Shown: in pieces, positions 1-64,000 of the stretch | Position numbering within the stretch: position 1 is the first letter of the stretch | Layout: every line of letters starts with the position of its first letter | The notes under the pieces: model-generated | What the model saw: the letters and a program-made list of their open reading frames with translations, nothing else | What the model was told of the DNA's origin: nothing | Databases searched by the model: none | DNA from: Camellia lanceoleosa | Taxonomy: Eukaryota > Streptophyta > Magnoliopsida > Ericales > Theaceae | Length of the DNA: 64,000 bases | Reading direction: 5' to 3' | Assembly (NCBI GenBank): GCA_025200525.1 | Contig: CM045762.1 | Location: forward strand, 31,266,196-31,330,195 | Made by a program: the position numbers and the translations under genes

Positions 1-845
1 AGATTTATAGTGATGCATCCTAGAAAGGTTTGGGCTGTATATTAATGCAAAATGGGAAAGTAATTGCCTATGCATCTCAACAACTTTGTCCTTATGAAAG
101 GAATTACCCGACCCATGACCTCGAACTGGCAGCTATAGTATTTGCCCTGAAAATTTGGCGACATTATCTGTATGGAACAACCTGTGAAGTGTACACAGAC
201 CACAAAAGCCTCAAATATTTCTTCACGCAGAAAGAACTGAACATGAGACAAAGGAGATGGTTGGAATTGATCAAGGACTATGACCTACAAATCTTGTACC
301 ACCCAGGGAAAGCTAATACCGTAGCAGATGCCCTAAGTAGAAAATCGATAGGGAATTTGACATGTTTGCTCACCGATCAAAAAGAACAGCTATGTGATTT
401 GGAAAAGAGTGAGATAGAAATTGTTTTGCGAGAGCAAGGTGGGGTTTTAGCTGCCATTTCCGCCCAACCTGCAATTATTGAAGAAATCAAACAGAAACAA
501 CTCGAAGATGAGTATATGAAAAACATTGTGGAAGAATTTGACTCAAAGCCAAGGCTGGGGTTTGTGTTTGAGAATAATATGTTGAAGTTTCAAAATAGAC
601 TCTATGTACTAGATTCCATTGACCTGAGAAAGCGGGTTATGACAGAAGCTCACAGCATTAAGTTTGCCATGCATCCGAGGAACACGAAAATGTATCATGA
701 TTTGAAACAACATTTCTGGAGGCCGGGAATGAAAAAGGACATTGCGGATTTCATGGCTAGATGTTTACATTGCCAACAAGTTAAAGCTGAACGTCAACCA
801 CCTGCTGGATTGCTACAACCACTCCTAATACCGGAATGGAAATAG
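1..845 (+). pseudogene. RNase H and integrase zinc domain of the Tekay-like element
   Basis: The frame runs in from outside the window. It shows IYSDAS (start of RNase H) followed by an in-frame TAG near 24-26, then the [10 protein letters not shown] and [15 protein letters not shown] segments typical of gypsy RNase H. Around 640-800 is the integrase HHCC region, with [17 protein letters not shown] and CLHCQQVK. The frame ends at a TAG (843-845) directly before EHITMDFI, where the family normally has Trp, so this is a TGG-to-TAG change. It encoded part of a cytoplasmic/nuclear gag-pol polyprotein and is now non-functional. Confidence 0.88.
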
Positions 846-857
846 GAGCACATAACC

Positions 858-1457
858 ATGGATTTCATTGTGGGATTGCCTCGTTATTCCCAAGGTATGG
901 ATTCTATTTGGGTCATTGTGGATCGTTTAACCAAGTCTGCTCATTTCCTACCTGTTAAATCTATTTACAATGTTGACAAAATGGCCAATATTTATATGAA
1001 TGAGATTATGAGATTGCATGAGGTGCTAGTATCTATTGTATCTGATAGGGATTCAAAATTTCTATCAAGATTTTGGCAAAGTTTACAACAGGCTTTGGGG
1101 ACAAAACTGAGGTTGAGTAGCGCATATCACCCACAGACAAATGGTCTAACTGAACGAACTAATCAAACCTTGGAAGATATGCTCAGAATGTGTGTGTTAG
1201 ATTTCCAAGGAAACTGGGAGACCTACTTGCCATTGGCTGAGTTTGTGTACAACAACAGTTACCATTCAAGCATCGGGATGGGTCCTTATGAAGCTTTGTA
1301 TGGTAGGCAGTGTCGGTCTCTGATTTGCTGGGCCAAAGTAGGCGACAGACCGTTGTCGGGACCGGAACTTATGCAAGAAATGACTGAAAACATTAAGCTG
1401 ATTCAACAAAGACTGAAAACCACCCAGAGCCAACAAAAGAGTTATGCTGATATCTGA
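858..1457 (+). pseudogene. Integrase catalytic core, Tekay-like
   Basis: DDE-type integrase core that joined element cDNA to host DNA. Visible are DFIVGLPR (first catalytic Asp), VSDRDSKF (second Asp, family form SDRD..F) and HPQTNGLTERTNQ (Glu), followed by GPYEALYGRQCRS. All three catalytic acidic residues are visible. The frame stops at 1455-1457 (TGA) and resumes in another frame near 1491, so the polyprotein is interrupted twice. It continues directly from the zinc-domain frame upstream. Confidence 0.88.
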
Positions 1458-1490
1458 AGAAAAGATAGGGAATACAAAGTTTGGGACCAT

Positions 1491-1900
1491 GTGTTTATCA
1501 AAGTGACTCCAATGAAAGGGCAAACTCAGTTTGGTGTCAAGAGTAAGTTGGCGCCAAGGTATGTTAGACTATATGAAGTTTTGGAGAAAATCAACCCAAT
1601 AACGTATCAAGTGGCCTTACCACCGGTTATGGAGCATATGCATAATGTCTTTCACGTCTCTATGCTTCGGGATTATCTGAGGGATCCGTTACATATGATT
1701 GAGCCGACTCATGTACTCCTAAAGGATGACTATACTTACGATGAAAGGCCAATTCAAATTGTAAACTGCAGGATCAAAAGACTAAGAAACAAAGAAATCC
1801 CGGTAGTGAAGGTGGATTGACAGAATCATGGAGGAACCTATGCAACCTGAGAAACAGAAAAAGACATGATGAAGAGATATCCAGATTTGTTTTCGTTGGA
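1491..1900 (+). pseudogene. Integrase C-terminus and chromodomain remnant
   Basis: This is the end of pol. It contains SKLAPRYVRLYEVLEKI and HNVFHVSMLRDYLRDP, the usual linker before a chromovirus chromodomain, then DERPIQIVNCRIKRLRNKEIPVVKV, which matches the start of Tekay chromodomains. A TGA at 1818-1820 replaces the expected aromatic residue. The remainder (QNHGG, then YPDLFS) is still readable past it in the same frame. Chromodomains of this group target integration to marked heterochromatin. This copy cannot make a complete one. Confidence 0.78.
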
Positions 1901-1966
1901 CCCGATGTTCTTCCAGAACAAAGGTAATGCGAGTTTGGAGGACCAAACTCTTTAAGAGGGGAAGAC

Positions 1967-4520
1967 TGTAACAACCTCGAACTCCGATTAACGCTAATCT
2001 ATGATTAATTATGCCTAACAGTAATTAAGGAGGGATTCTGAATTAATTTGCATGTGCATGTGTTGCATTATTTGTGTTTGTATATGTTTAGCATAGAAAG
2101 ATCTGTTCATATTTTAGCTTTGGTTTGCAAATTGAGGGCCTTATCGGCATCCAATTTAGAAATTGCCTTGACTTATGTGTTAATTGAGAATTTTAGAATT
2201 TTATGATAGGTTTAATTGAAATTTGATTTGTAACGATTAAATTAGATTAAATTTATGCCATTTGATTAGTTTTGTTTACCTATCACTTAGTGGGCCTTTT
2301 TGACCCCACTAGTTCATTTCCATGCATTCAACACACACACTCTTGAGCCCACACACACACACAAATGTGAGAAAGGGGGAGTAGAGAAAGTATGAGCTCA
2401 AACAAAGAATTGGCTAGGAAATTGAAGACAATTTGAGGCCTTGAGTTAGAATCATACCTGAATTCAACCTTAGGTAAGAACTATACTCTTAAAATTTGTA
2501 TTTAAGACAAAAAGTATATGAATTCAAGAGAGTTAGGTGTGCAACTAAGCTAAGATTGAAGAATTAAAGCTCAATACACACATGCATATGTAATTCATGG
2601 CATTTGAGGTTGTTTTCCTAAAGAATTCTTGCATGCATGTCATAATCCTAGCTTTGTTTTGGAAATTCTTCATGTTTTATGTCATTTTGTCATAGTTGAT
2701 CATGTTTTTGAGTTAAATATTGCATTTGATCTTGTTTTGAGAAGCTTTGGTTCAAAGAATTGCATGCAAGTCATGTTCATGAATTATTCTTGAGTTTCAA
2801 GTTGAATTTTTGCATAATTGGCAAGCCATTAGGCCATGATTTCTTGAAATGATCTTTAATCCATGTTGTTTTAAGGGTTTTCATGTATTTTCTCAAGTTT
2901 TGGCCCAGAAAATTTAAGTTTGATGCTTTAATGCTTGAGCTTGAACTTGAAGATTAAAGTTGAAAATTCCAGAAATTTGATCCACGCTCAAGTGTACACT
3001 CTGAGTACATGCACTTTCGCTCGAGCGGCGTGAATCACACTCGAGCGTGAAATGCGTATACCCAGAAGCTCATATGTTTTGTAGTCTACTCGAGTGAGAG
3101 AATTTACGCTTGAGTGAAGGTCTGAGTCTCACGCTCGAGCAGGGGTCGAGCGTCCGTCAAGCGTGAAAATCATGCATCCAGTACTTTTGTCGAGTTTTGC
3201 AGTCCGCTCTAACAGGGAAAGCCACACTCGAGCGAGCCTTCACATCTTGTACGTCCGCTCAAGTGGGGAAGGCCACACTCGAGCGTGGACCCTATTTTCA
3301 GCAAAATTTGAGAAATGTTTCCAAGTGCATTTTTGCATCCTCTTTCCATCCTAGGCATTCCCAGGCCATGCTTGAGACACTATAATGAGGATAAAGACTA
3401 GAAACACGCCACGAACAAATAAAACAAGTTATGAATCATTGAGCGAGTGTTTCAAGTGTGTATTTGTCTGTATGTTCGTGTAGGTTGCGTGCCCCGAATC
3501 AATTGATTAATCTACTCTGTTTGTCTGCACCCGGAACCAACTTTGAGTAATAACTCTGTAAAGTTATGTTTAACTTTAAGCATTTTCTGATTGATATAAT
3601 ATAATCTGTTTTCTGAAAAGCTATTTTATGAACTATGAATGAATGTCTAATTTTCTGAAATGTATTGTGACACCCTTAGTTCACGTGGTCCTTGCCCAGG
3701 GGTAACAATACCGTGGCCAATATGCACGTGGCCCTCGCCCAGGGGTAACAATACTGTGGCTTATATTCACGTGGCCCTTGCCTGGGAGTAACAATACCGA
3801 CGCCTGTATTCACGTGGCCCTCACCTAGGGGTAACAATATCATGGCTACTTGCACGCAAGATATGGACCTTTATGGTCATTAGTACCAACTATGCATGTG
3901 GGTCTCCGGACCAAATTGTTATGATAGTTAATAGGTGTACCACGCATAATCTTATGTAAAATCTGAATATGAACATGTATCTGAATCTATTTCTAATATG
4001 AACTCGGATTTCTGAATCTGTGATGGACATCGTTCATTTAACGCCTTTACTTAGTTATTATTTGTTGGGCTCTAGCTCACCATATTATTTATATGTATGT
4101 AGGTGGGCAAGCGCGTGACCAGGCCTGAGATGTCGCCTGGCGAGTTTTGGTGTCAGCCAGCTATTATGCCTCCCATGGAGGTTCCCTCTAAGATCTACCC
4201 GAGTTCTTAGTCCTTGGGATTTTTGTATTTCTGAAATGTTTATGTCTGGCCTGAACACATAGTAATTTGTATATGTGGCTTGGATGATGTAAGGCTACTG
4301 TATTTTGATGCCTTATCTATATGTATGCAAACATATATATGGAAGTTTTAAATTTTATGTCCCATATATATCTGCACAGCTCTGTGGACCATGTAACTTT
4401 GCATATTTGTTTTCGCAGCCCCTGTTGTATATATGTATTTATGTTAGAGGCTTTCGGTAATCCAATGATTACTGGCCGGTTACGATGCTAAACCCTTAGG
4501 GGCAGGTTTGGGTCGTGACA
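1967..4520 (+). repeat. 3' LTR of the Tekay-like element (2554 bp)
   Basis: Starts TGTAACAACCTCG right after a purine-rich tract (AAGAGGGGAAGAC) and ends GGGTCGTGACA. The two ends are near inverted copies, as in Tekay LTRs. It contains (CA)n at 2333-2362, a cluster of CTCGAGCG words at 3005-3290 and four ~47-bp tandem units at 3670-3850. Host copia sequence resumes at 4521. Confidence 0.88.
3660..3860 (+). repeat. ~47-bp tandem repeats inside the Tekay LTR
   Basis: Four imperfect units built on CACGTGGCCCTTGCC followed by AGGGGTAACAATACCGTGG. Each carries a G-box core (CACGTG), a common plant bZIP/bHLH site. A role as LTR enhancer is inference. Confidence 0.8.
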
Positions 4521-5072
4521 ATTATTTATTTCTTTCTTTCTTTTAATAGTCTTATTTATTTGAATTTTAAATATGTGTTTGGTTTCAAAAGCAATATGTG
4601 TGTCTGTTATATGTGTGTCTGTTCCTAACAGACACCATAAAACCTTTATATACAGGACTCTAACATTGGAGAAAATATACAACGTTCTCTGTTTTCTCTT
4701 CCTCCATCTCTCTCTCCTTTTTACTGTATTTTTATATTCCATATTTCTGGGCAATCGATACATTCTTGGCAAATTCTTCTGGTGCAACTGTGCGTTGTGT
4801 CAGATCCTGTAAAGTTTTGGGTTGTATCTTGGAGTCATTTGTGATTGTTAAAACTTACATGGAGGGAACACATAACGACTTTAGGACAGCGTTTTTGACG
4901 TGCCTCTCACAATCACACAGGCTATTTTCTAAACCCTTTTCTTTATCTTCTTCTTATTATGTTATATATATATATATATATATAATTTTATTGAATTGTA
5001 AAAACCTATTTTTTAGAATCTGTTTTTCTTTCATTTTAGTCTATAAAATTGATTTAAAATAATTTTTGTTCA
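4521..5072 (+). repeat. 5' LTR of Copia-1, 5'-truncated by the Tekay insertion
   Basis: Aligns throughout with 13439-14169, for example CCTAACAGACACCATA and the ending AATTTTTGTTCA. The first ~62 bases present in the 3' LTR (starting TGTTGGAGATTTTC) are absent and should lie upstream of the Tekay element. A TATA-like TTTATATACAGG is at 4646-4657. Contains a (TA)n run at about 4972-4984. Confidence 0.88.
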
Positions 5073-5165
5073 ATTCCCCTAACAATCTAAAGTCGTTATT
5101 TTTGTAACATATTTAATCTTTTACTTATTTGTGTGTTATAATTGCATTTGTTGGTCTTAAAATAA

Positions 5166-5196
<31 letters not shown>

Positions 5197-5739
5197 ATTG
5201 ACTTTTGTTTCCCATCAATTTGGTAAAATCTAAAATTTTGATTTTCTCCATCAATTCAATAAACGTGCCTCCCTTGTTTGATTACAATACAACATATACA
5301 TCTGCTTGTATTGTAGGAGTGAGTCCTTGGTTTGATTACATTGATCCTATTCAATTTTTTTTCTTTTCGGAAGTAGTGTAACTTTGTTTGGGAACATTAA
5401 CTTATATATATATTAATCTAGGGAAGTTGTAGAATTTGTTGTTTATGTTTAATTTTTTTTATGTTAATTATTCTTAGGAAGGTTGTTGAGTAAAATCAAA
5501 TTTTTCACATGATAAATTATTTTGTTCAGGTTCATGATATTTAATTAGCATTATTCACGTTATAAATTATTCTTTTTAGATTTGATATGTATAAAAAAAA
5601 AATTGTCACATTTTATCTATTCCTAAATTGTTGGCATTTCATTTTCAATTACAAATGTAATAACATTTGTGATTGTTTGATTGTTGTTTGACAGATTTTA
5701 TAACTGTTTACTCTCTTGTACCTTAACTAATTTATTTTT
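5073..5739 (+). other. Copia-1 leader, non-coding
   Basis: AT-rich region between the LTR end and the gag start. It holds an (AAAT)n microsatellite at 5165-5199. I do not recognise a primer-binding site: the bases after the LTR (ATTCCCCTAACAATC) do not match the usual initiator-Met form. Confidence 0.65.
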
Positions 5740-6279
5740 ATGGCTAATTTAGAAGAAACTGTTAGTGTGAAACCTGAAAAATTTAATAGTAACAATTTTG
5801 AAAGATGGCAAAAACAAAGAAAATATTGCTTAACTGTGTTGGGTCTTATGTCTACCATAGAAGATCAGGATTGTATTGGATCTTGGTTGTCACCCGAACA
5901 AATCAAATTTCATTGCTATAACAGAATCCTTAGTGTGTTGTCTAACCATTTATACGATGTGTATTAGTCAACCACCTCGACTGCAAAAGAACTATGAAAA
6001 ACCTTAGAGGCCGAACATGGAACTATAGATGCTAGTATTGATAGGCTCATTGTCTCTAATTTTAATGGATATAAAATGAAAGATGACATATTTTTAGAAG
6101 ACCAAATTCATGAGTTTCATGAACTACTTAGAAAAGTAGAAAAGAAAGAGACAACTTTTAGTGAAGAGTTTAAAGTGTCTTGCCTTATTGATAAATTACC
6201 TCTATCTTGGAATGACTTTGCTAAGCGTCTTAGCCACAAACAAGGATATGTCTTTACCTCAACTAATCAATATAACTAG
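5740..6279 (+). pseudogene. Copia-1 gag, broken
   Basis: The start MANLEETVSVKPEKFN at 5740 is the usual short acidic N-terminus followed by the copia gag core (NFERWQKQRKYCL). The frame stops at 5965-5967 and resumes from 6076 with EFHELLRKVEKKETTFSEEFK and LIDKLPLSWNDFAK, the second half of the UBN2-type copia gag domain. The protein would have formed the capsid that packages element RNA. A stop and a later frame change before the zinc knuckle leave it non-functional. Confidence 0.82.
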
Positions 6280-6735
6280 GGTGAAAGAGAAGCATAGATC
6301 AAATCTAGAAACTGGAAAAGAGAAAACTCATAAGGTAAATTTGGTGGAGAATGGGAATAAGAATAGTTTCAACAATAGGAATAACTTTCGACCTAAAGGT
6401 AAAATTTTCAAGAACAACCTTAAGTTTAAATCTAGAGGTCAAATGTTAATAATTTTAAGGGACAAGGAAGTGGCAAAAGGTTGTGCTATGTATGTGGAAG
6501 AACCAATCATTATGCTAAGGATTGTTTTTTTAAAAAGACTGATGAGTATAAACCAAGGTTCAACAATAAGCAAAGAAATCAAGGTCATAATGCTCAAGTA
6601 AATATGATTTTGGAGAAAGAAGAAATTGCTGGACCATCTTTTAGGTATAATCTTGAAATTAATTTTACTTTTGAATATCAAGATTGGTGGTTAGATTCTG
6701 GGGCTAATATACATGTGTGTTTGTGGTTATTTTAA
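6280..6735 (+). pseudogene. Copia-1 nucleocapsid zinc knuckle and protease
   Basis: A lysine/asparagine-rich stretch leads to a perfect CX2CX4HX4C knuckle (CYVCGRTNHYAKDC, 6484-6525) that bound element RNA. It is followed by the aspartic protease signature WLDSGA near 6685-6705. A frame change around 6713-6735 separates the protease from the downstream integrase frame. Confidence 0.8.
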
Positions 6736-7705
6736 AACTTTTCAGAAATCAAGTGGAGGAAGTGTAACTTTGGGGAATGGATCAATTACGCCGATACTCG
6801 GCATTGGAGATATAGATTTGAAGATGACTTCTAGAAAAATATTAACTTTGAGAGATGTGCATTATGTTCCTGAAGTTAGAAGAAATCTTATTAGTGGATC
6901 GTGTTTAGTACAGTTAGGTTACAAAATTGTAATGGAATCGAATAAAATTGTAATAAGTAAAAATGATATTTTTATTGGTAAAGGTTTTGTATGTGATGGT
7001 TTATTTAAATTGAATGTATCTTTTGAAGTTAATTATATCTCTCATAATATTTTGAATATTGAAGTTTGTGATTTGCGGCATGGAAGACTTGGACATGTGA
7101 ATTTAAAGAAAATTAGGAAAATGATGGATTTAGAATTAGTACCTAAATCACCTATTGATGTTAAATGCAAATGTGAAATATGTGTGCAAGCAAAACAACC
7201 AAAGAAACCTTGCAAATCTGTAGAAAGAAATTCACATCTCTTAGACCTTATACATAGTGATGTTTGTGATTCTAATAGGCCACTGACTAGAGTAGGAAAT
7301 AAATATTTTGTAACCTTTATAGATGATTGTTCTAAGTTTTGTTATTTATATTTAATTAAAACCAAAAATGAAGTTTTTAGTAAATTTAAAATTTATAAAG
7401 CCGAAGTAGAAAATCAATTAGAAAGAAAGACTAAGAAACTTAGATTTGATAAAGGAGGCGGATATAATGTAGGTACCCATAGTACTTTTTGTGAAGAACA
7501 TGGAATTATTCATGAAGTAACCCCACCTTATTCTCCACAATCTAATGGGATAGCTGAAAGGAAAAATAAAACTCTAATGGATATGATAAATGCAATGCTT
7601 ATTAGTTTAGGTTTGCCGGAAAGTTTGTGGGGGGAAGCGATACTCACTACTTGTGTTATATTAAATAGAGTAATTATGAATGATAATGATAAAAACACCT
7701 TATGA
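6713..7705 (+). pseudogene. Copia-1 GAG-pre-integrase and integrase
   Basis: 330 codons stay open. The protease tail (SVTLGNGSITPILGIG) and the pre-integrase domain (DVHYVPEVRRNLIS) come first. The zinc motif follows as H..LGHVN..C.C..C. The core has HSDVCD (Asp), LRFDKGGGYN (second Asp, where the family usually has SDNGGE) and NGIAERKNKTLMDM (Glu). The frame ends at 7705 and the C-terminal linker to RT (7706-8223) is broken by stops, though SKSCS-type serine/threonine-rich linker residues can be read. Confidence 0.85.
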
Positions 7706-8223
7706 AATCTAGAAAAAATGAGTACTTAATCTTAAAATGTTGAAAGTGTGAAGGTGTTTAGCAAAAGTAGCAATTCCAGAACCTAAATGTAAGAAAATAG
7801 GACTTAAAACTGTTGATACTGTTTTCTTACGATATGCTCAAAATAGTAGTGCTAATAGATTTCTAGTAATAAATTCTGAAATTAGTGAAATTACTAATAA
7901 TACAATAATTGAATCTCATGAAGCAATATTTTTTGAAAATATTTTTCCATATAAAACTAGGATCTCAAATCAAGTTGTAAATAGAACTTCTACTACTAGT
8001 GCTAGTGTTATTCCTTTGAGAGATGATTCTGAACATCTAGATATAGAACCTAGAAGGAGTAAGAGAACTAGAATAGAGAAAACCTTTGGAGATGATTTTT
8101 ATACTTTTTTAACCGAAGGAGAACCAAATACTTTTAGAAGCTATGTCGTCTTTAGATGCACGATTTTGAAACGAAGCCATTAATAGTGAGTTTGAATCTA
8201 TACTTCAAAATAATACTTGGGAG

Positions 8224-8994
8224 TTGACTAATCTACCTCCTAGGAGTAACGCTATAGATTGCAAATGGGTATTTAGAAAGAAATTAAAACCTGATGGAAG
8301 TATAGATACATATACGGTAAGATTAGTAGCCAAGGGATTTATACAAAAGAAATTAATAGATTATTTCGATACCAATTCACTTGTTTGTAGGATTACAACC
8401 ATTAGAGTCTTAATTGCTCTAGCATCCATTTATAATTTAGAAATTCATCAAATGGACGTTAAAACTGTTTTTTTGAATGGAGATTTAGATGAAAAAATGT
8501 ATATGGAGTAACATAAAGGTTTTGTGGTTAAAGGACAAGAACATAAAGTTTGCAAGTTGGTTAAATTTTTGTATGGACTTAAGCAAGCTCCTAAACAGTG
8601 ACATAAAAAGTTTGATAAGATAATTCTAGAATTTGGATTTAAGATCAATGAACATGATAGATGTGTATACTATAAAGAAGATAATGGAGAATGTATTATT
8701 TTGTGTTTATATGTTGATGATATCTTATTATTTGGAACAAATTTAGAGATAATTAAAAATGTAAAATTTTATTTATCTTCAAAATTTGATATGAAAGATT
8801 TAGGAGAAGCTTATATAATTTTGGGTATGAAATTAGAGAAAACAACTAAAGGTATTACATTGAATCAATCTAGAATCCTAGAGAAAATGTTTAAAAAGTT
8901 TGATTATTATAATCTCAAACCTGTTTCAACTCCTTTTGATCCTAGCATGAATTTGAAGAAAAATAATGGTGTGCCTGTATCTCAACTTAGATAG
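8224..8994 (+). pseudogene. Copia-1 reverse transcriptase
   Basis: Copia RT in three pieces: 8224-8511 (CKWVFRKKLKPDGSID, VAKGF, HQMDVKTVFLNGDL), a part with stops (8512-8700, readable YGLKQAPK) and 8701-8994, which starts with the catalytic box LYVDDILLFG (YVDD at 8709-8720). A TAA at 8509-8511 and a TGA at 8599-8601 interrupt it. The enzyme copied element RNA to cDNA in the cytoplasmic particle. Confidence 0.85.
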
Positions 8995-9656
8995 TCTCAA
9001 ATTATTAGATCACTTCTCTATGTTGCTAATAAGACTAGACATGATATTGCCTATGTTGCTGGGAGATTAAGTACACATACTCATAATCCTAGTAAAGATC
9101 ATTGGATTACTGTGGAAAAAGTTTTTAAACATCTAAGAGGAACTTTAGATTATTCACTTTGCTTTAGTGGTTTTCCTAATATGGTAGAAAGTTATAGTGA
9201 TGCTAATTGGATAACAGATAACTTAGATGTTAAGTCTACTACTGGGTATATATTTACGTTAGGTGGAGCAGCAATATCTTACAGTTCTAAAAACAAACCG
9301 TTATCTCTACAAGTACAACAAAATCAGAACCTATAGTCTTAGATACTACGTGTACTGAAGCTGAGGGGATTAAAAATTTACTCCTTGGTATTTCACTTGT
9401 TGAAAATCCTATACCTGCTATTTCCATACATTGTGACAATAGAGCTGTACTAGAACTTGTGAGACAAGCACATATTAACAAAAAGATAAATAGGCATATG
9501 CAAGTGAAGTATAAACCTATAAAAAGTTTGGTGAATAAAAATGTTGTATCTTTGAATTTTTTGAAATCTGAAAAGAATATTGCTGATCAGTTAACAAAAG
9601 GTTTATCTAAGAGTGTAGTCTTAGATTTATCGAGGGGGATGGGTCTAAGCCCATAG
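8995..9656 (+). pseudogene. Copia-1 RT tail and RNase H
   Basis: 9001-9110 reads as LLYVANKTRHDIAYVAG and GRLS, the RT connection segment. Then come SYSDANWITDNLDVKSTTGYI (RNase H start), TCTEAE, IHCDNRAVLE and the C-terminal end KNIADQLTKGLSKSV, which finishes at 9656 with GMGLSP. A frameshift lies near 9330, between the first and second RNase H motifs. Confidence 0.82.
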
Positions 9657-9991
9657 GAAGTCAACTAAGGAAGTAACCCGATTTCTGTGATTGGAGATCC
9701 CATGAAGGAAGGTCAACGGGTAGAAACAATCCTTATAGTGTGACTCGTATTCCAACACTTTAAAGAATGAGACTTTATTAAATTTGTTATTTATATTCTC
9801 CTACTCATCCCTAAGATATCAGTGCTAATGTAAATGTAATAGTTAAGGAAGATTATTTACTCTAAATAAATCTGAGGCGGGCATACTCTCGCAAGATAGA
9901 CATCTGTCACTTCTATCTTTGGAGGATTCACCTAAGTGAGAGCGTCGTGAAGCCACGACCATGGAAATAGGGCTATTTCCTAAAACTCTTA
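9657..9991 (+). other. Copia-1 3' untranslated region, left part
   Basis: Typical copia post-pol sequence (GGAGATCCCATGAAGG). It resumes after the solo LTR at about 13050-13375 (AGAATCAAGATTGAGCAC) and ends in a short purine tract before the 3' LTR at 13376. Confidence 0.72.
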
Positions 9992-12900
9992 TGTAGCGAT
10001 CCAAAATTTTTCCCTCCGCTCGAGCGGGGGAGTTGACGCTCAAGCGGACTTGTGAGGCTCCCAGTATTTTTGCAGTCTATCCGAGATTCTGAGAGTTGCG
10101 AATTTCCGCTCGAGCGTAGGAGTGGTCGCTCGAGTGGACAGCTTTGTTGGTCTGCGCGCTCGAGCGCAAGATTGGATGCTCGAGCGATCTGCCTGGTTGA
10201 GTTTGAATTTCTGAGACTAGTGGGATTGTTTTTGACCTTTTATTATTGTGTTTGGAGCCTCCCTATTTTATTTTGGGGTATTGATTGAAGTGGTAACATA
10301 ATGGTAAAGTAAGATTGGACCGAAAACTTTAATTCGGATAATTTGCCTACGAACAGCCATCACTCTTTTGCCCTTTTCTTTTTCCTCACTTTGAATTTAG
10401 GTGTGAGGCTAGAACCATTGGACATCTTGTTTCCGAGGCTTTGATTTGGACATAAGAACAACCTAAAACGAAGCCCGAATGAGAGAGTTATGCCCGTTTG
10501 AAGTTGTAGTATTTATACTAGAAACACATACGCTCGAACGGACTGCGCGGATTCAGTAACTCAAAAAGTGGGTTTCTAGATCATTCTTTGCACTTTCTTT
10601 TTCCCTCTTCCTTCCCCTCATCCTAGGTCTGAAAACCCTAGAGATTTTGGCCCAAATAACTTCCATTCCCCAAAGTTTTGGCCAAGATCTCTTACTAAAA
10701 AGTGAAGAAGGCTTGAAGATCTCACTTTTCAACCGATTGAAGTTTGGATTTGTGAAGGAATCTCATCAAAGCTTTACTCTTTTGTTTGATTCTTGAGGTA
10801 GGGATCCTGGTTCTTCTTCAATACTTACATTAATAGATAGATTTGTGGTATTTTGATTATATAAATACAAAATCTATATTTTTGAGCATATAGTGTTACA
10901 TCATGAGATTGGGGGTTTAGGGTTTGAAGTTTTGGGGTTCAATTGTTGGGTTAGGATTGTGGATTATGAGCCTTAGGTATATAATCAATGGGAAAATTAG
11001 AATAAAAAGTAGTGGTGTGAGAAGTTTTAATTTTTCTTGAAAGTCTTGATTTTTCTTGAAAACTCTAAGTTGATTCATGATGATAATTAATGATTTTTCC
11101 TAAATTGAAAGTAGAATCATGAAATTGAGAGGTTGAATTATATGTATACAAGTTTAATTGAATTCTAGAAGTGTTTGAAAATTACGTTAAAAATTAGCGA
11201 TTAAACCTTTGTTATGGATATTATAAATCATGCTATAATATGAAATGAAATTTGGGAAAAAGGATTTGTTAATGATATGATGACATGAGCCTTGGGATGA
11301 AATGATGAAATGGAGATTTAAGAGTTCACCTTGAATTATGTTGAATTACATTTAGTGGTGTTGAAATGAATTGTGTTGAATTATGTTGAATTGTGTTGAC
11401 TATGTTGAATTGTGTTAAATCATGTTGAGTTGTGTTGGGTTTTGATGAGTTACGTTGAGTTGAGTTGTGTTGGGTTGTGTCGAGTTGGGTTGAGTTGTGT
11501 TAGGTGGTGTTGTGTTGGTACCCACGCGGGGAGTTGAAAAGGTTTTTGGAAGCCCACATCCCGCCGTCTAGTAGCCGACAAATGTGAGGGTGGTTTGAAT
11601 TAAAGGTACCCAATTGCTCTGTTTAGGCTTATCACTGGACGAATGTGGGAAAAATGATTTTTGGGTGTCCACACAGTCCCGCTATATAGTAGCTAGCAAA
11701 AGTGAAAAAATGATTTTTGGGTGTCCACACAGTCCTGCCGTATAATAGCCGGCAAAAAGTGAAAAAATGGATGGTTTTCGAAAATGTTTTGGGTACTCAC
11801 ATCCTACCGTATAGTAGCCGGCAAATGTGGGGGATGGTTTTAAAAAGTTGAAAAATGATTTTTGGAGAAATATGATTTTTGGAAGAAAATGGCTTTTGAG
11901 AAAATGATTTTTTTTTTTAGTTCAATTCCTGCCGTATAATAGCCAGCGAAAGGTAAAAAGTGTTATGGATTGAGTGTCCGCTATCCCGCCATAGTAAGTC
12001 GGCTAAAGGTGAATTGTGTTGAGATGTGTGTTGAAAAGTATGTTGAGTTGATGATGTTATTTGTGACTTATGATGAATTTGTGAACTTGCAAATTGATGT
12101 GTAACTAGGTATAAAGAGGAAATGCACATAGATATTATTTGTAAAGAATGAAACCTATAAATGGGTAAGGGGATTATGGATTGGTGATGGTGAACTTAAT
12201 GAATGAGTTGTGACAATAAAGTAACTTATGAGTGTTGTTCTGTAAATAAATGAGGGATTGAATTGAAAAGGGGTTTATTAATCTTGTGTTATCTTGAAAT
12301 GAATTTTGAGGGTGTAAATAACGGTGTGAATTGAGTATAGGAGAATTGTTAGTAAATCAAAGAGGAAACTTGAACTTGAAGTTATGGAGTTCTAAATAAA
12401 TATAATGAGTAGAAAGAAAGAATGAAAGAAAAAGAGGAATATTAAAAATTGAAATTAAATGAGAAATATTTTGGGAATTGGTTAATAATTTTTAAATGAT
12501 GTTGTTTCTTAAATCTGTTTGTTTCACAAGGATTTATGATTTTCTAAGGTTATGGGATAATTTTTAATAGCTGAAAGTCTTTCATAAAAGCGTTTAAATG
12601 ATTTTTGAGAAAGGTACCTACCTGTGATATTTTGAAAATTATAAAATTTTACCCTACTATATGGTATCACCCTACATGCATGATTGTTTTTATCTGTGTG
12701 TTAGTTATTGATTCAAAACTATGAGATTCCTACTGGGTATTAATGCTCACCCCTTTGTTGTTTTATCTTTTTACAGGAAAAAAAAATTGGATTCTTTGGT
12801 TGAAGAGTTATGGATTTCTTGAGTTCTCTTGTATAACTTCATAGTAAATGTAAAGTAAATGGATCTTGTGTTTGTATTTATTTAATTGTAGCTTCACAGT

Positions 12901-13049
12901 AGAAGATTGGCATGTATTGTTATCATTATAATATTCATTGAGAGAGAGATAACTTGTATGATTGTATTTCTATTATTCAAGGGTAATAAATATTTTAAAA
13001 AATAAAAAAAAATGACATAAATTAAAGGCTTTGGTAATGTTTTCGTGCA
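9992..13049 (+). mobile_element. Solo Tekay-like LTR inserted in the Copia-1 3' UTR
   Basis: No coding sequence. It starts TGTAGCGATCC, a variant of the TGTAACGACCC terminus of Tekay LTRs, and ends TTTTCGTGCA. Copia untranslated sequence continues on both sides. A cluster of CGCTCGAGCG words lies at 10015-10180. I see no clean 5-bp target duplication, and an alternative right end is 13070 (GGCATTTCA). Its ~3-kb size and lack of internal domains suggest recombination between two LTRs, leaving one. Confidence 0.62.
11340..12015 (+). repeat. Tandem repeats inside the solo LTR
   Basis: 11340-11520 is a run of ~10-bp GTTGAATTGT/GTTGAGTTGT units. 11560-12015 has six diverged units around GCCGTATAGTAGCCGGCAAA, each followed by a G/A-rich arm. 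They resemble the LTR-internal repeats at 3660-3860 in position but not in sequence. Confidence 0.75.
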
Positions 13050-13375
13050 ATTAAAACTTGAGGCATTTCACTCATGAGAATCAAGATTGAGCACATGGCT
13101 GCTAATAGTGCTAACCCGCGCCACAATTATGTATCATACCATATGTGTAACATGTTGAATTTTGGTAAAAAGGATTTAGTTTAAGACTTGATTCACTAAG
13201 ATTCTTTCATAATGAAACTGTTAACACTAAGTGAGGTTCAAGTTTGAAAAACACCTACACCCATTGTATGGTTTTAAAGTTGCCTATATTATTATTATTT
13301 ATTTATTTTTATTTTTATTTTTATTTTTTTATATTTAGTTGACGGTTTTACAAAGTTTTGAATCTTGTGAGGGAT

Positions 13376-14169
13376 TGTTGGAGATTTTCTAAAAGCTTCA
13401 AAACTTTAATTATTATTTTTATTTATTATTATATTTTATTATTTATTTATTTATTTATTTCTTTTAATAGTCTTATTTATTTGAATTTTAAATATGTGTT
13501 TGGTCTCAAAAGCAATAGGTGTGTTTATTCCTAACAGACACCATAGAGCCTTTATATACAGGAATCTAACATTGGAAAAAAAATATACAATGCTCTTTGT
13601 TCTCTCTCTCTCTCTTTCTCTCTCTCTCCTCTTTATTGTATTTTTCTATAACATATTTCTGGACAATCAATACATTCTTGGCAAATTCTTCTGGTAACAC
13701 TACTGCAGACCCCCAATTGGGGGTGACCCCCACCACCCTCACGTACACATGGAGGTCAAAGAGAGGAGGGGAAAAATAAAAAATAAAATAAAATAAAAAT
13801 AAAAAAATAAAATATAATTGGACCAATCAGCACCCACTAGGGGTGCTCGAGGTCTCCCTCATTTTCCTTCTTCTGGTGCAATTGTGCATTGTGTTAGATC
13901 CTGTAAGGTTTTAGGTTGTATATTGGAGTCGTTTGTGATTATTAAAACTTGCATGGTGGGAGCACATAACGACTTTAGAACAGCATCTTTGACATGTCTT
14001 TCACAATCACACAGGCTATTTTCTCAACAATTTTCTTCATCTTCTTTTTATTCTGTTATATATTTATATATGTATATATAATTTTATTGATTTGTAAAAA
14101 CATATTTTTTAGAATCTGTTTTGCTTTCAATTTTAGTCTACAAAATTGATTTAAAATAATTTTTGTTCA
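13376..14169 (+). repeat. 3' LTR of Copia-1 (794 bp with insert)
   Basis: Starts TGTTGGAGATTTTC after TTGTGAGGGAT and ends TTTTTGTTCA. Compared with the 5' LTR it carries one extra block (13696-13867). The TATA-like TTTATATACAGG is conserved at 13551-13562. Confidence 0.88.
13696..13867. mobile_element. 172-bp insertion with 10-bp target duplication
   Basis: Present in the 3' but not the 5' Copia-1 LTR. It is flanked by exact copies of TTCTTCTGGT (13686-13695 and 13868-13877). It contains a GGGGGTGACCCCC palindrome near the left end, an A-rich middle and a CACCC..GGGGTG hairpin near the right end. There are no clear terminal inverted repeats. It could be a short non-autonomous element of Mutator or SINE type; I cannot decide. 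Confidence 0.75.
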
Positions 14170-15368
14170 GATTGAGAAAACTTTCATGAAACATATAAAT
14201 TCGGAGAAAAAAAACGACTGTGACATATCAGATTGAGATGATGCAGTAGATAATTACGTATTTTCTCATAAGGTTAGCCAATTGTTTACGTACAATAGAG
14301 CATTACATAGAAGATAATCGAGTGCATTACATTATTTTTATATATTATCTTCATCTGATATAAAGCATCACTTGTCATGTTTGAGAAAGAAGCAGAAAAA
14401 CTTATTCAGTGTAATGCTTGGATTGAATAAAGGCTTTGTAAAACTTCTTAACTGGTTTACAGTCACCAAAAAAGAGGGTTGTGCTTCGTTGAGTGTGAAA
14501 TAAAGAATGCAATAATCAATAAATTAATCTGTAGGTTGCATGACAAACTACACGCTAATTTTCAAATATAATTCTAATGTCAACATTGTTAAAATTTTAA
14601 AAAATGATTAAAATAAAATTTAAGTGAAAATGAAATGGAGAAAAGCAAAATTAATAATTATGGGATGAAGGAAGTTGTTATATCCAATGCTTTCCATTTA
14701 ATTGTTGTAAGTCACTTTCGCCGATCTTTTTCATCGAGGCCTCAGTGGACGGCTGTGAGTTATCCAATTTAATCGTGAATATTGAAATATAAATTTAACT
14801 TATCTAGTTTCATAACATTACATATTATGAATATAAGAGCAATATTTGGTAGCTCGAAAATAATATTGGCTCGAATGACTTGAAATTCATCTTGTCGGTC
14901 GTCTTGATAGACGTCCGGTCGGTCATTCGGCCGATCGTTCTGCAAGAAGGCTGACAACTGCAGTCAACAAAGATGACAACAACAGTAGACAAGTTTTTAC
15001 CCGTTCACCCGGGTAGATGTCCGACAAACACCCATTCAAACCATTCGAGCTCTTCCTTTTCGGGTTACCAAACATTTTTGTAAACATAATTGAAAATGAT
15101 AAAAAGGACAAACAAAAATGGAATTAATCTAATAAGGCAAAACTCTTCAGCCTCACTAAGAGGTTTAATTGTTCAAATCTTTTTCCTTGTGTATAGGCCT
15201 CGTTGGCATAAATTAAAATGGAGCTTTTTTAAGTAAAATAGTTCCAAAAAAAATAAAATAAACTTTTTAATTTAATAAAATAAAATGTTACATTCAAACC
15301 ATAATCTTTTTATTTTTCTTTTATGAAAGTCAAAAAAAATTAAAAAAATCTATTCCAAATGAAACTTT
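14170..15368. other. AT-rich spacer, no gene seen
   Basis: No coding signal or RNA gene recognised. A short GC-richer patch (14880-15060) with several CGG/CCGG words may be a retroelement relic. Confidence 0.5.
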
Positions 15369-15747
15369 CACTACAAAAAAAAAAAAAAATTTAAAGTTTT
15401 AGGGACCAAAATTTAGGAACAAAATTATTTTGTAGGGACCAAATATTTTTGTTATGGAAAGTGTCATCATTATATTTTTAGCAATGAAAATTAGACATTA
15501 GTAATGAATTATTATCTTTTTGGGATCAAATTTTTTGCCTTAAAAAATAAAGCTTTTTTAGACCAAATTATTTTGTCTTTAAAAGTGTATTTATTAGTGA
15601 CATTTTCAAATTTTTATAACTAAAAGTCTTATTTTTTACTTTTCAGGACACAACGATAAAATTTGGTGCCTAAATGCCCTTTACAACAAAATTTTCACTT
15701 ATAGGAATCAAAAAATTTAGTCTTTAAAACTCTCATATGTTATAGTG
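15369..15747. mobile_element. Miniature CACTA (En/Spm) element
   Basis: The left end CACTACAAAAAAA and right end TTATAGTG form the CACTA terminal signature. The 3-bp target duplication TTT lies at 15366-15368 and 15748-15750. The interior has repeated GGGACCAAA-like subterminal words (15401, 15437, 15528). At 379 bp it cannot encode a transposase. Confidence 0.82.
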
Positions 15748-15924
15748 TTTTTAGCCCTAAAATAGCGAAAAAACTAAAAAGTTAAAAAAAAAAACCCACA
15801 TCCTAAATCCACCCTAAGTTTTATTAGTTTTATTCCTATGTATTTGTTAAGACTTTTCTCTTCTTTCAGCATTCATATGATAATATTATATATCACTAAA
15901 TAAATAAAAAATCACTTATATAGA

Positions 15925-16175
15925 TGTAACGTAGGTCCACATTAAACTTTTAGGTCCCACATTAAACGTTTATAACTATGATTCAAGGAATGACTTATTT
16001 TCATACAACTATCCTTTATTTTGGACCCATAATATGATCCAATCAATTCATCTTGTAAATCTTACGTAGTTCTCAGACCATAACTTTCATAATTATGATT
16101 GGAGGAATGATTTATAGTTTCCATCTTAGCCCCACAATATGATATAATACATTCATCTTGTAGATCTTATGTGTT
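15925..16175 (+). repeat. Two diverged ~110-bp repeats
   Basis: Units at about 15945-16060 and 16070-16175 share TTTATAACTATGATT/TTTCATAATTATGATT, GGA-GGAATGA, CCCATAATATGAT-CCAAT and TTCATCTTGTA. Related units lie at 49235-49350 and 49805-49920, on the other side of the 33-kb nested insertion. Confidence 0.65.
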
Positions 16176-16455
16176 AGATTTTTATTCTTGGTAATCCTAT
16201 TTAACAAAATTTCTTTCAGTTATAATTATATTCAATCTTTTTATTTCAGTGAGACTATGAGTTTTAGATGCGAATCTAACCTGAATTATGTCTTGCAGAG
16301 ATGTTTCAGAAGTTAATTATTTCATGTTTGCCACTTCGCTGATTATGTTAGGGATCGAGCTACCTGGTCAGCTCGTAGGGGTCCAAGGGGCAGTGCCCAG
16401 GCGGGATAGAGGGACAGCGCCCCAAAATCAAAAGGCTAAATTGCAGTCGAAGTTG

Positions 16456-17246
16456 TGTTCGAAAAATAGTACCAAACTATCTGAAAAATATAATTTATAA
16501 ATATGTAAATGCATTTTGGGCAAAACCAAAAAAACTGAAATATATCAACATAATAACGTGATAAAACTTACAGTACATAACAGGATAAAATCTGATCGAG
16601 TCGAGTGTGTGACACTCTTTCCTTAAGACAGATTAGTCCTCCCACCGGTGCTTAGGATTTAATGGACGTCTATCTCCCAAGATACAACGATCAATGTCTT
16701 ACACTAGTAGCACTACTATTGCAAGCCTAGCGAACTTCGTTGTGCATGTACTCTCTTAATAGGAAAATTAGACTCATAAAATATGAAGAATAATGCAAAG
16801 TGAAGAAGAAAATAACAATTCACCACTCAAAATGAAATGAGGGAGAAAGAAATGTTTGGTTTGTGTTTGGGAGATGTGTTTTAGAGATAAAAAGTACGAA
16901 AATATGTTTGGTTTGGTTTTTTTCAAAAGATGTTTTGGAAAATGATTTTGAGAGAGAGTTTTGAAAAAAGTGATTGATTTGATATGTGTGAGAGAGAGAT
17001 TTGCTTGGAAAACATGTTTGGTTTAGAAGTTTTGGGAAATTTTTTTGGGAAACATGTTTGGTTTGAGTTTTTCTGAAAACTCATTTGTAGAGAAATTTTT
17101 CCAAAAATTTTTCAGAGATTCAAACCAAACGAACCCATAGACTTCTATGTGACTTTTCAGAAAGGTTGTGATCCTTTAAAAGGACACACCCTTTCATCTC
17201 AAGAGACATAACCATTGGAGTAAATTTAAATTCAAATTTTCCAACA
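16456..17246 (-). repeat. 3' LTR of Copia-D
   Basis: Matches 47973-48481 base for base over most of its length (GTTCGAAAAATAGTACC at the left, TTCAAATTTTCCAACA at the right). It carries a ~280-bp MITE (16853-17136) absent from the other copy. Confidence 0.88.
16853..17136. mobile_element. Tourist-like MITE in the Copia-D LTR
   Basis: Present in only one of the two Copia-D LTRs. The ends GTTTGGTTTG (16854-16863) and CAAACCAAAC (17121-17130) are inverted repeats, and AACATGTTTGGTTT is repeated inside. The TGTTTGGTTTG-type terminus resembles PIF/Harbinger (Tourist) MITEs. Exact edges and target duplication are unclear. Confidence 0.7.
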
Positions 17247-17935
17247 ATCCCCCACATGAATGAAATTTACGGAAAGGACATGCAACAACATGCAGACAAA
17301 GAGAGAGTACATTATGGAAATATCCTGCATCGGGATAGGTAGCTTTCGGCTTTGAACCTTCCCTAGTGAAAGCCTATCGGACTTACTAGCTAATCAGTGG
17401 ACGTGATGCCTTGAACTGTTTAGCCGTTTGTGTAAGCCAAGACAATAGAATTCACACAGAATATCTTCAAACACAACTTAGTTCTCACTTGTGCAGCTTT
17501 TGGCCTTGGGCAAGTCCTGGTGTTTCTTGAGTGCTTTAGAGAATTTGGCCTTATCAATTCTCATAGAAGCGGCCCCTTCACACTCATATAGGTGATCCTT
17601 ATTTCGAGTCTCTTAAATACTCCTCTTGAAAGATACCCCTCTAGAATTTCCAAGATATAAGTAATCATTAAAAGCATAGCTTACCCTAAGTTCCCTGCAT
17701 ACAACACATGTTGCAAATATCACTCTCATCATAGGAATGGATAGGAGTTAGACTCCTTTAGTGATTTCTGGCGAGCCACACATAACTTAGTTGTCCCTTT
17801 GAACTTAGTTCTTGGGATCTCCAGTCATCTAAGTAGGGTTACCATTTTGATGACTCTGATGTAATAGGCTTTAATCACATTCCCCTCGATAAACTTTTCC
17901 TCATTTGCTCTTTGGTCAAACTTTTTGTTTAGCGG
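17247..17935 (-). pseudogene. Copia-D polypurine tract, 3' UTR and last codons of pol
   Basis: On the minus strand, 17247-17262 reads CATTCATGTGGGGGAT, a copia polypurine tract next to the LTR. Upstream is a ~640-bp untranslated region with the phrase TGGAGATCCCAAGAAC, equivalent to GGAGATCCCATGAAGG after Copia-1 pol. Near 17880-17930 the sequence GAGGGGAATG corresponds to the GAGGGGATG at the end of copia RNase H. Everything further into pol is gone. Confidence 0.7.
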
Positions 17936-18061
17936 CCGCTATTGTTCCGTTTGACCTTGTGTTCTAACTCTCTGAAAATTAATCTAAGACTGAAATGAAG
18001 AATAATGCAAATGTTGTAAATCCTGGACAGCAAAAGCAAATGAAATAGTCTGTAATTTCGA

Positions 18062-18723
18062 ATGTCTATTTTTTTTTCCATGTTCAAAATTGCTGGAATA
18101 AACTATATATATAGGCAGACGGATTGGATAGTCCGAAACGGTACAATCATAGGTCAACAGGTGCCACATGTTTTTGAATTCAACTATTTTGAATTTATTC
18201 AAAAAGGACTTGACAACACATTATACAACGTCTACAGTCCAATCAAGACAGCAAAGGAATTTTGGGAATCGTTGGAGAAAAAGTACAAAACAGAAGATGC
18301 CGGCTCAAAGAAATTTGTGGTTGGCAGATTCCTGGATTTTGTAATGGTTGATTAAAAAACTGTGATCAGCCAAGCTCAAGATTTCCAACTCATTCTGTAT
18401 GACATTCACGCAGAAGGTATGTCTCTCAGTGAATCCTTCCAAGTTGCAGCCTTAATTGAAAAATTACCCAAAGGCTGGAAGGAATTCAAGAACTACCTTA
18501 AACACAAACGCAAAGAAATTTCTATGGATGAGTTAATTGTGCGTTTAAGGATTGAGGAGGACAACCGCAATTCTGAAAAGCGGGCTGGTAAGAATTCTAT
18601 GGAGTCTAAGGCAAATGTGGTGGAACATGCTTCAAAAACCAAGAAACGTAAGTCTTCTAGAGAAAGTTCATCACAAGGCTCTAAAGGGGGAGATAATAAA
18701 AAGTACAAGTTTAATGGTAAATG
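18062..18723 (+). pseudogene. Copia gag fragment, antisense within Copia-D
   Basis: Two adjoining open segments in one frame (18062-18355 and 18362-18723, split by a TAA) give a UBN2-type copia gag. Visible are [56 protein letters not shown] and a basic, serine-rich tail before the expected zinc knuckle, which is missing. The fragment lies on the plus strand, opposite to Copia-D transcription, so it came from a second copia copy or an inversion. It stops exactly where the long inverted repeat begins (18724). Confidence 0.78.
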
Positions 18724-19574
18724 TATGTTTCCATGTCTACATATGTTGTAGAGTTGACAATCAATTTATGATGTCATTAATATCAATTTGGTATGCGGTG
18801 TATTATAAATGGATGTCAATTATTTATCGAAGTATTGATAAAAATGTGAACTTATGTGTTTTGACATAAAGATTCTTTGGAATACAGACTAAAATTGGTG
18901 TGGTGACTGATAACTCTGTAATGAAATATTATAAGTTAAAATATTTCATGGGTGAAAGGCACTTTGGTAATTGTCGACGTAGTCACCAATACTGGTTAAG
19001 ACGAATAAGATGTAAATGTATTTATACAGTGATATTTATATTCGTTGTTGAGATTGGAATTAAGGGTTGCAGTAAACAAAAAGAAATTAATCATGGCTAA
19101 AGAAATGTTATTTGACAAAATGTTGTGGCCACAACCAGTTTTAGTCATTTCTTCGTTGCACTGCAAAAGCAAGTTATGAAATCTAATTGGTTTTAGACAA
19201 ATTAGTATTGTGATTATATTCACAAAACAGTTTACATCTTGTTATTTAGTTCAAGCACGCCAATTAATGATATATTCTGATTTATCTCGATTGTGGTGTA
19301 TTAATATTTTGTATAATTATACATCAACAAGAGGAATTAAGTTTCTTTAGAATGTTTAAAATGTGGGGGTGCTTGGAGGATTTTACCTAAGTAACGGTTC
19401 CGATAATAGGTCCACAAAGAATCTCAATTCTTTATATAGGACAAAGTTGGAGTAGAAACAACAATGGTTTCATCAACTCTTAAGGAACAACTCTATGTTT
19501 ATTGTTTAAATAGAAGTGACATAGAGTAACGATAAGTCTCGATGTAATCAAAGACTTAACACCGTTAGATATCA
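18724..19574 (+). repeat. Left arm of an ~850-bp inverted repeat
   Basis: Near-identical reverse complement of 31945-32756 plus 19632-19679. The outer end reads TATGTTTCCATGTCTACATA and the inner end GACTTAACACCGTT. A TATA-like CTTTATATAGG is at 19431-19441. The loop is ~58 bp (19575-19631). No protein is recognised in it. Confidence 0.88.
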
Positions 19575-19679
19575 TTGAGTAGTTAGTGAATCCATTATAT
19601 TATCATTAGACAATATTCACAACTAAAAGCAAATATCAAACGGTGTTAAGTCTTTGATTACATCGAGACTTATCGTTAC

Positions 19680-20460
19680 TGTACGGGAAAGAAATTCACC
19701 TTCTCGTATAATCCTGTTGACCAAGTCAGCGTTCCTCAATACGTCGTCGTTCCACCACCTGAAAACACAAACGTGAGCTGGCCGGCGGGGGTGTGCCGGA
19801 AACCTCTCCGATGCCCAAGTCAATAAACAACACAAGAAGGCTAAAGCTCTGTGTATTCAGGAAGCAAAATTCTGTTACCTTGGCAAAGGTGGGATTGGTG
19901 AGCTTATATAGGTTTCACGTGTACGATCCTAGTAGGACTCTAACTTCTCCATGCAAAGAGTCCTTCCAGAACTCACATTCCTCCATGCGTAGAGTCCTTC
20001 TAGGATTCATACTCTTCCTAGAAGATAATGCTCATCTTCAACACCCCCCTCACTGCATAAGCCAAGTGAGATGGCTTTTACTACGGCCGAACTCCTTTAC
20101 AACCGAAGTAACACATAGTCCGGCCTTCACCTTACTTCTCTTACCTCGGTTTCCAATGCCACAACCGAGCTATCCATAAGAGAGCTCAACCGGACTAGGA
20201 CGCGGCCAGGCCGAACTAACAAGTCCGGACCGGTGTCAACATGCAACCGGACCAGCATATAAGAACCGATATAATCCCACGACCGGTCTACCAACTGGAA
20301 CCGGACTATCTCGATACTTGAAGCAACCGAGGTACGCACGCCCCTTCGGCAACCGGACTACCCCATACTTCACCTTTTCTCACTGAGAGTCTTCCATTCT
20401 TGTGCTGACCTCGGCCCAACACCTAGCTCGGCCCAATAATGAATATAAATTACCCTCACA
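19680..20460 (-). repeat. 3' LTR of Tat-A
   Basis: Plus-strand ends TGTACGGGAAAG and TTACCCTCACA. About ten RRCCGNNNTA words occur at 20101-20360 (for example AACCGGACTA at 20188, 20299 and 20351). The flanking GCCCCTTAATTCC (20464-20476) is the minus-strand polypurine tract. Confidence 0.9.
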
Positions 20461-20756
20461 ATTGCCCCTTAATTCCATCCGCAAAGCGTGATAGGGATTA
20501 CTTGTTTATCAACCGATCTAAAGTTCTTAACCTCTCCGGCCGAGCTAACCATCCGTTAGCCTCTCCAGCCGAGCTAAAAACCCCCAAGCCTTTCCAGCCG
20601 AGCTGAGACCTTTTACTTTCCCAACCGAGCTAAGACCGCACCGAGCTACACCTGTCCGGCTCAAACGTCCCTTCAATTTACAGCAACTGAATCGATTGTC
20701 CTTCCCAGACACGTGGCGGGCTCTGATTGGCTCCCACCAAATTTGTAAGCCGTCAT

Positions 20757-20950
20757 CGGGTTTATAAAATTTGAACTGTTCCCTCCAAAAACAACTTCTA
20801 CACAAAACCAACCCTTTCACTGCGATTCCTTACTCTGCACTGTTCATTTTCACTCTCATTCTCCTTTGAGCTTTGTCTGTGCTTCGTGTCCCTGAGCTCG
20901 TGACCTTGCTGTTTCTGAGGCTTCCATCCTCTCTTCATCCTCTACATCTG
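20757..20950 (+). promoter_or_regulatory. Predicted promoter and 5' non-coding exon of the Tat-A antisense gene
   Basis: TTTATAAAATTT (20760-20771) is a TATA-like box. It is followed by a C/T-rich leader and a strong splice donor CATCTG|GTAAGTAG at 20950/20951. The matching acceptor TTTGCAG|ACTTAGG is at 21684/21685. Tat-B has the same donor (CCAG|GTAAGC, minus, 46277/46276) and acceptor (GCAG|ACTTAGG, minus, 45687/45686). The transcription start is inferred. Confidence 0.55.
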
Positions 20951-21684
20951 GTAAGTAGCTCAAATCTATTTCCTTTGTTTTCTGTTTAATCCATGGTAGT
21001 CTAAGTTATGTGTTTTCATAAAACATTTTGTTTTTCTCCCTCCACAACCGTACTATTTGAAGAACTGCTCAAGAACACATTGAATACACTGTTTTAGCTA
21101 GTAGAATACCCTTTCGATCTCTTCACACACTTCAACCGAACTAGGATAGTGTTTGTGCTATAGGTAGATCTTATCTGTGTACAACCGAACTGGAACTTGT
21201 GCAAATCATAGTAACTCCAGTAGATTACCTGATTCTCACTAGCCGAAATGAGAACCCACCGAACTAGAAACTGTTGATGCTGTCTAGGAGAACTAGAACC
21301 GAGCTAGTACTTGCAAATAACACTGTAGTTTTAATAAGTAAGCACATGATTCACCTTAGCCGAACTCAAAACTGACTTGAGATAGGCACCTCGGCCCCAA
21401 ACCGAGCTAGGCCCCTGACCAAGCTAAGCCCTGGGGCTAAGCCATCCTCTTGAGTTTCTAAACCGAACTCAGAAAGATGCCCTTGAGGCCTAACCGTGGT
21501 AAGAAAAACCATAAGTGAAACCGAGATAACCACAAACTTTTAGAACCGAGATAACGAGAACCTTTCACGAGCCGATGTAGACGACTTAGTACCACATAGA
21601 AGAAGTTAAACCAACCTTTTCTTGCTTTATTCTTGTAGCACGGTCTTTGATCTGTGCTTGACACTTGCTTTTTCAACTTTGCAG

Positions 21685-23864
21685 ACTTAGGCTGTCCAGG
21701 CACTCCCTCTGTGTGTCCAACCGGACTACTGAGCACGCTCCTTCAACCGAGATAAATTATTTCTTAATTTATAAAATAAATGAAATCTGAGATATTTGGT
21801 AGAAACCCCTGGAGGTCTAGCCGATTTCCGAAGAGACTACCACATACCAACCGATGTAAACCTTACTTTGGCCGAACAAGGTGTAGACCCCTGGGGCGAG
21901 GAGGGCTTCGTCCCCTTTACTCTCCAGTCAATAATCGAGACCGGACTCAGATTCCCACCCACCCCTTATTATCTGTGAATTTCTTAGGCAGACTAGACTT
22001 TGCCCTACCCAACTATCCACCAACACATACCGAATAATAATGGGTATAGATGCCCTGAACCAGCAAACCGGTCTGAACCTAGGTCTGCCGAGATACTACA
22101 TCAGTACTCAATAGGATCCAAAACCAATTTGGTGCTACTATCGAGAGTCGCCGAGGTAGAAAAAGATTATAAAGCACACCGGACAAAGATGTCAATGATG
22201 ACGACTTCTTCTGGGTGTCTGGAAACTTTGAGGACTTCCAAGCCCGAATTCCAGGCCGAAGAATAAACGGGGAGAAAGGGGAGCCCGGTATATACACTTC
22301 GGCTTTCATTTCGCCGTTCTCTTGAACTTTACTTTTGTGTAAACCGGACTAACACTTGTCTTCTTTTGCTTTGCAGATAAAGCTCATCTCATCTCCAACT
22401 ACAACTATCCCAACACCACCGTACTCCGCGCCGCACTCCGGGTGAAAGAAAGAGGCTGGGCTAAACTTCTTGACTTCGAGCCGACCTACACATACTCCGG
22501 TCGACGAAAAGCAAAAGTAACAGATTTTCTCCTCGAAGATCCACCAGAGCCGGACCCAACCTTGCCCGAAATTGTCCTTGCGCCTAACCCCGTAAGAAGA
22601 GATGGCTAAGAAAAAAAGCAGAATGAGGGCCATGCTCACGAAACAAACCCAACCGAGGTACCGCGATCCGGCCAACCACCCGATGCGTGATGGCTCTTCC
22701 ATCCCATGACCTGCCTTGGCGAAACAAGCGTGCGGACTAGCCAAACGCCACACCTTGTTGACGAAGAGGAGAATGTTCGCCACCAAGCCCACCGCGCCCC
22801 AAATCCAACCAGTAGGAATCATCCAACCGTCGAAAACCCCAATGGGCTCCCCTAGTTTTCAACAACCGGCTATCGACGAGGTGACTCCGTCGTCTCGGAT
22901 AAGGATCACCCATCGCCTTCAACTGGCGAGGGGTGTGCCTTCCGAAAGACATGGAACACCATTCCAAGAAGCTCAACACCGAGATAAAATCACTCCGGTC
23001 TGCTTCAAAGTCAATGATCGTGGTAAGTAACACTGGCCTTCCTGTCTTCAAAATTTATCCAACTTCCACTTCGGTCAATTAACTAAAAAATCTACCACTC
23101 TGTGCAGGCTCTTCAGAAAACCACGCTTGCACACCGGCAGGTGATGGAGCTTCGTAAGACTGCGAGGCAGGCCATGAAAGACGCAGTGGCCAAAGCTACC
23201 GAACTAACACAAGCAAAGAACAAGGCGGCCGAACTGGAGGCCGAGGTAGACCGTCTAACCGGACTGGTTACCTCGGCTGAAAGTGACAAACAAAAGGCCG
23301 TCACCGAGGCGAAAGATCACTACTTGTGGGAGATGGCCCAGCTTCAAAATAAAAAAGACGCCGAAATGAACCTGCTGAAGGCCGAAGTAAAAAGGGCCCG
23401 AAAGCAGGGATTCAAGAAGGCTGAAGACGCATACGGCCTTCAATGCGGCGCAGCCAAAGACCTCTTCTTTAAGTGCGGCTGGCGGAGTGCGGTGGAGAAG
23501 CTCGGTTGCACCCCAGATACCGATGCTTACAACGCTCCACCGTACTTCATTCAAACTTCATAAGCGATATGCGGACGATCTTCAAAAGGCATTCCTGGAA
23601 GCGTCTGGTGACGAAGAGGATGATGAAGATGATGACGATGATGATGAAGATGAGGGGGAGCCATCTCTGACTCCGGTCGCCACCGATCAACAAAACAATC
23701 AAGCAGCTCGGTTGGAGCCAACCGTGGACTTGACGACCGAGACACCAGCTAACTCTCTCCTGCCCGCGGATACCACGGTCCAAACCGGGCTCCCTCCCCA
23801 AACCGGTCTCCAGGCAGCTGCTGATGCGGAGCTTGATGCCGAACTAGATGCACTTCTAGGATGA
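21685..23864 (+). pseudogene. Tat-A antisense gene (PF04195-like protein), spliced
   Basis: Coding exons inferred from conserved splice sites: 21685-22287 (ATG about 21780, donor CCCG|GTATAT), 22377-23022 (after TTTGCAG, donor GTG|GTAAGT) and 23108-23864 (after TGTGCAG). The N-terminal part shows VETPGGLADFRRDYHIPTD, LAEQGVDPW, HQYSIGSK and GNFEDFQARIPGR. It resembles the 'putative gypsy type transposon' family PF04195. Exon 4 encodes a Lys/Glu/Ala coiled coil (about 23110-23440), then LFFKCGWRSAVEKLG, then an acidic DEEDDEDDDDDDEDE tail. Small frameshifts (one near 23560) break it. It converges on integrase. Function is unknown; antisense extra genes are known in Tat elements. Confidence 0.7.
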
Positions 23865-24049
23865 CTGTTTTTTGTAATTTTTGTTTCTTTTTTCTCTTGT
23901 ACTTCGGTTTTGGAACTATGTAACCGGACTATGGTCCCACAATTACACTTCCTTTTTGATTTGAATGAAAAAATCTTTTAACTTGCACTCCGGTTCTGAA
24001 CTTGCTCGGTTGTTTGCTTTTCCATGAACTTGATTACACAACTGTGATC

Positions 24050-25130
24050 TCGGTTGACCATATACCTCACTTGCCAACCACTCTTCAGCCGATGTAACTT
24101 ACTTCGGCTGAAGAGTACAAAGAGTTGGTTTAATCCAGCCAACCACTCTTCAAAGGTGTATCGACTTCAAGAGAAGTACAAAGAGTTGGTTTAATCGATA
24201 ACCACTCTTCAAAGGTATAACTTACTTGGTCAAGAGTACAAAGAGTTGGTTTAATCCAGCCAACCACTCTTCACCGGTATAACTTACGGTGAAGGGTACA
24301 AAGTCGGTTTGATCGATAACCACTCTTGGCCGGTATAACTTACTTCGGCTGAAGAGTACAAAGAGTTGGTTTAATCCAGCCAACCACTCTTCAGCCGGTA
24401 TAACTTACTTCGGCTGAAGAGTACAAAGAGTTGGTTTAATCACCAACCACTCTTCACCAGGTATAACTTACTTGCTAAAGAGTACAAAGAGTTGATAAAT
24501 CCACCAACCACTCTTGGTAGGTATAACTTACTAATTTGAAGGGTACAAAGAGTCGGTTTGATCCATAACCACTCTTCGTAGGTATAACTTACTTGGTGAA
24601 GAGTACAAAGAGTTGGTTTAATCGATAACCACTCTTCACCAGGTATAACTTACTTGGTGAAGAGTACAAAGAGTTGATAAATCCGACCAACCACTCTTCA
24701 TAGGTATAACTTACTGGTGAAGAAGGGTACAAAGAGTCGGTTTGATCGATAACCACTCTTCAAAATTAAGTATAACTTACTTGGTCAAGAGTACAAAGAG
24801 TTGGTTTAATCCAAATTAACCTCTGTAGCCATTCCCATACTTTGGCTAAGTGTTGGTTTAGCCATTCCCATACTTTGGCTAAGTGTTGGTTTAGCCATTC
24901 CCATACTTTGGCTAAGTGTTGGTTTAATCCAGCCAACCTCTATGTAGCCATTCCCATACTTTGGCTAAGTGTTGGTTTAATCCAGCCAACCTCTATGTAG
25001 CCATTCCCATACTTTGGCTAAGTGTTGGTTTAATCCAGCCAACCTCTATGTAGCCATTCCCATACTTTGGCTAAGTGTTGGTTTAATCCAGCCAACCTCG
25101 AAGTTGGTTTTTCCAGCCAACTTAGAATGT
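24050..25130. repeat. Tandem-repeat island of Tat-A
   Basis: 24060-24820 has about twelve irregular ~60-bp units containing CAACCACTCTTC, TATAACTTACTTCGGCTGAA and GAGTACAAAGAGTTGGTTTA. 24826-25090 has about five ~53-bp units of CCATTCCCATACTTTGGCTA. The first type is the reverse complement of the Tat-B 63-bp unit. The island lies between the convergent ends of integrase and the antisense gene. Confidence 0.92.
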
Positions 25131-25329
25131 TTGGTTATTCCGACCAAATGTCCTGCGGCACGATCCCGATCTGGCTTAGGAGGGTTAATAGTTGGTTATT
25201 CCGGCCAACTATGTTTACAATGCTACTAACTTGCTAAAACTACTTTCTACGGAAAACAAATATACTAAAAAGAATCGACTTGTTTCATTGAGAAAGTAGA
25301 AAATTACACATACTCAAAAAGAAAAAAAG

Positions 25330-26345
25330 CTAAAAGTAAAATAACTTTAGATTGGCAGTGTTCCACGGCCTAGGAATTGCTTTGCCATCCTCATCTTCCA
25401 AGTGGTATGCCCCTTTGCCTGCTAATCCGACCACTTTGTAAGGACCTTCCCAATTGGGCCCTAACTTGCCATCTCCTGGGACCAATGTGTTTCCCATCAC
25501 TTTGCGAAGTACCCAATCGCCAATCTTGAACTGTCTTGGATGTACTGTTTTGTTGTATTTTCTGGACAACTCTTGCTGATAGGAGGCGATGTGTACCAGC
25601 GCCTTTTCTCGTCTTTCTTCCACCAGGTCAAGTTCCAATGCTATTGCTTCGCCATTTAGGTCTGGATCAAAGTTTTCACTCGAATCGTGGGAAGGCCGAC
25701 TTCTAAGGGGATGACAGCTTACAAGCCATATGCTAAGGAGAATGGTGTTTCCCCTGTAGACCGTCGCGGTGTGGTGCGATAAGCCCATAAGACATGAGGA
25801 GCTCTTACGCCCTTGCCTTTGGCTTTCTCCAACCATTTCTTCAATCCGTCCAGACAACTTTATTTGACGCCTCCTTTGACCATTTGCTTGGGGATATGCG
25901 GTGTGGAGTTGTAGAATTCTATCTTGTAATCTTCGCAAAAGCCCTGAAAATTCGCCATCAAAGTCTTGGTTATGCGAAATCGGTGCTTTTGGTATGCCAT
26001 GAGTAATGATGTTACGCGGACAAACTTCTTCACATCTTTTTCCTTGATTGGCTAAGGCTTGCTTCCACCCACTTTGTGAAGTAGTCTGTTCGCAAGAAAG
26101 AACTTCCGCTGTTACTGGAAATGGGAGTGGTCCCACTATGTCCAAGCCCCACATTGCGAAAGGCCATGGACTAGTGAGAGGTAGGAGTTCTCTTCTTTGG
26201 TTGGTGAATTTGATCATAAACTTCCGACACTTTTCGCATTTTTGACATACTTCTCTGAATCGCTTGCATGTAGGGCCACCAATATCCTTGTGAAATAGCT
26301 CGGTATGCCAATGACCTTCCTCCTTGATGGTACGCCGCATACACC
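25330..26345 (-). pseudogene. Tat-A integrase
   Basis: Stop at 25330. The reading frame covers 336 codons but jumps in meaning because of compensating indels relative to Tat-B. Recognisable are the zinc-domain end (KDIGGPTC, C..CEKC), MWGLDIVGPLP (first Asp), AYPQANGQ and the intact C-terminal part (KYNKTVHPRQFKIGDWVLRK, GPNWEGPYKVVGL). The second Asp region reads ISHNQDF instead of ISDNGTQF, so catalysis is lost. Last residues NLKLFYF match Tat-B. Confidence 0.82.
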
Positions 26346-27737
26346 TTCATGTATTTCGAACAAGAATGCTTCTACCTTCTTTGGGGTGGACACACTTTAA
26401 GTAGGGTCTGAAACGACTTCTTGTATAATGCTAAGGATGGAGAGAGCCAAAATCGTTGCGACTTGGCTCTTATTGCATTGGCTTCTTTCTTATCTTACGG
26501 TAGAGTCCGTCTTTCGAGAACGATATGATGGGATCCATCCAAGAAGGACCTAACTCCGCGCAACATACCTCTTGACCACGGGTCTTCAATACTTGGTGCA
26601 GGCGGATAGTCGACCAATAGTGGATGAGGATGGAGGTGTTCGCCATCGGCGAGGCACGCAAGTTAAATCTGCTCTACTATTCTCCTTCACCTTAATCTGT
26701 TCTATTCGACGACTTCAAACTTCTTGATCTCTGTCGACTAAGTCTTGGTACTTAGCCATTCTTTCATCCTTTGCTTCATAATCGCGAAATTTGATTCACC
26801 ACCAATTGCAGTCGTCAGTAAACCATTAATTGATGGCCTTCATGTATCTTTGACTTGAGCCTGCAAGAAAGCGCCGTACTCACCGTTGTTCGTATTTGGG
26901 AAGCCAAGGTTGATCGCTGCTCCACTACCAAGCCGTCGGAGAGATGAGGACTATGCCAAGTCTGCTTCATGTCGATTAGGCGCCATCCACAAAGAGTTTC
27001 CACATCTCCCCAACGAACAACTTCCAACGGTGGAGGGTCGGTCGATGCCTTGGGGTCTTCAGTTGCTAATGTCTTCTTGAGAATCCACATGATCGCCTTG
27101 TCTTCTGTTGGGCCCAAGTCATTAGTTGCTAGTGAATTTTGACTTGGTGTGGTAAGGTTGGCCTCTTCTTCGCCTTCTTTATCTGATGCCTTTGGTATTG
27201 CTGAGTAGCCTTTGTACTAGGGGTTGCGCTATTCGGCGTCAAACTCCATCCCTAGGTTGGTTGTATCGGTCGGTCAATTGGGCAAACTTGGTGGCTTCAG
27301 AGTGAACTTCTGCGGCGAAGTCGCCAAAGATTGGGCTTTCTTTGCGGTTACGGGTTGGAACTGCACGTCATATTGTCCCAATTCCTTCGCCCTTCAAAAC
27401 TTCGCCCGGAAAAGTTGGCCCTCTCAAGCAGAGCTTTTCGGTGGAAAAAGCAGGGCGACAATGGTGTGGGCGTGAAAGTAGTGCGCCAATTTCTGGATGC
27501 CATCATTAAGGCGGTGCTAACTTCTCGAGGCAAGTATCTTGCTTGGCTCCTAGCAATGTCTTCTTGACATAGAAGATAGGTAGGTGTTGGATTCTTCGCC
27601 GAACCAACCTTGCACTTCTGCGTCTTTGAGACCGCCAAATAGAGGAGGAGTTCTTCCCGGTATGGGGTAACAAGTAATGGTGGAGAAGACATGTACTCCT
27701 TCAGACTTTCAGAGCTTTGTCGCATTCTTCGTCCCAC
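26346..27737 (-). pseudogene. Tat-A RNase H domains, fragmented
   Basis: Minus strand. 27348-27737 carries [16 protein letters not shown] and the first RNase H (YLAVS, broken by indels). 26815-27117 retains pieces of the second, archaeal-type RNase H (DGLVVEQ) and its hinge. 26470-26661 holds the region before integrase (LGPSWMDPII, FSKDGLYRKI). All pieces align in order with Tat-B 39830-41200. No single frame spans the region. Confidence 0.72.
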
Positions 27738-28810
27738 TCAAACTTAGCTTTTAATGACTGGAAGAATGGACGCAATCTGTCTGAAGACCGACTGATGAAT
27801 CGGTTAAGTGCTGCCGCCATGCCGGTGAGATGCTGTACTTCTTTCACCGAGTTAGGTCTCTCTAACTCCTGAATTGCTTTGATCTGAGAAGGATCTGCCT
27901 CTATACCTCGATTGGTTACCAAGAAGCCTAAGAATTTGCCTGATCCTACTCCGAAAGCACACTTCGACGCGTTGAGGCGTAACTTATGCTTTTTCAGGAT
28001 CTCAAACATCTCACTTAGGTCCTTGAGATGGTCACTCTCACTCTTGCTCTTGACCACCATATCATCGATGTAAGCCTCCATTGTTTTGCCTAACAATGGT
28101 TCAAACATCTTGGTGACCATTCTCTGGAATGTCGCCCCTGCGTTCTTCAGGCCAAAGGGCATGACCTTATAATGATATAGTCCTCTTGGAGTGGTGAAGG
28201 ATGTGACCTCTGATGCAGCTCATGCATTGCGATCTGGTGGTAGCCTCTGTATGCGTCGAGGAAGCTTAACTGCTTTGTGACCGGTATTAGGTCGACCAAT
28301 TGATCTATCCTTGGCAAGGAAGCTATCCTTGGGGCATGCTTTGTTGCAGTTTATAGTCGACGCAGACGCGCCACTTCCCATTCTTTTTCGGCACCACAAC
28401 CGTGTTGGAAATCCACAGGGTAGTGCACCTCACTAATTGCTGCTGCCTCCAACAAGTTTCCCACTACCTCTACTACTATTTCGGCGTGGTGGAGTCGCGA
28501 TCTGCGAGTGCGTTGAATGACCGTGCAGCGGAAGGGTGGGCGTTGAGTTGGTGGCGAGATGAAGTTGGGGTCAATGCACGGCATGTCGTATGGAGTCGGC
28601 GAACACTTCTATGTTGGAAGTTAGAAATTCCAAGACCTCCACTCTCTGTCTTTGGACAACGACAGGCCAAGCAAGAAGAACTTATCCGGGTTCTTCTCGT
28701 CTATTCGACCTCCACCAAGTCCTCCATCGCTTTTTGATCGGCCGCTTTGCCAACATCCGAATAGTTCATTACTCTCCGGTTCTTCGACGAATGAACATAT
28801 CCTTTGGCGG
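27701..28810 (-). pseudogene. Tat-A reverse transcriptase
   Basis: 27701-28162 is a clean 153-codon stretch: [26 protein letters not shown] (catalytic YIDD kept) and [19 protein letters not shown], then [17 protein letters not shown]. 28163-28810 has the fingers/palm start in several frames (MPCIDPNF, HHAEIV, VGNLLEAAAI). It is nearly identical to Tat-B in the clean part. Confidence 0.85.
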
Positions 28811-30313
28811 TAGCTACTATTCGTTATGACGAAACCTTTGCTTGGACATTATCTGGTCCCCATAAACTTCTTCTATTACTCCAGTGTCGTTGGGGAACCT
28901 CATCACTTGGTGGTAAGAGGATGCCACCGGGCGCATGGCGTGCAGCCATGTTCTGCCTAAGGTAATGTTGTAGGTGGATGGGACCTTGGCACCGAACTCT
29001 ACTTGCCGTTACACTTCCATACGGTGGAAGGATGATTTTGCCGACCGCCACTCGGCATAGAGTTGAATCCAATCAAAGGGATACTGGTGGGGCCAAGTCT
29101 TTATCTTGACTTTAGTTGCTTGAAGGTTTCATAGTACATGATTTACGCGAGCTACCTTGGTCAATCGAGAATCCGCAGCGTCAAAATCCTTGACTCGGAG
29201 AGTGACGACCAAGGCATCGTTGTGTGGGCAATATATTCTGTCCAAGTCTTTATCTGAAAAGGACATGATGTTTGTGGCTTCTGTCCTCCCCCTTTTGACG
29301 ACTGGTTGGGCACTTAGCACCTCTTTCAAGTGCTCTGCCTTTTTGATTGAACCTCTGAGCTCGCATACTCGCTCACGGTTCAAAGACTCCATGGATTACG
29401 TTGATGGTGCCTTGTGGCGGGCGTCGTCGGCATTCCATTGGGGAGGTTGTGGTCTTGAAATTTGGCGCGCCTCCTTCTATGTATTTATCCGGGTGGCTGC
29501 GCCACCAATTCTTCCAGATGTTGCCTCGATGCGTGCGATTTTGATTCGGTGCCCTTTTCCTTGTGGAAGGTGCATCCGATCTCATCGTAATCCTACGGGC
29601 CTCGCCAACCTTGGCAGGCCACTTGACGAAAGGCTCGTCTCGAATCTCACTGAGTATACGGTAGATCGGCTTCTTGAACACCGTGGTTATGGCAGTTCGG
29701 ACTCTCAACCATCTCTTGTCCTGGTCTTCATCATTGTCGCGTCTGCCCTGCATTTTGGTTTGGCGACCTCTCGTATTGACCTTTCTTGGGTCTTCTTCTC
29801 GTGTAGCGTCGCGCTTTTTGCCTTAACACAGCGCCATCCTCTTCTACGATGTCTTGATGCACTCTCTCCATCGTGGCCTCCATTGTAAGTGGCGGAGTCA
29901 TGGTGATAGAGTCCTCACCGTTCTCGACCGAAGGCCTCTTTGTCTTCGCATGAATGGCTAGGTTGGTTGGGCGATCTCAACTGGTTGAATGTCTCCCAAG
30001 ATGCTTGTTGTAAGACCTCGGTCTCTTTGTCGCCCATATCGATGGAAACAATCGGTCGATCTCCACCGGAGTTTTTGTGTTTGTTCTCAACCGTTACAAA
30101 CGCCTCTTAATTGCGCCAGAGGCTATCTCGCTCGAAGCTTCTCAAACCAAAGTTAAGCCTAGGTCGCCGAGGCTTGAGGGAATAAGATACACATCAACGC
30201 CTCATTCCGCCGATATCTGACCATAACTTTGGCGAAAGTGGCTCAAGTGGGTGTAAGGATCATCTTTCCTTCATACGTCGTGAACTTGGGTTGTAAGAAG
30301 CGGAAGCGCGTTC
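28811..30313 (-). pseudogene. Tat-A gag core, nucleocapsid and protease, fragmented
   Basis: 29129-29392 reads ERVCELRGSIKKAEHLKEV and MSFSDKDLDRIYCPHNDAL, the linker before the protease. 28824-29072 covers the protease end in the wrong frame. 29373-29753 keeps FKKPIYRILSEIRDEPFVKW and part of the nucleocapsid (HREN-type Cys/His pattern is disrupted). 29880-30313 corresponds to the gag core of Tat-B (37141-37612) with many small indels. Confidence 0.75.
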
Positions 30314-31081
30314 TCAATCTTCGACGAATGGTGAGGTCTGCTTTCGCCAATGCCTTATCCGTGGTTCAGTATGCCAAGTGCGCGGCCTTGGCATTCCAAC
30401 CTCGACGCTTCCATGCGTCCGAGGAGCCAATCGCTGCAAGGCAGGAACCCTGTGGGGATCGCGCGTCCTGGCGTCCTCCTTCCATCGCGCCTTTTCTTCC
30501 AACACGGACCTTAGGTCGGACGACCTAGGTAATTCCGTCTGTCTGGACCTCGTATGATGCGTATGTGAGGGCCAATAAGTACTTCCCTCCGTGTATGACC
30601 TTTCAGGCTTCGTCCTCTCAGACCTGGAGTGACGAGTCCTGGAAGATACGGATCGCGTGTCGCCTGTCCTGAGGCTTCTGTCCTCTGGTTGCGAGGGTGT
30701 AGAATTCCTACCACGACCCTCGGAGTGGCGAGGGGGCGTCTTGTTGTTGCGCCCCACTCCTGTCGCCACTTCTTTTCCTTTCATCTGGCGCTTCAGAGAC
30801 TCCATGTCCGCCGCCATCTTGCGGATCAGTTCGTCTTGTTCTCTGACGCGATCTTCCAGAACTTGAGGATCAACTCTGCGCCTTTGTCTTTCTGGGCTTT
30901 GCGAACGAGAAGGATGAGGACTGCCATTCCTCCTTCGTCCCCTCGCATCCCTCCTGGAGTTCTGCCTTTGTGGTTCCAGACTCGCCATGGGAGGGATCAA
31001 AGGTAGGCCTTCGCGTCTTGCACCTCCCTCCGGAGTTAGTCCGTCAACGGCGGACTGCGGCAGTTCTTCGTTGTTTGCCAT
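30314..31081 (-). pseudogene. Tat-A gag N-terminus
   Basis: The start MANNEELPQSAVDG at 31081 lies just downstream of the 5' LTR and PBS. The frame continues 255 codons with an Arg/Ser/Pro-rich region (RGRRRNGSPHPSRSQSPERQ), a short coiled coil (LEDRVREQDELIRKMAADM) and a basic Arg-rich tail before it goes out of frame into the capsid core. The same start occurs at 36430 in Tat-B. Confidence 0.82.
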
Positions 31082-31130
31082 TGATATTCGAGAAAAGCTT
31101 GATCAAGAGGTTGTTTTTTGTCTGATATTT

Positions 31131-31148
31131 CCCACAGACGGCGCCAAT
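31131..31148 (-). promoter_or_regulatory. Primer-binding site of Tat-A
   Basis: Minus strand: ATTGGCGCCGTCTGTGGG, immediately after the 5' LTR end CCCGTACA. TGGCGCCGT is the start expected for priming by a tRNA ending ACGGCGCCA, the tRNA-Asp type often seen in Tat/Athila elements. Confidence 0.8.
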
Positions 31149-31944
31149 TGTACGGGAAAGAAATTCACCTTCTCGTATAATCCTGTTGACCAAGTCAGCG
31201 TTCCTCAATACGTCGTCGTTCCACCACCTGAAAACACAAACGTGAGCTGGCCGGCGGGGGTGTGCCGGAAACCTCTCCGATGCCCAAGTCAATAAACAAC
31301 ACAAGAAGGCTAAAGCTCTGTGTATTCAGGAAGCAAAATTCTGTTACCTTGGCAAAGGTGGCATTGGTGAGCTTATATAGGTTTCACGTGGCACAGTCCT
31401 AGTAGGACTCTAACTTCTCCATGCAAAGAGTCCTTCCAGAACTCACATTCCTCCATGCGTAGAGTCCTTCTAGGATTCATACTCTTCCTAGAAGATAATG
31501 CTCATCTTCAACACCCCCCTCACTGCATAAGCCAAGTGAGATGGCTTTTACTACGGCCGAACTCCTTTACAACCGAAGTAACACATAGTCCGGCCTTCAC
31601 CTTACTTCTCTTACCTCGGTTTCCAATGCCACAACTGAGCTATCCATAAGAGAGCTCAACCGGACTAGGACGCGGCCAGGCCGAACTAACAAGTCCAGAC
31701 CGGTGTCAACATGCAACCGGACTAGCATATAAGAACCGATATAATCCCACGACCGGTCTACCAACTGGAACCGGACTATCTCGATACTTGAAGCAACCGA
31801 GGTACGCGCCCTTTAAGAACCGGACTACCCCATACTTCACCTTTTCTCACTGAGAGTCTTCCATTCTTGTGCTGACCTCGGCCCAACACCTAGCTCGGCC
31901 CAACACCTAGCTCGGCCCAATAATGAATATAAATTACCCTCACA
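31149..31944 (-). repeat. 5' LTR of Tat-A
   Basis: Same ends as the left copy. Differs by scattered substitutions and an extra CACCTAGCTCGGCCCAA duplication near 31890-31915. Confidence 0.9.
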
Positions 31945-32756
31945 GTTACTCTATGTCACTTCTATTTAAACAATAAACATAGAGTTGTTCCTTAAGAGTT
32001 GATGAAACCATTGTTGTTTCTACTCCAACTTTGTCCTATATAAAGAATTGAGATTCTTTGTAGACCTATTATCGGAACCGTTACTTAGGTAAAATCCTCC
32101 AAGCACCCCCACATTTTAAGCATTCTAAAGAAACTTAATTCCTCTTGTTGATGTATAATTATACAAAATATTAATACACCCCCACAATTCTGAGATAAAT
32201 CAGAATATATCATTAATTGGCGTGCTTGAACTAAATAACAAGATGTAAACTGTTTTGTGAATATAATCACAATACTAATTTGTCTAAAACCAATTAGACT
32301 TCATAACTTGCTTTTGCAGTGCAACGAAGAAATGACTAAAACCGGTTGTGGCCACAACACTTTGTCAAATAACATTTCTTTAGCCATGATTAATTTCTTT
32401 TTGTTTACTGCAACCCTTAATTCCAATCTCAACAACGAATATAAATATCACTGTATAAATACATTTACATCTTATTCGTCTTAACCAGTATTGGTGACTA
32501 CGTCGACAATTACCAAAGTGTCTTTCACCCATGAAATATTTTAACTTATAATATTTCATTACAGAGTTATCAGTCACCACACCAATTTTAGTCTGTATTC
32601 CAAAGAATCTTTATGTCAAAACACATAAGTTCACATTTTTATCAATACTTCGATAAATAATTGACATCCATTTATAATACACCGCATACCAAATTGATAT
32701 TAATGACATCATAAATTGATTGTCAACTCTACAACATATGTAGACATGGAAACATA

Positions 32757-34377
32757 TGTAGACATGGAATCTCTCTTCCCCCACATTTGTGATAATATAT
32801 AAATTAGCACAAACAACATGATTCATCACAACTAATAATTCATTTTTGATGAATATTTGGGACAAAGAAAATTGAATTATCTTTTCTCATTCAAAAGATA
32901 AACACCCACATTAATATTATGGCTCATGGTTAAACAAATTTTATTATACAAGTAAAATAATGATTGATGATAATTTATGTCACAAACTCAAAGTTACTTC
33001 AAAAATAACTTTCAACTTGATTATTAACAAACTAATAATCAATATAAAAGATTCTTCAACCTACTTCCACTTAAATGGAATGATACCACTATTTCAATCA
33101 TCAAGTTTAAACTTTGCTGGTGTTAACGATTGTTAATACTACAATCACAATCAAACAAAAGGATTATTGACACATGAAATATACTTTTTGAAATAATACC
33201 CCACAAGAGATCCATTGGTATGTCATCATTACAATTACAAATTAATTAAAAATTTCACAAACTTTTAAATAGAATTTAATTTAAATCCCAGACAAAGCAC
33301 TGGAAATAAATCAGTCAAAAACTAACATATCACATTTTTCTTTTCCCATAAAAGATTTCATGGCAACATATGACACCATAAGGCTCATTGCAAATTAATT
33401 AGAATTACTACAAATTAAAATGTACATGTAAATGACATCAAATTACATTCAAAAAAAAATTTTTCCAAGTATATAACATATACTCTATATTTTCTCAATT
33501 TCAAGAGATCACCAACCAAAAGCAATATCTTGATTTTTATAATTAAAATCATAACTTGATTTTAATATATATGCTTGAAACTTCCACATAATCTTGTGGG
33601 CTAGTTATTAAAATAAACCATGAATATAAATTTGAAACCTTAGACCCAATGACTTAAATTCAATATATGGATTTAACCACTTCAAACCACCAAGCAGATA
33701 AAAACAATATATTGTTTTAGGTCTTTATATAATAAAATTGGACTCATTTCTTTTATATCCATAACAATTTTCCATACACAGGTCAATATAAACAAGTCCA
33801 ATTATAAGCCCATTACATAGAGTAATGATTAGCCCAAGTCCAAAAATAAATTTGTGAAAAGATGCCAACGATTCCATTATACACCATTTGATATACGTTG
33901 ATAGCATGCCAACAATACTATCTAAAACAGTTTATACATCTACAATGCATTCAGTTATATGGAACACACATAACCGCATGATCAACTTTTACAATATTGA
34001 TTAACAGAAACATATTGTAAATTTAAATTAATCAATGAACCTATGAGTAAAATAAAAACTCAAAGAAGATATGATTTGGCCCAAGCACCAATACAGAAAA
34101 ATCAAACTTGTCATGCATTATACACCGATAATTCGAAGGTTCTTCCTTAGCAAAGGATGCAGACAAAAACCGACATGACTAAACAATGCTCAAAACTAGA
34201 TCGTTTGCATGAGGTAACTCTAGTTTGTTAAATATACAGTAATTTGTGTGTAATTCACGGGCAGATCATCACACAAAATTTAAAGAGAAAAAGGTGTCTA
34301 ATTGTATAACGTCAAAAGCACTTTGAATAATGGAAAACAAAATTTCAAACAGGCCGTAAAATTTTCTTCCTTTCTTG

Positions 34378-34414
<37 letters not shown>

Positions 34415-34859
34415 AAACTAAATCTATTATCAATTCACCATAAACATGGTTTTAAATTTAAAAATCAAAACCCAATGGTCAAAACCGTATTTTAATACAC
34501 AGGACTCATTAGGAAAAAGATGTATCTATTCATAATTGCTACAAGAGAATAAATTACTATTTTAACATGGATTTGCAACTTACTCACAATTGCCTCTGGA
34601 ACAAATAAATATATATATTGATATATATTTTAACATAGTGGTCTAATTTACCACAATCAGTTTCTTCTATAGAAACTCACATTGAACAAGATGAAAGCCA
34701 ATAGAAATACTTTCCTTAACAAAGTATTCTTTGTTGGGGTCAAACCCTTTCCCGGAAGTGAAATCAACAAAACCAATATATTTGATATTTGAATGATAGG
34801 ATTACCCAAACTCAATTCATAACGGTTAAACAGTTTGGGTCGTAACCATTATTAAATGA
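32757..34859. other. AT-rich non-coding interior of Copia-D
   Basis: No protein or RNA gene recognised on either strand. On the minus strand, CAAATGTGGGGGAAGAGAG (32770-32788) is polypurine-like and lies just outside the inverted repeat. T17 followed by A23 sits at 34378-34417. It behaves like the spacer of a large non-autonomous element. Confidence 0.55.
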
Positions 34860-35229
34860 AACGTCACCTTTGTGCGGAATACCAACATGCCGATTCGTTT
34901 CTCCATTCTCAACGAAGGAACTGACAATTTCGGCACCACCACTTCGCCGACACAACTTCTAATTTCGTTCTTTGAAGAACGCATGACCCCAATATGAATC
35001 TGAGCCCTGCAATTTTTCCTCCGAATGGTGCCAAGTCACAGGAAGGGTGGCGGTAGAACATCTGCAGTGGCCGCCGCCGCTGCTCGCAAGCAGGGGAAAG
35101 TCGGCGATCTTGTTCTCGCCAAGGTCAAGGGCTTTCCGGCCTAGCCTACAACAGTAAGTGAGCCAGAAAAGTGGGGCTACACGGCTGATTGAAAGAAAGT
35201 AATTGTTTACTTTCTTGGAACCCAGCAAA
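34860..35229 (+). pseudogene. Captured 5' fragment of a HUA2-like PWWP-domain gene
   Basis: An ATG at 35025-35027 opens a frame with a basic start (MVPSHRKGGGRTS), an alanine run, then KVGDLVLAKVKGFPA, the start of a PWWP domain as in plant HUA2/HULK (ENHANCER OF AG-4) proteins. A TAG (TGG-to-TAG) hits the PWWP Trp at 35142-35144. The frame continues SEPEKWGYTAD, a TGA (TGG-to-TGA) near 35190, then KKVIVYFLGTQQ. Homology stops at about 35229. 34860-35024 looks like 5' UTR and is less certain. The intact family protein is ~1400 residues and acts in RNA processing and flowering control in the nucleus. Only ~70 codons are here. Confidence 0.85.
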
Positions 35230-35410
35230 TGTGCTCTTATACCCCTCGAACATACCCGAACACCATAGTGTTCCAAGAAACTCCATACCTCGTAGGAATT
35301 CTATTAAATAAGTACTGGACAGGTTGGTTATTCCAAACTTGCAATACATGTTGAACAATGTATTTAAATAAAAAGTGCTTAAAAGGGTGTGCATTTTTTC
35401 CATCTGAACC
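35230..35410 (-). pseudogene. Captured pentatricopeptide-repeat (PPR) gene fragment
   Basis: On the minus strand one frame reads STFYLNTLFNMYCKFG (about 35378-35331). After a frame change, another reads YLFNRIPTRYGVSWNTMVFG (about 35311-35252), ending in GYVRG. Those are two halves of a plant PPR motif of the PLS type (LFDRIP.R..VSWNTM..GYVR). PPR proteins edit or process organelle RNA. The fragment abuts the HUA2-like piece in opposite orientation and ends near an A/G-rich tract at 35440-35470. It is in the sense direction of Copia-D. Confidence 0.78.
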
Positions 35411-35555
35411 AACGTGACTGTTCAAACAAAAATACCAATTTTCTTTTTTTCTTTTTTTCTTTTTTTTGTTCTTCACAAAACAGTTTACATCAATAAAGAT
35501 CTAATATATTATGATACATAGAAAATAATATATAAATACAAAACCAAATCATATA

Positions 35556-36364
35556 TGAGAGGGTAATTTATATTTGTATTGGGCCGAGCTGGGTAAATTG
35601 GGCCGAACTAAATAATGGGCCGTTTTGGACCATACTACTGAGGGCCGAGTAGAAAGGCCATGTAGGTTACTCCGGTTTGGAGAAGTAACTTTGAAGATAG
35701 ACCGGTTACACAGCCATGATGGTTAGCCCGGTCTCGGAAGGACTAAGTTCTACTTCGGTTGAGTGGAGTAGCACGAAAGTTTCGGTCTTTGATAGTTACT
35801 TCGGTTATAGCATGTGAGAAACCGAAGTAAGCTGTGGTTCTAAAGATAGCTCGGCTTTAACTCCCTTATGGATAGCTCGGTCTTAGTATGGGAAAGCCGA
35901 GGTAAGGGAGAGTAAAGTGAGGGCCGAATTAATAGTTACTTCGGTCCTGAAGTAGTCCGGCCATAAGAAGAACCATCTCACTTGGTTTAAGCAGTGAGGG
36001 GGGTGTTGGAGGATAAGCATTGTCTTCCAGGAATATGAATCCGATGAGGACTCTATGCAAGGAGGAGTAATCCTAGAAGGACTCTGCACATGGGGGAATA
36101 AGAGTCCTACCAGGATTGTGCCACGCGAAACCTATATAAGCTCACTAATATCACCTTTGGAGAGGTACTGCAACTTTTGCTCCCTGAATACATAGAGCTT
36201 TTGCCTTCTTGTCTTGCTTGCTGACTTAGGCATTGGAGAGGTTTCCGGCACACACCCGCCGGCCAGCTCACGTTTGTGTTTACAGGTAGTAGAACGACGA
36301 CGTACAGAGGAACGCAGACTTGATCGACAGGATTATACGAGAAGGTGTATTTCTTTCCCGTACA
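35556..36364 (+). repeat. 5' LTR of Tat-B, followed by PBS
   Basis: Ends TGAGAGGGTAATTT and TTCTTTCCCGTACA. It carries many YCGGTT-type words (TACTTCGGTT at 35751 and 35798, TAGCTCGGTC at 35873). The PBS ATTGGCGCCGTCTGTGGGA follows at 36365-36383. Confidence 0.9.
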
Positions 36365-36429
36365 ATTGGCGCCGTCTGTGGGAATACAGACAAGAACAAC
36401 ATCTTGATCAAGCTTTCTCTCGAACATCA

Positions 36430-37612
36430 ATGGCGAACAATGAAGAGTTACCTCAGTCCGTCGTCGACGGACAAACTCCAGATGGGGGTGCAAGGCGAGA
36501 AGGCCTACCCTTGGTTGCTCCCATGGCAGATCTGGAGCCACAAAAACACAACTCCAGGAGGGATGCGAGGGGTCGAAGGCGAAATAATAGCCCTCATCCC
36601 TCTCGTTCGCAAAGCCCAGAAAGACAAAGGCGCAGAGTTGATCCTCAAATTTTGGAGGATCGCGTCAGAGAACAAGACGAATTGATCTGTAAGATGGCGG
36701 CAGACATGGAGTCTCTAAAACGCCAGATGAAAGGAAAAACAGTGGCGACAGGAGGGGGGGGGAACAACAAAATGCTCCCTCGCCACTCAGAGGGTCGTAG
36801 GAATTCTACACCCTCTCAACCAGAGAAGCCTAGGGCCAGGACAGCGACACGCTAATCCAGATCTTCCAGACTCGACTCTGTGCGAGAGAACGAGGTCTGA
36901 GAGGTCGTACAGTGAGGGAAGCACCTATTGGCCCTCACATACGCATCAGACGAGGTCTAGACAGACGGAATTACCCAGATCATCCGACCTACGATCCATG
37001 CTGGAAGAGAAGGCACGATGGAAGGAGGATACCAGAGCGCGATCCACGGGGTTCCCGCCTTGCCGTTGGCTTCTGGATGCATGGAAGCGTCAGGTTGAAT
37101 GCCAATGCCGCGCCCAAGATACGAACCAATGGACAAGGCATTGGCGAGGTCAGACCTCACCATTCGCCCTAGCAATAGAGAATGCACTTCTGTCACAAGC
37201 CAGACAACCTAAATTCACAACGTATAAGGGGAAGACGGACCCCTACTTGCACTTAAGCCACTTTCGCCAGGTCATGGCTGTATACCGGTGGAATGAGGCC
37301 TTGATGTGCATCCTATTTCCTTCAAGCCTTGGGGACCTTGGCTTGACTTGGTTTGAAAAACTACCAGAGGGCAAGATAGCCTCCTAGCGCTTGGCGCGAG
37401 GCGTTGTAACGCGATTCAAAACAAACACAAAAACCCCGGTGGAGATCGACCAGTTACTCTCCATCGACATGGGCGAGAAGGAGACCCTGAGGTCATACAA
37501 CAGTCGCTACTGGGAGACATTCAACCAGATTGGGGACTGCCCAACTAACCTCGCCATCGCGCAATACAAAAGAGGCCTTCGATCGAATGCATCGAGGACT
37601 CTATCACCATGA
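36430..37612 (+). pseudogene. Tat-B gag, broken
   Basis: ATG at 36430 (MANNEELPQSVVDG). The Arg/Ser/Pro-rich region and coiled coil (LEDRVREQDELICKMAADM) are as in Tat-A. The frame stops at 36853-36855. The capsid core resumes at about 37140 with LSQARQPKFTTYKGKTDPYL, HFRQVMAVYRWNEALMC and GLTWFEKLPEGKIAS, then a TAG (37385-37387) where Trp is expected, then 37391-37612 (MGEKETLRSYNSRYWETFN). This is the Retrotrans_gag (PF03732) core. A frameshift and one nonsense change inactivate it. Confidence 0.85.
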
Positions 37613-37665
37613 CGCCACCCCTCACCATGGAGGCCCTGATGGAGAGAGTGCATTAGCACATCAGG

Positions 37666-38715
37666 GTGGAAGAGGATGGCGCTCGGGCCAAAGCAAAAAC
37701 TGGCGCGACCACAACACCAGAGAAGAAGACCTCAGCAAAGGTCAATACGGTAGATCGCCAAAACCGAAACGGACGAGGCAGGCGAGACAATGGCGAGGAC
37801 CAGGACAAGAGATGGTTAAGAGTCCGCACCGCCATAACCACGGTATTCAAGAAGCCGATCTACCGTATACTTAGTGAGATTCGAGACGAGCCTTTCGTCA
37901 AGTGGCCAGCCAAGCTAGGCGAGGCCCAAAAGGACTATGATGATAGATCCAGATGCACCTTCCACAAAGAAAAGGGGCACCGCACTGAGAATTGCACGCC
38001 ATTGAGGCAGCATCTGGAAGAGTTGGTGGCAGCGGGCCACCTGGACAAATACATAAAAGGAGGGGCACAGCCAGCTCCTCAGGACCAGAATATGCCCAAT
38101 GGAATGCCAGTCGACGCCCCACCTCAAGGCGTTATTAACGTAATACATGGAGTCTTTGAACCTGAGCGTGTATGCGAGCTCAGAGGTTCAATTAAAAAGG
38201 CTGAGCACTTAAGAGAGGTGCTAAGTGCCCAACCGGTTGTTAAGAAAGGGAAGACAGAGGCCACAAATGTCATGTCTTTTTCGGATAGAGACTTGGCAAG
38301 GATTTATTGCCCCCACAACGATGCCCTGGTCGTCACTCTCCGAGTCAAGGATTTTGACGTCAAACGGATTCTGATTGACCAAGGTAGTTCATGTGAAATC
38401 ATGTACTATGAAACCTTCAAACAACTGAAGCTTCAAGACAAAGACTTAGCCCCTGCCGTATCCCCTTTGATTGGATTCAATTCTATGCCGGAGTGGCCAG
38501 TCGGCAAAATCATCCTTCCAGTCAAGGCAGGGAGCGTGACGAAGCAAGTGGAGTTCTGGGTGCTGAAAGTCCCCTCCACCTACAACCTTATCTTGGGCAG
38601 AACATGGCTGCATGCCATGCGCTCAGTAGCGTCCTCCTACCACCAAGTGATGAGGTTTCCTAACGACACCGGAGTAATAGAAGAAGTTTATGGGGATCAA
38701 ATCATGTCAAAGTAG
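37666..38715 (+). pseudogene. Tat-B nucleocapsid and aspartic protease
   Basis: 349 codons. Basic Arg/Gly-rich stretch, then CTFHKEKGHRTENC, a CX2HX4HX4C variant of the zinc knuckle, then the linker ERVCELRGSIKKAEH. The protease has VKRILIDQGSSCEIMYYE (active-site region near 38365-38400, DQGSS in place of the usual DXGSS/DTGSS) and ILGRTWLHAM. The frame ends in TAG (38713-38715) where the sequence continues CFVTANGSRAAKGY in frame, i.e. a probable CAG-to-TAG change. Upstream gag is in a different frame. Confidence 0.85.
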
Positions 38716-38766
38716 TGCTTTGTAACAGCGAACGGCAGCCGCGCTGCCAAAGGATATGTTCATTCG

Positions 38767-40956
38767 GTGGAAGAACCAGAGAGTAATGAAATATTCGCGG
38801 ATGTTGGCAAAGCAGCTAGTCAGAAAGCAGTGGAGGACTTGGTGGAAGTCAGGATAGATGAGAAGAACCCGGATAAGTTCTTCTTACTTGGCTCGTCGTT
38901 GTCCAGCACTAAGAGATTGGAAGTCTTGGAATTCCTGACCTCCAACATCGAAGTGTTCGCCTGGACCCCATACGACATGCCAGGCATCGATCCCAACTTC
39001 ATCTGCCACCAACTCAATGTCCACCCTTCCGCCAGACCGATCATTCATCGCACCCGCAGATCGGCACTCCACCACGCCGAAATAGTGGCGGAAGAAGTAG
39101 GAAACCTACTGGAAGCAGGGGCAATCAGAGAGGTGCACTACCCAAAATGGGTCTCCAACACCATCGTAGTGCCCAAGAAGAATGGCAAGTGGCGCGTCTG
39201 CATCGATTACAAGACGGTCAACAAAGCATGCCCGAAGGACAGTTTCCCCCTACCAAGGATAGATCAATTGGTGGACCTAACAGCTGGGCACAGCAGGCTT
39301 AGCTTCCTTGACGCATACAGAGGCTACCATCAGATAGCCATGCACGAACCGGATCAGGAAGTAACATCCTTCACCACTCCAAGAGGACTATACTGCTACA
39401 AGGTCATGCCATTTGGCCTAAAGAACGCAGGGGCGACATTCCAGAGAATGGTCACAAAGATGTTCGAGCCATTGTTAGGCAGAACAATGGAGGCTTACAT
39501 CGACGACATGGTGGTCAAAAGCAAGGATGCGGATGACCATCTAAAGGACCTAGACGAGATGTTCGGATCTGAAGAAACACAAGTCGCATACTTTAACGCT
39601 TCTAAGTGCGCATTCGGTGTAGGGTCTGGCAAGTTTCTAGGTTTCCTGGTGACCAACCGGGGTATTGAGGCAGACCCCTCCCAAATCAAAGCAATTCAGG
39701 AGTTAGAGAGGCCTAACTCAGTAAAAGAAGTACAGCATCTCACCGGCATGGCAGCAGCACTTAACCGATTCATCAGCCGGTCTTCAGACAGATTGCGTCC
39801 ATTCTTTCAATCATTAAAAGCTAAGTTTGAGTGGGACGAAGAATGCGACCGAGCTCTGGAGAGTTTGAAGGAATACATGTCTTCTCCACCATTACTTGTC
39901 ACCCCAATACCTGGAGAAGAACTCTTCCTCTACTTGGCAGTCTCTCAGCACGCGGTAAGTGCAGTGTTGGTTCGAGCAGAAGGAATCCAACATCTTCCTA
40001 TCTTCTATGTCAGCAAGACATTGTTAGGCGCCGAAACGAGGTATTTGCCACTGGAGAAACTGGCATTGGCCTTAATGATGGCCTCAAGGAAGTTGTCACA
40101 TTACTTTCACGCCCACACCATAGTTGTTCTCACAGCATTTCCACTCAAGGCTGTATTCGAAAGGGCGAACTTTTCTGGGCGAATTCTGAAGTGGGCAGTA
40201 GAATTGGGACAATATGACATCAAGTTCCAACCCAGATCCGCAATAAAGGCCCAATCTTTGGCAGACTTCATCACAGAGTTCACCCCTAGAAGCCATCAAG
40301 TCTGCTCAATCAACCTGACTGACACAACCGAACTAGGGATGGAGATTGACGCCGGAATAGCGCAACCCCTAGTGCAGGTTACTCAGCCAGGGCCCAAGGC
40401 AGACCAGAGTAGAGAAGGTCAAGAGGGAGCAGACCTTGCTACACCAAGTCAAAATTCACCAACAACTAATGACTTGGTCCCAGCAGAAGACAAGGGGCAG
40501 ACTGTAACCATGGATCATGAAGAAAACTCCAGCGACATTCCAGACCCCACAACATCATCCGATCCCTCCATATGCTGGAAGTTGTTTGTAGGGGAGATGT
40601 GGAAGCTCTTTGTGGATGGAGCATCCAACCGACATGGCGCAGGACTGGGCATAGTCCTCATCTCTCCAGACGGCCTGGTTGTAGAGCAAGCTATCAACCT
40701 CGGCTTCCCAGCATCAAACAACGAAGCAGAGTATGAGGCGCTTCTGGCAGGACTCAAGTCAGCAGCCTACATGAAGGCCACCGAACTAATGGTCTACAGC
40801 GATTCACAGTTGGTGGTAAATCAAATTTATGGCGATTACGAAGCAAATGATGAAATGATGGCTAAGTACCAAGACTTAGTCAGAAAAGAGATCAAGGAAT
40901 TTGAAGTAGTGAGAATAGATCGGCGGGAGGAGAAGAAACAGAAGCGAGCGAACTAA
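38767..40956 (+). CDS. Tat-B reverse transcriptase, RNase H and archaeal-type RNase H
   Basis: 729 open codons, the longest in the window; the first codon is set by the upstream stop, not a true start. Order by residue: connection (1-100), RT (about 100-330: [39 protein letters not shown] at 39496-39507, [17 protein letters not shown]), first RNase H (about 370-520: EELFLYLAVSQHAVSAVL, RYLPLEKLALALM), a low-complexity hinge with Asp/Ser/Gln, then a second RNase H (from 40600: WKLFVDGASNRHGAGLGIVL, NNEAEYEALLAGL, YSDSQLVVNQ). Two RNase H domains are a hallmark of Tat elements. The end (RREEKKQKRAN) is where the frame is lost before integrase. Catalytic residues of RT look intact. Confidence 0.9.
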   Translation: MEEPESNEIFADVGKAASQKAVEDLVEVRIDEKNPDKFFLLGSSLSSTKRLEVLEFLTSNIEVFAWTPYDMPGIDPNFICHQLNVHPSARPIIHRTRRSALHHAEIVAEEVGNLLEAGAIREVHYPKWVSNTIVVPKKNGKWRVCIDYKTVNKACPKDSFPLPRIDQLVDLTAGHSRLSFLDAYRGYHQIAMHEPDQEVTSFTTPRGLYCYKVMPFGLKNAGATFQRMVTKMFEPLLGRTMEAYIDDMVVKSKDADDHLKDLDEMFGSEETQVAYFNASKCAFGVGSGKFLGFLVTNRGIEADPSQIKAIQELERPNSVKEVQHLTGMAAALNRFISRSSDRLRPFFQSLKAKFEWDEECDRALESLKEYMSSPPLLVTPIPGEELFLYLAVSQHAVSAVLVRAEGIQHLPIFYVSKTLLGAETRYLPLEKLALALMMASRKLSHYFHAHTIVVLTAFPLKAVFERANFSGRILKWAVELGQYDIKFQPRSAIKAQSLADFITEFTPRSHQVCSINLTDTTELGMEIDAGIAQPLVQVTQPGPKADQSREGQEGADLATPSQNSPTTNDLVPAEDKGQTVTMDHEENSSDIPDPTTSSDPSICWKLFVGEMWKLFVDGASNRHGAGLGIVLISPDGLVVEQAINLGFPASNNEAEYEALLAGLKSAAYMKATELMVYSDSQLVVNQIYGDYEANDEMMAKYQDLVRKEIKEFEVVRIDRREEKKQKRAN

Positions 40957-41182
40957 AGCTTACTTAATGGCGGATACCTCCATCCCTCATCCACTATTGA
41001 TTGACTACCTGCCTAGACCAAGTATTGAAGACCCATAAGCTGAAGAAGTATGTTGTGCGGAGTTAGGCCCTTCTTGGATGGATCCCATCATATTGTTCCT
41101 GAAAGACGGCACTTTACCAGAAGAAAAGAAGGAAGCCAACAGAATAAGAGCAAAGTCGCAACGATTTTAGCTCTCTCCATCC

Positions 41183-42313
41183 TTGGCATTATACAAGAAG
41201 TCGTTTTCAGGACCTTACTTAAAATGTGTTCACCCCAGCAAGGTAGAAGCGTTCCTGTTCGAAATACATGAAGGGGTATGCGGCAGCCATCGAGGAGGAA
41301 GATCACTGGCATACCGAGCTATTTCACAAGGATACTGGTGGCCCTACATGCAGGCGGATTCAGAGAAATATGTCAAAAAATGCGAAAAGTGTCAGTAGTT
41401 TGCGCACCAAATACACCAACCTGCCAGAGAACTACTACCATTAACTAGCCCATGGCCTTTCGCAATGTGGGGCTTAGACATAGTAGGTCCACTTCCAACA
41501 GCACCAGGCAACAGAAAGTTCTTTCTTGCGGCAACAGACTACTTCACCAAGTGGATGGAAGCAGAAGCCTTGGCGTCAATCAAGGAAAAAGATGTGAAGA
41601 AGTTTGTTTGGCAGAACATCATTACTCGCTTCGGCATACCAAAAGCACTGATCTCAGACAACGGCACTCAGTTCGACGGTAAAATTTTTAGAGGCTTTTG
41701 CGAAGAGTACAAGATAGAATTCTACAATTCTACACCGGCGTATCCCCAAGCAAACGGTCAGGCAGAGGCGTCAAACAAGGTAGTCTTGGACGGATTGAAA
41801 AAAAGGCTGGAGAAAGCCAAAGGCAAGTGGGCAGAAGAGCTCCCTCATGTTTTATGGGCTTATCGCACCACACCACGGCGGTCAACAGGAGAAACTCCAT
41901 TCTCCTTAGCTTATGGCATGGAAGCAGTCATCCCTTTAGAAGTTGGCCTTCCTACAATTCGGAGCGAAAACTTTGATCTAGACCTAAATGGGGAAGCCAT
42001 CGCATTAGAACTTGACTTGGCAGAAAAAAGAAGAGAAAAGGCATTGGTTCACATCGCCTCCTACCAGCAAGAATTGTCCAGGAAATACAACAAAACAGTA
42101 CATCCAAGACAGTTCAAGATCGGCGATTGGGTACTTCGCAAGGTGATGGGAAACACATTGGTCCCAGGAGACGGCAAGTTAGGTCCTAACTGGGAAGGTC
42201 CTTACAAAGTGGTCGGATTAGCAGGAAAATGGGCATACCACTTGGAAGATGAGGACGGCAAAGCAATTCCTAGGCCATGGAACATTGCCAATCTTAAGTT
42301 ATTTTACTTTTAG
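41183..42313 (+). pseudogene. Tat-B integrase
   Basis: 41183-41398 has the zinc domain (CVHPSKVEAFLFEIHEG, SHRGGRSLAYRA, CEKCQ) and ends in TAG. 41465-42313 (282 codons) carries the full core: MWGLDIVGPLP (Asp), ISDNGTQFDGK (Asp), YPQANGQAEASNK (Glu), [16 protein letters not shown], then the C-terminal GDWVLRK and GPNWEGPYKVVGLAGK, ending NLKLFYF. One nonsense codon separates an otherwise intact enzyme. 40957-41182 links it to RNase H with several frame changes. Confidence 0.88.
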
Positions 42314-42549
42314 CTTTTTCTTCTCTCTTTAAGTATATGTAATTTTTCACTTCATCAATAAAATAAATCGATTCTTTTTAGCATATTTGTTTTTAGTAGA
42401 AAGTAACTTTTGTAAAGTTAGTAGCATTGTAAACATAGTTGGCCGGATTAAACCAACTATGACCCCTCCTAAGCCCAGGATAAGGATCCAAGCTGCAAGA
42501 CGTTTCGTCGGAATAACCAAACACTATATTCTAGGTTGGCTGGAAAAAC
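42314..42549. other. Spacer after Tat-B integrase
   Basis: Non-coding. Matches the spacer beside integrase in Tat-A (25131-25329) in reverse orientation, including ATAGTTGGCCGG. Confidence 0.6.
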
Positions 42550-43330
42550 CAACCTAGAGGTTGGCTGGATTAAACCAACTCTTTATACTCTTCAACCGAA
42601 GTAAGTGTATGGCTGAAGAGTGGTTGGCTGGATTAAACCAACACTTTGTACTCTTCAGCCGAAGTAAGTGTACGACTGAAGAGTGGTTGGCTGGATTAAA
42701 CCAACTCTTTGTACTCTTCAGCCGAAGTAAGTGTATGGCTGAAGAGTGGTTGGCTGGATTAAACCAACACTTTGTACTCTTCAGCCGAAGTAAGTGTACG
42801 GCTGAAGAGTGGTTGGCTGGATTAAACCAACACTTTGTACTCTTCAGCCGAAGTAAGTGTACGGCTGAAGAGTGGTTGGCTGGATTAAACCAACTCTTTG
42901 TACTCTTCAGCCGAAGTAAGTGTATGGCTGAAGAGTGGTTGGCTGGATTAAACCAACTCTTTGTACTCTTCAGTCGAAGTAAATATATGGCTGAAGAGTG
43001 GTTGGCTGGATTAAACCAACACTTTGTACTCTTCAGCCGAAGTAAGTGTATGGCTAAAGAGTGGTTGGCTGGATTAAACAAACACTTTGTACTCTTTAGC
43101 CGAAGTAAGTATATGGCTGAAGAGTGGTTGGCTGGATAACACCAAACACTTTATACTCTTCAGCCGAAGTAAGTGTATGGCTGAAAAGTGGTTGGCTGGA
43201 TTAAACCAACACTTTGTACTCTTCAGCCGAAGTGAGTTATATCGGCTAAAGAGTGGTTGGCTGGATAAAACAAACACTTTGTACTCTTCAGCCGAAGTAA
43301 GTTATATCGGCTGAAGAGTGGTTGGCTAGT
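42550..43330 (+). repeat. 63-bp tandem repeats of Tat-B
   Basis: About twelve units of 63 bp. Each has GGTTGGCTGGATTAAACCAA followed by CTTTGTACTCTTCAGCCGAA and GTAAGTGTACGGCTGAAGAG. Each unit holds two inverted repeats (GTTGG...CCAAC and CTCTTCAGCCG...CGGCTGAAGAG), so RNA from either strand could fold into serial hairpins. 63 is divisible by three, so both strands stay open by chance. Located between the convergent integrase and antisense gene. Confidence 0.95.
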
Positions 43331-43639
43331 AAGATAGATAGCTAAACCGGGACCATAGTTGTGCAAATAAGTTTATGGAAAATTCATTGCACATGCAAGC
43401 ATACATACACAAAACCGGAATAAGAGTTGAAGAAAATTTTTCATTAAAAAACAGAGAAGTACAAGTGGAGGGGCCGTAGCCCGGTTACAGATTCGAGACA
43501 AAAGAAAGAAAAAAGACAATCAACGTAAGAGATCTTCAAATTCAGCGTCAAAGTCATCAACAGCGTCTGTGCGGAGTCCGGTATTGGTCGGGGATATCGT
43601 CGGAGCTGGGAGTCGATTCTGATAAGCACATCGGTTCAG

Positions 43640-45598
43640 TTATCGCACATCAGTGAGACCCTCAACAACCGGCTCCAACCGAACTGTTTGCTCGTTCGGT
43701 CGATCATTGACGGCCGGTGTGTCCGTCGACTCGTCCTCATCATCTTCTTCATCATCAGATGACCCCAGAAATTGCTTCTGCAGATCCTCAGCATATCTTT
43801 CAGTGAGGCCGGAATGAAGTACTCGGGAGCGTTGTAGACCTCGGTTTCAGGTCCACAACCGAGCTTCTCCACTGCACTTCTCCAGCCACACTTGAAGAAT
43901 AAATCTTTAGCTGCTTCACATTGTTGGGTGTAGCCAGCTTCGGCTTCTTTGAAACCTTCTTTGGTTGCGTCTTCAACCTTCTTCTTCAGCTCTGCTATTT
44001 CGGCGTCCTTTTTGGTTTCTAGATGCGCCATCTCCCACAAGTACTTGTCTTTCACCTCGGTCACGGCGCGCAGTTTATCACTGTCAGCCGAGGCAACTAG
44101 TCCGGTCAGACATACAACCTCGGCCTCGCCGCCGACCGCTAAACAAACGGTGTTAGCTTGCGATCTGGTCTCGGCTTCCCTCATCGCTTTCCTTGTTGTT
44201 TTGCGGAGTGCCATTATTTGCCCATGAGCTATTGTGTTTTTCTGAATGGCCTGCAAAAGTATAGAATAGCTCCTTTTTAGCCGAGCTGAGAGTTGGAAAA
44301 AATTAGACTGATCAAAAGAGGACAGTGTTACTTACCAGGATCATGGACTTAGTAGATGACCGGATGGCCTTCAGCTCGGTATTTAGTTGCTTGTTGTGGT
44401 GCTCCATGTCTTTGGGAAGACAAACACCCTTGCCCAGGTTGAAGGCCAGTAAGTGATCCTTCTCAACAACAACCGAGTCGCTGTCTTGGATATCTCGGTT
44501 GTTGAAGACGAATGGTGGAGCCCATTTGTTGGTATCAGCCCGGTCTGCTTGCTCATTTGGGGGCTCGTCTGATGCTGAAATTTGAGGGCTCGGTGGAAGG
44601 ATGGTGTCATCTTCGTCAACCAAACGCTGCTCGGTCTCGGTAGTCCGGGCGCGCTTAGCTCGGCGAGAAGAGGATGGCTATTGAGTTGGGAGTGCCACCA
44701 CGGCTTCAGTTGTTTGGCCGGTTTGTGGCACCTCGGCCCTAGTTGTTGCGGTGAGCAGGGCCTTCAATTTGGTTTTCTTCGCCATTTCTGTTCATTTGTG
44801 AGTGGCACTAGGTTTATCTCGGGCAAGGTGGGGTCCGGTTCTGGTGCTTCCTCGAGAAAAAAGTCGGTCACCCTCGCTTTTCGGCCGGCCGTATATGATG
44901 AGGTCATTTCGAAATCGAGGAGTGTTGCCCAACTCCGTTCTTTGATCTTGAGTGCGGCACGGAGTACTGCAAGGTTGGGATAGTTGTAGTTGGAGAGGAG
45001 ATGAGCCTTATCTGCAAAAGAAGACAAGTGTTAGTCCGGTTCAGTATGAGAGTCAAATTAAAAGAAAAGGAGGAATAGAAACCGAAGTCTGTATACCGGG
45101 CTCCCCTTGTTTCCAATTTATTCTTCGGCCTGGGATTCGGGCTTGGAAGTCCTCAAAATTCCCAAACACCCAAAAGAAGTCATCATCATTGACATCTTTA
45201 TCCGGTGTATGTTTTATGATTTTTTCTCGGCCACGGCGTACCCTTAAGTAGTAGCACCAGCCTTCGTTTTTGGATCCTATTGAGTATTGATGGAATAGCT
45301 CGGCTAGACCGAGTTGAGACCGTTTAATTGGTTCGGTCGCTATTCCCATTATTATGCGGTATGTATTGGTGGAAAATTTGGGTAGGCGATGCAGTGCATG
45401 TCGAGGAATTCCTGAGCAATGGTGGGTGGAATCTAAGTCGGTCTCAATTATTATTTGGAGGGTGAAAGGCGAAGCCTTCCTTGTGAGGTCTACACCTTGT
45501 TCGGCCAGGATGAGGTTTACATCGATTGGTATGTGGTAGTCTTTCCGGAATTCGGCTAGACCTCCAGGGGTTTCTACCAAAAATCTGTATTTCCCCAT
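43640..45598 (-). pseudogene. Tat-B antisense gene (PF04195-like protein), spliced
   Basis: Minus strand. Inferred coding exons: 45598-45097 (MGKYRFLVETPGGLAEFRKD start, donor CCCG|GTATAC), 45011-44336 (after TTTGCAG, donor CCTG|GTAAGT) and 44250-43640 (after TTTTGCAG). Exon 1 protein shows HRLPKFSTNTYRIIMGI, LFHQYSIGSK, DDDFFWVFGNFEDFQARI. The next exon has AHLLSNYNYPNLAVLRAALK and LLDFEM. The last has a charged coiled coil, LFFKCGWRSAVEKLG and an acidic stretch (DDEEDDEDE) reachable after a 1-base shift near 43800. Intron positions match Tat-A. Function is unknown. The acidic tail and coiled coil suggest a nuclear regulatory role (inference). Confidence 0.72.
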
Positions 45599-46718
45599 TT
45601 ATTTTATAAGTTATAAATAATTTATTTAATTTGAAAAGGTGTGTTGAGCTTCGGCTTAGCCTTGACGATGTGCAGGTGACCTAAGTCTGCAAAGTGGAAG
45701 AACAAGGTGTTAAGCCTGGATCATTGACCGTGCTACAAAAAGAGAGGAGAAAAGACAAGTCCTATTTGGCTACAGGTGCTACAAGGACCTATTTCGGTTT
45801 CAACGAAGTGCTTATCTCAGCTCATCAGGATGTCAGGTTATCTCGGCTAGCCTAAGGGTTTGTTACTCGGTTAGCATCAAGGCGATTTTGGGTTCGGTTT
45901 AGGAACTTCGAAACTGCTTAACCCCAAGGCTTAGCTCGGTCAAGGGCTTAGGGACTTTTAGTTCGGTGGGTTTTCATTTCGGCTAGGATGTATCAGTTAA
46001 TGGCCTAGTGAAACTGATGTGACAATTCTAGTTCGGTTTCAGTCTACCTGGATCTATGTGTGGTAAAAACAAATTCCTAGTTCGGTTGGACGAGTTTTTT
46101 TTGATCAAATTGTTGTTCTACTACTTATTGCTTGAAGATTCATGCGGTCCTAGTGTTCTTATGAAGATCTTCCCAGAAAACAGAGTTAAGCACAAAAAGT
46201 GTTTTGTAGAAATACACTACCATAGATTAAACGAAAGCAAGAAAAAGAAAAACAGAAACGGAGTTATGGTGCTTACCTGGTAGACAGAAAGAAGAACAAG
46301 ATGGAAGCAAATGGCGGCAGGATTCAAGCCTCAGAAGAGCAAGGTTGGAAAACAAATAGCAGGAGCACAGACAGACGATAAACAGTGTGGAAATGAGGGT
46401 GAATTCAAAAATGAAAGGATGTTTTGTTTAGACAGAGAGATGAAAGGACTTTTGGCGGGAACTGTTTAATTTTTTCGGAGTATGAGGGCGGCGCGACAGC
46501 TGTGAATAGCCAATACCAGCGTGCCACGTGTCATTGGAAGGACAATCGATTCGGTTTACGCAATTGAAAAAAACATTTGAGCAGACGGATATGGCGATGT
46601 AGACTTAGCTTCGGTTGAAAAATCTAAGACCTTAGCTCGTGAAAAAAGCTAAGGATGTTAGCTCGGTGGAAGACAGTAATCCCTATCATGCTTTGCGAGA
46701 TGGAATTAAGGGGCAATT
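45599..46718 (-). promoter_or_regulatory. 5' leader, first intron and promoter region of the Tat-B antisense gene; PPT
   Basis: Minus strand: donor CCAG|GTAAGC at 46277/46276 and acceptor GCAG|ACTTAGG at 45687/45686 frame a ~590-bp intron rich in TAGTTCGGTT-like words. Upstream (46300-46560) is a leader with GTGCCACGTGTCA (46519-46531, containing a G-box CACGTG). The plus-strand polypurine tract of the element, GGAATTAAGGGGCAAT, ends at 46718. Confidence 0.55.
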
Positions 46719-47520
46719 GAGGGTAATTTATATTTGTGTTGGTAGAAATTTGGGTAAATTGGGCGAACTAAATAATGGGCGTTTTGGACCATACTCTTGA
46801 GGCGAGTAGAAAGGCCATGTAGTTACTCGGTTTGGAAAAGTAACTTTGAAGATAGACCAGGTCACAGACCATGATGGTTAGCTTGGGTCTCGGAAGGACT
46901 AAGTTCTACTTCGGTTGAGTGGAGTAGCACGAAAGTTTCGGTCTTTGATAGTTACTTCGGTTATAGCATGTGAGAAACCGAAGTAAGCTGTGGTTCTAAA
47001 GATAGCTCGGCTTTAACTCCCTTATGGATAGCTCGGTCTTAGTATGGGAAAGCCGAGGTAAGGGAGAGTAAAGTGAGGGCCAAATTAATAGTTACTTCGG
47101 TCCTGAAGTAGTCCGGCCATAAGAAGAACCATCTCACTTGGTTTAAACAGTGAGGGAGGTGTTGGAGGATAAGCATTGTCTTCCAGGAGTATGAATCCAA
47201 GGAGGACTCTATGCAAGGAGGAGTAATCCTAGAAGGACTCTGCATATGGGGGAATAAGAGTCCTACCAGGATTGTGCCACGCAAAACCTATATAAGCTCA
47301 CTAATATCACCTTTGGAGAGGTAATGCAACTTTTGCTCCCTAAATACATAGAGCTTTTGCCTTCTTGTCTTGCTTGCTGACTTAGGCATCGGAGAGGTTT
47401 CCGGCACACACCCGCCGGCCAGCTCACGTTTGTGTTTACAGGTAGTAGAACGACGACGTACAGAGGAACGCAAACTTGATCGACAGGATTATACGAGAAT
47501 GTGTATTTCTTTCCCGTACA
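46719..47520 (+). repeat. 3' LTR of Tat-B
   Basis: Starts TGAGGGTAATTT and ends TTTCCCGTACA. Nearly identical to the 5' LTR except for the first ~170 bp (46719-46890), where differences cluster. Confidence 0.9.
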
Positions 47521-47972
47521 ATATACTATTCATGAAATCTAACAAACAGGTTCTCAATTTTGCTTTTCCTCCTTCAACCCAATAACTGCAATAACATTCC
47601 TCGATCCGAAACTTACTCCAGACTTAGATTCATCAACAACCAGTGAGTATTCTATTTAATCACTCTACTTTTTGATGCTTTCATTTCCAATTTTCTCACT
47701 TCAATTTCAGTTAGTTATTATCATCAATGTTGGAGTGTGTTTTTGAACAAATCATCAAGAGGAAAAAGAACAATCTTTTATGTGATTAAGGTTTAAAAGT
47801 ATGATTAATCCCAATATGTATATTCTAAACCAAGAAAGTATAATCATAATCAGCCCACCCAAATTGGTAAGTGTCCAATATTCTCCAACAATATTGCAGT
47901 GCCACCGTAGTACATAGTAAATCAATTATATTTTCCCAAAAACCATAAATAGAACCGATTCTGTCTTAAGAT
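47521..47972 (-). other. 5' leader region of Copia-D
   Basis: Lies between the Tat-B insertion site and the 5' LTR of Copia-D. The minus-strand bases after the LTR are ATCTTAAGACAGAATCGG; I do not recognise the primer tRNA. 47728-47890 starts TGTTGGAG and ends CTCCAACA and could be a tiny LTR-like relic, but it has no matching flanks. Confidence 0.5.
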
Positions 47973-48481
47973 TGTTCGAAAAATAGTACCAAACTATCTA
48001 AAAAATATAATTTATAAATATGTAAATGCATTTTGGGCAAAACCAAAAAAACTAAAATATATCAACATAATAACGTGATAAAACTTACAGTACATAACAG
48101 GATAAAATCTAATCGAGTCGAGTGTGTGACACTCTTTCCTTAAGACAGATTCGTCCTCCCACCGGTGCTTAGGATTTAATGGACATCTATCTCCCAGGAT
48201 ACAACGATCAATGTCTTACACTAGTAGCACTACTATTACAAGCCTAGCGAACTTCGTTGTGCATGTACTCTCTTAATAGGAAAATTAGACTCATAAAATA
48301 TGAAGAATAATGCAAAGTGAAAAAGAAAATAACAATTCACCACTCAAAATGAAATGAGGGAGAAAGAATATATAGACTTCTATGTGACTTTTCAGAAAGG
48401 TTGTGATCCTTTAAAAGGACACACCCTTTCATCTCAAGAGACATAACCATTGGAGTAAATTTAAATTCAAATTTTCCAACA
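47973..48481 (-). repeat. 5' LTR of Copia-D
   Basis: 509 bp. Plus-strand ends TGTTCGAAAAATAG and TTTTCCAACA. Followed by AGTTG (48482-48486), the copy of 16451-16455. Lacks the MITE found in the other LTR. Confidence 0.88.
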
Positions 48482-48486
48482 AGTTG

Positions 48487-49140
48487 TTTTTACACTCGAG
48501 CGAAGATTGCGACCTTTTAAAAGTTTCACGCACCTTCACTCGCCTGCAAAAGTACTGGGAGTTTTTTTTTTCCGCTCGAGTGTAAATCTGCTCGAGCGGC
48601 CATTCTTGTGCTCTAGCGGAGATCATGGATCTGTTTTCTATAAATATTTGTTTCAGTCCGATTTTAGGGTACGGCTTCCAGATTTTCTTTTTGGATATTA
48701 GGATTTTCTTCTCGAGCTTCTTTGCTTATTTCCTTTAATATCTGTGAGAGTTTAATCATGTATTGAGTGGATTATATTAAAGGGTTTGTTTAGTTTGTTT
48801 TATTCACGCAAAAAAAGAATTGTTCTTCGGTAGGTTCCATAGAACTTAAGCCTGAAGCTTTGGTGGATTTCGAAGTGGCTCATCGTCGTGGATTCGACAT
48901 CGGCGTTGTGGATTTAACGTTAAGCAAGATAATCCCAAGGTGAAAATGTGGTTGGAAGAGGCGCATAGGGGTTGGTTCGATTCGGGTGTAGATTCATTAG
49001 GTAATTGAGAGTGTACTTGTTTAATTCCTTTATATCTTCTTAATAGATTGTTTTGTGACTTTTACCCGTGATTTTTTATCATAATTGGAGGTGCTCCAAT
49101 TATAATTTTTTTACATAAAATCGTTGTATCGATTTATCTT
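48487..49140 (+). repeat. Right part of the older interrupted LTR-like element
   Basis: Continues 16346-16455 after Copia-D is removed. Contains CACTCGAGCG (48493-48502), CCGCTCGAGTG (48573-48583) and TGCTCGAGCGG (48589-48599), a TATA-like box and a GC-richer transcribed-looking stretch (48835-48990) with no open frame of note. Confidence 0.5.
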
Positions 49141-49234
49141 GATTATTTGATTGGAATTATTATTTACTATTTAAAATTAATAGATAATCGGAAACCAATA
49201 AGTAGGAGATTTTTAAATTTTTCATTATGTAATT

Positions 49235-49920
49235 CTCGCACTATTACTTTCATAATTATAAGTGGAGAAATGACTTGCCTCTATACAATTATCTCCATCC
49301 TAGGCCCACAATATAATCCAATCCACTCATTCTGTAAACTTGTCAGTGAAGCTTGTGACATTGTTTGAAAAAATAATTAGACTAAAATAATTTATTAAAA
49401 AATAAAATATATTAAAATAATTAGGGTCTTGTTACATCCCCTAAAAATATTCCCCCTAATTCCCTTAATTTTCATATCAAGTATAAAAAAAAAAAAATAG
49501 TTTCCTAAAAAGAAAATTAGGGAGATTAGAGGTGGGAATTTTAAGGCTCCAAATCATTTTCTAAATAATTAATAAGATAAAATATCATATTTAATTTATA
49601 ATTTTTTTTTTCTCATAACTATCAAATCAACTATATATAATAAAAAAAAAATCAATCATTTTAATCAAGATAAAATAGTTTAAAAAATCAAATAATCTAC
49701 TAAAATAACAAACTTTTAAATACGTGTGACGAATCAACTTTAATATTAAACCTATAGACTATTCAAATTATTATTATAGGCCCCACCCTAGACCCACAAA
49801 ATAGAATATGTTGGTCCCACACTATAACTTTCATAATTGTAACTGGAGAAATGTTCATCTCCATACATGCCACTATCCTCCATTCCGGGCTCATAACCTG
49901 TTCATCTCACAAACCATATA
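49235..49920 (+). repeat. Two more copies of the ~110-bp diverged repeat
   Basis: 49235-49350 (TACTTTCATAATTATAAGTG, CCCACAATATAATCCAATCC) and about 49805-49920 (ACTTTCATAATTGTAACTGG). Homologous to 15945-16175 on the far side of the nested insertion. A partial unit (GTAGATCTTATCACGAGCCC) follows at about 49997. Confidence 0.62.
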
Positions 49921-50407
49921 GCAATGACTGTTTGTACAAAAAAAAAATCAATTCATCTTTAATACTGAGTATACAAGACGAATAATTCGAATTATCTTTG
50001 TAGATCTTATCACGAGCCCACAAAACATTGTAAGAAGGATAATGTAATGAAGAAAAGTCCTATAAATGAGATTCATGAAGGAAAATTCTAGTGGAATGTA
50101 TACTATATATACTCTTAGTATGACTTTTGTGATCTTTAATTATGACCTATTATAGTATTCATTACAACTCATTGTGATATTGATTTATAATATTATTTTG
50201 ATTATGATTTAAAAGTTCTTTAATTATATTTTATATGGTATTTATATATAGATAGTTAGGATCTACAGGATTGAATTATGATATTTGTGATAATTAATTC
50301 AAAAAATATTATAACTTACCTATGGTGCATACTCTTTTAAGGATTTTGAGGGTGTGTACATAGCTTTAACCCTTTTGTGAACTTCATTCTTATCATCCTA
50401 CAAGCAC
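49351..50407. other. AT-rich spacer
   Basis: Apart from the repeat unit noted above, only a weak fold-back: CCCCCTAATTCCCTTAATTT (49451) against AAAATTAGGGAGATTAGAGG (49513). No gene seen. Confidence 0.45.
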
Positions 50408-50578
50408 ATGGCTCATTTGGGCATAATGTTTCTCAGCTCAATCTTTATATGCATGTTCACGATACCTTCTTCAAAAGCCAGAGAACTCCAAAATCTAAAA
50501 CTTTGTAACCCTAACGATGAAAATGTCCCAAATGGGTTATATTTTCGATTCATTTTAAGTTCTAGTTGTCGTCAATAA
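50408..50578 (+). CDS. Possible small secreted peptide (56 residues)
   Basis: An ATG in good plant context (GCACATGGC) opens 56 codons ending TAA at 50576-50578. The N-terminus (MAHLGIMFLSSIFICMF) is a hydrophobic segment ending in TIPSSKA, which looks like a signal peptide with cleavage after the SKA-type site. The mature part begins RELQNLKLCNPNDENVPNG and has two cysteines. The size and layout are typical of plant peptide-hormone or defence-peptide precursors, but I do not recognise the family. An AATGG|GTTATA donor-like site at 50535/50536 could mean a second exon. A chance reading frame in AT-rich DNA cannot be excluded. Confidence 0.4.
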   Translation: MAHLGIMFLSSIFICMFTIPSSKARELQNLKLCNPNDENVPNGLYFRFILSSSCRQ

Positions 50579-52465
50579 ATAAATGGTCTTAAGTTTAAAC
50601 TAAAAAGAATAAATCAATAAAAAGAAAATAACGAGTTGAGCTCTTTGAAAAAAAAATATGAGTGGTAGATCTTATGTGTAACCAATGTACACATGCATTA
50701 ATCGCATGGTTTTGCATTGACAAAAACAAAATAATGAATTTTGCCTCGTATTATATAGAAAAAATTACAATTCAATATATGCTTCTAAAAGAAATTTTAA
50801 ATTAGTGGTAAATTTTATTAACTTTAATAATTAAAGTTATATAATTTGTAAATATTTTTTTGAAGCTGATTTGTAATTTTCCCAAGTATATAACACCTCC
50901 ATTTTGAATTTTTATTAATTTTGGTTATAAAATTTTCCTACAATTGCAATCAAATGTTATATAAGATTGATCGGATACTAAGATTTGGCAAAAGTGGATG
51001 AACATTAAGATCATGTTTGGAATTTAGATTTGTTAATTAGAGAAATAGAAGCTAAAGGTTGTGAGCGGACACTTCTCTAATTTTTTGAACTACAAGTCCT
51101 ATCCCATCTTCGATCCATTGCATTAATTCCTGAAGTATCGACGTAAAAATAAAATAAAAAATAAAAAAACCTTTCTTATCCTCAAACACCCTAACGCTGT
51201 ATTCGATTGGAAGATTTGGAAAGGGATTTGAAAAAGGAAAAAGAAAAAGAAAAAGAAGAAACGTGTGAAACTAGACAAAATGTAATTATATTTTATTCAT
51301 ATTACATACCTTTTTCATTTCTCTTTTTAAATTCATTTCCAAATCCTCCAACCAAACACAGCGTAAAAAAAAAGAGAGGAAAAAAAGAAAAAACGTAACT
51401 ATTAGTTAAATTTCGGCTAAAATTTAACTAGTTTTATGGAAATGTAATTACAGATAGTTGCTAATGAACTTGACAACTTCCATGGGCTTGCACACAACAC
51501 AAAGAAATAGGCTCATAAACTTCGCCCTTTGGACCCGCCCAAATTCTGGCCCAAAAGCTTTTATGAGTCAACACTAAGGCCTAATTTGTGACGTTTCTGT
51601 TTTTTGACTTTTTGTTTTCATTTTCTAAATTGGTTTACTTTTTATTTTCAAAAAAATAAAATTGATTTCAAAAATTTTTTTAAAAATTAAAACAAAAAAG
51701 GTTTTTACTTTTTTTTAAAAACAGCTTTTTGTCTCTCCTTTCTCCCCTACTCATTGTCGGCCACCACTTGTCACCAATTGTTGGTAAAACTTTGCCGAGC
51801 AGACGATCACCGCCTGTAAACTCCAACAACGCTCTGATAACCACCTTTAGCTACCCTCTACTACTAGCCACACTGCTTCTCGTTACTAACCAAATATATT
51901 TTTTTATTTTTTGTTTTCATTTATTTTCAAACATTCGTGAACGCCAAATAATTTTTATATATATATATATATATGTATATAAAGTAAATAAAACAAGCTC
52001 ATTATCAAATGACATCTATCATCTAGTTTTCTTCTGATTTGTACATTAGTAGATTAGCAACTTGTCACTAGTCCCACTTGGTAATAATTTGGGGTAATTG
52101 CACCCTGGTGGGATTTTGGAAAAAAAAAATTGCAATTTTAATTATTAGTATTTATAAAACTTCTCACTAATTTTAAATTTTTTTGTTTCAAAATTACACT
52201 AATATGATATTTCTACTAATAATTATTCACATAACATTAGCAAATTAAATGTAGTAAGGAAAAACTAAGCTGAAAGATATCCCTGTGGTTTTCCTTTTAT
52301 GGCCCTAGGAGGAATTTGCGGCACAAACATCACTTTGGACACCCAATCTTGGACTTGTCTGTGATTGAGACTGGAGGAACCTACCTGCCAAAAATGTCCA
52401 CCCACCCACACACACACCACAAGGACATCTTCTTCTCACATTCACACCCACCCACCCCTCTGGAA
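50579..52465. other. AT-rich spacer
   Basis: Contains the MITE at 51195-51363 and a (TA)n run near 51957-51974. Short frames here have no recognisable domain. Confidence 0.45.
51195..51363. mobile_element. MITE with TAA target duplication
   Basis: Ends CGCTGTATTCGATTGGAAGA and, at the right, the reverse complement CGCTGTGTTTGGTTGGAGGA, continuing with GATTTGGAAA on both sides (~28-bp terminal inverted repeat). TAA flanks both ends (51192-51194 and 51364-51366). Size 169 bp. TAA fits PIF/Harbinger (Tourist-like) elements. Confidence 0.8.
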
Positions 52466-52827
52466 AAAAAATTACTATTTTTAAAATTGATGTCTTTCTA
52501 TTTTAATATATTTTTAATCGGATGATTGTATTTTAAAATTTTGATATTTTAAAGATTTTCACCTCATTGTAAGTTTGGAAGTACTTTTCTCCTGAAGTCC
52601 ATGTACAACTTTGTGTTTTGAAATTTCCATGACATTGTAAGATTGAAAATGCATTGAAAAAGATGGACAAAGATTTGATAACAATATGACATGTGCATGA
52701 CCCACAATACTTTCTTCCTCCTCCAAAGAAATGGATAAGTTCTAAGAAATGGATAAGTTTCCCCAACGCTTTAATGCCACAATTATATATATTATTTCCA
52801 TGTCATTATAAAGTAGTAACTATTTTC
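52466..52827 (+). repeat. Left unit (and start of second unit) of a ~320-bp duplication
   Basis: 52466-52800 resembles 62347-62590: AAAATTGATGTCTTTCTATT versus AAAATTCATGTCCTTCTATT, and AAGAAATGGATAAGTTTCCC versus AAGAAATGGATATGTTCCCT. 52810-52827 (TAGTAACTATTTTC) looks like the start of the second unit, into which Tat-C inserted. Confidence 0.65.
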
Positions 52828-53385
52828 TATGGAGACATATTTTGTGAATGACAATTCATGACTAAAGTGACATCAAAATGTCAGTCGAGATGCCACGTGG
52901 CCTGGTCTTGATACCGAGTTGATCTCAACTAGGTCAAGGTTATCTGTAGAGATACTGGAATTCGAGGTGAACAGATAAGGGACAAGAGTTCTAAAACTGG
53001 AGAGAATCTCAGTCTGGATAAAGATAAAACTCTTAGAGAGTTTATCCCTATCTAGCTGGGAGTCCAAGATGAACATTGAGCCTAAGTCCATTGAGATTAG
53101 GCTTCTACAGGGATCAGGTCAGTGTTGGCTATAAAAGCAAGGCATCCCGTCAGTCTCAAGTATGTGTGATATACTGTAAGCAGTAAGCTCTTTCTTGTGA
53201 GTTAAGCACAATTGGCTATCTTTGAAACATAATTACTGACTTGATCGTCAGAGTGCCTTCGGGTAGACGAACCACCGCCGAATTTTTATCTTTCTGTGAC
53301 AGGTTGTTCGAATTTAATCTATTCTGCCGATACTCTCCTGCTGAGTTTTCCTATTTGGTTGTGTGGTCAAAAATCAACATCTATA
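52828..53385 (+). repeat. 5' LTR of Tat-C
   Basis: Starts TATGGAGACATATTTTGTG (TGTGGGGACATATTTTGTG in the right copy) and ends near ATCAACATCTATA. The two LTRs differ at many positions, so this insertion is older than Tat-A and Tat-B. Confidence 0.8.
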
Positions 53386-53559
53386 ATTTGGCACCGTCTA
53401 TGAGAAATTAAGGAGAATAGATAGCCAACGACGGATAGAAAGAAAAGGTTAGGGACGACATCCCTAGTAGGAGTGGCAAACATGCCAATCCTAATGTGGA
53501 GGAGGAGAACTGTAATGAAGGACCTCGGGATCAAAATCCCGGGAAAATGACATTGCCAA

Positions 53560-54920
53560 AGAGCCAGTCGACAAAAGCAAGGAAGCCTTGAAGAAAATTC
53601 TGGTCCAGTATAGGGATAAAGAGCGCTTCTTCTTTCTTGGCTTAGGCTTGGCCGAGGAGGATGAAAGTGAGTTAGAAGCATTCTTGCGAGCAAACATAGA
53701 GGTGTTTGCCTAGGTGCCTTACGAGATGCCTGGCATTGACCCCGAGGTCACATGTCACAAACTAAATGTAGATAGGTCGACTAAACCTGTCATTCAGTGA
53801 ACAAGGAGGCTAATGTTGTTTCATATAGAGGCAATAGAAGAGGAAGTGAACAAATTGTTGGAGGCTAGAGCCATTCGAGAGGTAAACTACCCAACTTGGT
53901 TGTCAAACACAATTGTTGTGAAAAAGAAGAATGGAAAGTGGAGGGTCTGTGTGGACTTCACCAGCCTGAATAAGGCTTGTCCCAAAGACAGTTTCCCACT
54001 CCCCAAGATCGATCAATTAATGGATGCCACTTCAGGGCATGGAAGGATAAGCTTCCTAAACGCTTACAGGGGGTACCATCATATAGCAATGTATCCCCCC
54101 GACGAAAAGAAAACTGCATTTATCATCCCAAAAGGACTGTATTGCTACAAAGTGATGCCTTTCGAGTTGAAAAATGTATGAGCAATCTACCAGAGATTGG
54201 TGACCAAGATGTTCAAACATCTTATTGGCAAAACAGTGGAAGTATACATTAATGACATGGTCGTGAAGACCAAAAAACCTAAGAATCACCTAGCCAACTT
54301 GAAGGCAGTGTTCGATATTCTTAAAACATATCGGCTCCAACTCAATGCTTCGAAATGCGCATTTGGAGTTGGGTCTAGTAAGTTCCTGGGATACTTAGTT
54401 ACTAGATGGGGCATTAAGGCAAGCCCAGATCAAATCAAAATCATCATTGACTTGAAGAGCCTAACATCGGCAAAACAAAAACAGATGCTGACAGGAAAGG
54501 TAGCGGCCCTAAATATGTTTATAAGCAGAAGTTCAAATAAGTGTAAACCATTTTTCAGTTTATTGAAGAAGGCCACAGATTTTCTGTGGATAGAAGAGTG
54601 CGAAGTCGCCTTGGCCAGCTTGAAAAAATACCTAACAGCAACTCCAGTTCTCTCAAATCCAGTACCTAGAGAAGAACTGTTCTTATACCTAGTAGTTTCG
54701 AAGCATGTAGTGAGCGCAATGGTGATCAAAGAAAAGAAAGGAGAACAAAGGGCAGTGTATTATGTGAGTAAAACTTTAGTAAGTGCGGAGACCAGGTATT
54801 TATCCCTGGAAAAGTTAACATTAGCCCTAGTGATGGCCTCAAAAAAACTAAATCATTACTTCCAAACCCACAAGATTGTGGTGTTGACTAAGCACCCCTT
54901 GAAGTCCCTGCTGTAATACG
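53560..54920 (+). pseudogene. Tat-C reverse transcriptase and first RNase H
   Basis: Begins in the pol connection segment (LKKILVQYRDKERFFF, EAFLRANIEVFA then TAG for Trp). RT follows at 53813-54181 (AIREVNYPTWLSNTIVVKKK, LPKIDQLMDATSGHGRISFL, YCYKVMPFELKNV then TGA). 54197-54916 continues with KMFKHLIGKTVEVYINDMVV: the catalytic YIDD is YIND here, a lethal change. FLGYLVTRWGIKASPDQIK and the RNase H (EELFLYLVVSKHVVSAMV, RYLSLEKLTLALVMA) follow. Ends in TAA at 54914-54916. Confidence 0.87.
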
Positions 54921-54937
54921 GAGATCTGACAGGCAGG

Positions 54938-55500
54938 GTGGCCAAATGGGCAGTGGTATTGGGCCAATATGATTTACAGTTTAGACCCAGAACGGCAATC
55001 AAAGGCCGAGTTCTGGCTAACTTTGTGTCCGAATTCACACCTGGTGCCATCCCACGTCGGGCTCCGATGAGCCGTGGCTTAGGGTGTCTAGGGAAACAAG
55101 AAGAGAGCCAACTGGGAATGAAAAATCCCACAATAGAGCAAAAGAAAGAAGAAAAACCCAAGCCCTGCGATATTTACATCAGCGACTCCTTCCGCCTGTT
55201 TGTTGATGAAAGTTCAAATTGTCAAGGAGCGGGGGCAGGAGTGGTATTGGCATCATCAGATGGGCGAATGTTAGAACAGTCTATCCGTTTGGGGTTCAAA
55301 GCCTCAAATAATTAAACAGAATATGAAGCACTAATCGAAGGGTTGAAGTTAGCAGCAACAATAGAAGCCGACGAAGTGGTAGTCTTCTGTGACTCCCAAC
55401 TTATTGTGAACTAGGCAACAGACGAATACGCAGCCCGAGATGAAAGAATGATAGCCTATGTCAAAGAAGTTAAACTACTAGCCTTGTTTCAGGATTGCCG
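54938..55500 (+). pseudogene. Tat-C RNase H end and archaeal-type RNase H
   Basis: VVLGQYDLQFRPRTAIKGR closes the first RNase H. A hinge of ~50 residues leads to SFRLFVDESSNCQGAGAGVV, the second RNase H, broken by TAA at 55313-55315 and again by TAG at 55412-55414 (VN* where VNQ is expected). Confidence 0.8.
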
Positions 55501-56910
55501 ACTACAGCAGGTTAGCCGAGGTGACAACAGCCATGTCGATGCCTTCGCTAACCTGACTAATGCAATGATATCAAGGAAGGCAAGAACAACAATAGTTAAT
55601 TATTTGTCAGGCCCAAGTGTGGAACCACTAATCACAGAGTATGAAACAATGTGTGTGCAGATTGGTCTAAGTTGGATGGATGCAATAGTGATGTTTCTTA
55701 GGGACGGCAAGTTACCGGATGATCGCAAAGAGACACACAAGACCAGACTGAAGTCGGCAAGGTTTAGCCTAACAGCAGAAGGATATCTCTACAAAAGGTC
55801 TTTTACTGGTCCCCTTTTAAGGTGTGTGCATCCCTCCTAAGTTGAAGACTTCTTGTGTGAAATACAAGAAGAGTATGTAAAAGCCATGTTGGGGGCAAAT
55901 CACTTGCTCATAGGGCCATTATTCAGGGATATTGGTGGCCCTACATATAGAAGAATACTGAAGCCTACGTCAAAAAGTGCGAGAAGTGTTAGAGGTTTAC
56001 ACTTTTGATACATCAACCAGCAGTAGATTTAAACCTAGTGTCCAGCCTTGACCATTTGCCCAGTGGGGCATAGATCTTGTTGGACAACTGCCCTAAGCAA
56101 CTGGGCAAATTAAATTTCTACTAGTAGCAACTGATTACTTCACAAAGTGGGTAGAAGCTAAACCCCTTCTGAATATTCGAGATATTGATGTGAAGAACTT
56201 CATATAAAAGAACATCATCACCAGGTTTGGGATCCCAAGCGCAATAATAGCAGACAAAGGTACACAGTTTGACAATAAGCTAATCAAAAGCTTCTGTGCA
56301 AAGTACAAGATCAAGAACTACTACTCTACTCCGAGTTTCCTCCAAAACAATGGTCAAGTAGAAACATCTAATAAGACTATCTTAGATGGAATCAAAAAGA
56401 GGCTGGAAGCAGCAAAAGGAAAATGGGTGGAGGAGTTGTCTAATGTACTCTGGGCATATCGGACTACGCCGAGAAAATCAACTGGGAAGTCTCCATTTGC
56501 CATGGCTTATGGCACTGAAGCTATTATCCCACTAGAAGTCGGCATTCCAGGGATCAGAACCCAAGGAGTGGAAAATGGTACTAATGAGACATTTCTAGCC
56601 CCAGATCTAGACCTACTGGAGGAAAAAAAAAAAGAGATAGCAGCAATTCAGTTGGGGGCATACCAGTAATAACTTGGTAGGGCTTACAACAAGAAGGTCA
56701 ACCCAAGAGAGTTCAAAGTTGGGGATATGGTGCTAAGGAAACTAGTCAGCAATAAGAAGGATCTTAGGGAGGGCAAGCTTGGCCCAAATTGGAAAGGGCC
56801 TTATAAAATCATCTTGATTGCTAGCAATGGGGCATATTGGCTTGAAGACAGTAATGGAAAAAAGTTGCCAAGACCCTAGAACACTTGCAACATGAAGTTT
56901 TTCTATCATT
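55448..56910 (+). pseudogene. Tat-C integrase
   Basis: 55448-55840 is the region between RNase H and integrase (YVKEVKLLALFQDCRLQQV, SRGDNSHVDAFANLT, RCVHPS then TAA). The zinc domain (55850-56000) is readable with frameshifts (KSARSVRG from CEKCRRF). The core shows ADKGTQFDNK (second Asp region), NNGQVETSNKTIL (Glu) and [20 protein letters not shown], with a TAA before KNIITRFGIP. The end reads PNWKGPYKII and KKLPRP, stop for Trp. Not functional. Confidence 0.82.
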
Positions 56911-57014
56911 AGATTTTTATTTTTCGAAATTTATGACATTAGCTGAAGTAATAATAAAATTTTAATTTGATTTTTATGAATCTAAAATTTGTGTGATAGG
57001 ACTGACCAATCCTA

Positions 57015-57300
57015 TGGCGATGTTTCTGAATGAAACATGACGAATAACTTAGACTTATTATATGGCAGAGTTCAATTAGACTTGCATATAATAAAGTTGA
57101 ACTAAGTGGCTATGTTTCTAAATGAAACATGATGAATAACTTAGACTTATTATAAAGCAAAGTTGAATTATACTTGCCTATAACAGAGTTAAACTAAGTT
57201 GGTGAAGTTTTTAAATGAAACATGACGAATAAACTTATCATGTGACAGAGTCAAATTATACTTGCATATGATAGAGTTGAACTAAGATTTGTCATGTCAG
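57015..57300 (+). repeat. ~92-bp tandem repeats of Tat-C
   Basis: Three units beginning TGTTTCTGAATGAAACATGA (57021), TGTTTCTAAATGAAACATGA (57113) and GTTTTTAAATGAAACATGAC (about 57206), each with TTGCATATAATAAAGTTGAA-like second halves. Unrelated in sequence to the Tat-A/B repeats but in the same place between integrase and the antisense gene. 57300-58097 is non-coding, with A-rich runs at 57950-58095. Confidence 0.82.
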
Positions 57301-58097
57301 CAGAGTTAAAATCCGAATGGAATTAAGTATGCTTTAATCAAATTAACAGAGGAACCCAAGTTGAACACCTCGGCTAGTCTTTATTCAAATCTGACTATGG
57401 CGAAAGGCTATAAGTGCTTAATGTGAACTTAAGTAGAACTTAGGTTCACATTAGAGGGCAGAGAGCTAGAGAATGATGAATAAAAGTTAAAAGTTTAAGT
57501 GCTTGGGAAGACTTGTTGAATTTTTTTAAGAATTTACAAGCTACAATTGGCTTAAACACTTCAAGAAAATTTATAAGTTGAAGCTAGCCTAGGTAATATT
57601 GAAAGAAGTATCCGAGATATACACTGGCCAAGATGACCAACCAGGTTATGGAGGTAAACAAGCAATGCTTGACTAAATAAACAATTGTAAAAATATTTTT
57701 ATGTTTTTAAGTGTTATTCGAGGTATTTCAATTGTTGGCCGAGGCAAACAGTCAAGGTTTATATCTGAAGTATTATACCCCGAAGTCATTATACAGCTAA
57801 GGTATACTTTGAAGAAATGCAAAAATATTCTAAGTATGGAAGCAGTAAACATGCATAGAAGAAAAGAAGGCATACATTCAATACTTGGAAGAAAGACTTA
57901 CATTCAGAAGATAGAACTTGTTCACAGGAAAAAAGGCACTTCGGCCTGGCAAAAAAAAAACTTGTTCGGATACAAAAAAAAAAAAAAAAGGCACATCAGC
58001 CAAATTGAAGCTTAGAATTGTTCAGACAAAAAGTACAACTAAAAGAAAAAAAGTTCAGATGAAAAGAAAAAAAAAAGAAAAAAAAAAAAAGAAAATT

Positions 58098-60671
58098 TTA
58101 AGTATGGGAGACATGGGCACTGGTTTCAGATTGCTCAACCTCATCTGTTGGAGTTGTGTCGGCCTTGGTTGGCAAAGTGTCTTCCTTCTCAGCCACTATC
58201 TCGGCATCAATTTCTAGTAAGGTCTGGTTCAAGTTCTTCTCGGCCGCCTGGACCTCGGCCTTAGAAGTTGTTTGTTTAGGAGAGGGTGCCTTGGAAACCA
58301 AGTCCTCCTCCTCATCATGAATCAAGTCTACAACTTGATCATTTAGAGTTGAGGACTTGACCCCAGTAGCAATTTCCTCCTTGTCAGCATCATCAGCCTC
58401 GGAGTCCTCGTCCTCGGCCTCGGCCTCATCCTCTGAATCCTTAAGCGTAGGAGGGAATGGCAATTTGAGTTTATTAGTATCACGAAGAGAGGAGTTCACA
58501 GGAATTGACAGTTTGTCTAAAGACGCAGTCCAGCCAAAGAGAAAGCCTTGGTTACAGGCTTGGGCAACCTGGGCTTTGTATGCGTCACGAACGGCAGCCT
58601 GCCCCTCTGAGAAAATCCTTCTCATCAGTAGCTTTGATTTCGGCCTCTTTAGTGGCCAAGGCATTTCGGAGCTCTGTTTGGGCTTCGGTGATTTTTGTTT
58701 CGGCCTCCTTTGCCTCGGCTTTGAGAACCTTGGCCACAGCCTCCGCTACCTTTGCTTTTTCCTCAACCTGGTCTTGAGCGCGCTTGGCTGCCTTGGCCTA
58801 ATCCAACAGAACTTTCATCTTAGCCTCAGCGTTGTTTAAGGAAGTAAGGAAGCTAGCAACCTCCTTGGTCTTGTGGACCAACTCCTTCTTCAAATCCTCA
58901 ACTTTCACCGCAAAGGAATGAGCGTGCTGGATCGCCTGAGGAAAAAAAGAATGTACAAGTTAGTAGAATTTTGAAGTATAAAAAACTTGAAGTAGAAAAC
59001 CAGGAGTTTCAAGTGTTGAGAACTTACCAGGACAGAGTGTTGCATCATCAAAGCAAAGTTTTCATACCTCGAGATCTCGGCCATACGATTTAGATCAATT
59101 GGCAGAAGAACAGCGGTGGAAAGAGCGACACTGACCTCGATATTATCAATGGCACTGTTATCATTCTTGATTGGTTGGTCCCTAATTGTGATGGCAAAAG
59201 CCCAAGGATCATCGGCTTTGAAGGCACTTGGGCTTGCAGTCGCTTGGGACTTCGGCTTCTTCGACCGCAAGGTGTTGGTTGGCTCATCCTCGGCAGGCCT
59301 CTTCTCGGCGTTAGAGGCAATCTTTTCAACCTGGGCCAATTTTGAGATTGGCACTGTATCTTCGGTATCAACTTGGGTAACTGGGGCCTTTGCCTTAGCC
59401 TTTTTTACCCTCTTTAGTTTTTGCTTGGGCTGGGATTCTAATGGAGAAGATTAAACTGTCACCACTCCTGGAAAGTTGGCCAGGAGGTCCTCCATAACAA
59501 CCTTGTCGCGGCCCATTTCCTCGGCGGTTACAGCAACGGTGATTTTGGTGCCAAAATGAATTACTGGCAGAGCGATTGGTGGGCTTACTGGGTCAAACAC
59601 TAATTCTTTAGAATCTCATCGTCTGCAGCTTCAGGTTCTGCCGACAAAGACATTTGGTAGAGCTCGACATCGACGTCGGCATTGTGATATCGGGATAAGT
59701 TGGGAGGCAGAGGTTGATAGCAGCTCAACAAGATCTGAAGAGGAAACCTGATCAGCTCTAGGAGAAGAAGCGACTGGTAGGGTAGAGGCAAACGGTGGAG
59801 TTTGACTTCTGCGAGGGACGTCGAGTAAAGCCGACTTGTACGTCGGTATGTAATTCAACAGTAGAGGGGCCTTGTGTTTCTGCACAAGAAGATCTAAGAG
59901 CTTCTTTAGATCTCGACTGGGGACAAATGATTGCCAAAATCCCTTGGCTGGCTGAGGAAGAATTACACAATAAATAAATAAATAACTTCAAAGAGCAAAC
60001 ATTAGTAGAGATGAGTGAGTTGGCAAGCCTAAACCAAAATGAAATTGCAGTAGGATGGCTCATTCTTACCATCACCCTCTTTAAAAACTGTTCGGCTCAG
60101 AGGATAGAGATGAAGGTCGTCATCAGGTGCAAACTCCTAGTTGCCCGAGACAATGAAGTAATCATCTCCAACACCCTTGTTGGAGTCTGGGAGGTCGGTT
60201 ATTAGTTTGAAGGCGGTGGATCTGAGTTTAAGGTAGTATATGTAACCTTTTTCAAACTTAAGACCATATATAATATAGCAAAACTGGATATCGGCTAAAG
60301 TGATCCTAGCCTTTTTTCGGTGTGCTAGTTCAATTATGCCGTTGACAACTCTGTATGAGTTGATGGCCAGTTGCATAGGGTTAAGCTTATAGTAGTGAAG
60401 GACCTCTCTAAAAACAATGTCTAGGGAAAACCAGAGTCCACACTTTATAAAGGCTACTATTGGGAAGGGCATGAAGTCCTCCTCTCCAACCAATCTGAGT
60501 TGAACATCGACTGGAATGGAGAACTCTCGACGGAAATACTCTATTTTTTATAGGATATCCACTCTCGACCTGTACATACCCATAATGTCGGCTAGTGAAG
60601 ATTGGTGTGAAATTTTGAGAAAGAGTATTTGGTATGGGTTTAAAGACCTCGGCTAAACCCTTAACTGGCAC
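58098..60671 (-). pseudogene. Tat-C antisense gene (PF04195-like protein), broken
   Basis: Minus strand. N-terminal part 60671-60137 in two frames (KGLAEVFKPIPNTLSQ; FMPFPIVAFIKCGLWFSLDI, VLHYYKLNPMQLAINSYRVV, GDDYFIVSGN): 'L.P.QL..NS.R...G' is the PF04195 signature. Middle pieces at 59885-59631 and 59354-58905 are Lys/Ala/Ser-rich, with a donor-like AGGTAAG-poor boundary I cannot place. C-terminal 58664-58098 has CNQGFLFGWTASLDKLSIP, equivalent to LFFKCGWRSAVEKLG in Tat-A/B, then an acidic DSEDEAEAEDEDSEADDADK tail. Same architecture as the other two with strongly diverged sequence. Confidence 0.68.
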
Positions 60672-61795
60672 TAGAGCTAGGGTTTTTTCAAGTCTAAGGG
60701 AGGGTTTTTGGTTTAGTTTTTTCTAAAATATGTGGTTTCTAGCAATTCCCAAACCTAGAACTACAGAAGCAAGAATCAAAGACCAAAGATCTGAAAACAG
60801 TCAAGAACAGGAAAATAAAATGATTCAGAATTAAGAAGTATCAAGGACAAACCAAGTTCAAAGAACGTGAAGAATTGCAAACGCTATGTGAGTGTGAGAA
60901 AGCTGTGTGTATAGATCACAAGCAAACATGATTAACAACCAAGAGACATAGTGACAAAACTTCAAGATATAGAACAGGTTCAAGAAATCGATTCACAATG
61001 CGACAGTGAATGTGAGATTCAACAAATAAGCGAATGCAGAAAATAGAGCGCATGGCAAGTTCATGAAAGAAACATATGCAGAACAGTAGAAGACTGAGAT
61101 TTGAGAAGACAAAAATTGAGAACTTACCAAATAGAGCCGAGAAACCATGGCCGAAGTAATGATCACCGAAGTAAGATGGCAGTAAACACTGGAGCGAAAC
61201 AGTGAAAAGAGTGCCGGATGAGACGATCGGAGCAGTTGCAAAAAGCTTGAAGAAGCGGCAATGGTGGTTTGGGAGTTTTTCTTTTGCTTTAGAGAGAGAA
61301 AGCTCGAGCAAAGAGAGAACGAAGGAATGAAAAGTGAAGAAGCAGAGAAAGAGAAAGAGTTTTCATTAAAACGCGAAAAGGCGGCAAAACATAATTAAAT
61401 GCCTTGGACAATGTGCTTGTCAGGCGACGCGCGCAGAAGCGACGCGACCTAATAACGCGTGTCAGGTACGAACCAATGAAGAAAGGGCGCGTAGAGGAAA
61501 CGGTTGAGAAAACCGTGCATGACAGCTCATGCACAGATGAAACTCTTGAAGTTCTTGAGTTATTAAAGCAAAAACCTCAGCTAGAGGAATGACTTCAATT
61601 AAGATACTTAAAGAACTTGGTTCTTGGTTCTTAATCCTTGGTAAAGTTGGACAATTGAGTCTTGGGTGCATGAAGCCGTCGAATAATGATCTCGAACGAA
61701 GAAGAAAGAACGAATTTCAGCCGACATGGTAAACACACTTGTGATGTAGGTTCCATCACCTCAGGTTGTCGAGATAATAGAACCTAGGGGGCAGT
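60672..61795 (-). other. 5' region of the Tat-C antisense gene and PPT
   Basis: Position corresponds to the leader/intron of the antisense gene in Tat-B. No conserved splice signals identified with confidence. The plus-strand polypurine tract ACCTAGGGGGCAGT ends at 61795. Confidence 0.45.
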
Positions 61796-62346
61796 TGTGG
61801 GGACATATTTTGTGAATGACAGCACGTGGCCAAGGTGACACCGAAGTGTTAGCCGAGGTACCACGTGGCCTGGTCTTGATGCTGGGTTGATCTTAGCTAG
61901 GTCGAGGTTAACTGCGGAGATGTCGGAATTCGAGGTGAGCGAATAAAGGACAAGAGTCCTAGAACTGGGAAGGATCTCAATTTGGATAAGATAAAACTCT
62001 TAGAGAGTTTATCTCTATCTAGCTGGGAGTGCAAGATGAACATTAAGCTTGAGTCCGTTGAAATTAAGCTTCTACAGGGATCAGGTCAGTGTAAAAGCAA
62101 GGCACCCCCGTGGGTTTCAAGTATGTGTGATATACTATAAGTAGTAAGTTCTTTCTTATGAATTAAGCACAATTGGCTATCTTTGAGAGATAATTACTGA
62201 CTTGATTATCGGAGTGCCTCCAGGTAGACGAACCACTGCCAAATTCTTATCTTTCTGTGACAGGTTGTTTGAGCTTAATCTATTCTACCGGTGCTCTCCT
62301 GCTAAGTTTCCCTATTTGGTTGTGTGGTCAAAAATTAACACCCACA
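61796..62346 (+). repeat. 3' LTR of Tat-C
   Basis: Starts TGTGGGGACATATTTTGTG and ends about CACCCACA. Contains CCACGTGGCC (61861-61870), also in the left copy. Confidence 0.8.
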
Positions 62347-62590
62347 ATTCAAAATTCATGTCCTTCTATTTTAATTCACTCTTAATAACACGATTGTATC
62401 TCCGAACTCTAATATTTGGAAAATCTCATAACATCATAAGGTTAAAATAAATTGAAACAAAAAAAAAAAAAAAAAAAAAACAAAGATATGAGGATAACAT
62501 AGCCCTTGCTTGACTTGCAATAAATTTATTTTGTCTTCTAAGAAATGGATATGTTCCCTAAGCTTTGATGCCACAACTATTATTGATCAA
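62347..62590 (+). repeat. Right unit of the ~320-bp duplication
   Basis: Continues the second unit interrupted by Tat-C; diverged match to 52480-52800. Contains a poly-A run at about 62458-62480. Confidence 0.62.
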
Positions 62591-64000
62591 CAAACCATAT
62601 CTCTTTACATGAAATAGATTTTTTTTTACCGAGTAACGATTGAGACCCCAAAAATTTTACTAAATATCTTACATGAATATGGAACTCACATCATATAAGT
62701 CCTACACTCATATGAGAGACATTTGATAAAAATTTTAATAAAATTTTTGAAATATCTAATATTTTTATTTTTCAACTGAACTCCCCATCATGTGATAGAG
62801 ACCCAAGAGACAATCCCATCCTCTTTCAAATATGCAAAAATGTTTCACATTTAGTGAAGAAGCCAGGCATATCACACGTAGGACCCTCCAAACTAAATCT
62901 TTTTTGAGTTTTGCAATGTGATCTGAATCCACACAATTATAGAAGGTGCCATGATCATCACATATTTTTGCCTTCCACGTTATCCTCTTATCTCTATCAT
63001 CAATGGAGAGAAATGTATGGTGACAAACTACAAGTAGTTAAGCACACATTTATGATAGTTAATCTCCACACTGTAACATTTGTCTGTGGTGCTCCCGACT
63101 CGACCAATGAGGTCGTACAAAAACAAATATAAATGGGACTCACCTTGTCTCCCACCTCGCCAATTAAAATGAGTCAAGTCAATTCCACTTATCCTAGGAC
63201 TATTGTTCTTGTTGCTCCTAGTCCAAAACCACCATGTCCGCATGGTGAGTTAATATTCTGTAACTATTAAACGTCTTAAATGTTTTCTCCAATTTAATCA
63301 CTAAACAATGCTGAGCCGGGGTTTGGAATCTTTTCTATCTAATTCCTTTTGTTTTTTACATCTCAATACATTTCTGGTCATTGAATCATGTTTCGAGATT
63401 CACATATCTCAAACATATCACATGATCTTCCGATTGGGTATGAGCTGGGTATAGAAGAACCACTATGTAATCTCACCTGAATCAGAAGATAGGTGTGATT
63501 GCCCTCCAAATTAGAGGCAAGAAACCCAAGAAGGCATAGAAAATCCTTGGTCTCTGTCCACAGTTTGGAGACTTGTACATATAAACAAATCAAATGGTAT
63601 ACAAAAGTTGCACGACATGCAAAAAATGAAATAATATTATCTTCTATTCATGTACTTGCAAATAGAAATATTTTTATATAAAGAAAATATGATATAATAC
63701 AGCTAAACAGTCCCTCTATTACTTGCCTGATGATATTAACAAAATTGGGGGATCATCCTTCAAGAAATGTAAAATAGAAATTCATCGGAGATAGTTCCCA
63801 CAAAAAAGTCCACAATGCTTTCCTTTTCAAAAATGGCCACAAAACAAAGAGAAAATGCCCACGACATTACTCAAGAAACTAGGCAAACCATGTCTGTGTC
63901 TCTCCCATTTTTCTATGATTAGGTGGCTTTATCAAAGAGAGTTCAAGATCAAGAGAGGCACACCTGACACTGAATTACAGTTTTACCAATCCTGAACCCC
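62591..64000. other. Spacer, no gene seen
   Basis: AT-rich. Short frames lack recognisable domains on either strand. No tRNA, rRNA or repeat recognised. Confidence 0.45.

Follow-up and report, generated by a model that had tools for sequence, protein, structure and literature searches.

By what route did pieces of two unrelated host genes come to lie head-on inside a single plant retrotransposon? The question is posed by a stretch of 64,000 nucleotides from Camellia lanceoleosa (the window), in which a first-pass annotation had described the N-terminus of a HUA2-like PWWP protein on the plus strand abutting a PPR motif on the minus strand, and had attributed both to capture by a Copia element. 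The analysis reported here makes it probable that the element in the window belongs to a family of non-autonomous LTR retrotransposons, which took up host messengers in a stepwise manner and then multiplied in the genome.

The limits of the LTRs in the window were set by self-comparison and by reading of the sequence (Table 1). Both gene fragments do lie between two AGTTG-flanked LTRs, as annotated, and the LTRs differ by a K2P distance of 0.022. Two nested Gypsy elements break up the region between them. The purine-rich tract GTGGGGGAT beside the LTR at 17247 places the sense of the element on the minus strand, so that the PPR piece is in sense and the HUA2-like piece in antisense to the element. 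Tandem arrays with a period of about 63 bp occur inside both Gypsy elements (24073-25097 and 42556-43327). The sequence inserted in the 3' LTR has a 76% relative near the HUA2-like gene (L027:3843-4121) and is probably a small dispersed transposon. Region C, read by eye on the plus strand, resembles a 5'UTR exon, with CCA/GTGAGT and a later TTTCAG, and may perhaps be a further, unspliced host piece.

Table 1. Features of the LTR element in the window (positions are those of the window; strand as read in the window)
Feature	Positions	Strand	Remarks
5' LTR	47973..48481	- (element sense = minus)	TG..CA ends; 97.8% against the 3' LTR (510 columns)
Target duplication AGTTG outside 5' LTR	48482-48486
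Region C, internal, adjoins 5' LTR	47526..47972	-	also adjoins the LTR in L009, L010, L014 and L021, among others
Nested Gypsy-2	35556-47520		target duplication ATATA at 35551-35555
Internal region linking region C and PPR piece	35389..35550	-
PPR gene piece, sense to element	35238..35388	-	matches C10 PPR gene (G10 1057-1209), 85.6%
Junction filler between PPR and HUA2 pieces, origin unsure	35231..35237	.	first 3 nt identical to those that open HUA2 intron 2
HUA2-like exon 2, antisense to element	35154..35230	+	end = exon 2/intron 2 border of parent
HUA2-like 5'UTR and exon 1, ATG at 35025	34906..35153	+	fused directly to exon 2; 389-bp GT-AG intron of parent absent
Region B, internal	31950..34905	-	common to other copies; parts also in the PP2C-carrying element on C14
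Nested Gypsy-1	19680-31944		target duplication GTTAC
Insert: Copia gag piece and inverted copy of part of region B	17959..19563	.	absent from 5 other copies compared
3' region A, with purine-rich tract GTGGGGGAT adjoining 3' LTR	17247..17958	-
3' LTR, interrupted at 16852-17136 by an insertion of about 285 bp	16456..17246	-	AGTTG duplication at 16451-16455

On the plus strand, positions 35025-35233 correspond to the first 69 residues of a HUA2-like protein, which read MVPSHRKGGGRT...GKVGDLVLAKVKGFPA, PTTVSEPEKWGYTAD and KKVIVYFLGTQQM, with an in-frame stop after GKVGDLVLAKVKGFPA and another after PTTVSEPEKWGYTAD. With X at the stops, the translation matches the PWWP domain in Pfam (E 4.5e-6), its 27.5 bits exceeding the cutoff of 25.6. 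The read-through sequence of 69 aa gave 258 protein matches at E<=1e-3, the best of them to a Camellia sinensis protein (E 2.7e-30, 86%), and many among the 120 listed of these 258 are named HUA2-LIKE, in agreement with the annotation. The parent is a HUA2-like gene on C11 of the same genome (L027), in which exons 1 and 2 are split by a 389-bp GT-AG intron and, when spliced, give the N-terminus of P0001; exon 3 follows after a 5.4-kb intron. C13 bears another HUA2-like gene, which is interrupted by an intron at the corresponding position but shows lower similarity (74% and 89%). The element fuses exons 1 and 2 exactly where the parent intron sits, and the intron is missing in all 18 loci that hold both exon blocks, among 22 chimera loci (L009-L026, L028, L038, L048 and the window). 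The HUA2-like piece therefore derives from spliced RNA. It starts in the 5'UTR and leaves the parent at the end of exon 2, beyond which the next 14 nt fit neither intron 2 past GTG nor exon 3 clearly. The captured 5' end may or may not be a transcription start; inspection by eye found no TATA-like word about 30 bp upstream.

The PPR piece (35388-35238 on the minus strand) has a broken frame. As protein it falls below the Pfam cutoff (19.7 bits for the joined pieces against 25), and the two single-frame versions gave no Pfam match, but its DNA can be aligned for 153 bp, with 86% identity, to a PPR gene that this genome has on C10. The first 244 aa of the C10 gene are 98% identical to a C. fascicularis PPR protein (94% of the query). 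In this assembly the frame of the C10 gene (L033) is broken relative to C. fascicularis P0121, which may reflect a pseudogene or an assembly error. The two host pieces adjoin, as had been noticed, and meet at about 35231-35237, slightly beyond the annotated position of about 35229. In eight of nine loci examined (the exception being L036), the element also carries the PPR 5' leader in antisense. This leader corresponds to an exon that precedes the coding exon of the C10 gene by 2.8 kb, and a 2,797-bp intron, GC-AG by sequence, is missing from it, so that the leader, too, derives from spliced RNA. The join between antisense leader and sense PPR piece falls inside TAAAGGGT, an 8-nt word present at both places in the gene. 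The occurrence of TATATATAAG 33-42 bp upstream of the captured leader end is a hint, suggestive only, of a transcription start.

The chimera belongs to the internal sequence of the element and has been copied to many sites with target duplications of the LTR type. In the same 3.0-Gb genome, the 551-bp chimera gave 43 matches, a lower bound that takes in the parent genes and partial relatives, and 15 of the 43 (window included) span at least 450 bases. Stretches of 10 kb were fetched at 20 of the matches, of which 19 contained the whole or a partial chimera and one (L027) was the parent gene. Other copies of the same LTR element were thus found to carry the chimera, with the same flanks and LTRs around it. 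The order LTR, C, B, A, LTR seen in the window recurs, minus the nested Gypsy elements, in L010, L013, L014, L020 and L021, for example, and several other copies are partial or rearranged according to the mapping of the fetched stretches. Direct LTRs with TG..CA ends are present, and 11 loci including the window have measurable LTR pairs. Exact 5-bp target duplications, differing from locus to locus, flank eight of them (7/10 when the window is left aside); in the remaining three, one duplication agrees at 4 of 5 bases and two loci have a truncated outer LTR end. The K2P distances of the pairs range from 0.002 to 0.127, with the maximum in the truncated copy L021. From outer LTR end to outer LTR end, the eight other copies with both ends present measure 4.2-6.3 kb. 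Ahead of the 3' LTR, the 11 loci have a polypurine tract (GTGGGGGA, GTAGGGGA or GTGGGAGA), and downstream of the 5' LTR most of them have ATCTTAAGACAGA or close variants, a candidate tRNA primer binding site that by eye is not of the usual initiator-Met type.

The borders of the captured sequence are shared by most of the chimera loci. The PPR/HUA2 border lies at the identical base in 19 of the 22 chimera loci, with a shift of 1 base in L023 and of 8 bases in L021, and L025 lacking the border. The 5' limit of the HUA2-like piece is at the identical base in 17/22, being shifted by 7 bases in L048 and 25 in L021, and ending earlier in L024, L026 and L028. L038 and L048 share the same internal deletion and lie 75 kb apart (C7:99.39 and 99.46 Mb), likely as a segmental duplication.

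The best reading of the element is as a non-autonomous, Bs1-like LTR retrotransposon family. No gag-pol was visible in the open frames of five elements; none of these frames is pol-sized, the longest having 137 aa. An autonomous partner was looked for in a 3-kb stretch (L054) beside a region A candidate and not found there, with no gag-pol-like frame among the longest frames. The Copia label is a provisional one, taken from the appearance of the LTRs. Region A (17248-17958) gave 5,899 first-look candidates genome-wide, of which 40 were scored; members lacking the chimera appear to outnumber its carriers by far, and the carriers seem to represent a minor branch within an extremely numerous group of elements. 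No description of this camellia family was found in the largely open-access literature searched.

The order in which the pieces were acquired can be approached through members that carry one of them. PPR sequence without HUA2 is found at six loci (L030, L031, L032, L034, L035 and L036; 2.4 kb read at each). An LTR lies within the 2.4-kb stretch in L030, L031 and L035, and region B in L032; L034 has an LTR match of 24 nt only, and in L036 both LTR and region B are missing apart from a 37-nt match. The PPR pieces of these loci are longer (up to 251 bp) and 91.6-94.1% identical to the gene, compared with 81.7-91.4% in the chimera copies, where L022 ranks highest. Three HUA2-bearing loci, L022, L038 and L048, still hold the antisense PPR leader, which links the PPR-only and HUA2 stages. 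In a tree of the chimera, L022 and L038/L048 group with the parents (support 0.95; 0.60 for L022 with the parents), and L038/L048 are on a long branch. The longer PPR pieces in relatives with no HUA2, together with the antisense spliced leader in older members, indicate that PPR was probably captured first and HUA2 later. It is possible that in some PPR-only loci HUA2 was lost rather than never gained, since the PPR identity of L022 (91.4%) is close to theirs. A stepwise build-up of the captured pieces is nonetheless strongly suggested; the annotated capture of host pieces by an LTR element is supported, and the two pieces were probably taken up separately.

A third host gene is represented in a sister element on C14, which has its own LTRs, 96.2% identical to each other and about 90% to that of the window. 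It carries parts of the 5'UTR and exon 1 of a PP2C gene (PP2C-25-like by protein matches), in sense and with internal deletions. Comparison with the PP2C gene on C4 shows exon 1 ending exactly where the element leaves PP2C, in 4/4 loci compared. In L045 and L047 this element sequence occurs with no PP2C exon 1, and CCAG stands at the join, so a 3-nt shared word can explain this exact end. Capture of a PP2C intron, considered for window 34770-34919 and 33587-31950 against loci on C6 and C14, was rejected because the locus on C14 proved to be such an element in its own right, bearing a related LTR, so that the matching sequence is the element's own; when checked against the C4 gene, the PP2C 5'UTR and exon 1 are its only host-derived parts. 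L047 has long open frames at 85-700, ending in a clear 3' splice site (TTTTTGGCAG), and no PP2C exon 1; this may perhaps be another captured gene, and the peptide after the splice site gave no Pfam match.

We infer that the joins were made by template switching of reverse transcriptase. The enzyme would switch between element RNA and host RNA, or host first-strand cDNA, at short shared words, with the protein machinery assumed to be supplied by an autonomous relative. For the pieces taken in antisense, HUA2 and the PPR leader, a host first-strand cDNA would serve as acceptor, with minus-strand synthesis jumping to its 3' end; alternatively, plus-strand synthesis would jump onto the host mRNA. 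The shortness of the junction words counts against this reading: the shared word has 8 nt at PPR and 3 nt at PP2C, and HUA2 shows a loose match at its 5' end. The 1.6-kb insert between regions A and B of the window copy looks like a recent strand-switch event, and resembles the older captures in being antisense and inverted. Its Copia gag piece (17959-18723; PF14223, E 2.2e-20) is on the plus strand, antisense to the element, and its inverted copy of part of region B shows 98.5% identity in self-comparison; in the five other copies compared, which lack the gag piece, position 17958 is followed by 4-8 bases and then by the sequence of 19564-19566. Counting against plain random template switching, which does not predict it, two captures end at, or no more than 3 nt from, an exon end (HUA2 exon 2 and PP2C exon 1).

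Some of these features could equally arise if retrocopies of the HUA2-like and PPR messages had been made elsewhere, end-joined into the element by DNA repair and then spread with it. The pieces would be spliced, junction filler and short homologies also suit end joining, and either orientation, antisense included, would be possible. Such an origin is unlikely, however, as both pieces lack their 3' ends, no poly(A) was found at the junctions inspected, the 8-nt word at the antisense/sense join of PPR suits strand switching well, and an inverted join has also arisen recently, in the window copy.

The captures that stop at exon ends bring to mind gene trapping, in which the element would lie in a host intron, the upstream exon would be spliced into the element, and the hybrid RNA would be reverse transcribed. 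The exact PP2C end, the HUA2 end within 3 nt of a border and the start of both pieces in a 5'UTR are what it would produce. The first of these points is weakened by L045 and L047, and the antisense orientation of the HUA2-like piece, together with a sense PPR piece that ends away from any exon border of the gene's open frame, makes gene trapping an unlikely source of the chimera.

That the chimera spread through usefulness, by way of a chimeric protein or of antisense or small RNAs against the donors, is very unlikely. The PWWP-frame stop (FPA-stop-P or variants) is present in 19/19 copies covering the site, which suggests that the captured PWWP fragment was already non-coding before the family spread, and with a longest frame of 137 aa in five elements a protein role is unlikely. 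The RNA version is favoured by perfect 21-mers to the HUA2-like message, numbering 20 in the window copy and 38 in L022, all antisense and none sense. Against it, five of the 22 copies (L013, L016, L018, L019 and L028) share no 21-mer with that message, and relatives free of the chimera appear to be far more abundant. Capture of both gene pieces as DNA by a Helitron or Pack-MULE nested in the LTR element is scarcely credible: such elements account for more captures than LTR elements in maize (PMC2774510), but here the missing introns contradict it, the same flanks and LTRs surround the chimera in other copies, and the 25 longest of 32 pairs of inverted repeats in 32757-35560 include no pair that brackets the chimera, so that among these repeats the separate boundary considered in the annotation is not seen.

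Stepwise uptake of spliced messengers by an LTR family, the preferred reading, allows one further and more tentative proposal. The same family may repeatedly pick up antisense or inverted RNAs through a strand-switching reverse transcriptase, the series running from the PPR leader to HUA2 and then to the inverted duplication and antisense gag of the window copy, with PP2C taken in sense by the sister element. LTR-driven antisense HUA2-like RNA would then be a renewable source of trans-silencing, an idea that we regard as possible but doubtful. The 21-mers show only that trans-acting RNAs could match the HUA2-like donor. In a moth, silencing RNAs derived from retrocopies are reported to target the parent gene (PMC9674220).

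The capture of host genes by plant LTR elements is already known, and the presence of fragments of several genes in one element is rare. In the present family, members at different stages survive in one genome, so that the likely order of capture, the spliced origin of the pieces and their precise junctions can be read. Such loci render the mechanism (template switching, repair or gene trapping) testable, and form a defined set on which any silencing of the donors by the captured antisense pieces can be examined. The family shows how mobile elements can shuffle genes, as processed host messages are copied stepwise and multiplied to many places.

Among known non-autonomous elements, LARD and TRIM elements have two LTRs, lack gag-pol and are mobilised in trans. 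The camellia element likewise has two LTRs and shows no gag-pol; at 4.2-6.3 kb, it carries host cDNA. The closest likeness is to maize Bs1, an LTR element that combines segments taken from several unrelated host genes; three distinct host gene transductions are described for it, and it is said to yield a chimeric gene that is transcribed and translated (PMC13317346). The camellia family shares with it the presence of at least two unrelated host genes in one LTR element, as pieces from spliced RNA. It differs in the antisense orientation of the HUA2 piece and PPR leader, in the shared PWWP-frame stop in place of a chimeric expressed open frame, in showing no gag-pol, in the presence of the chimera at about 20 loci, and in the existence of members with one piece. 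In maize B73, 425 LTR elements with host gene fragments, representing at least 189 captures, are recorded, and under the conditions of that survey no element is reported to combine fragments from two or more standard nuclear genes (PMC2774510); by contrast, in the camellia family two genes are represented within a single element, and a sister element has a third. A term search of the accessible text of a rice and sorghum survey (PMC3726574) gave nothing on introns, antisense or templates. For LTR chimeras in Triticeae, abnormal template switching that fuses two RNAs has been proposed (PMC1950507; PMC13317346). Those chimeras join two retrotransposons, whereas the camellia element includes host messages, partly inverted.
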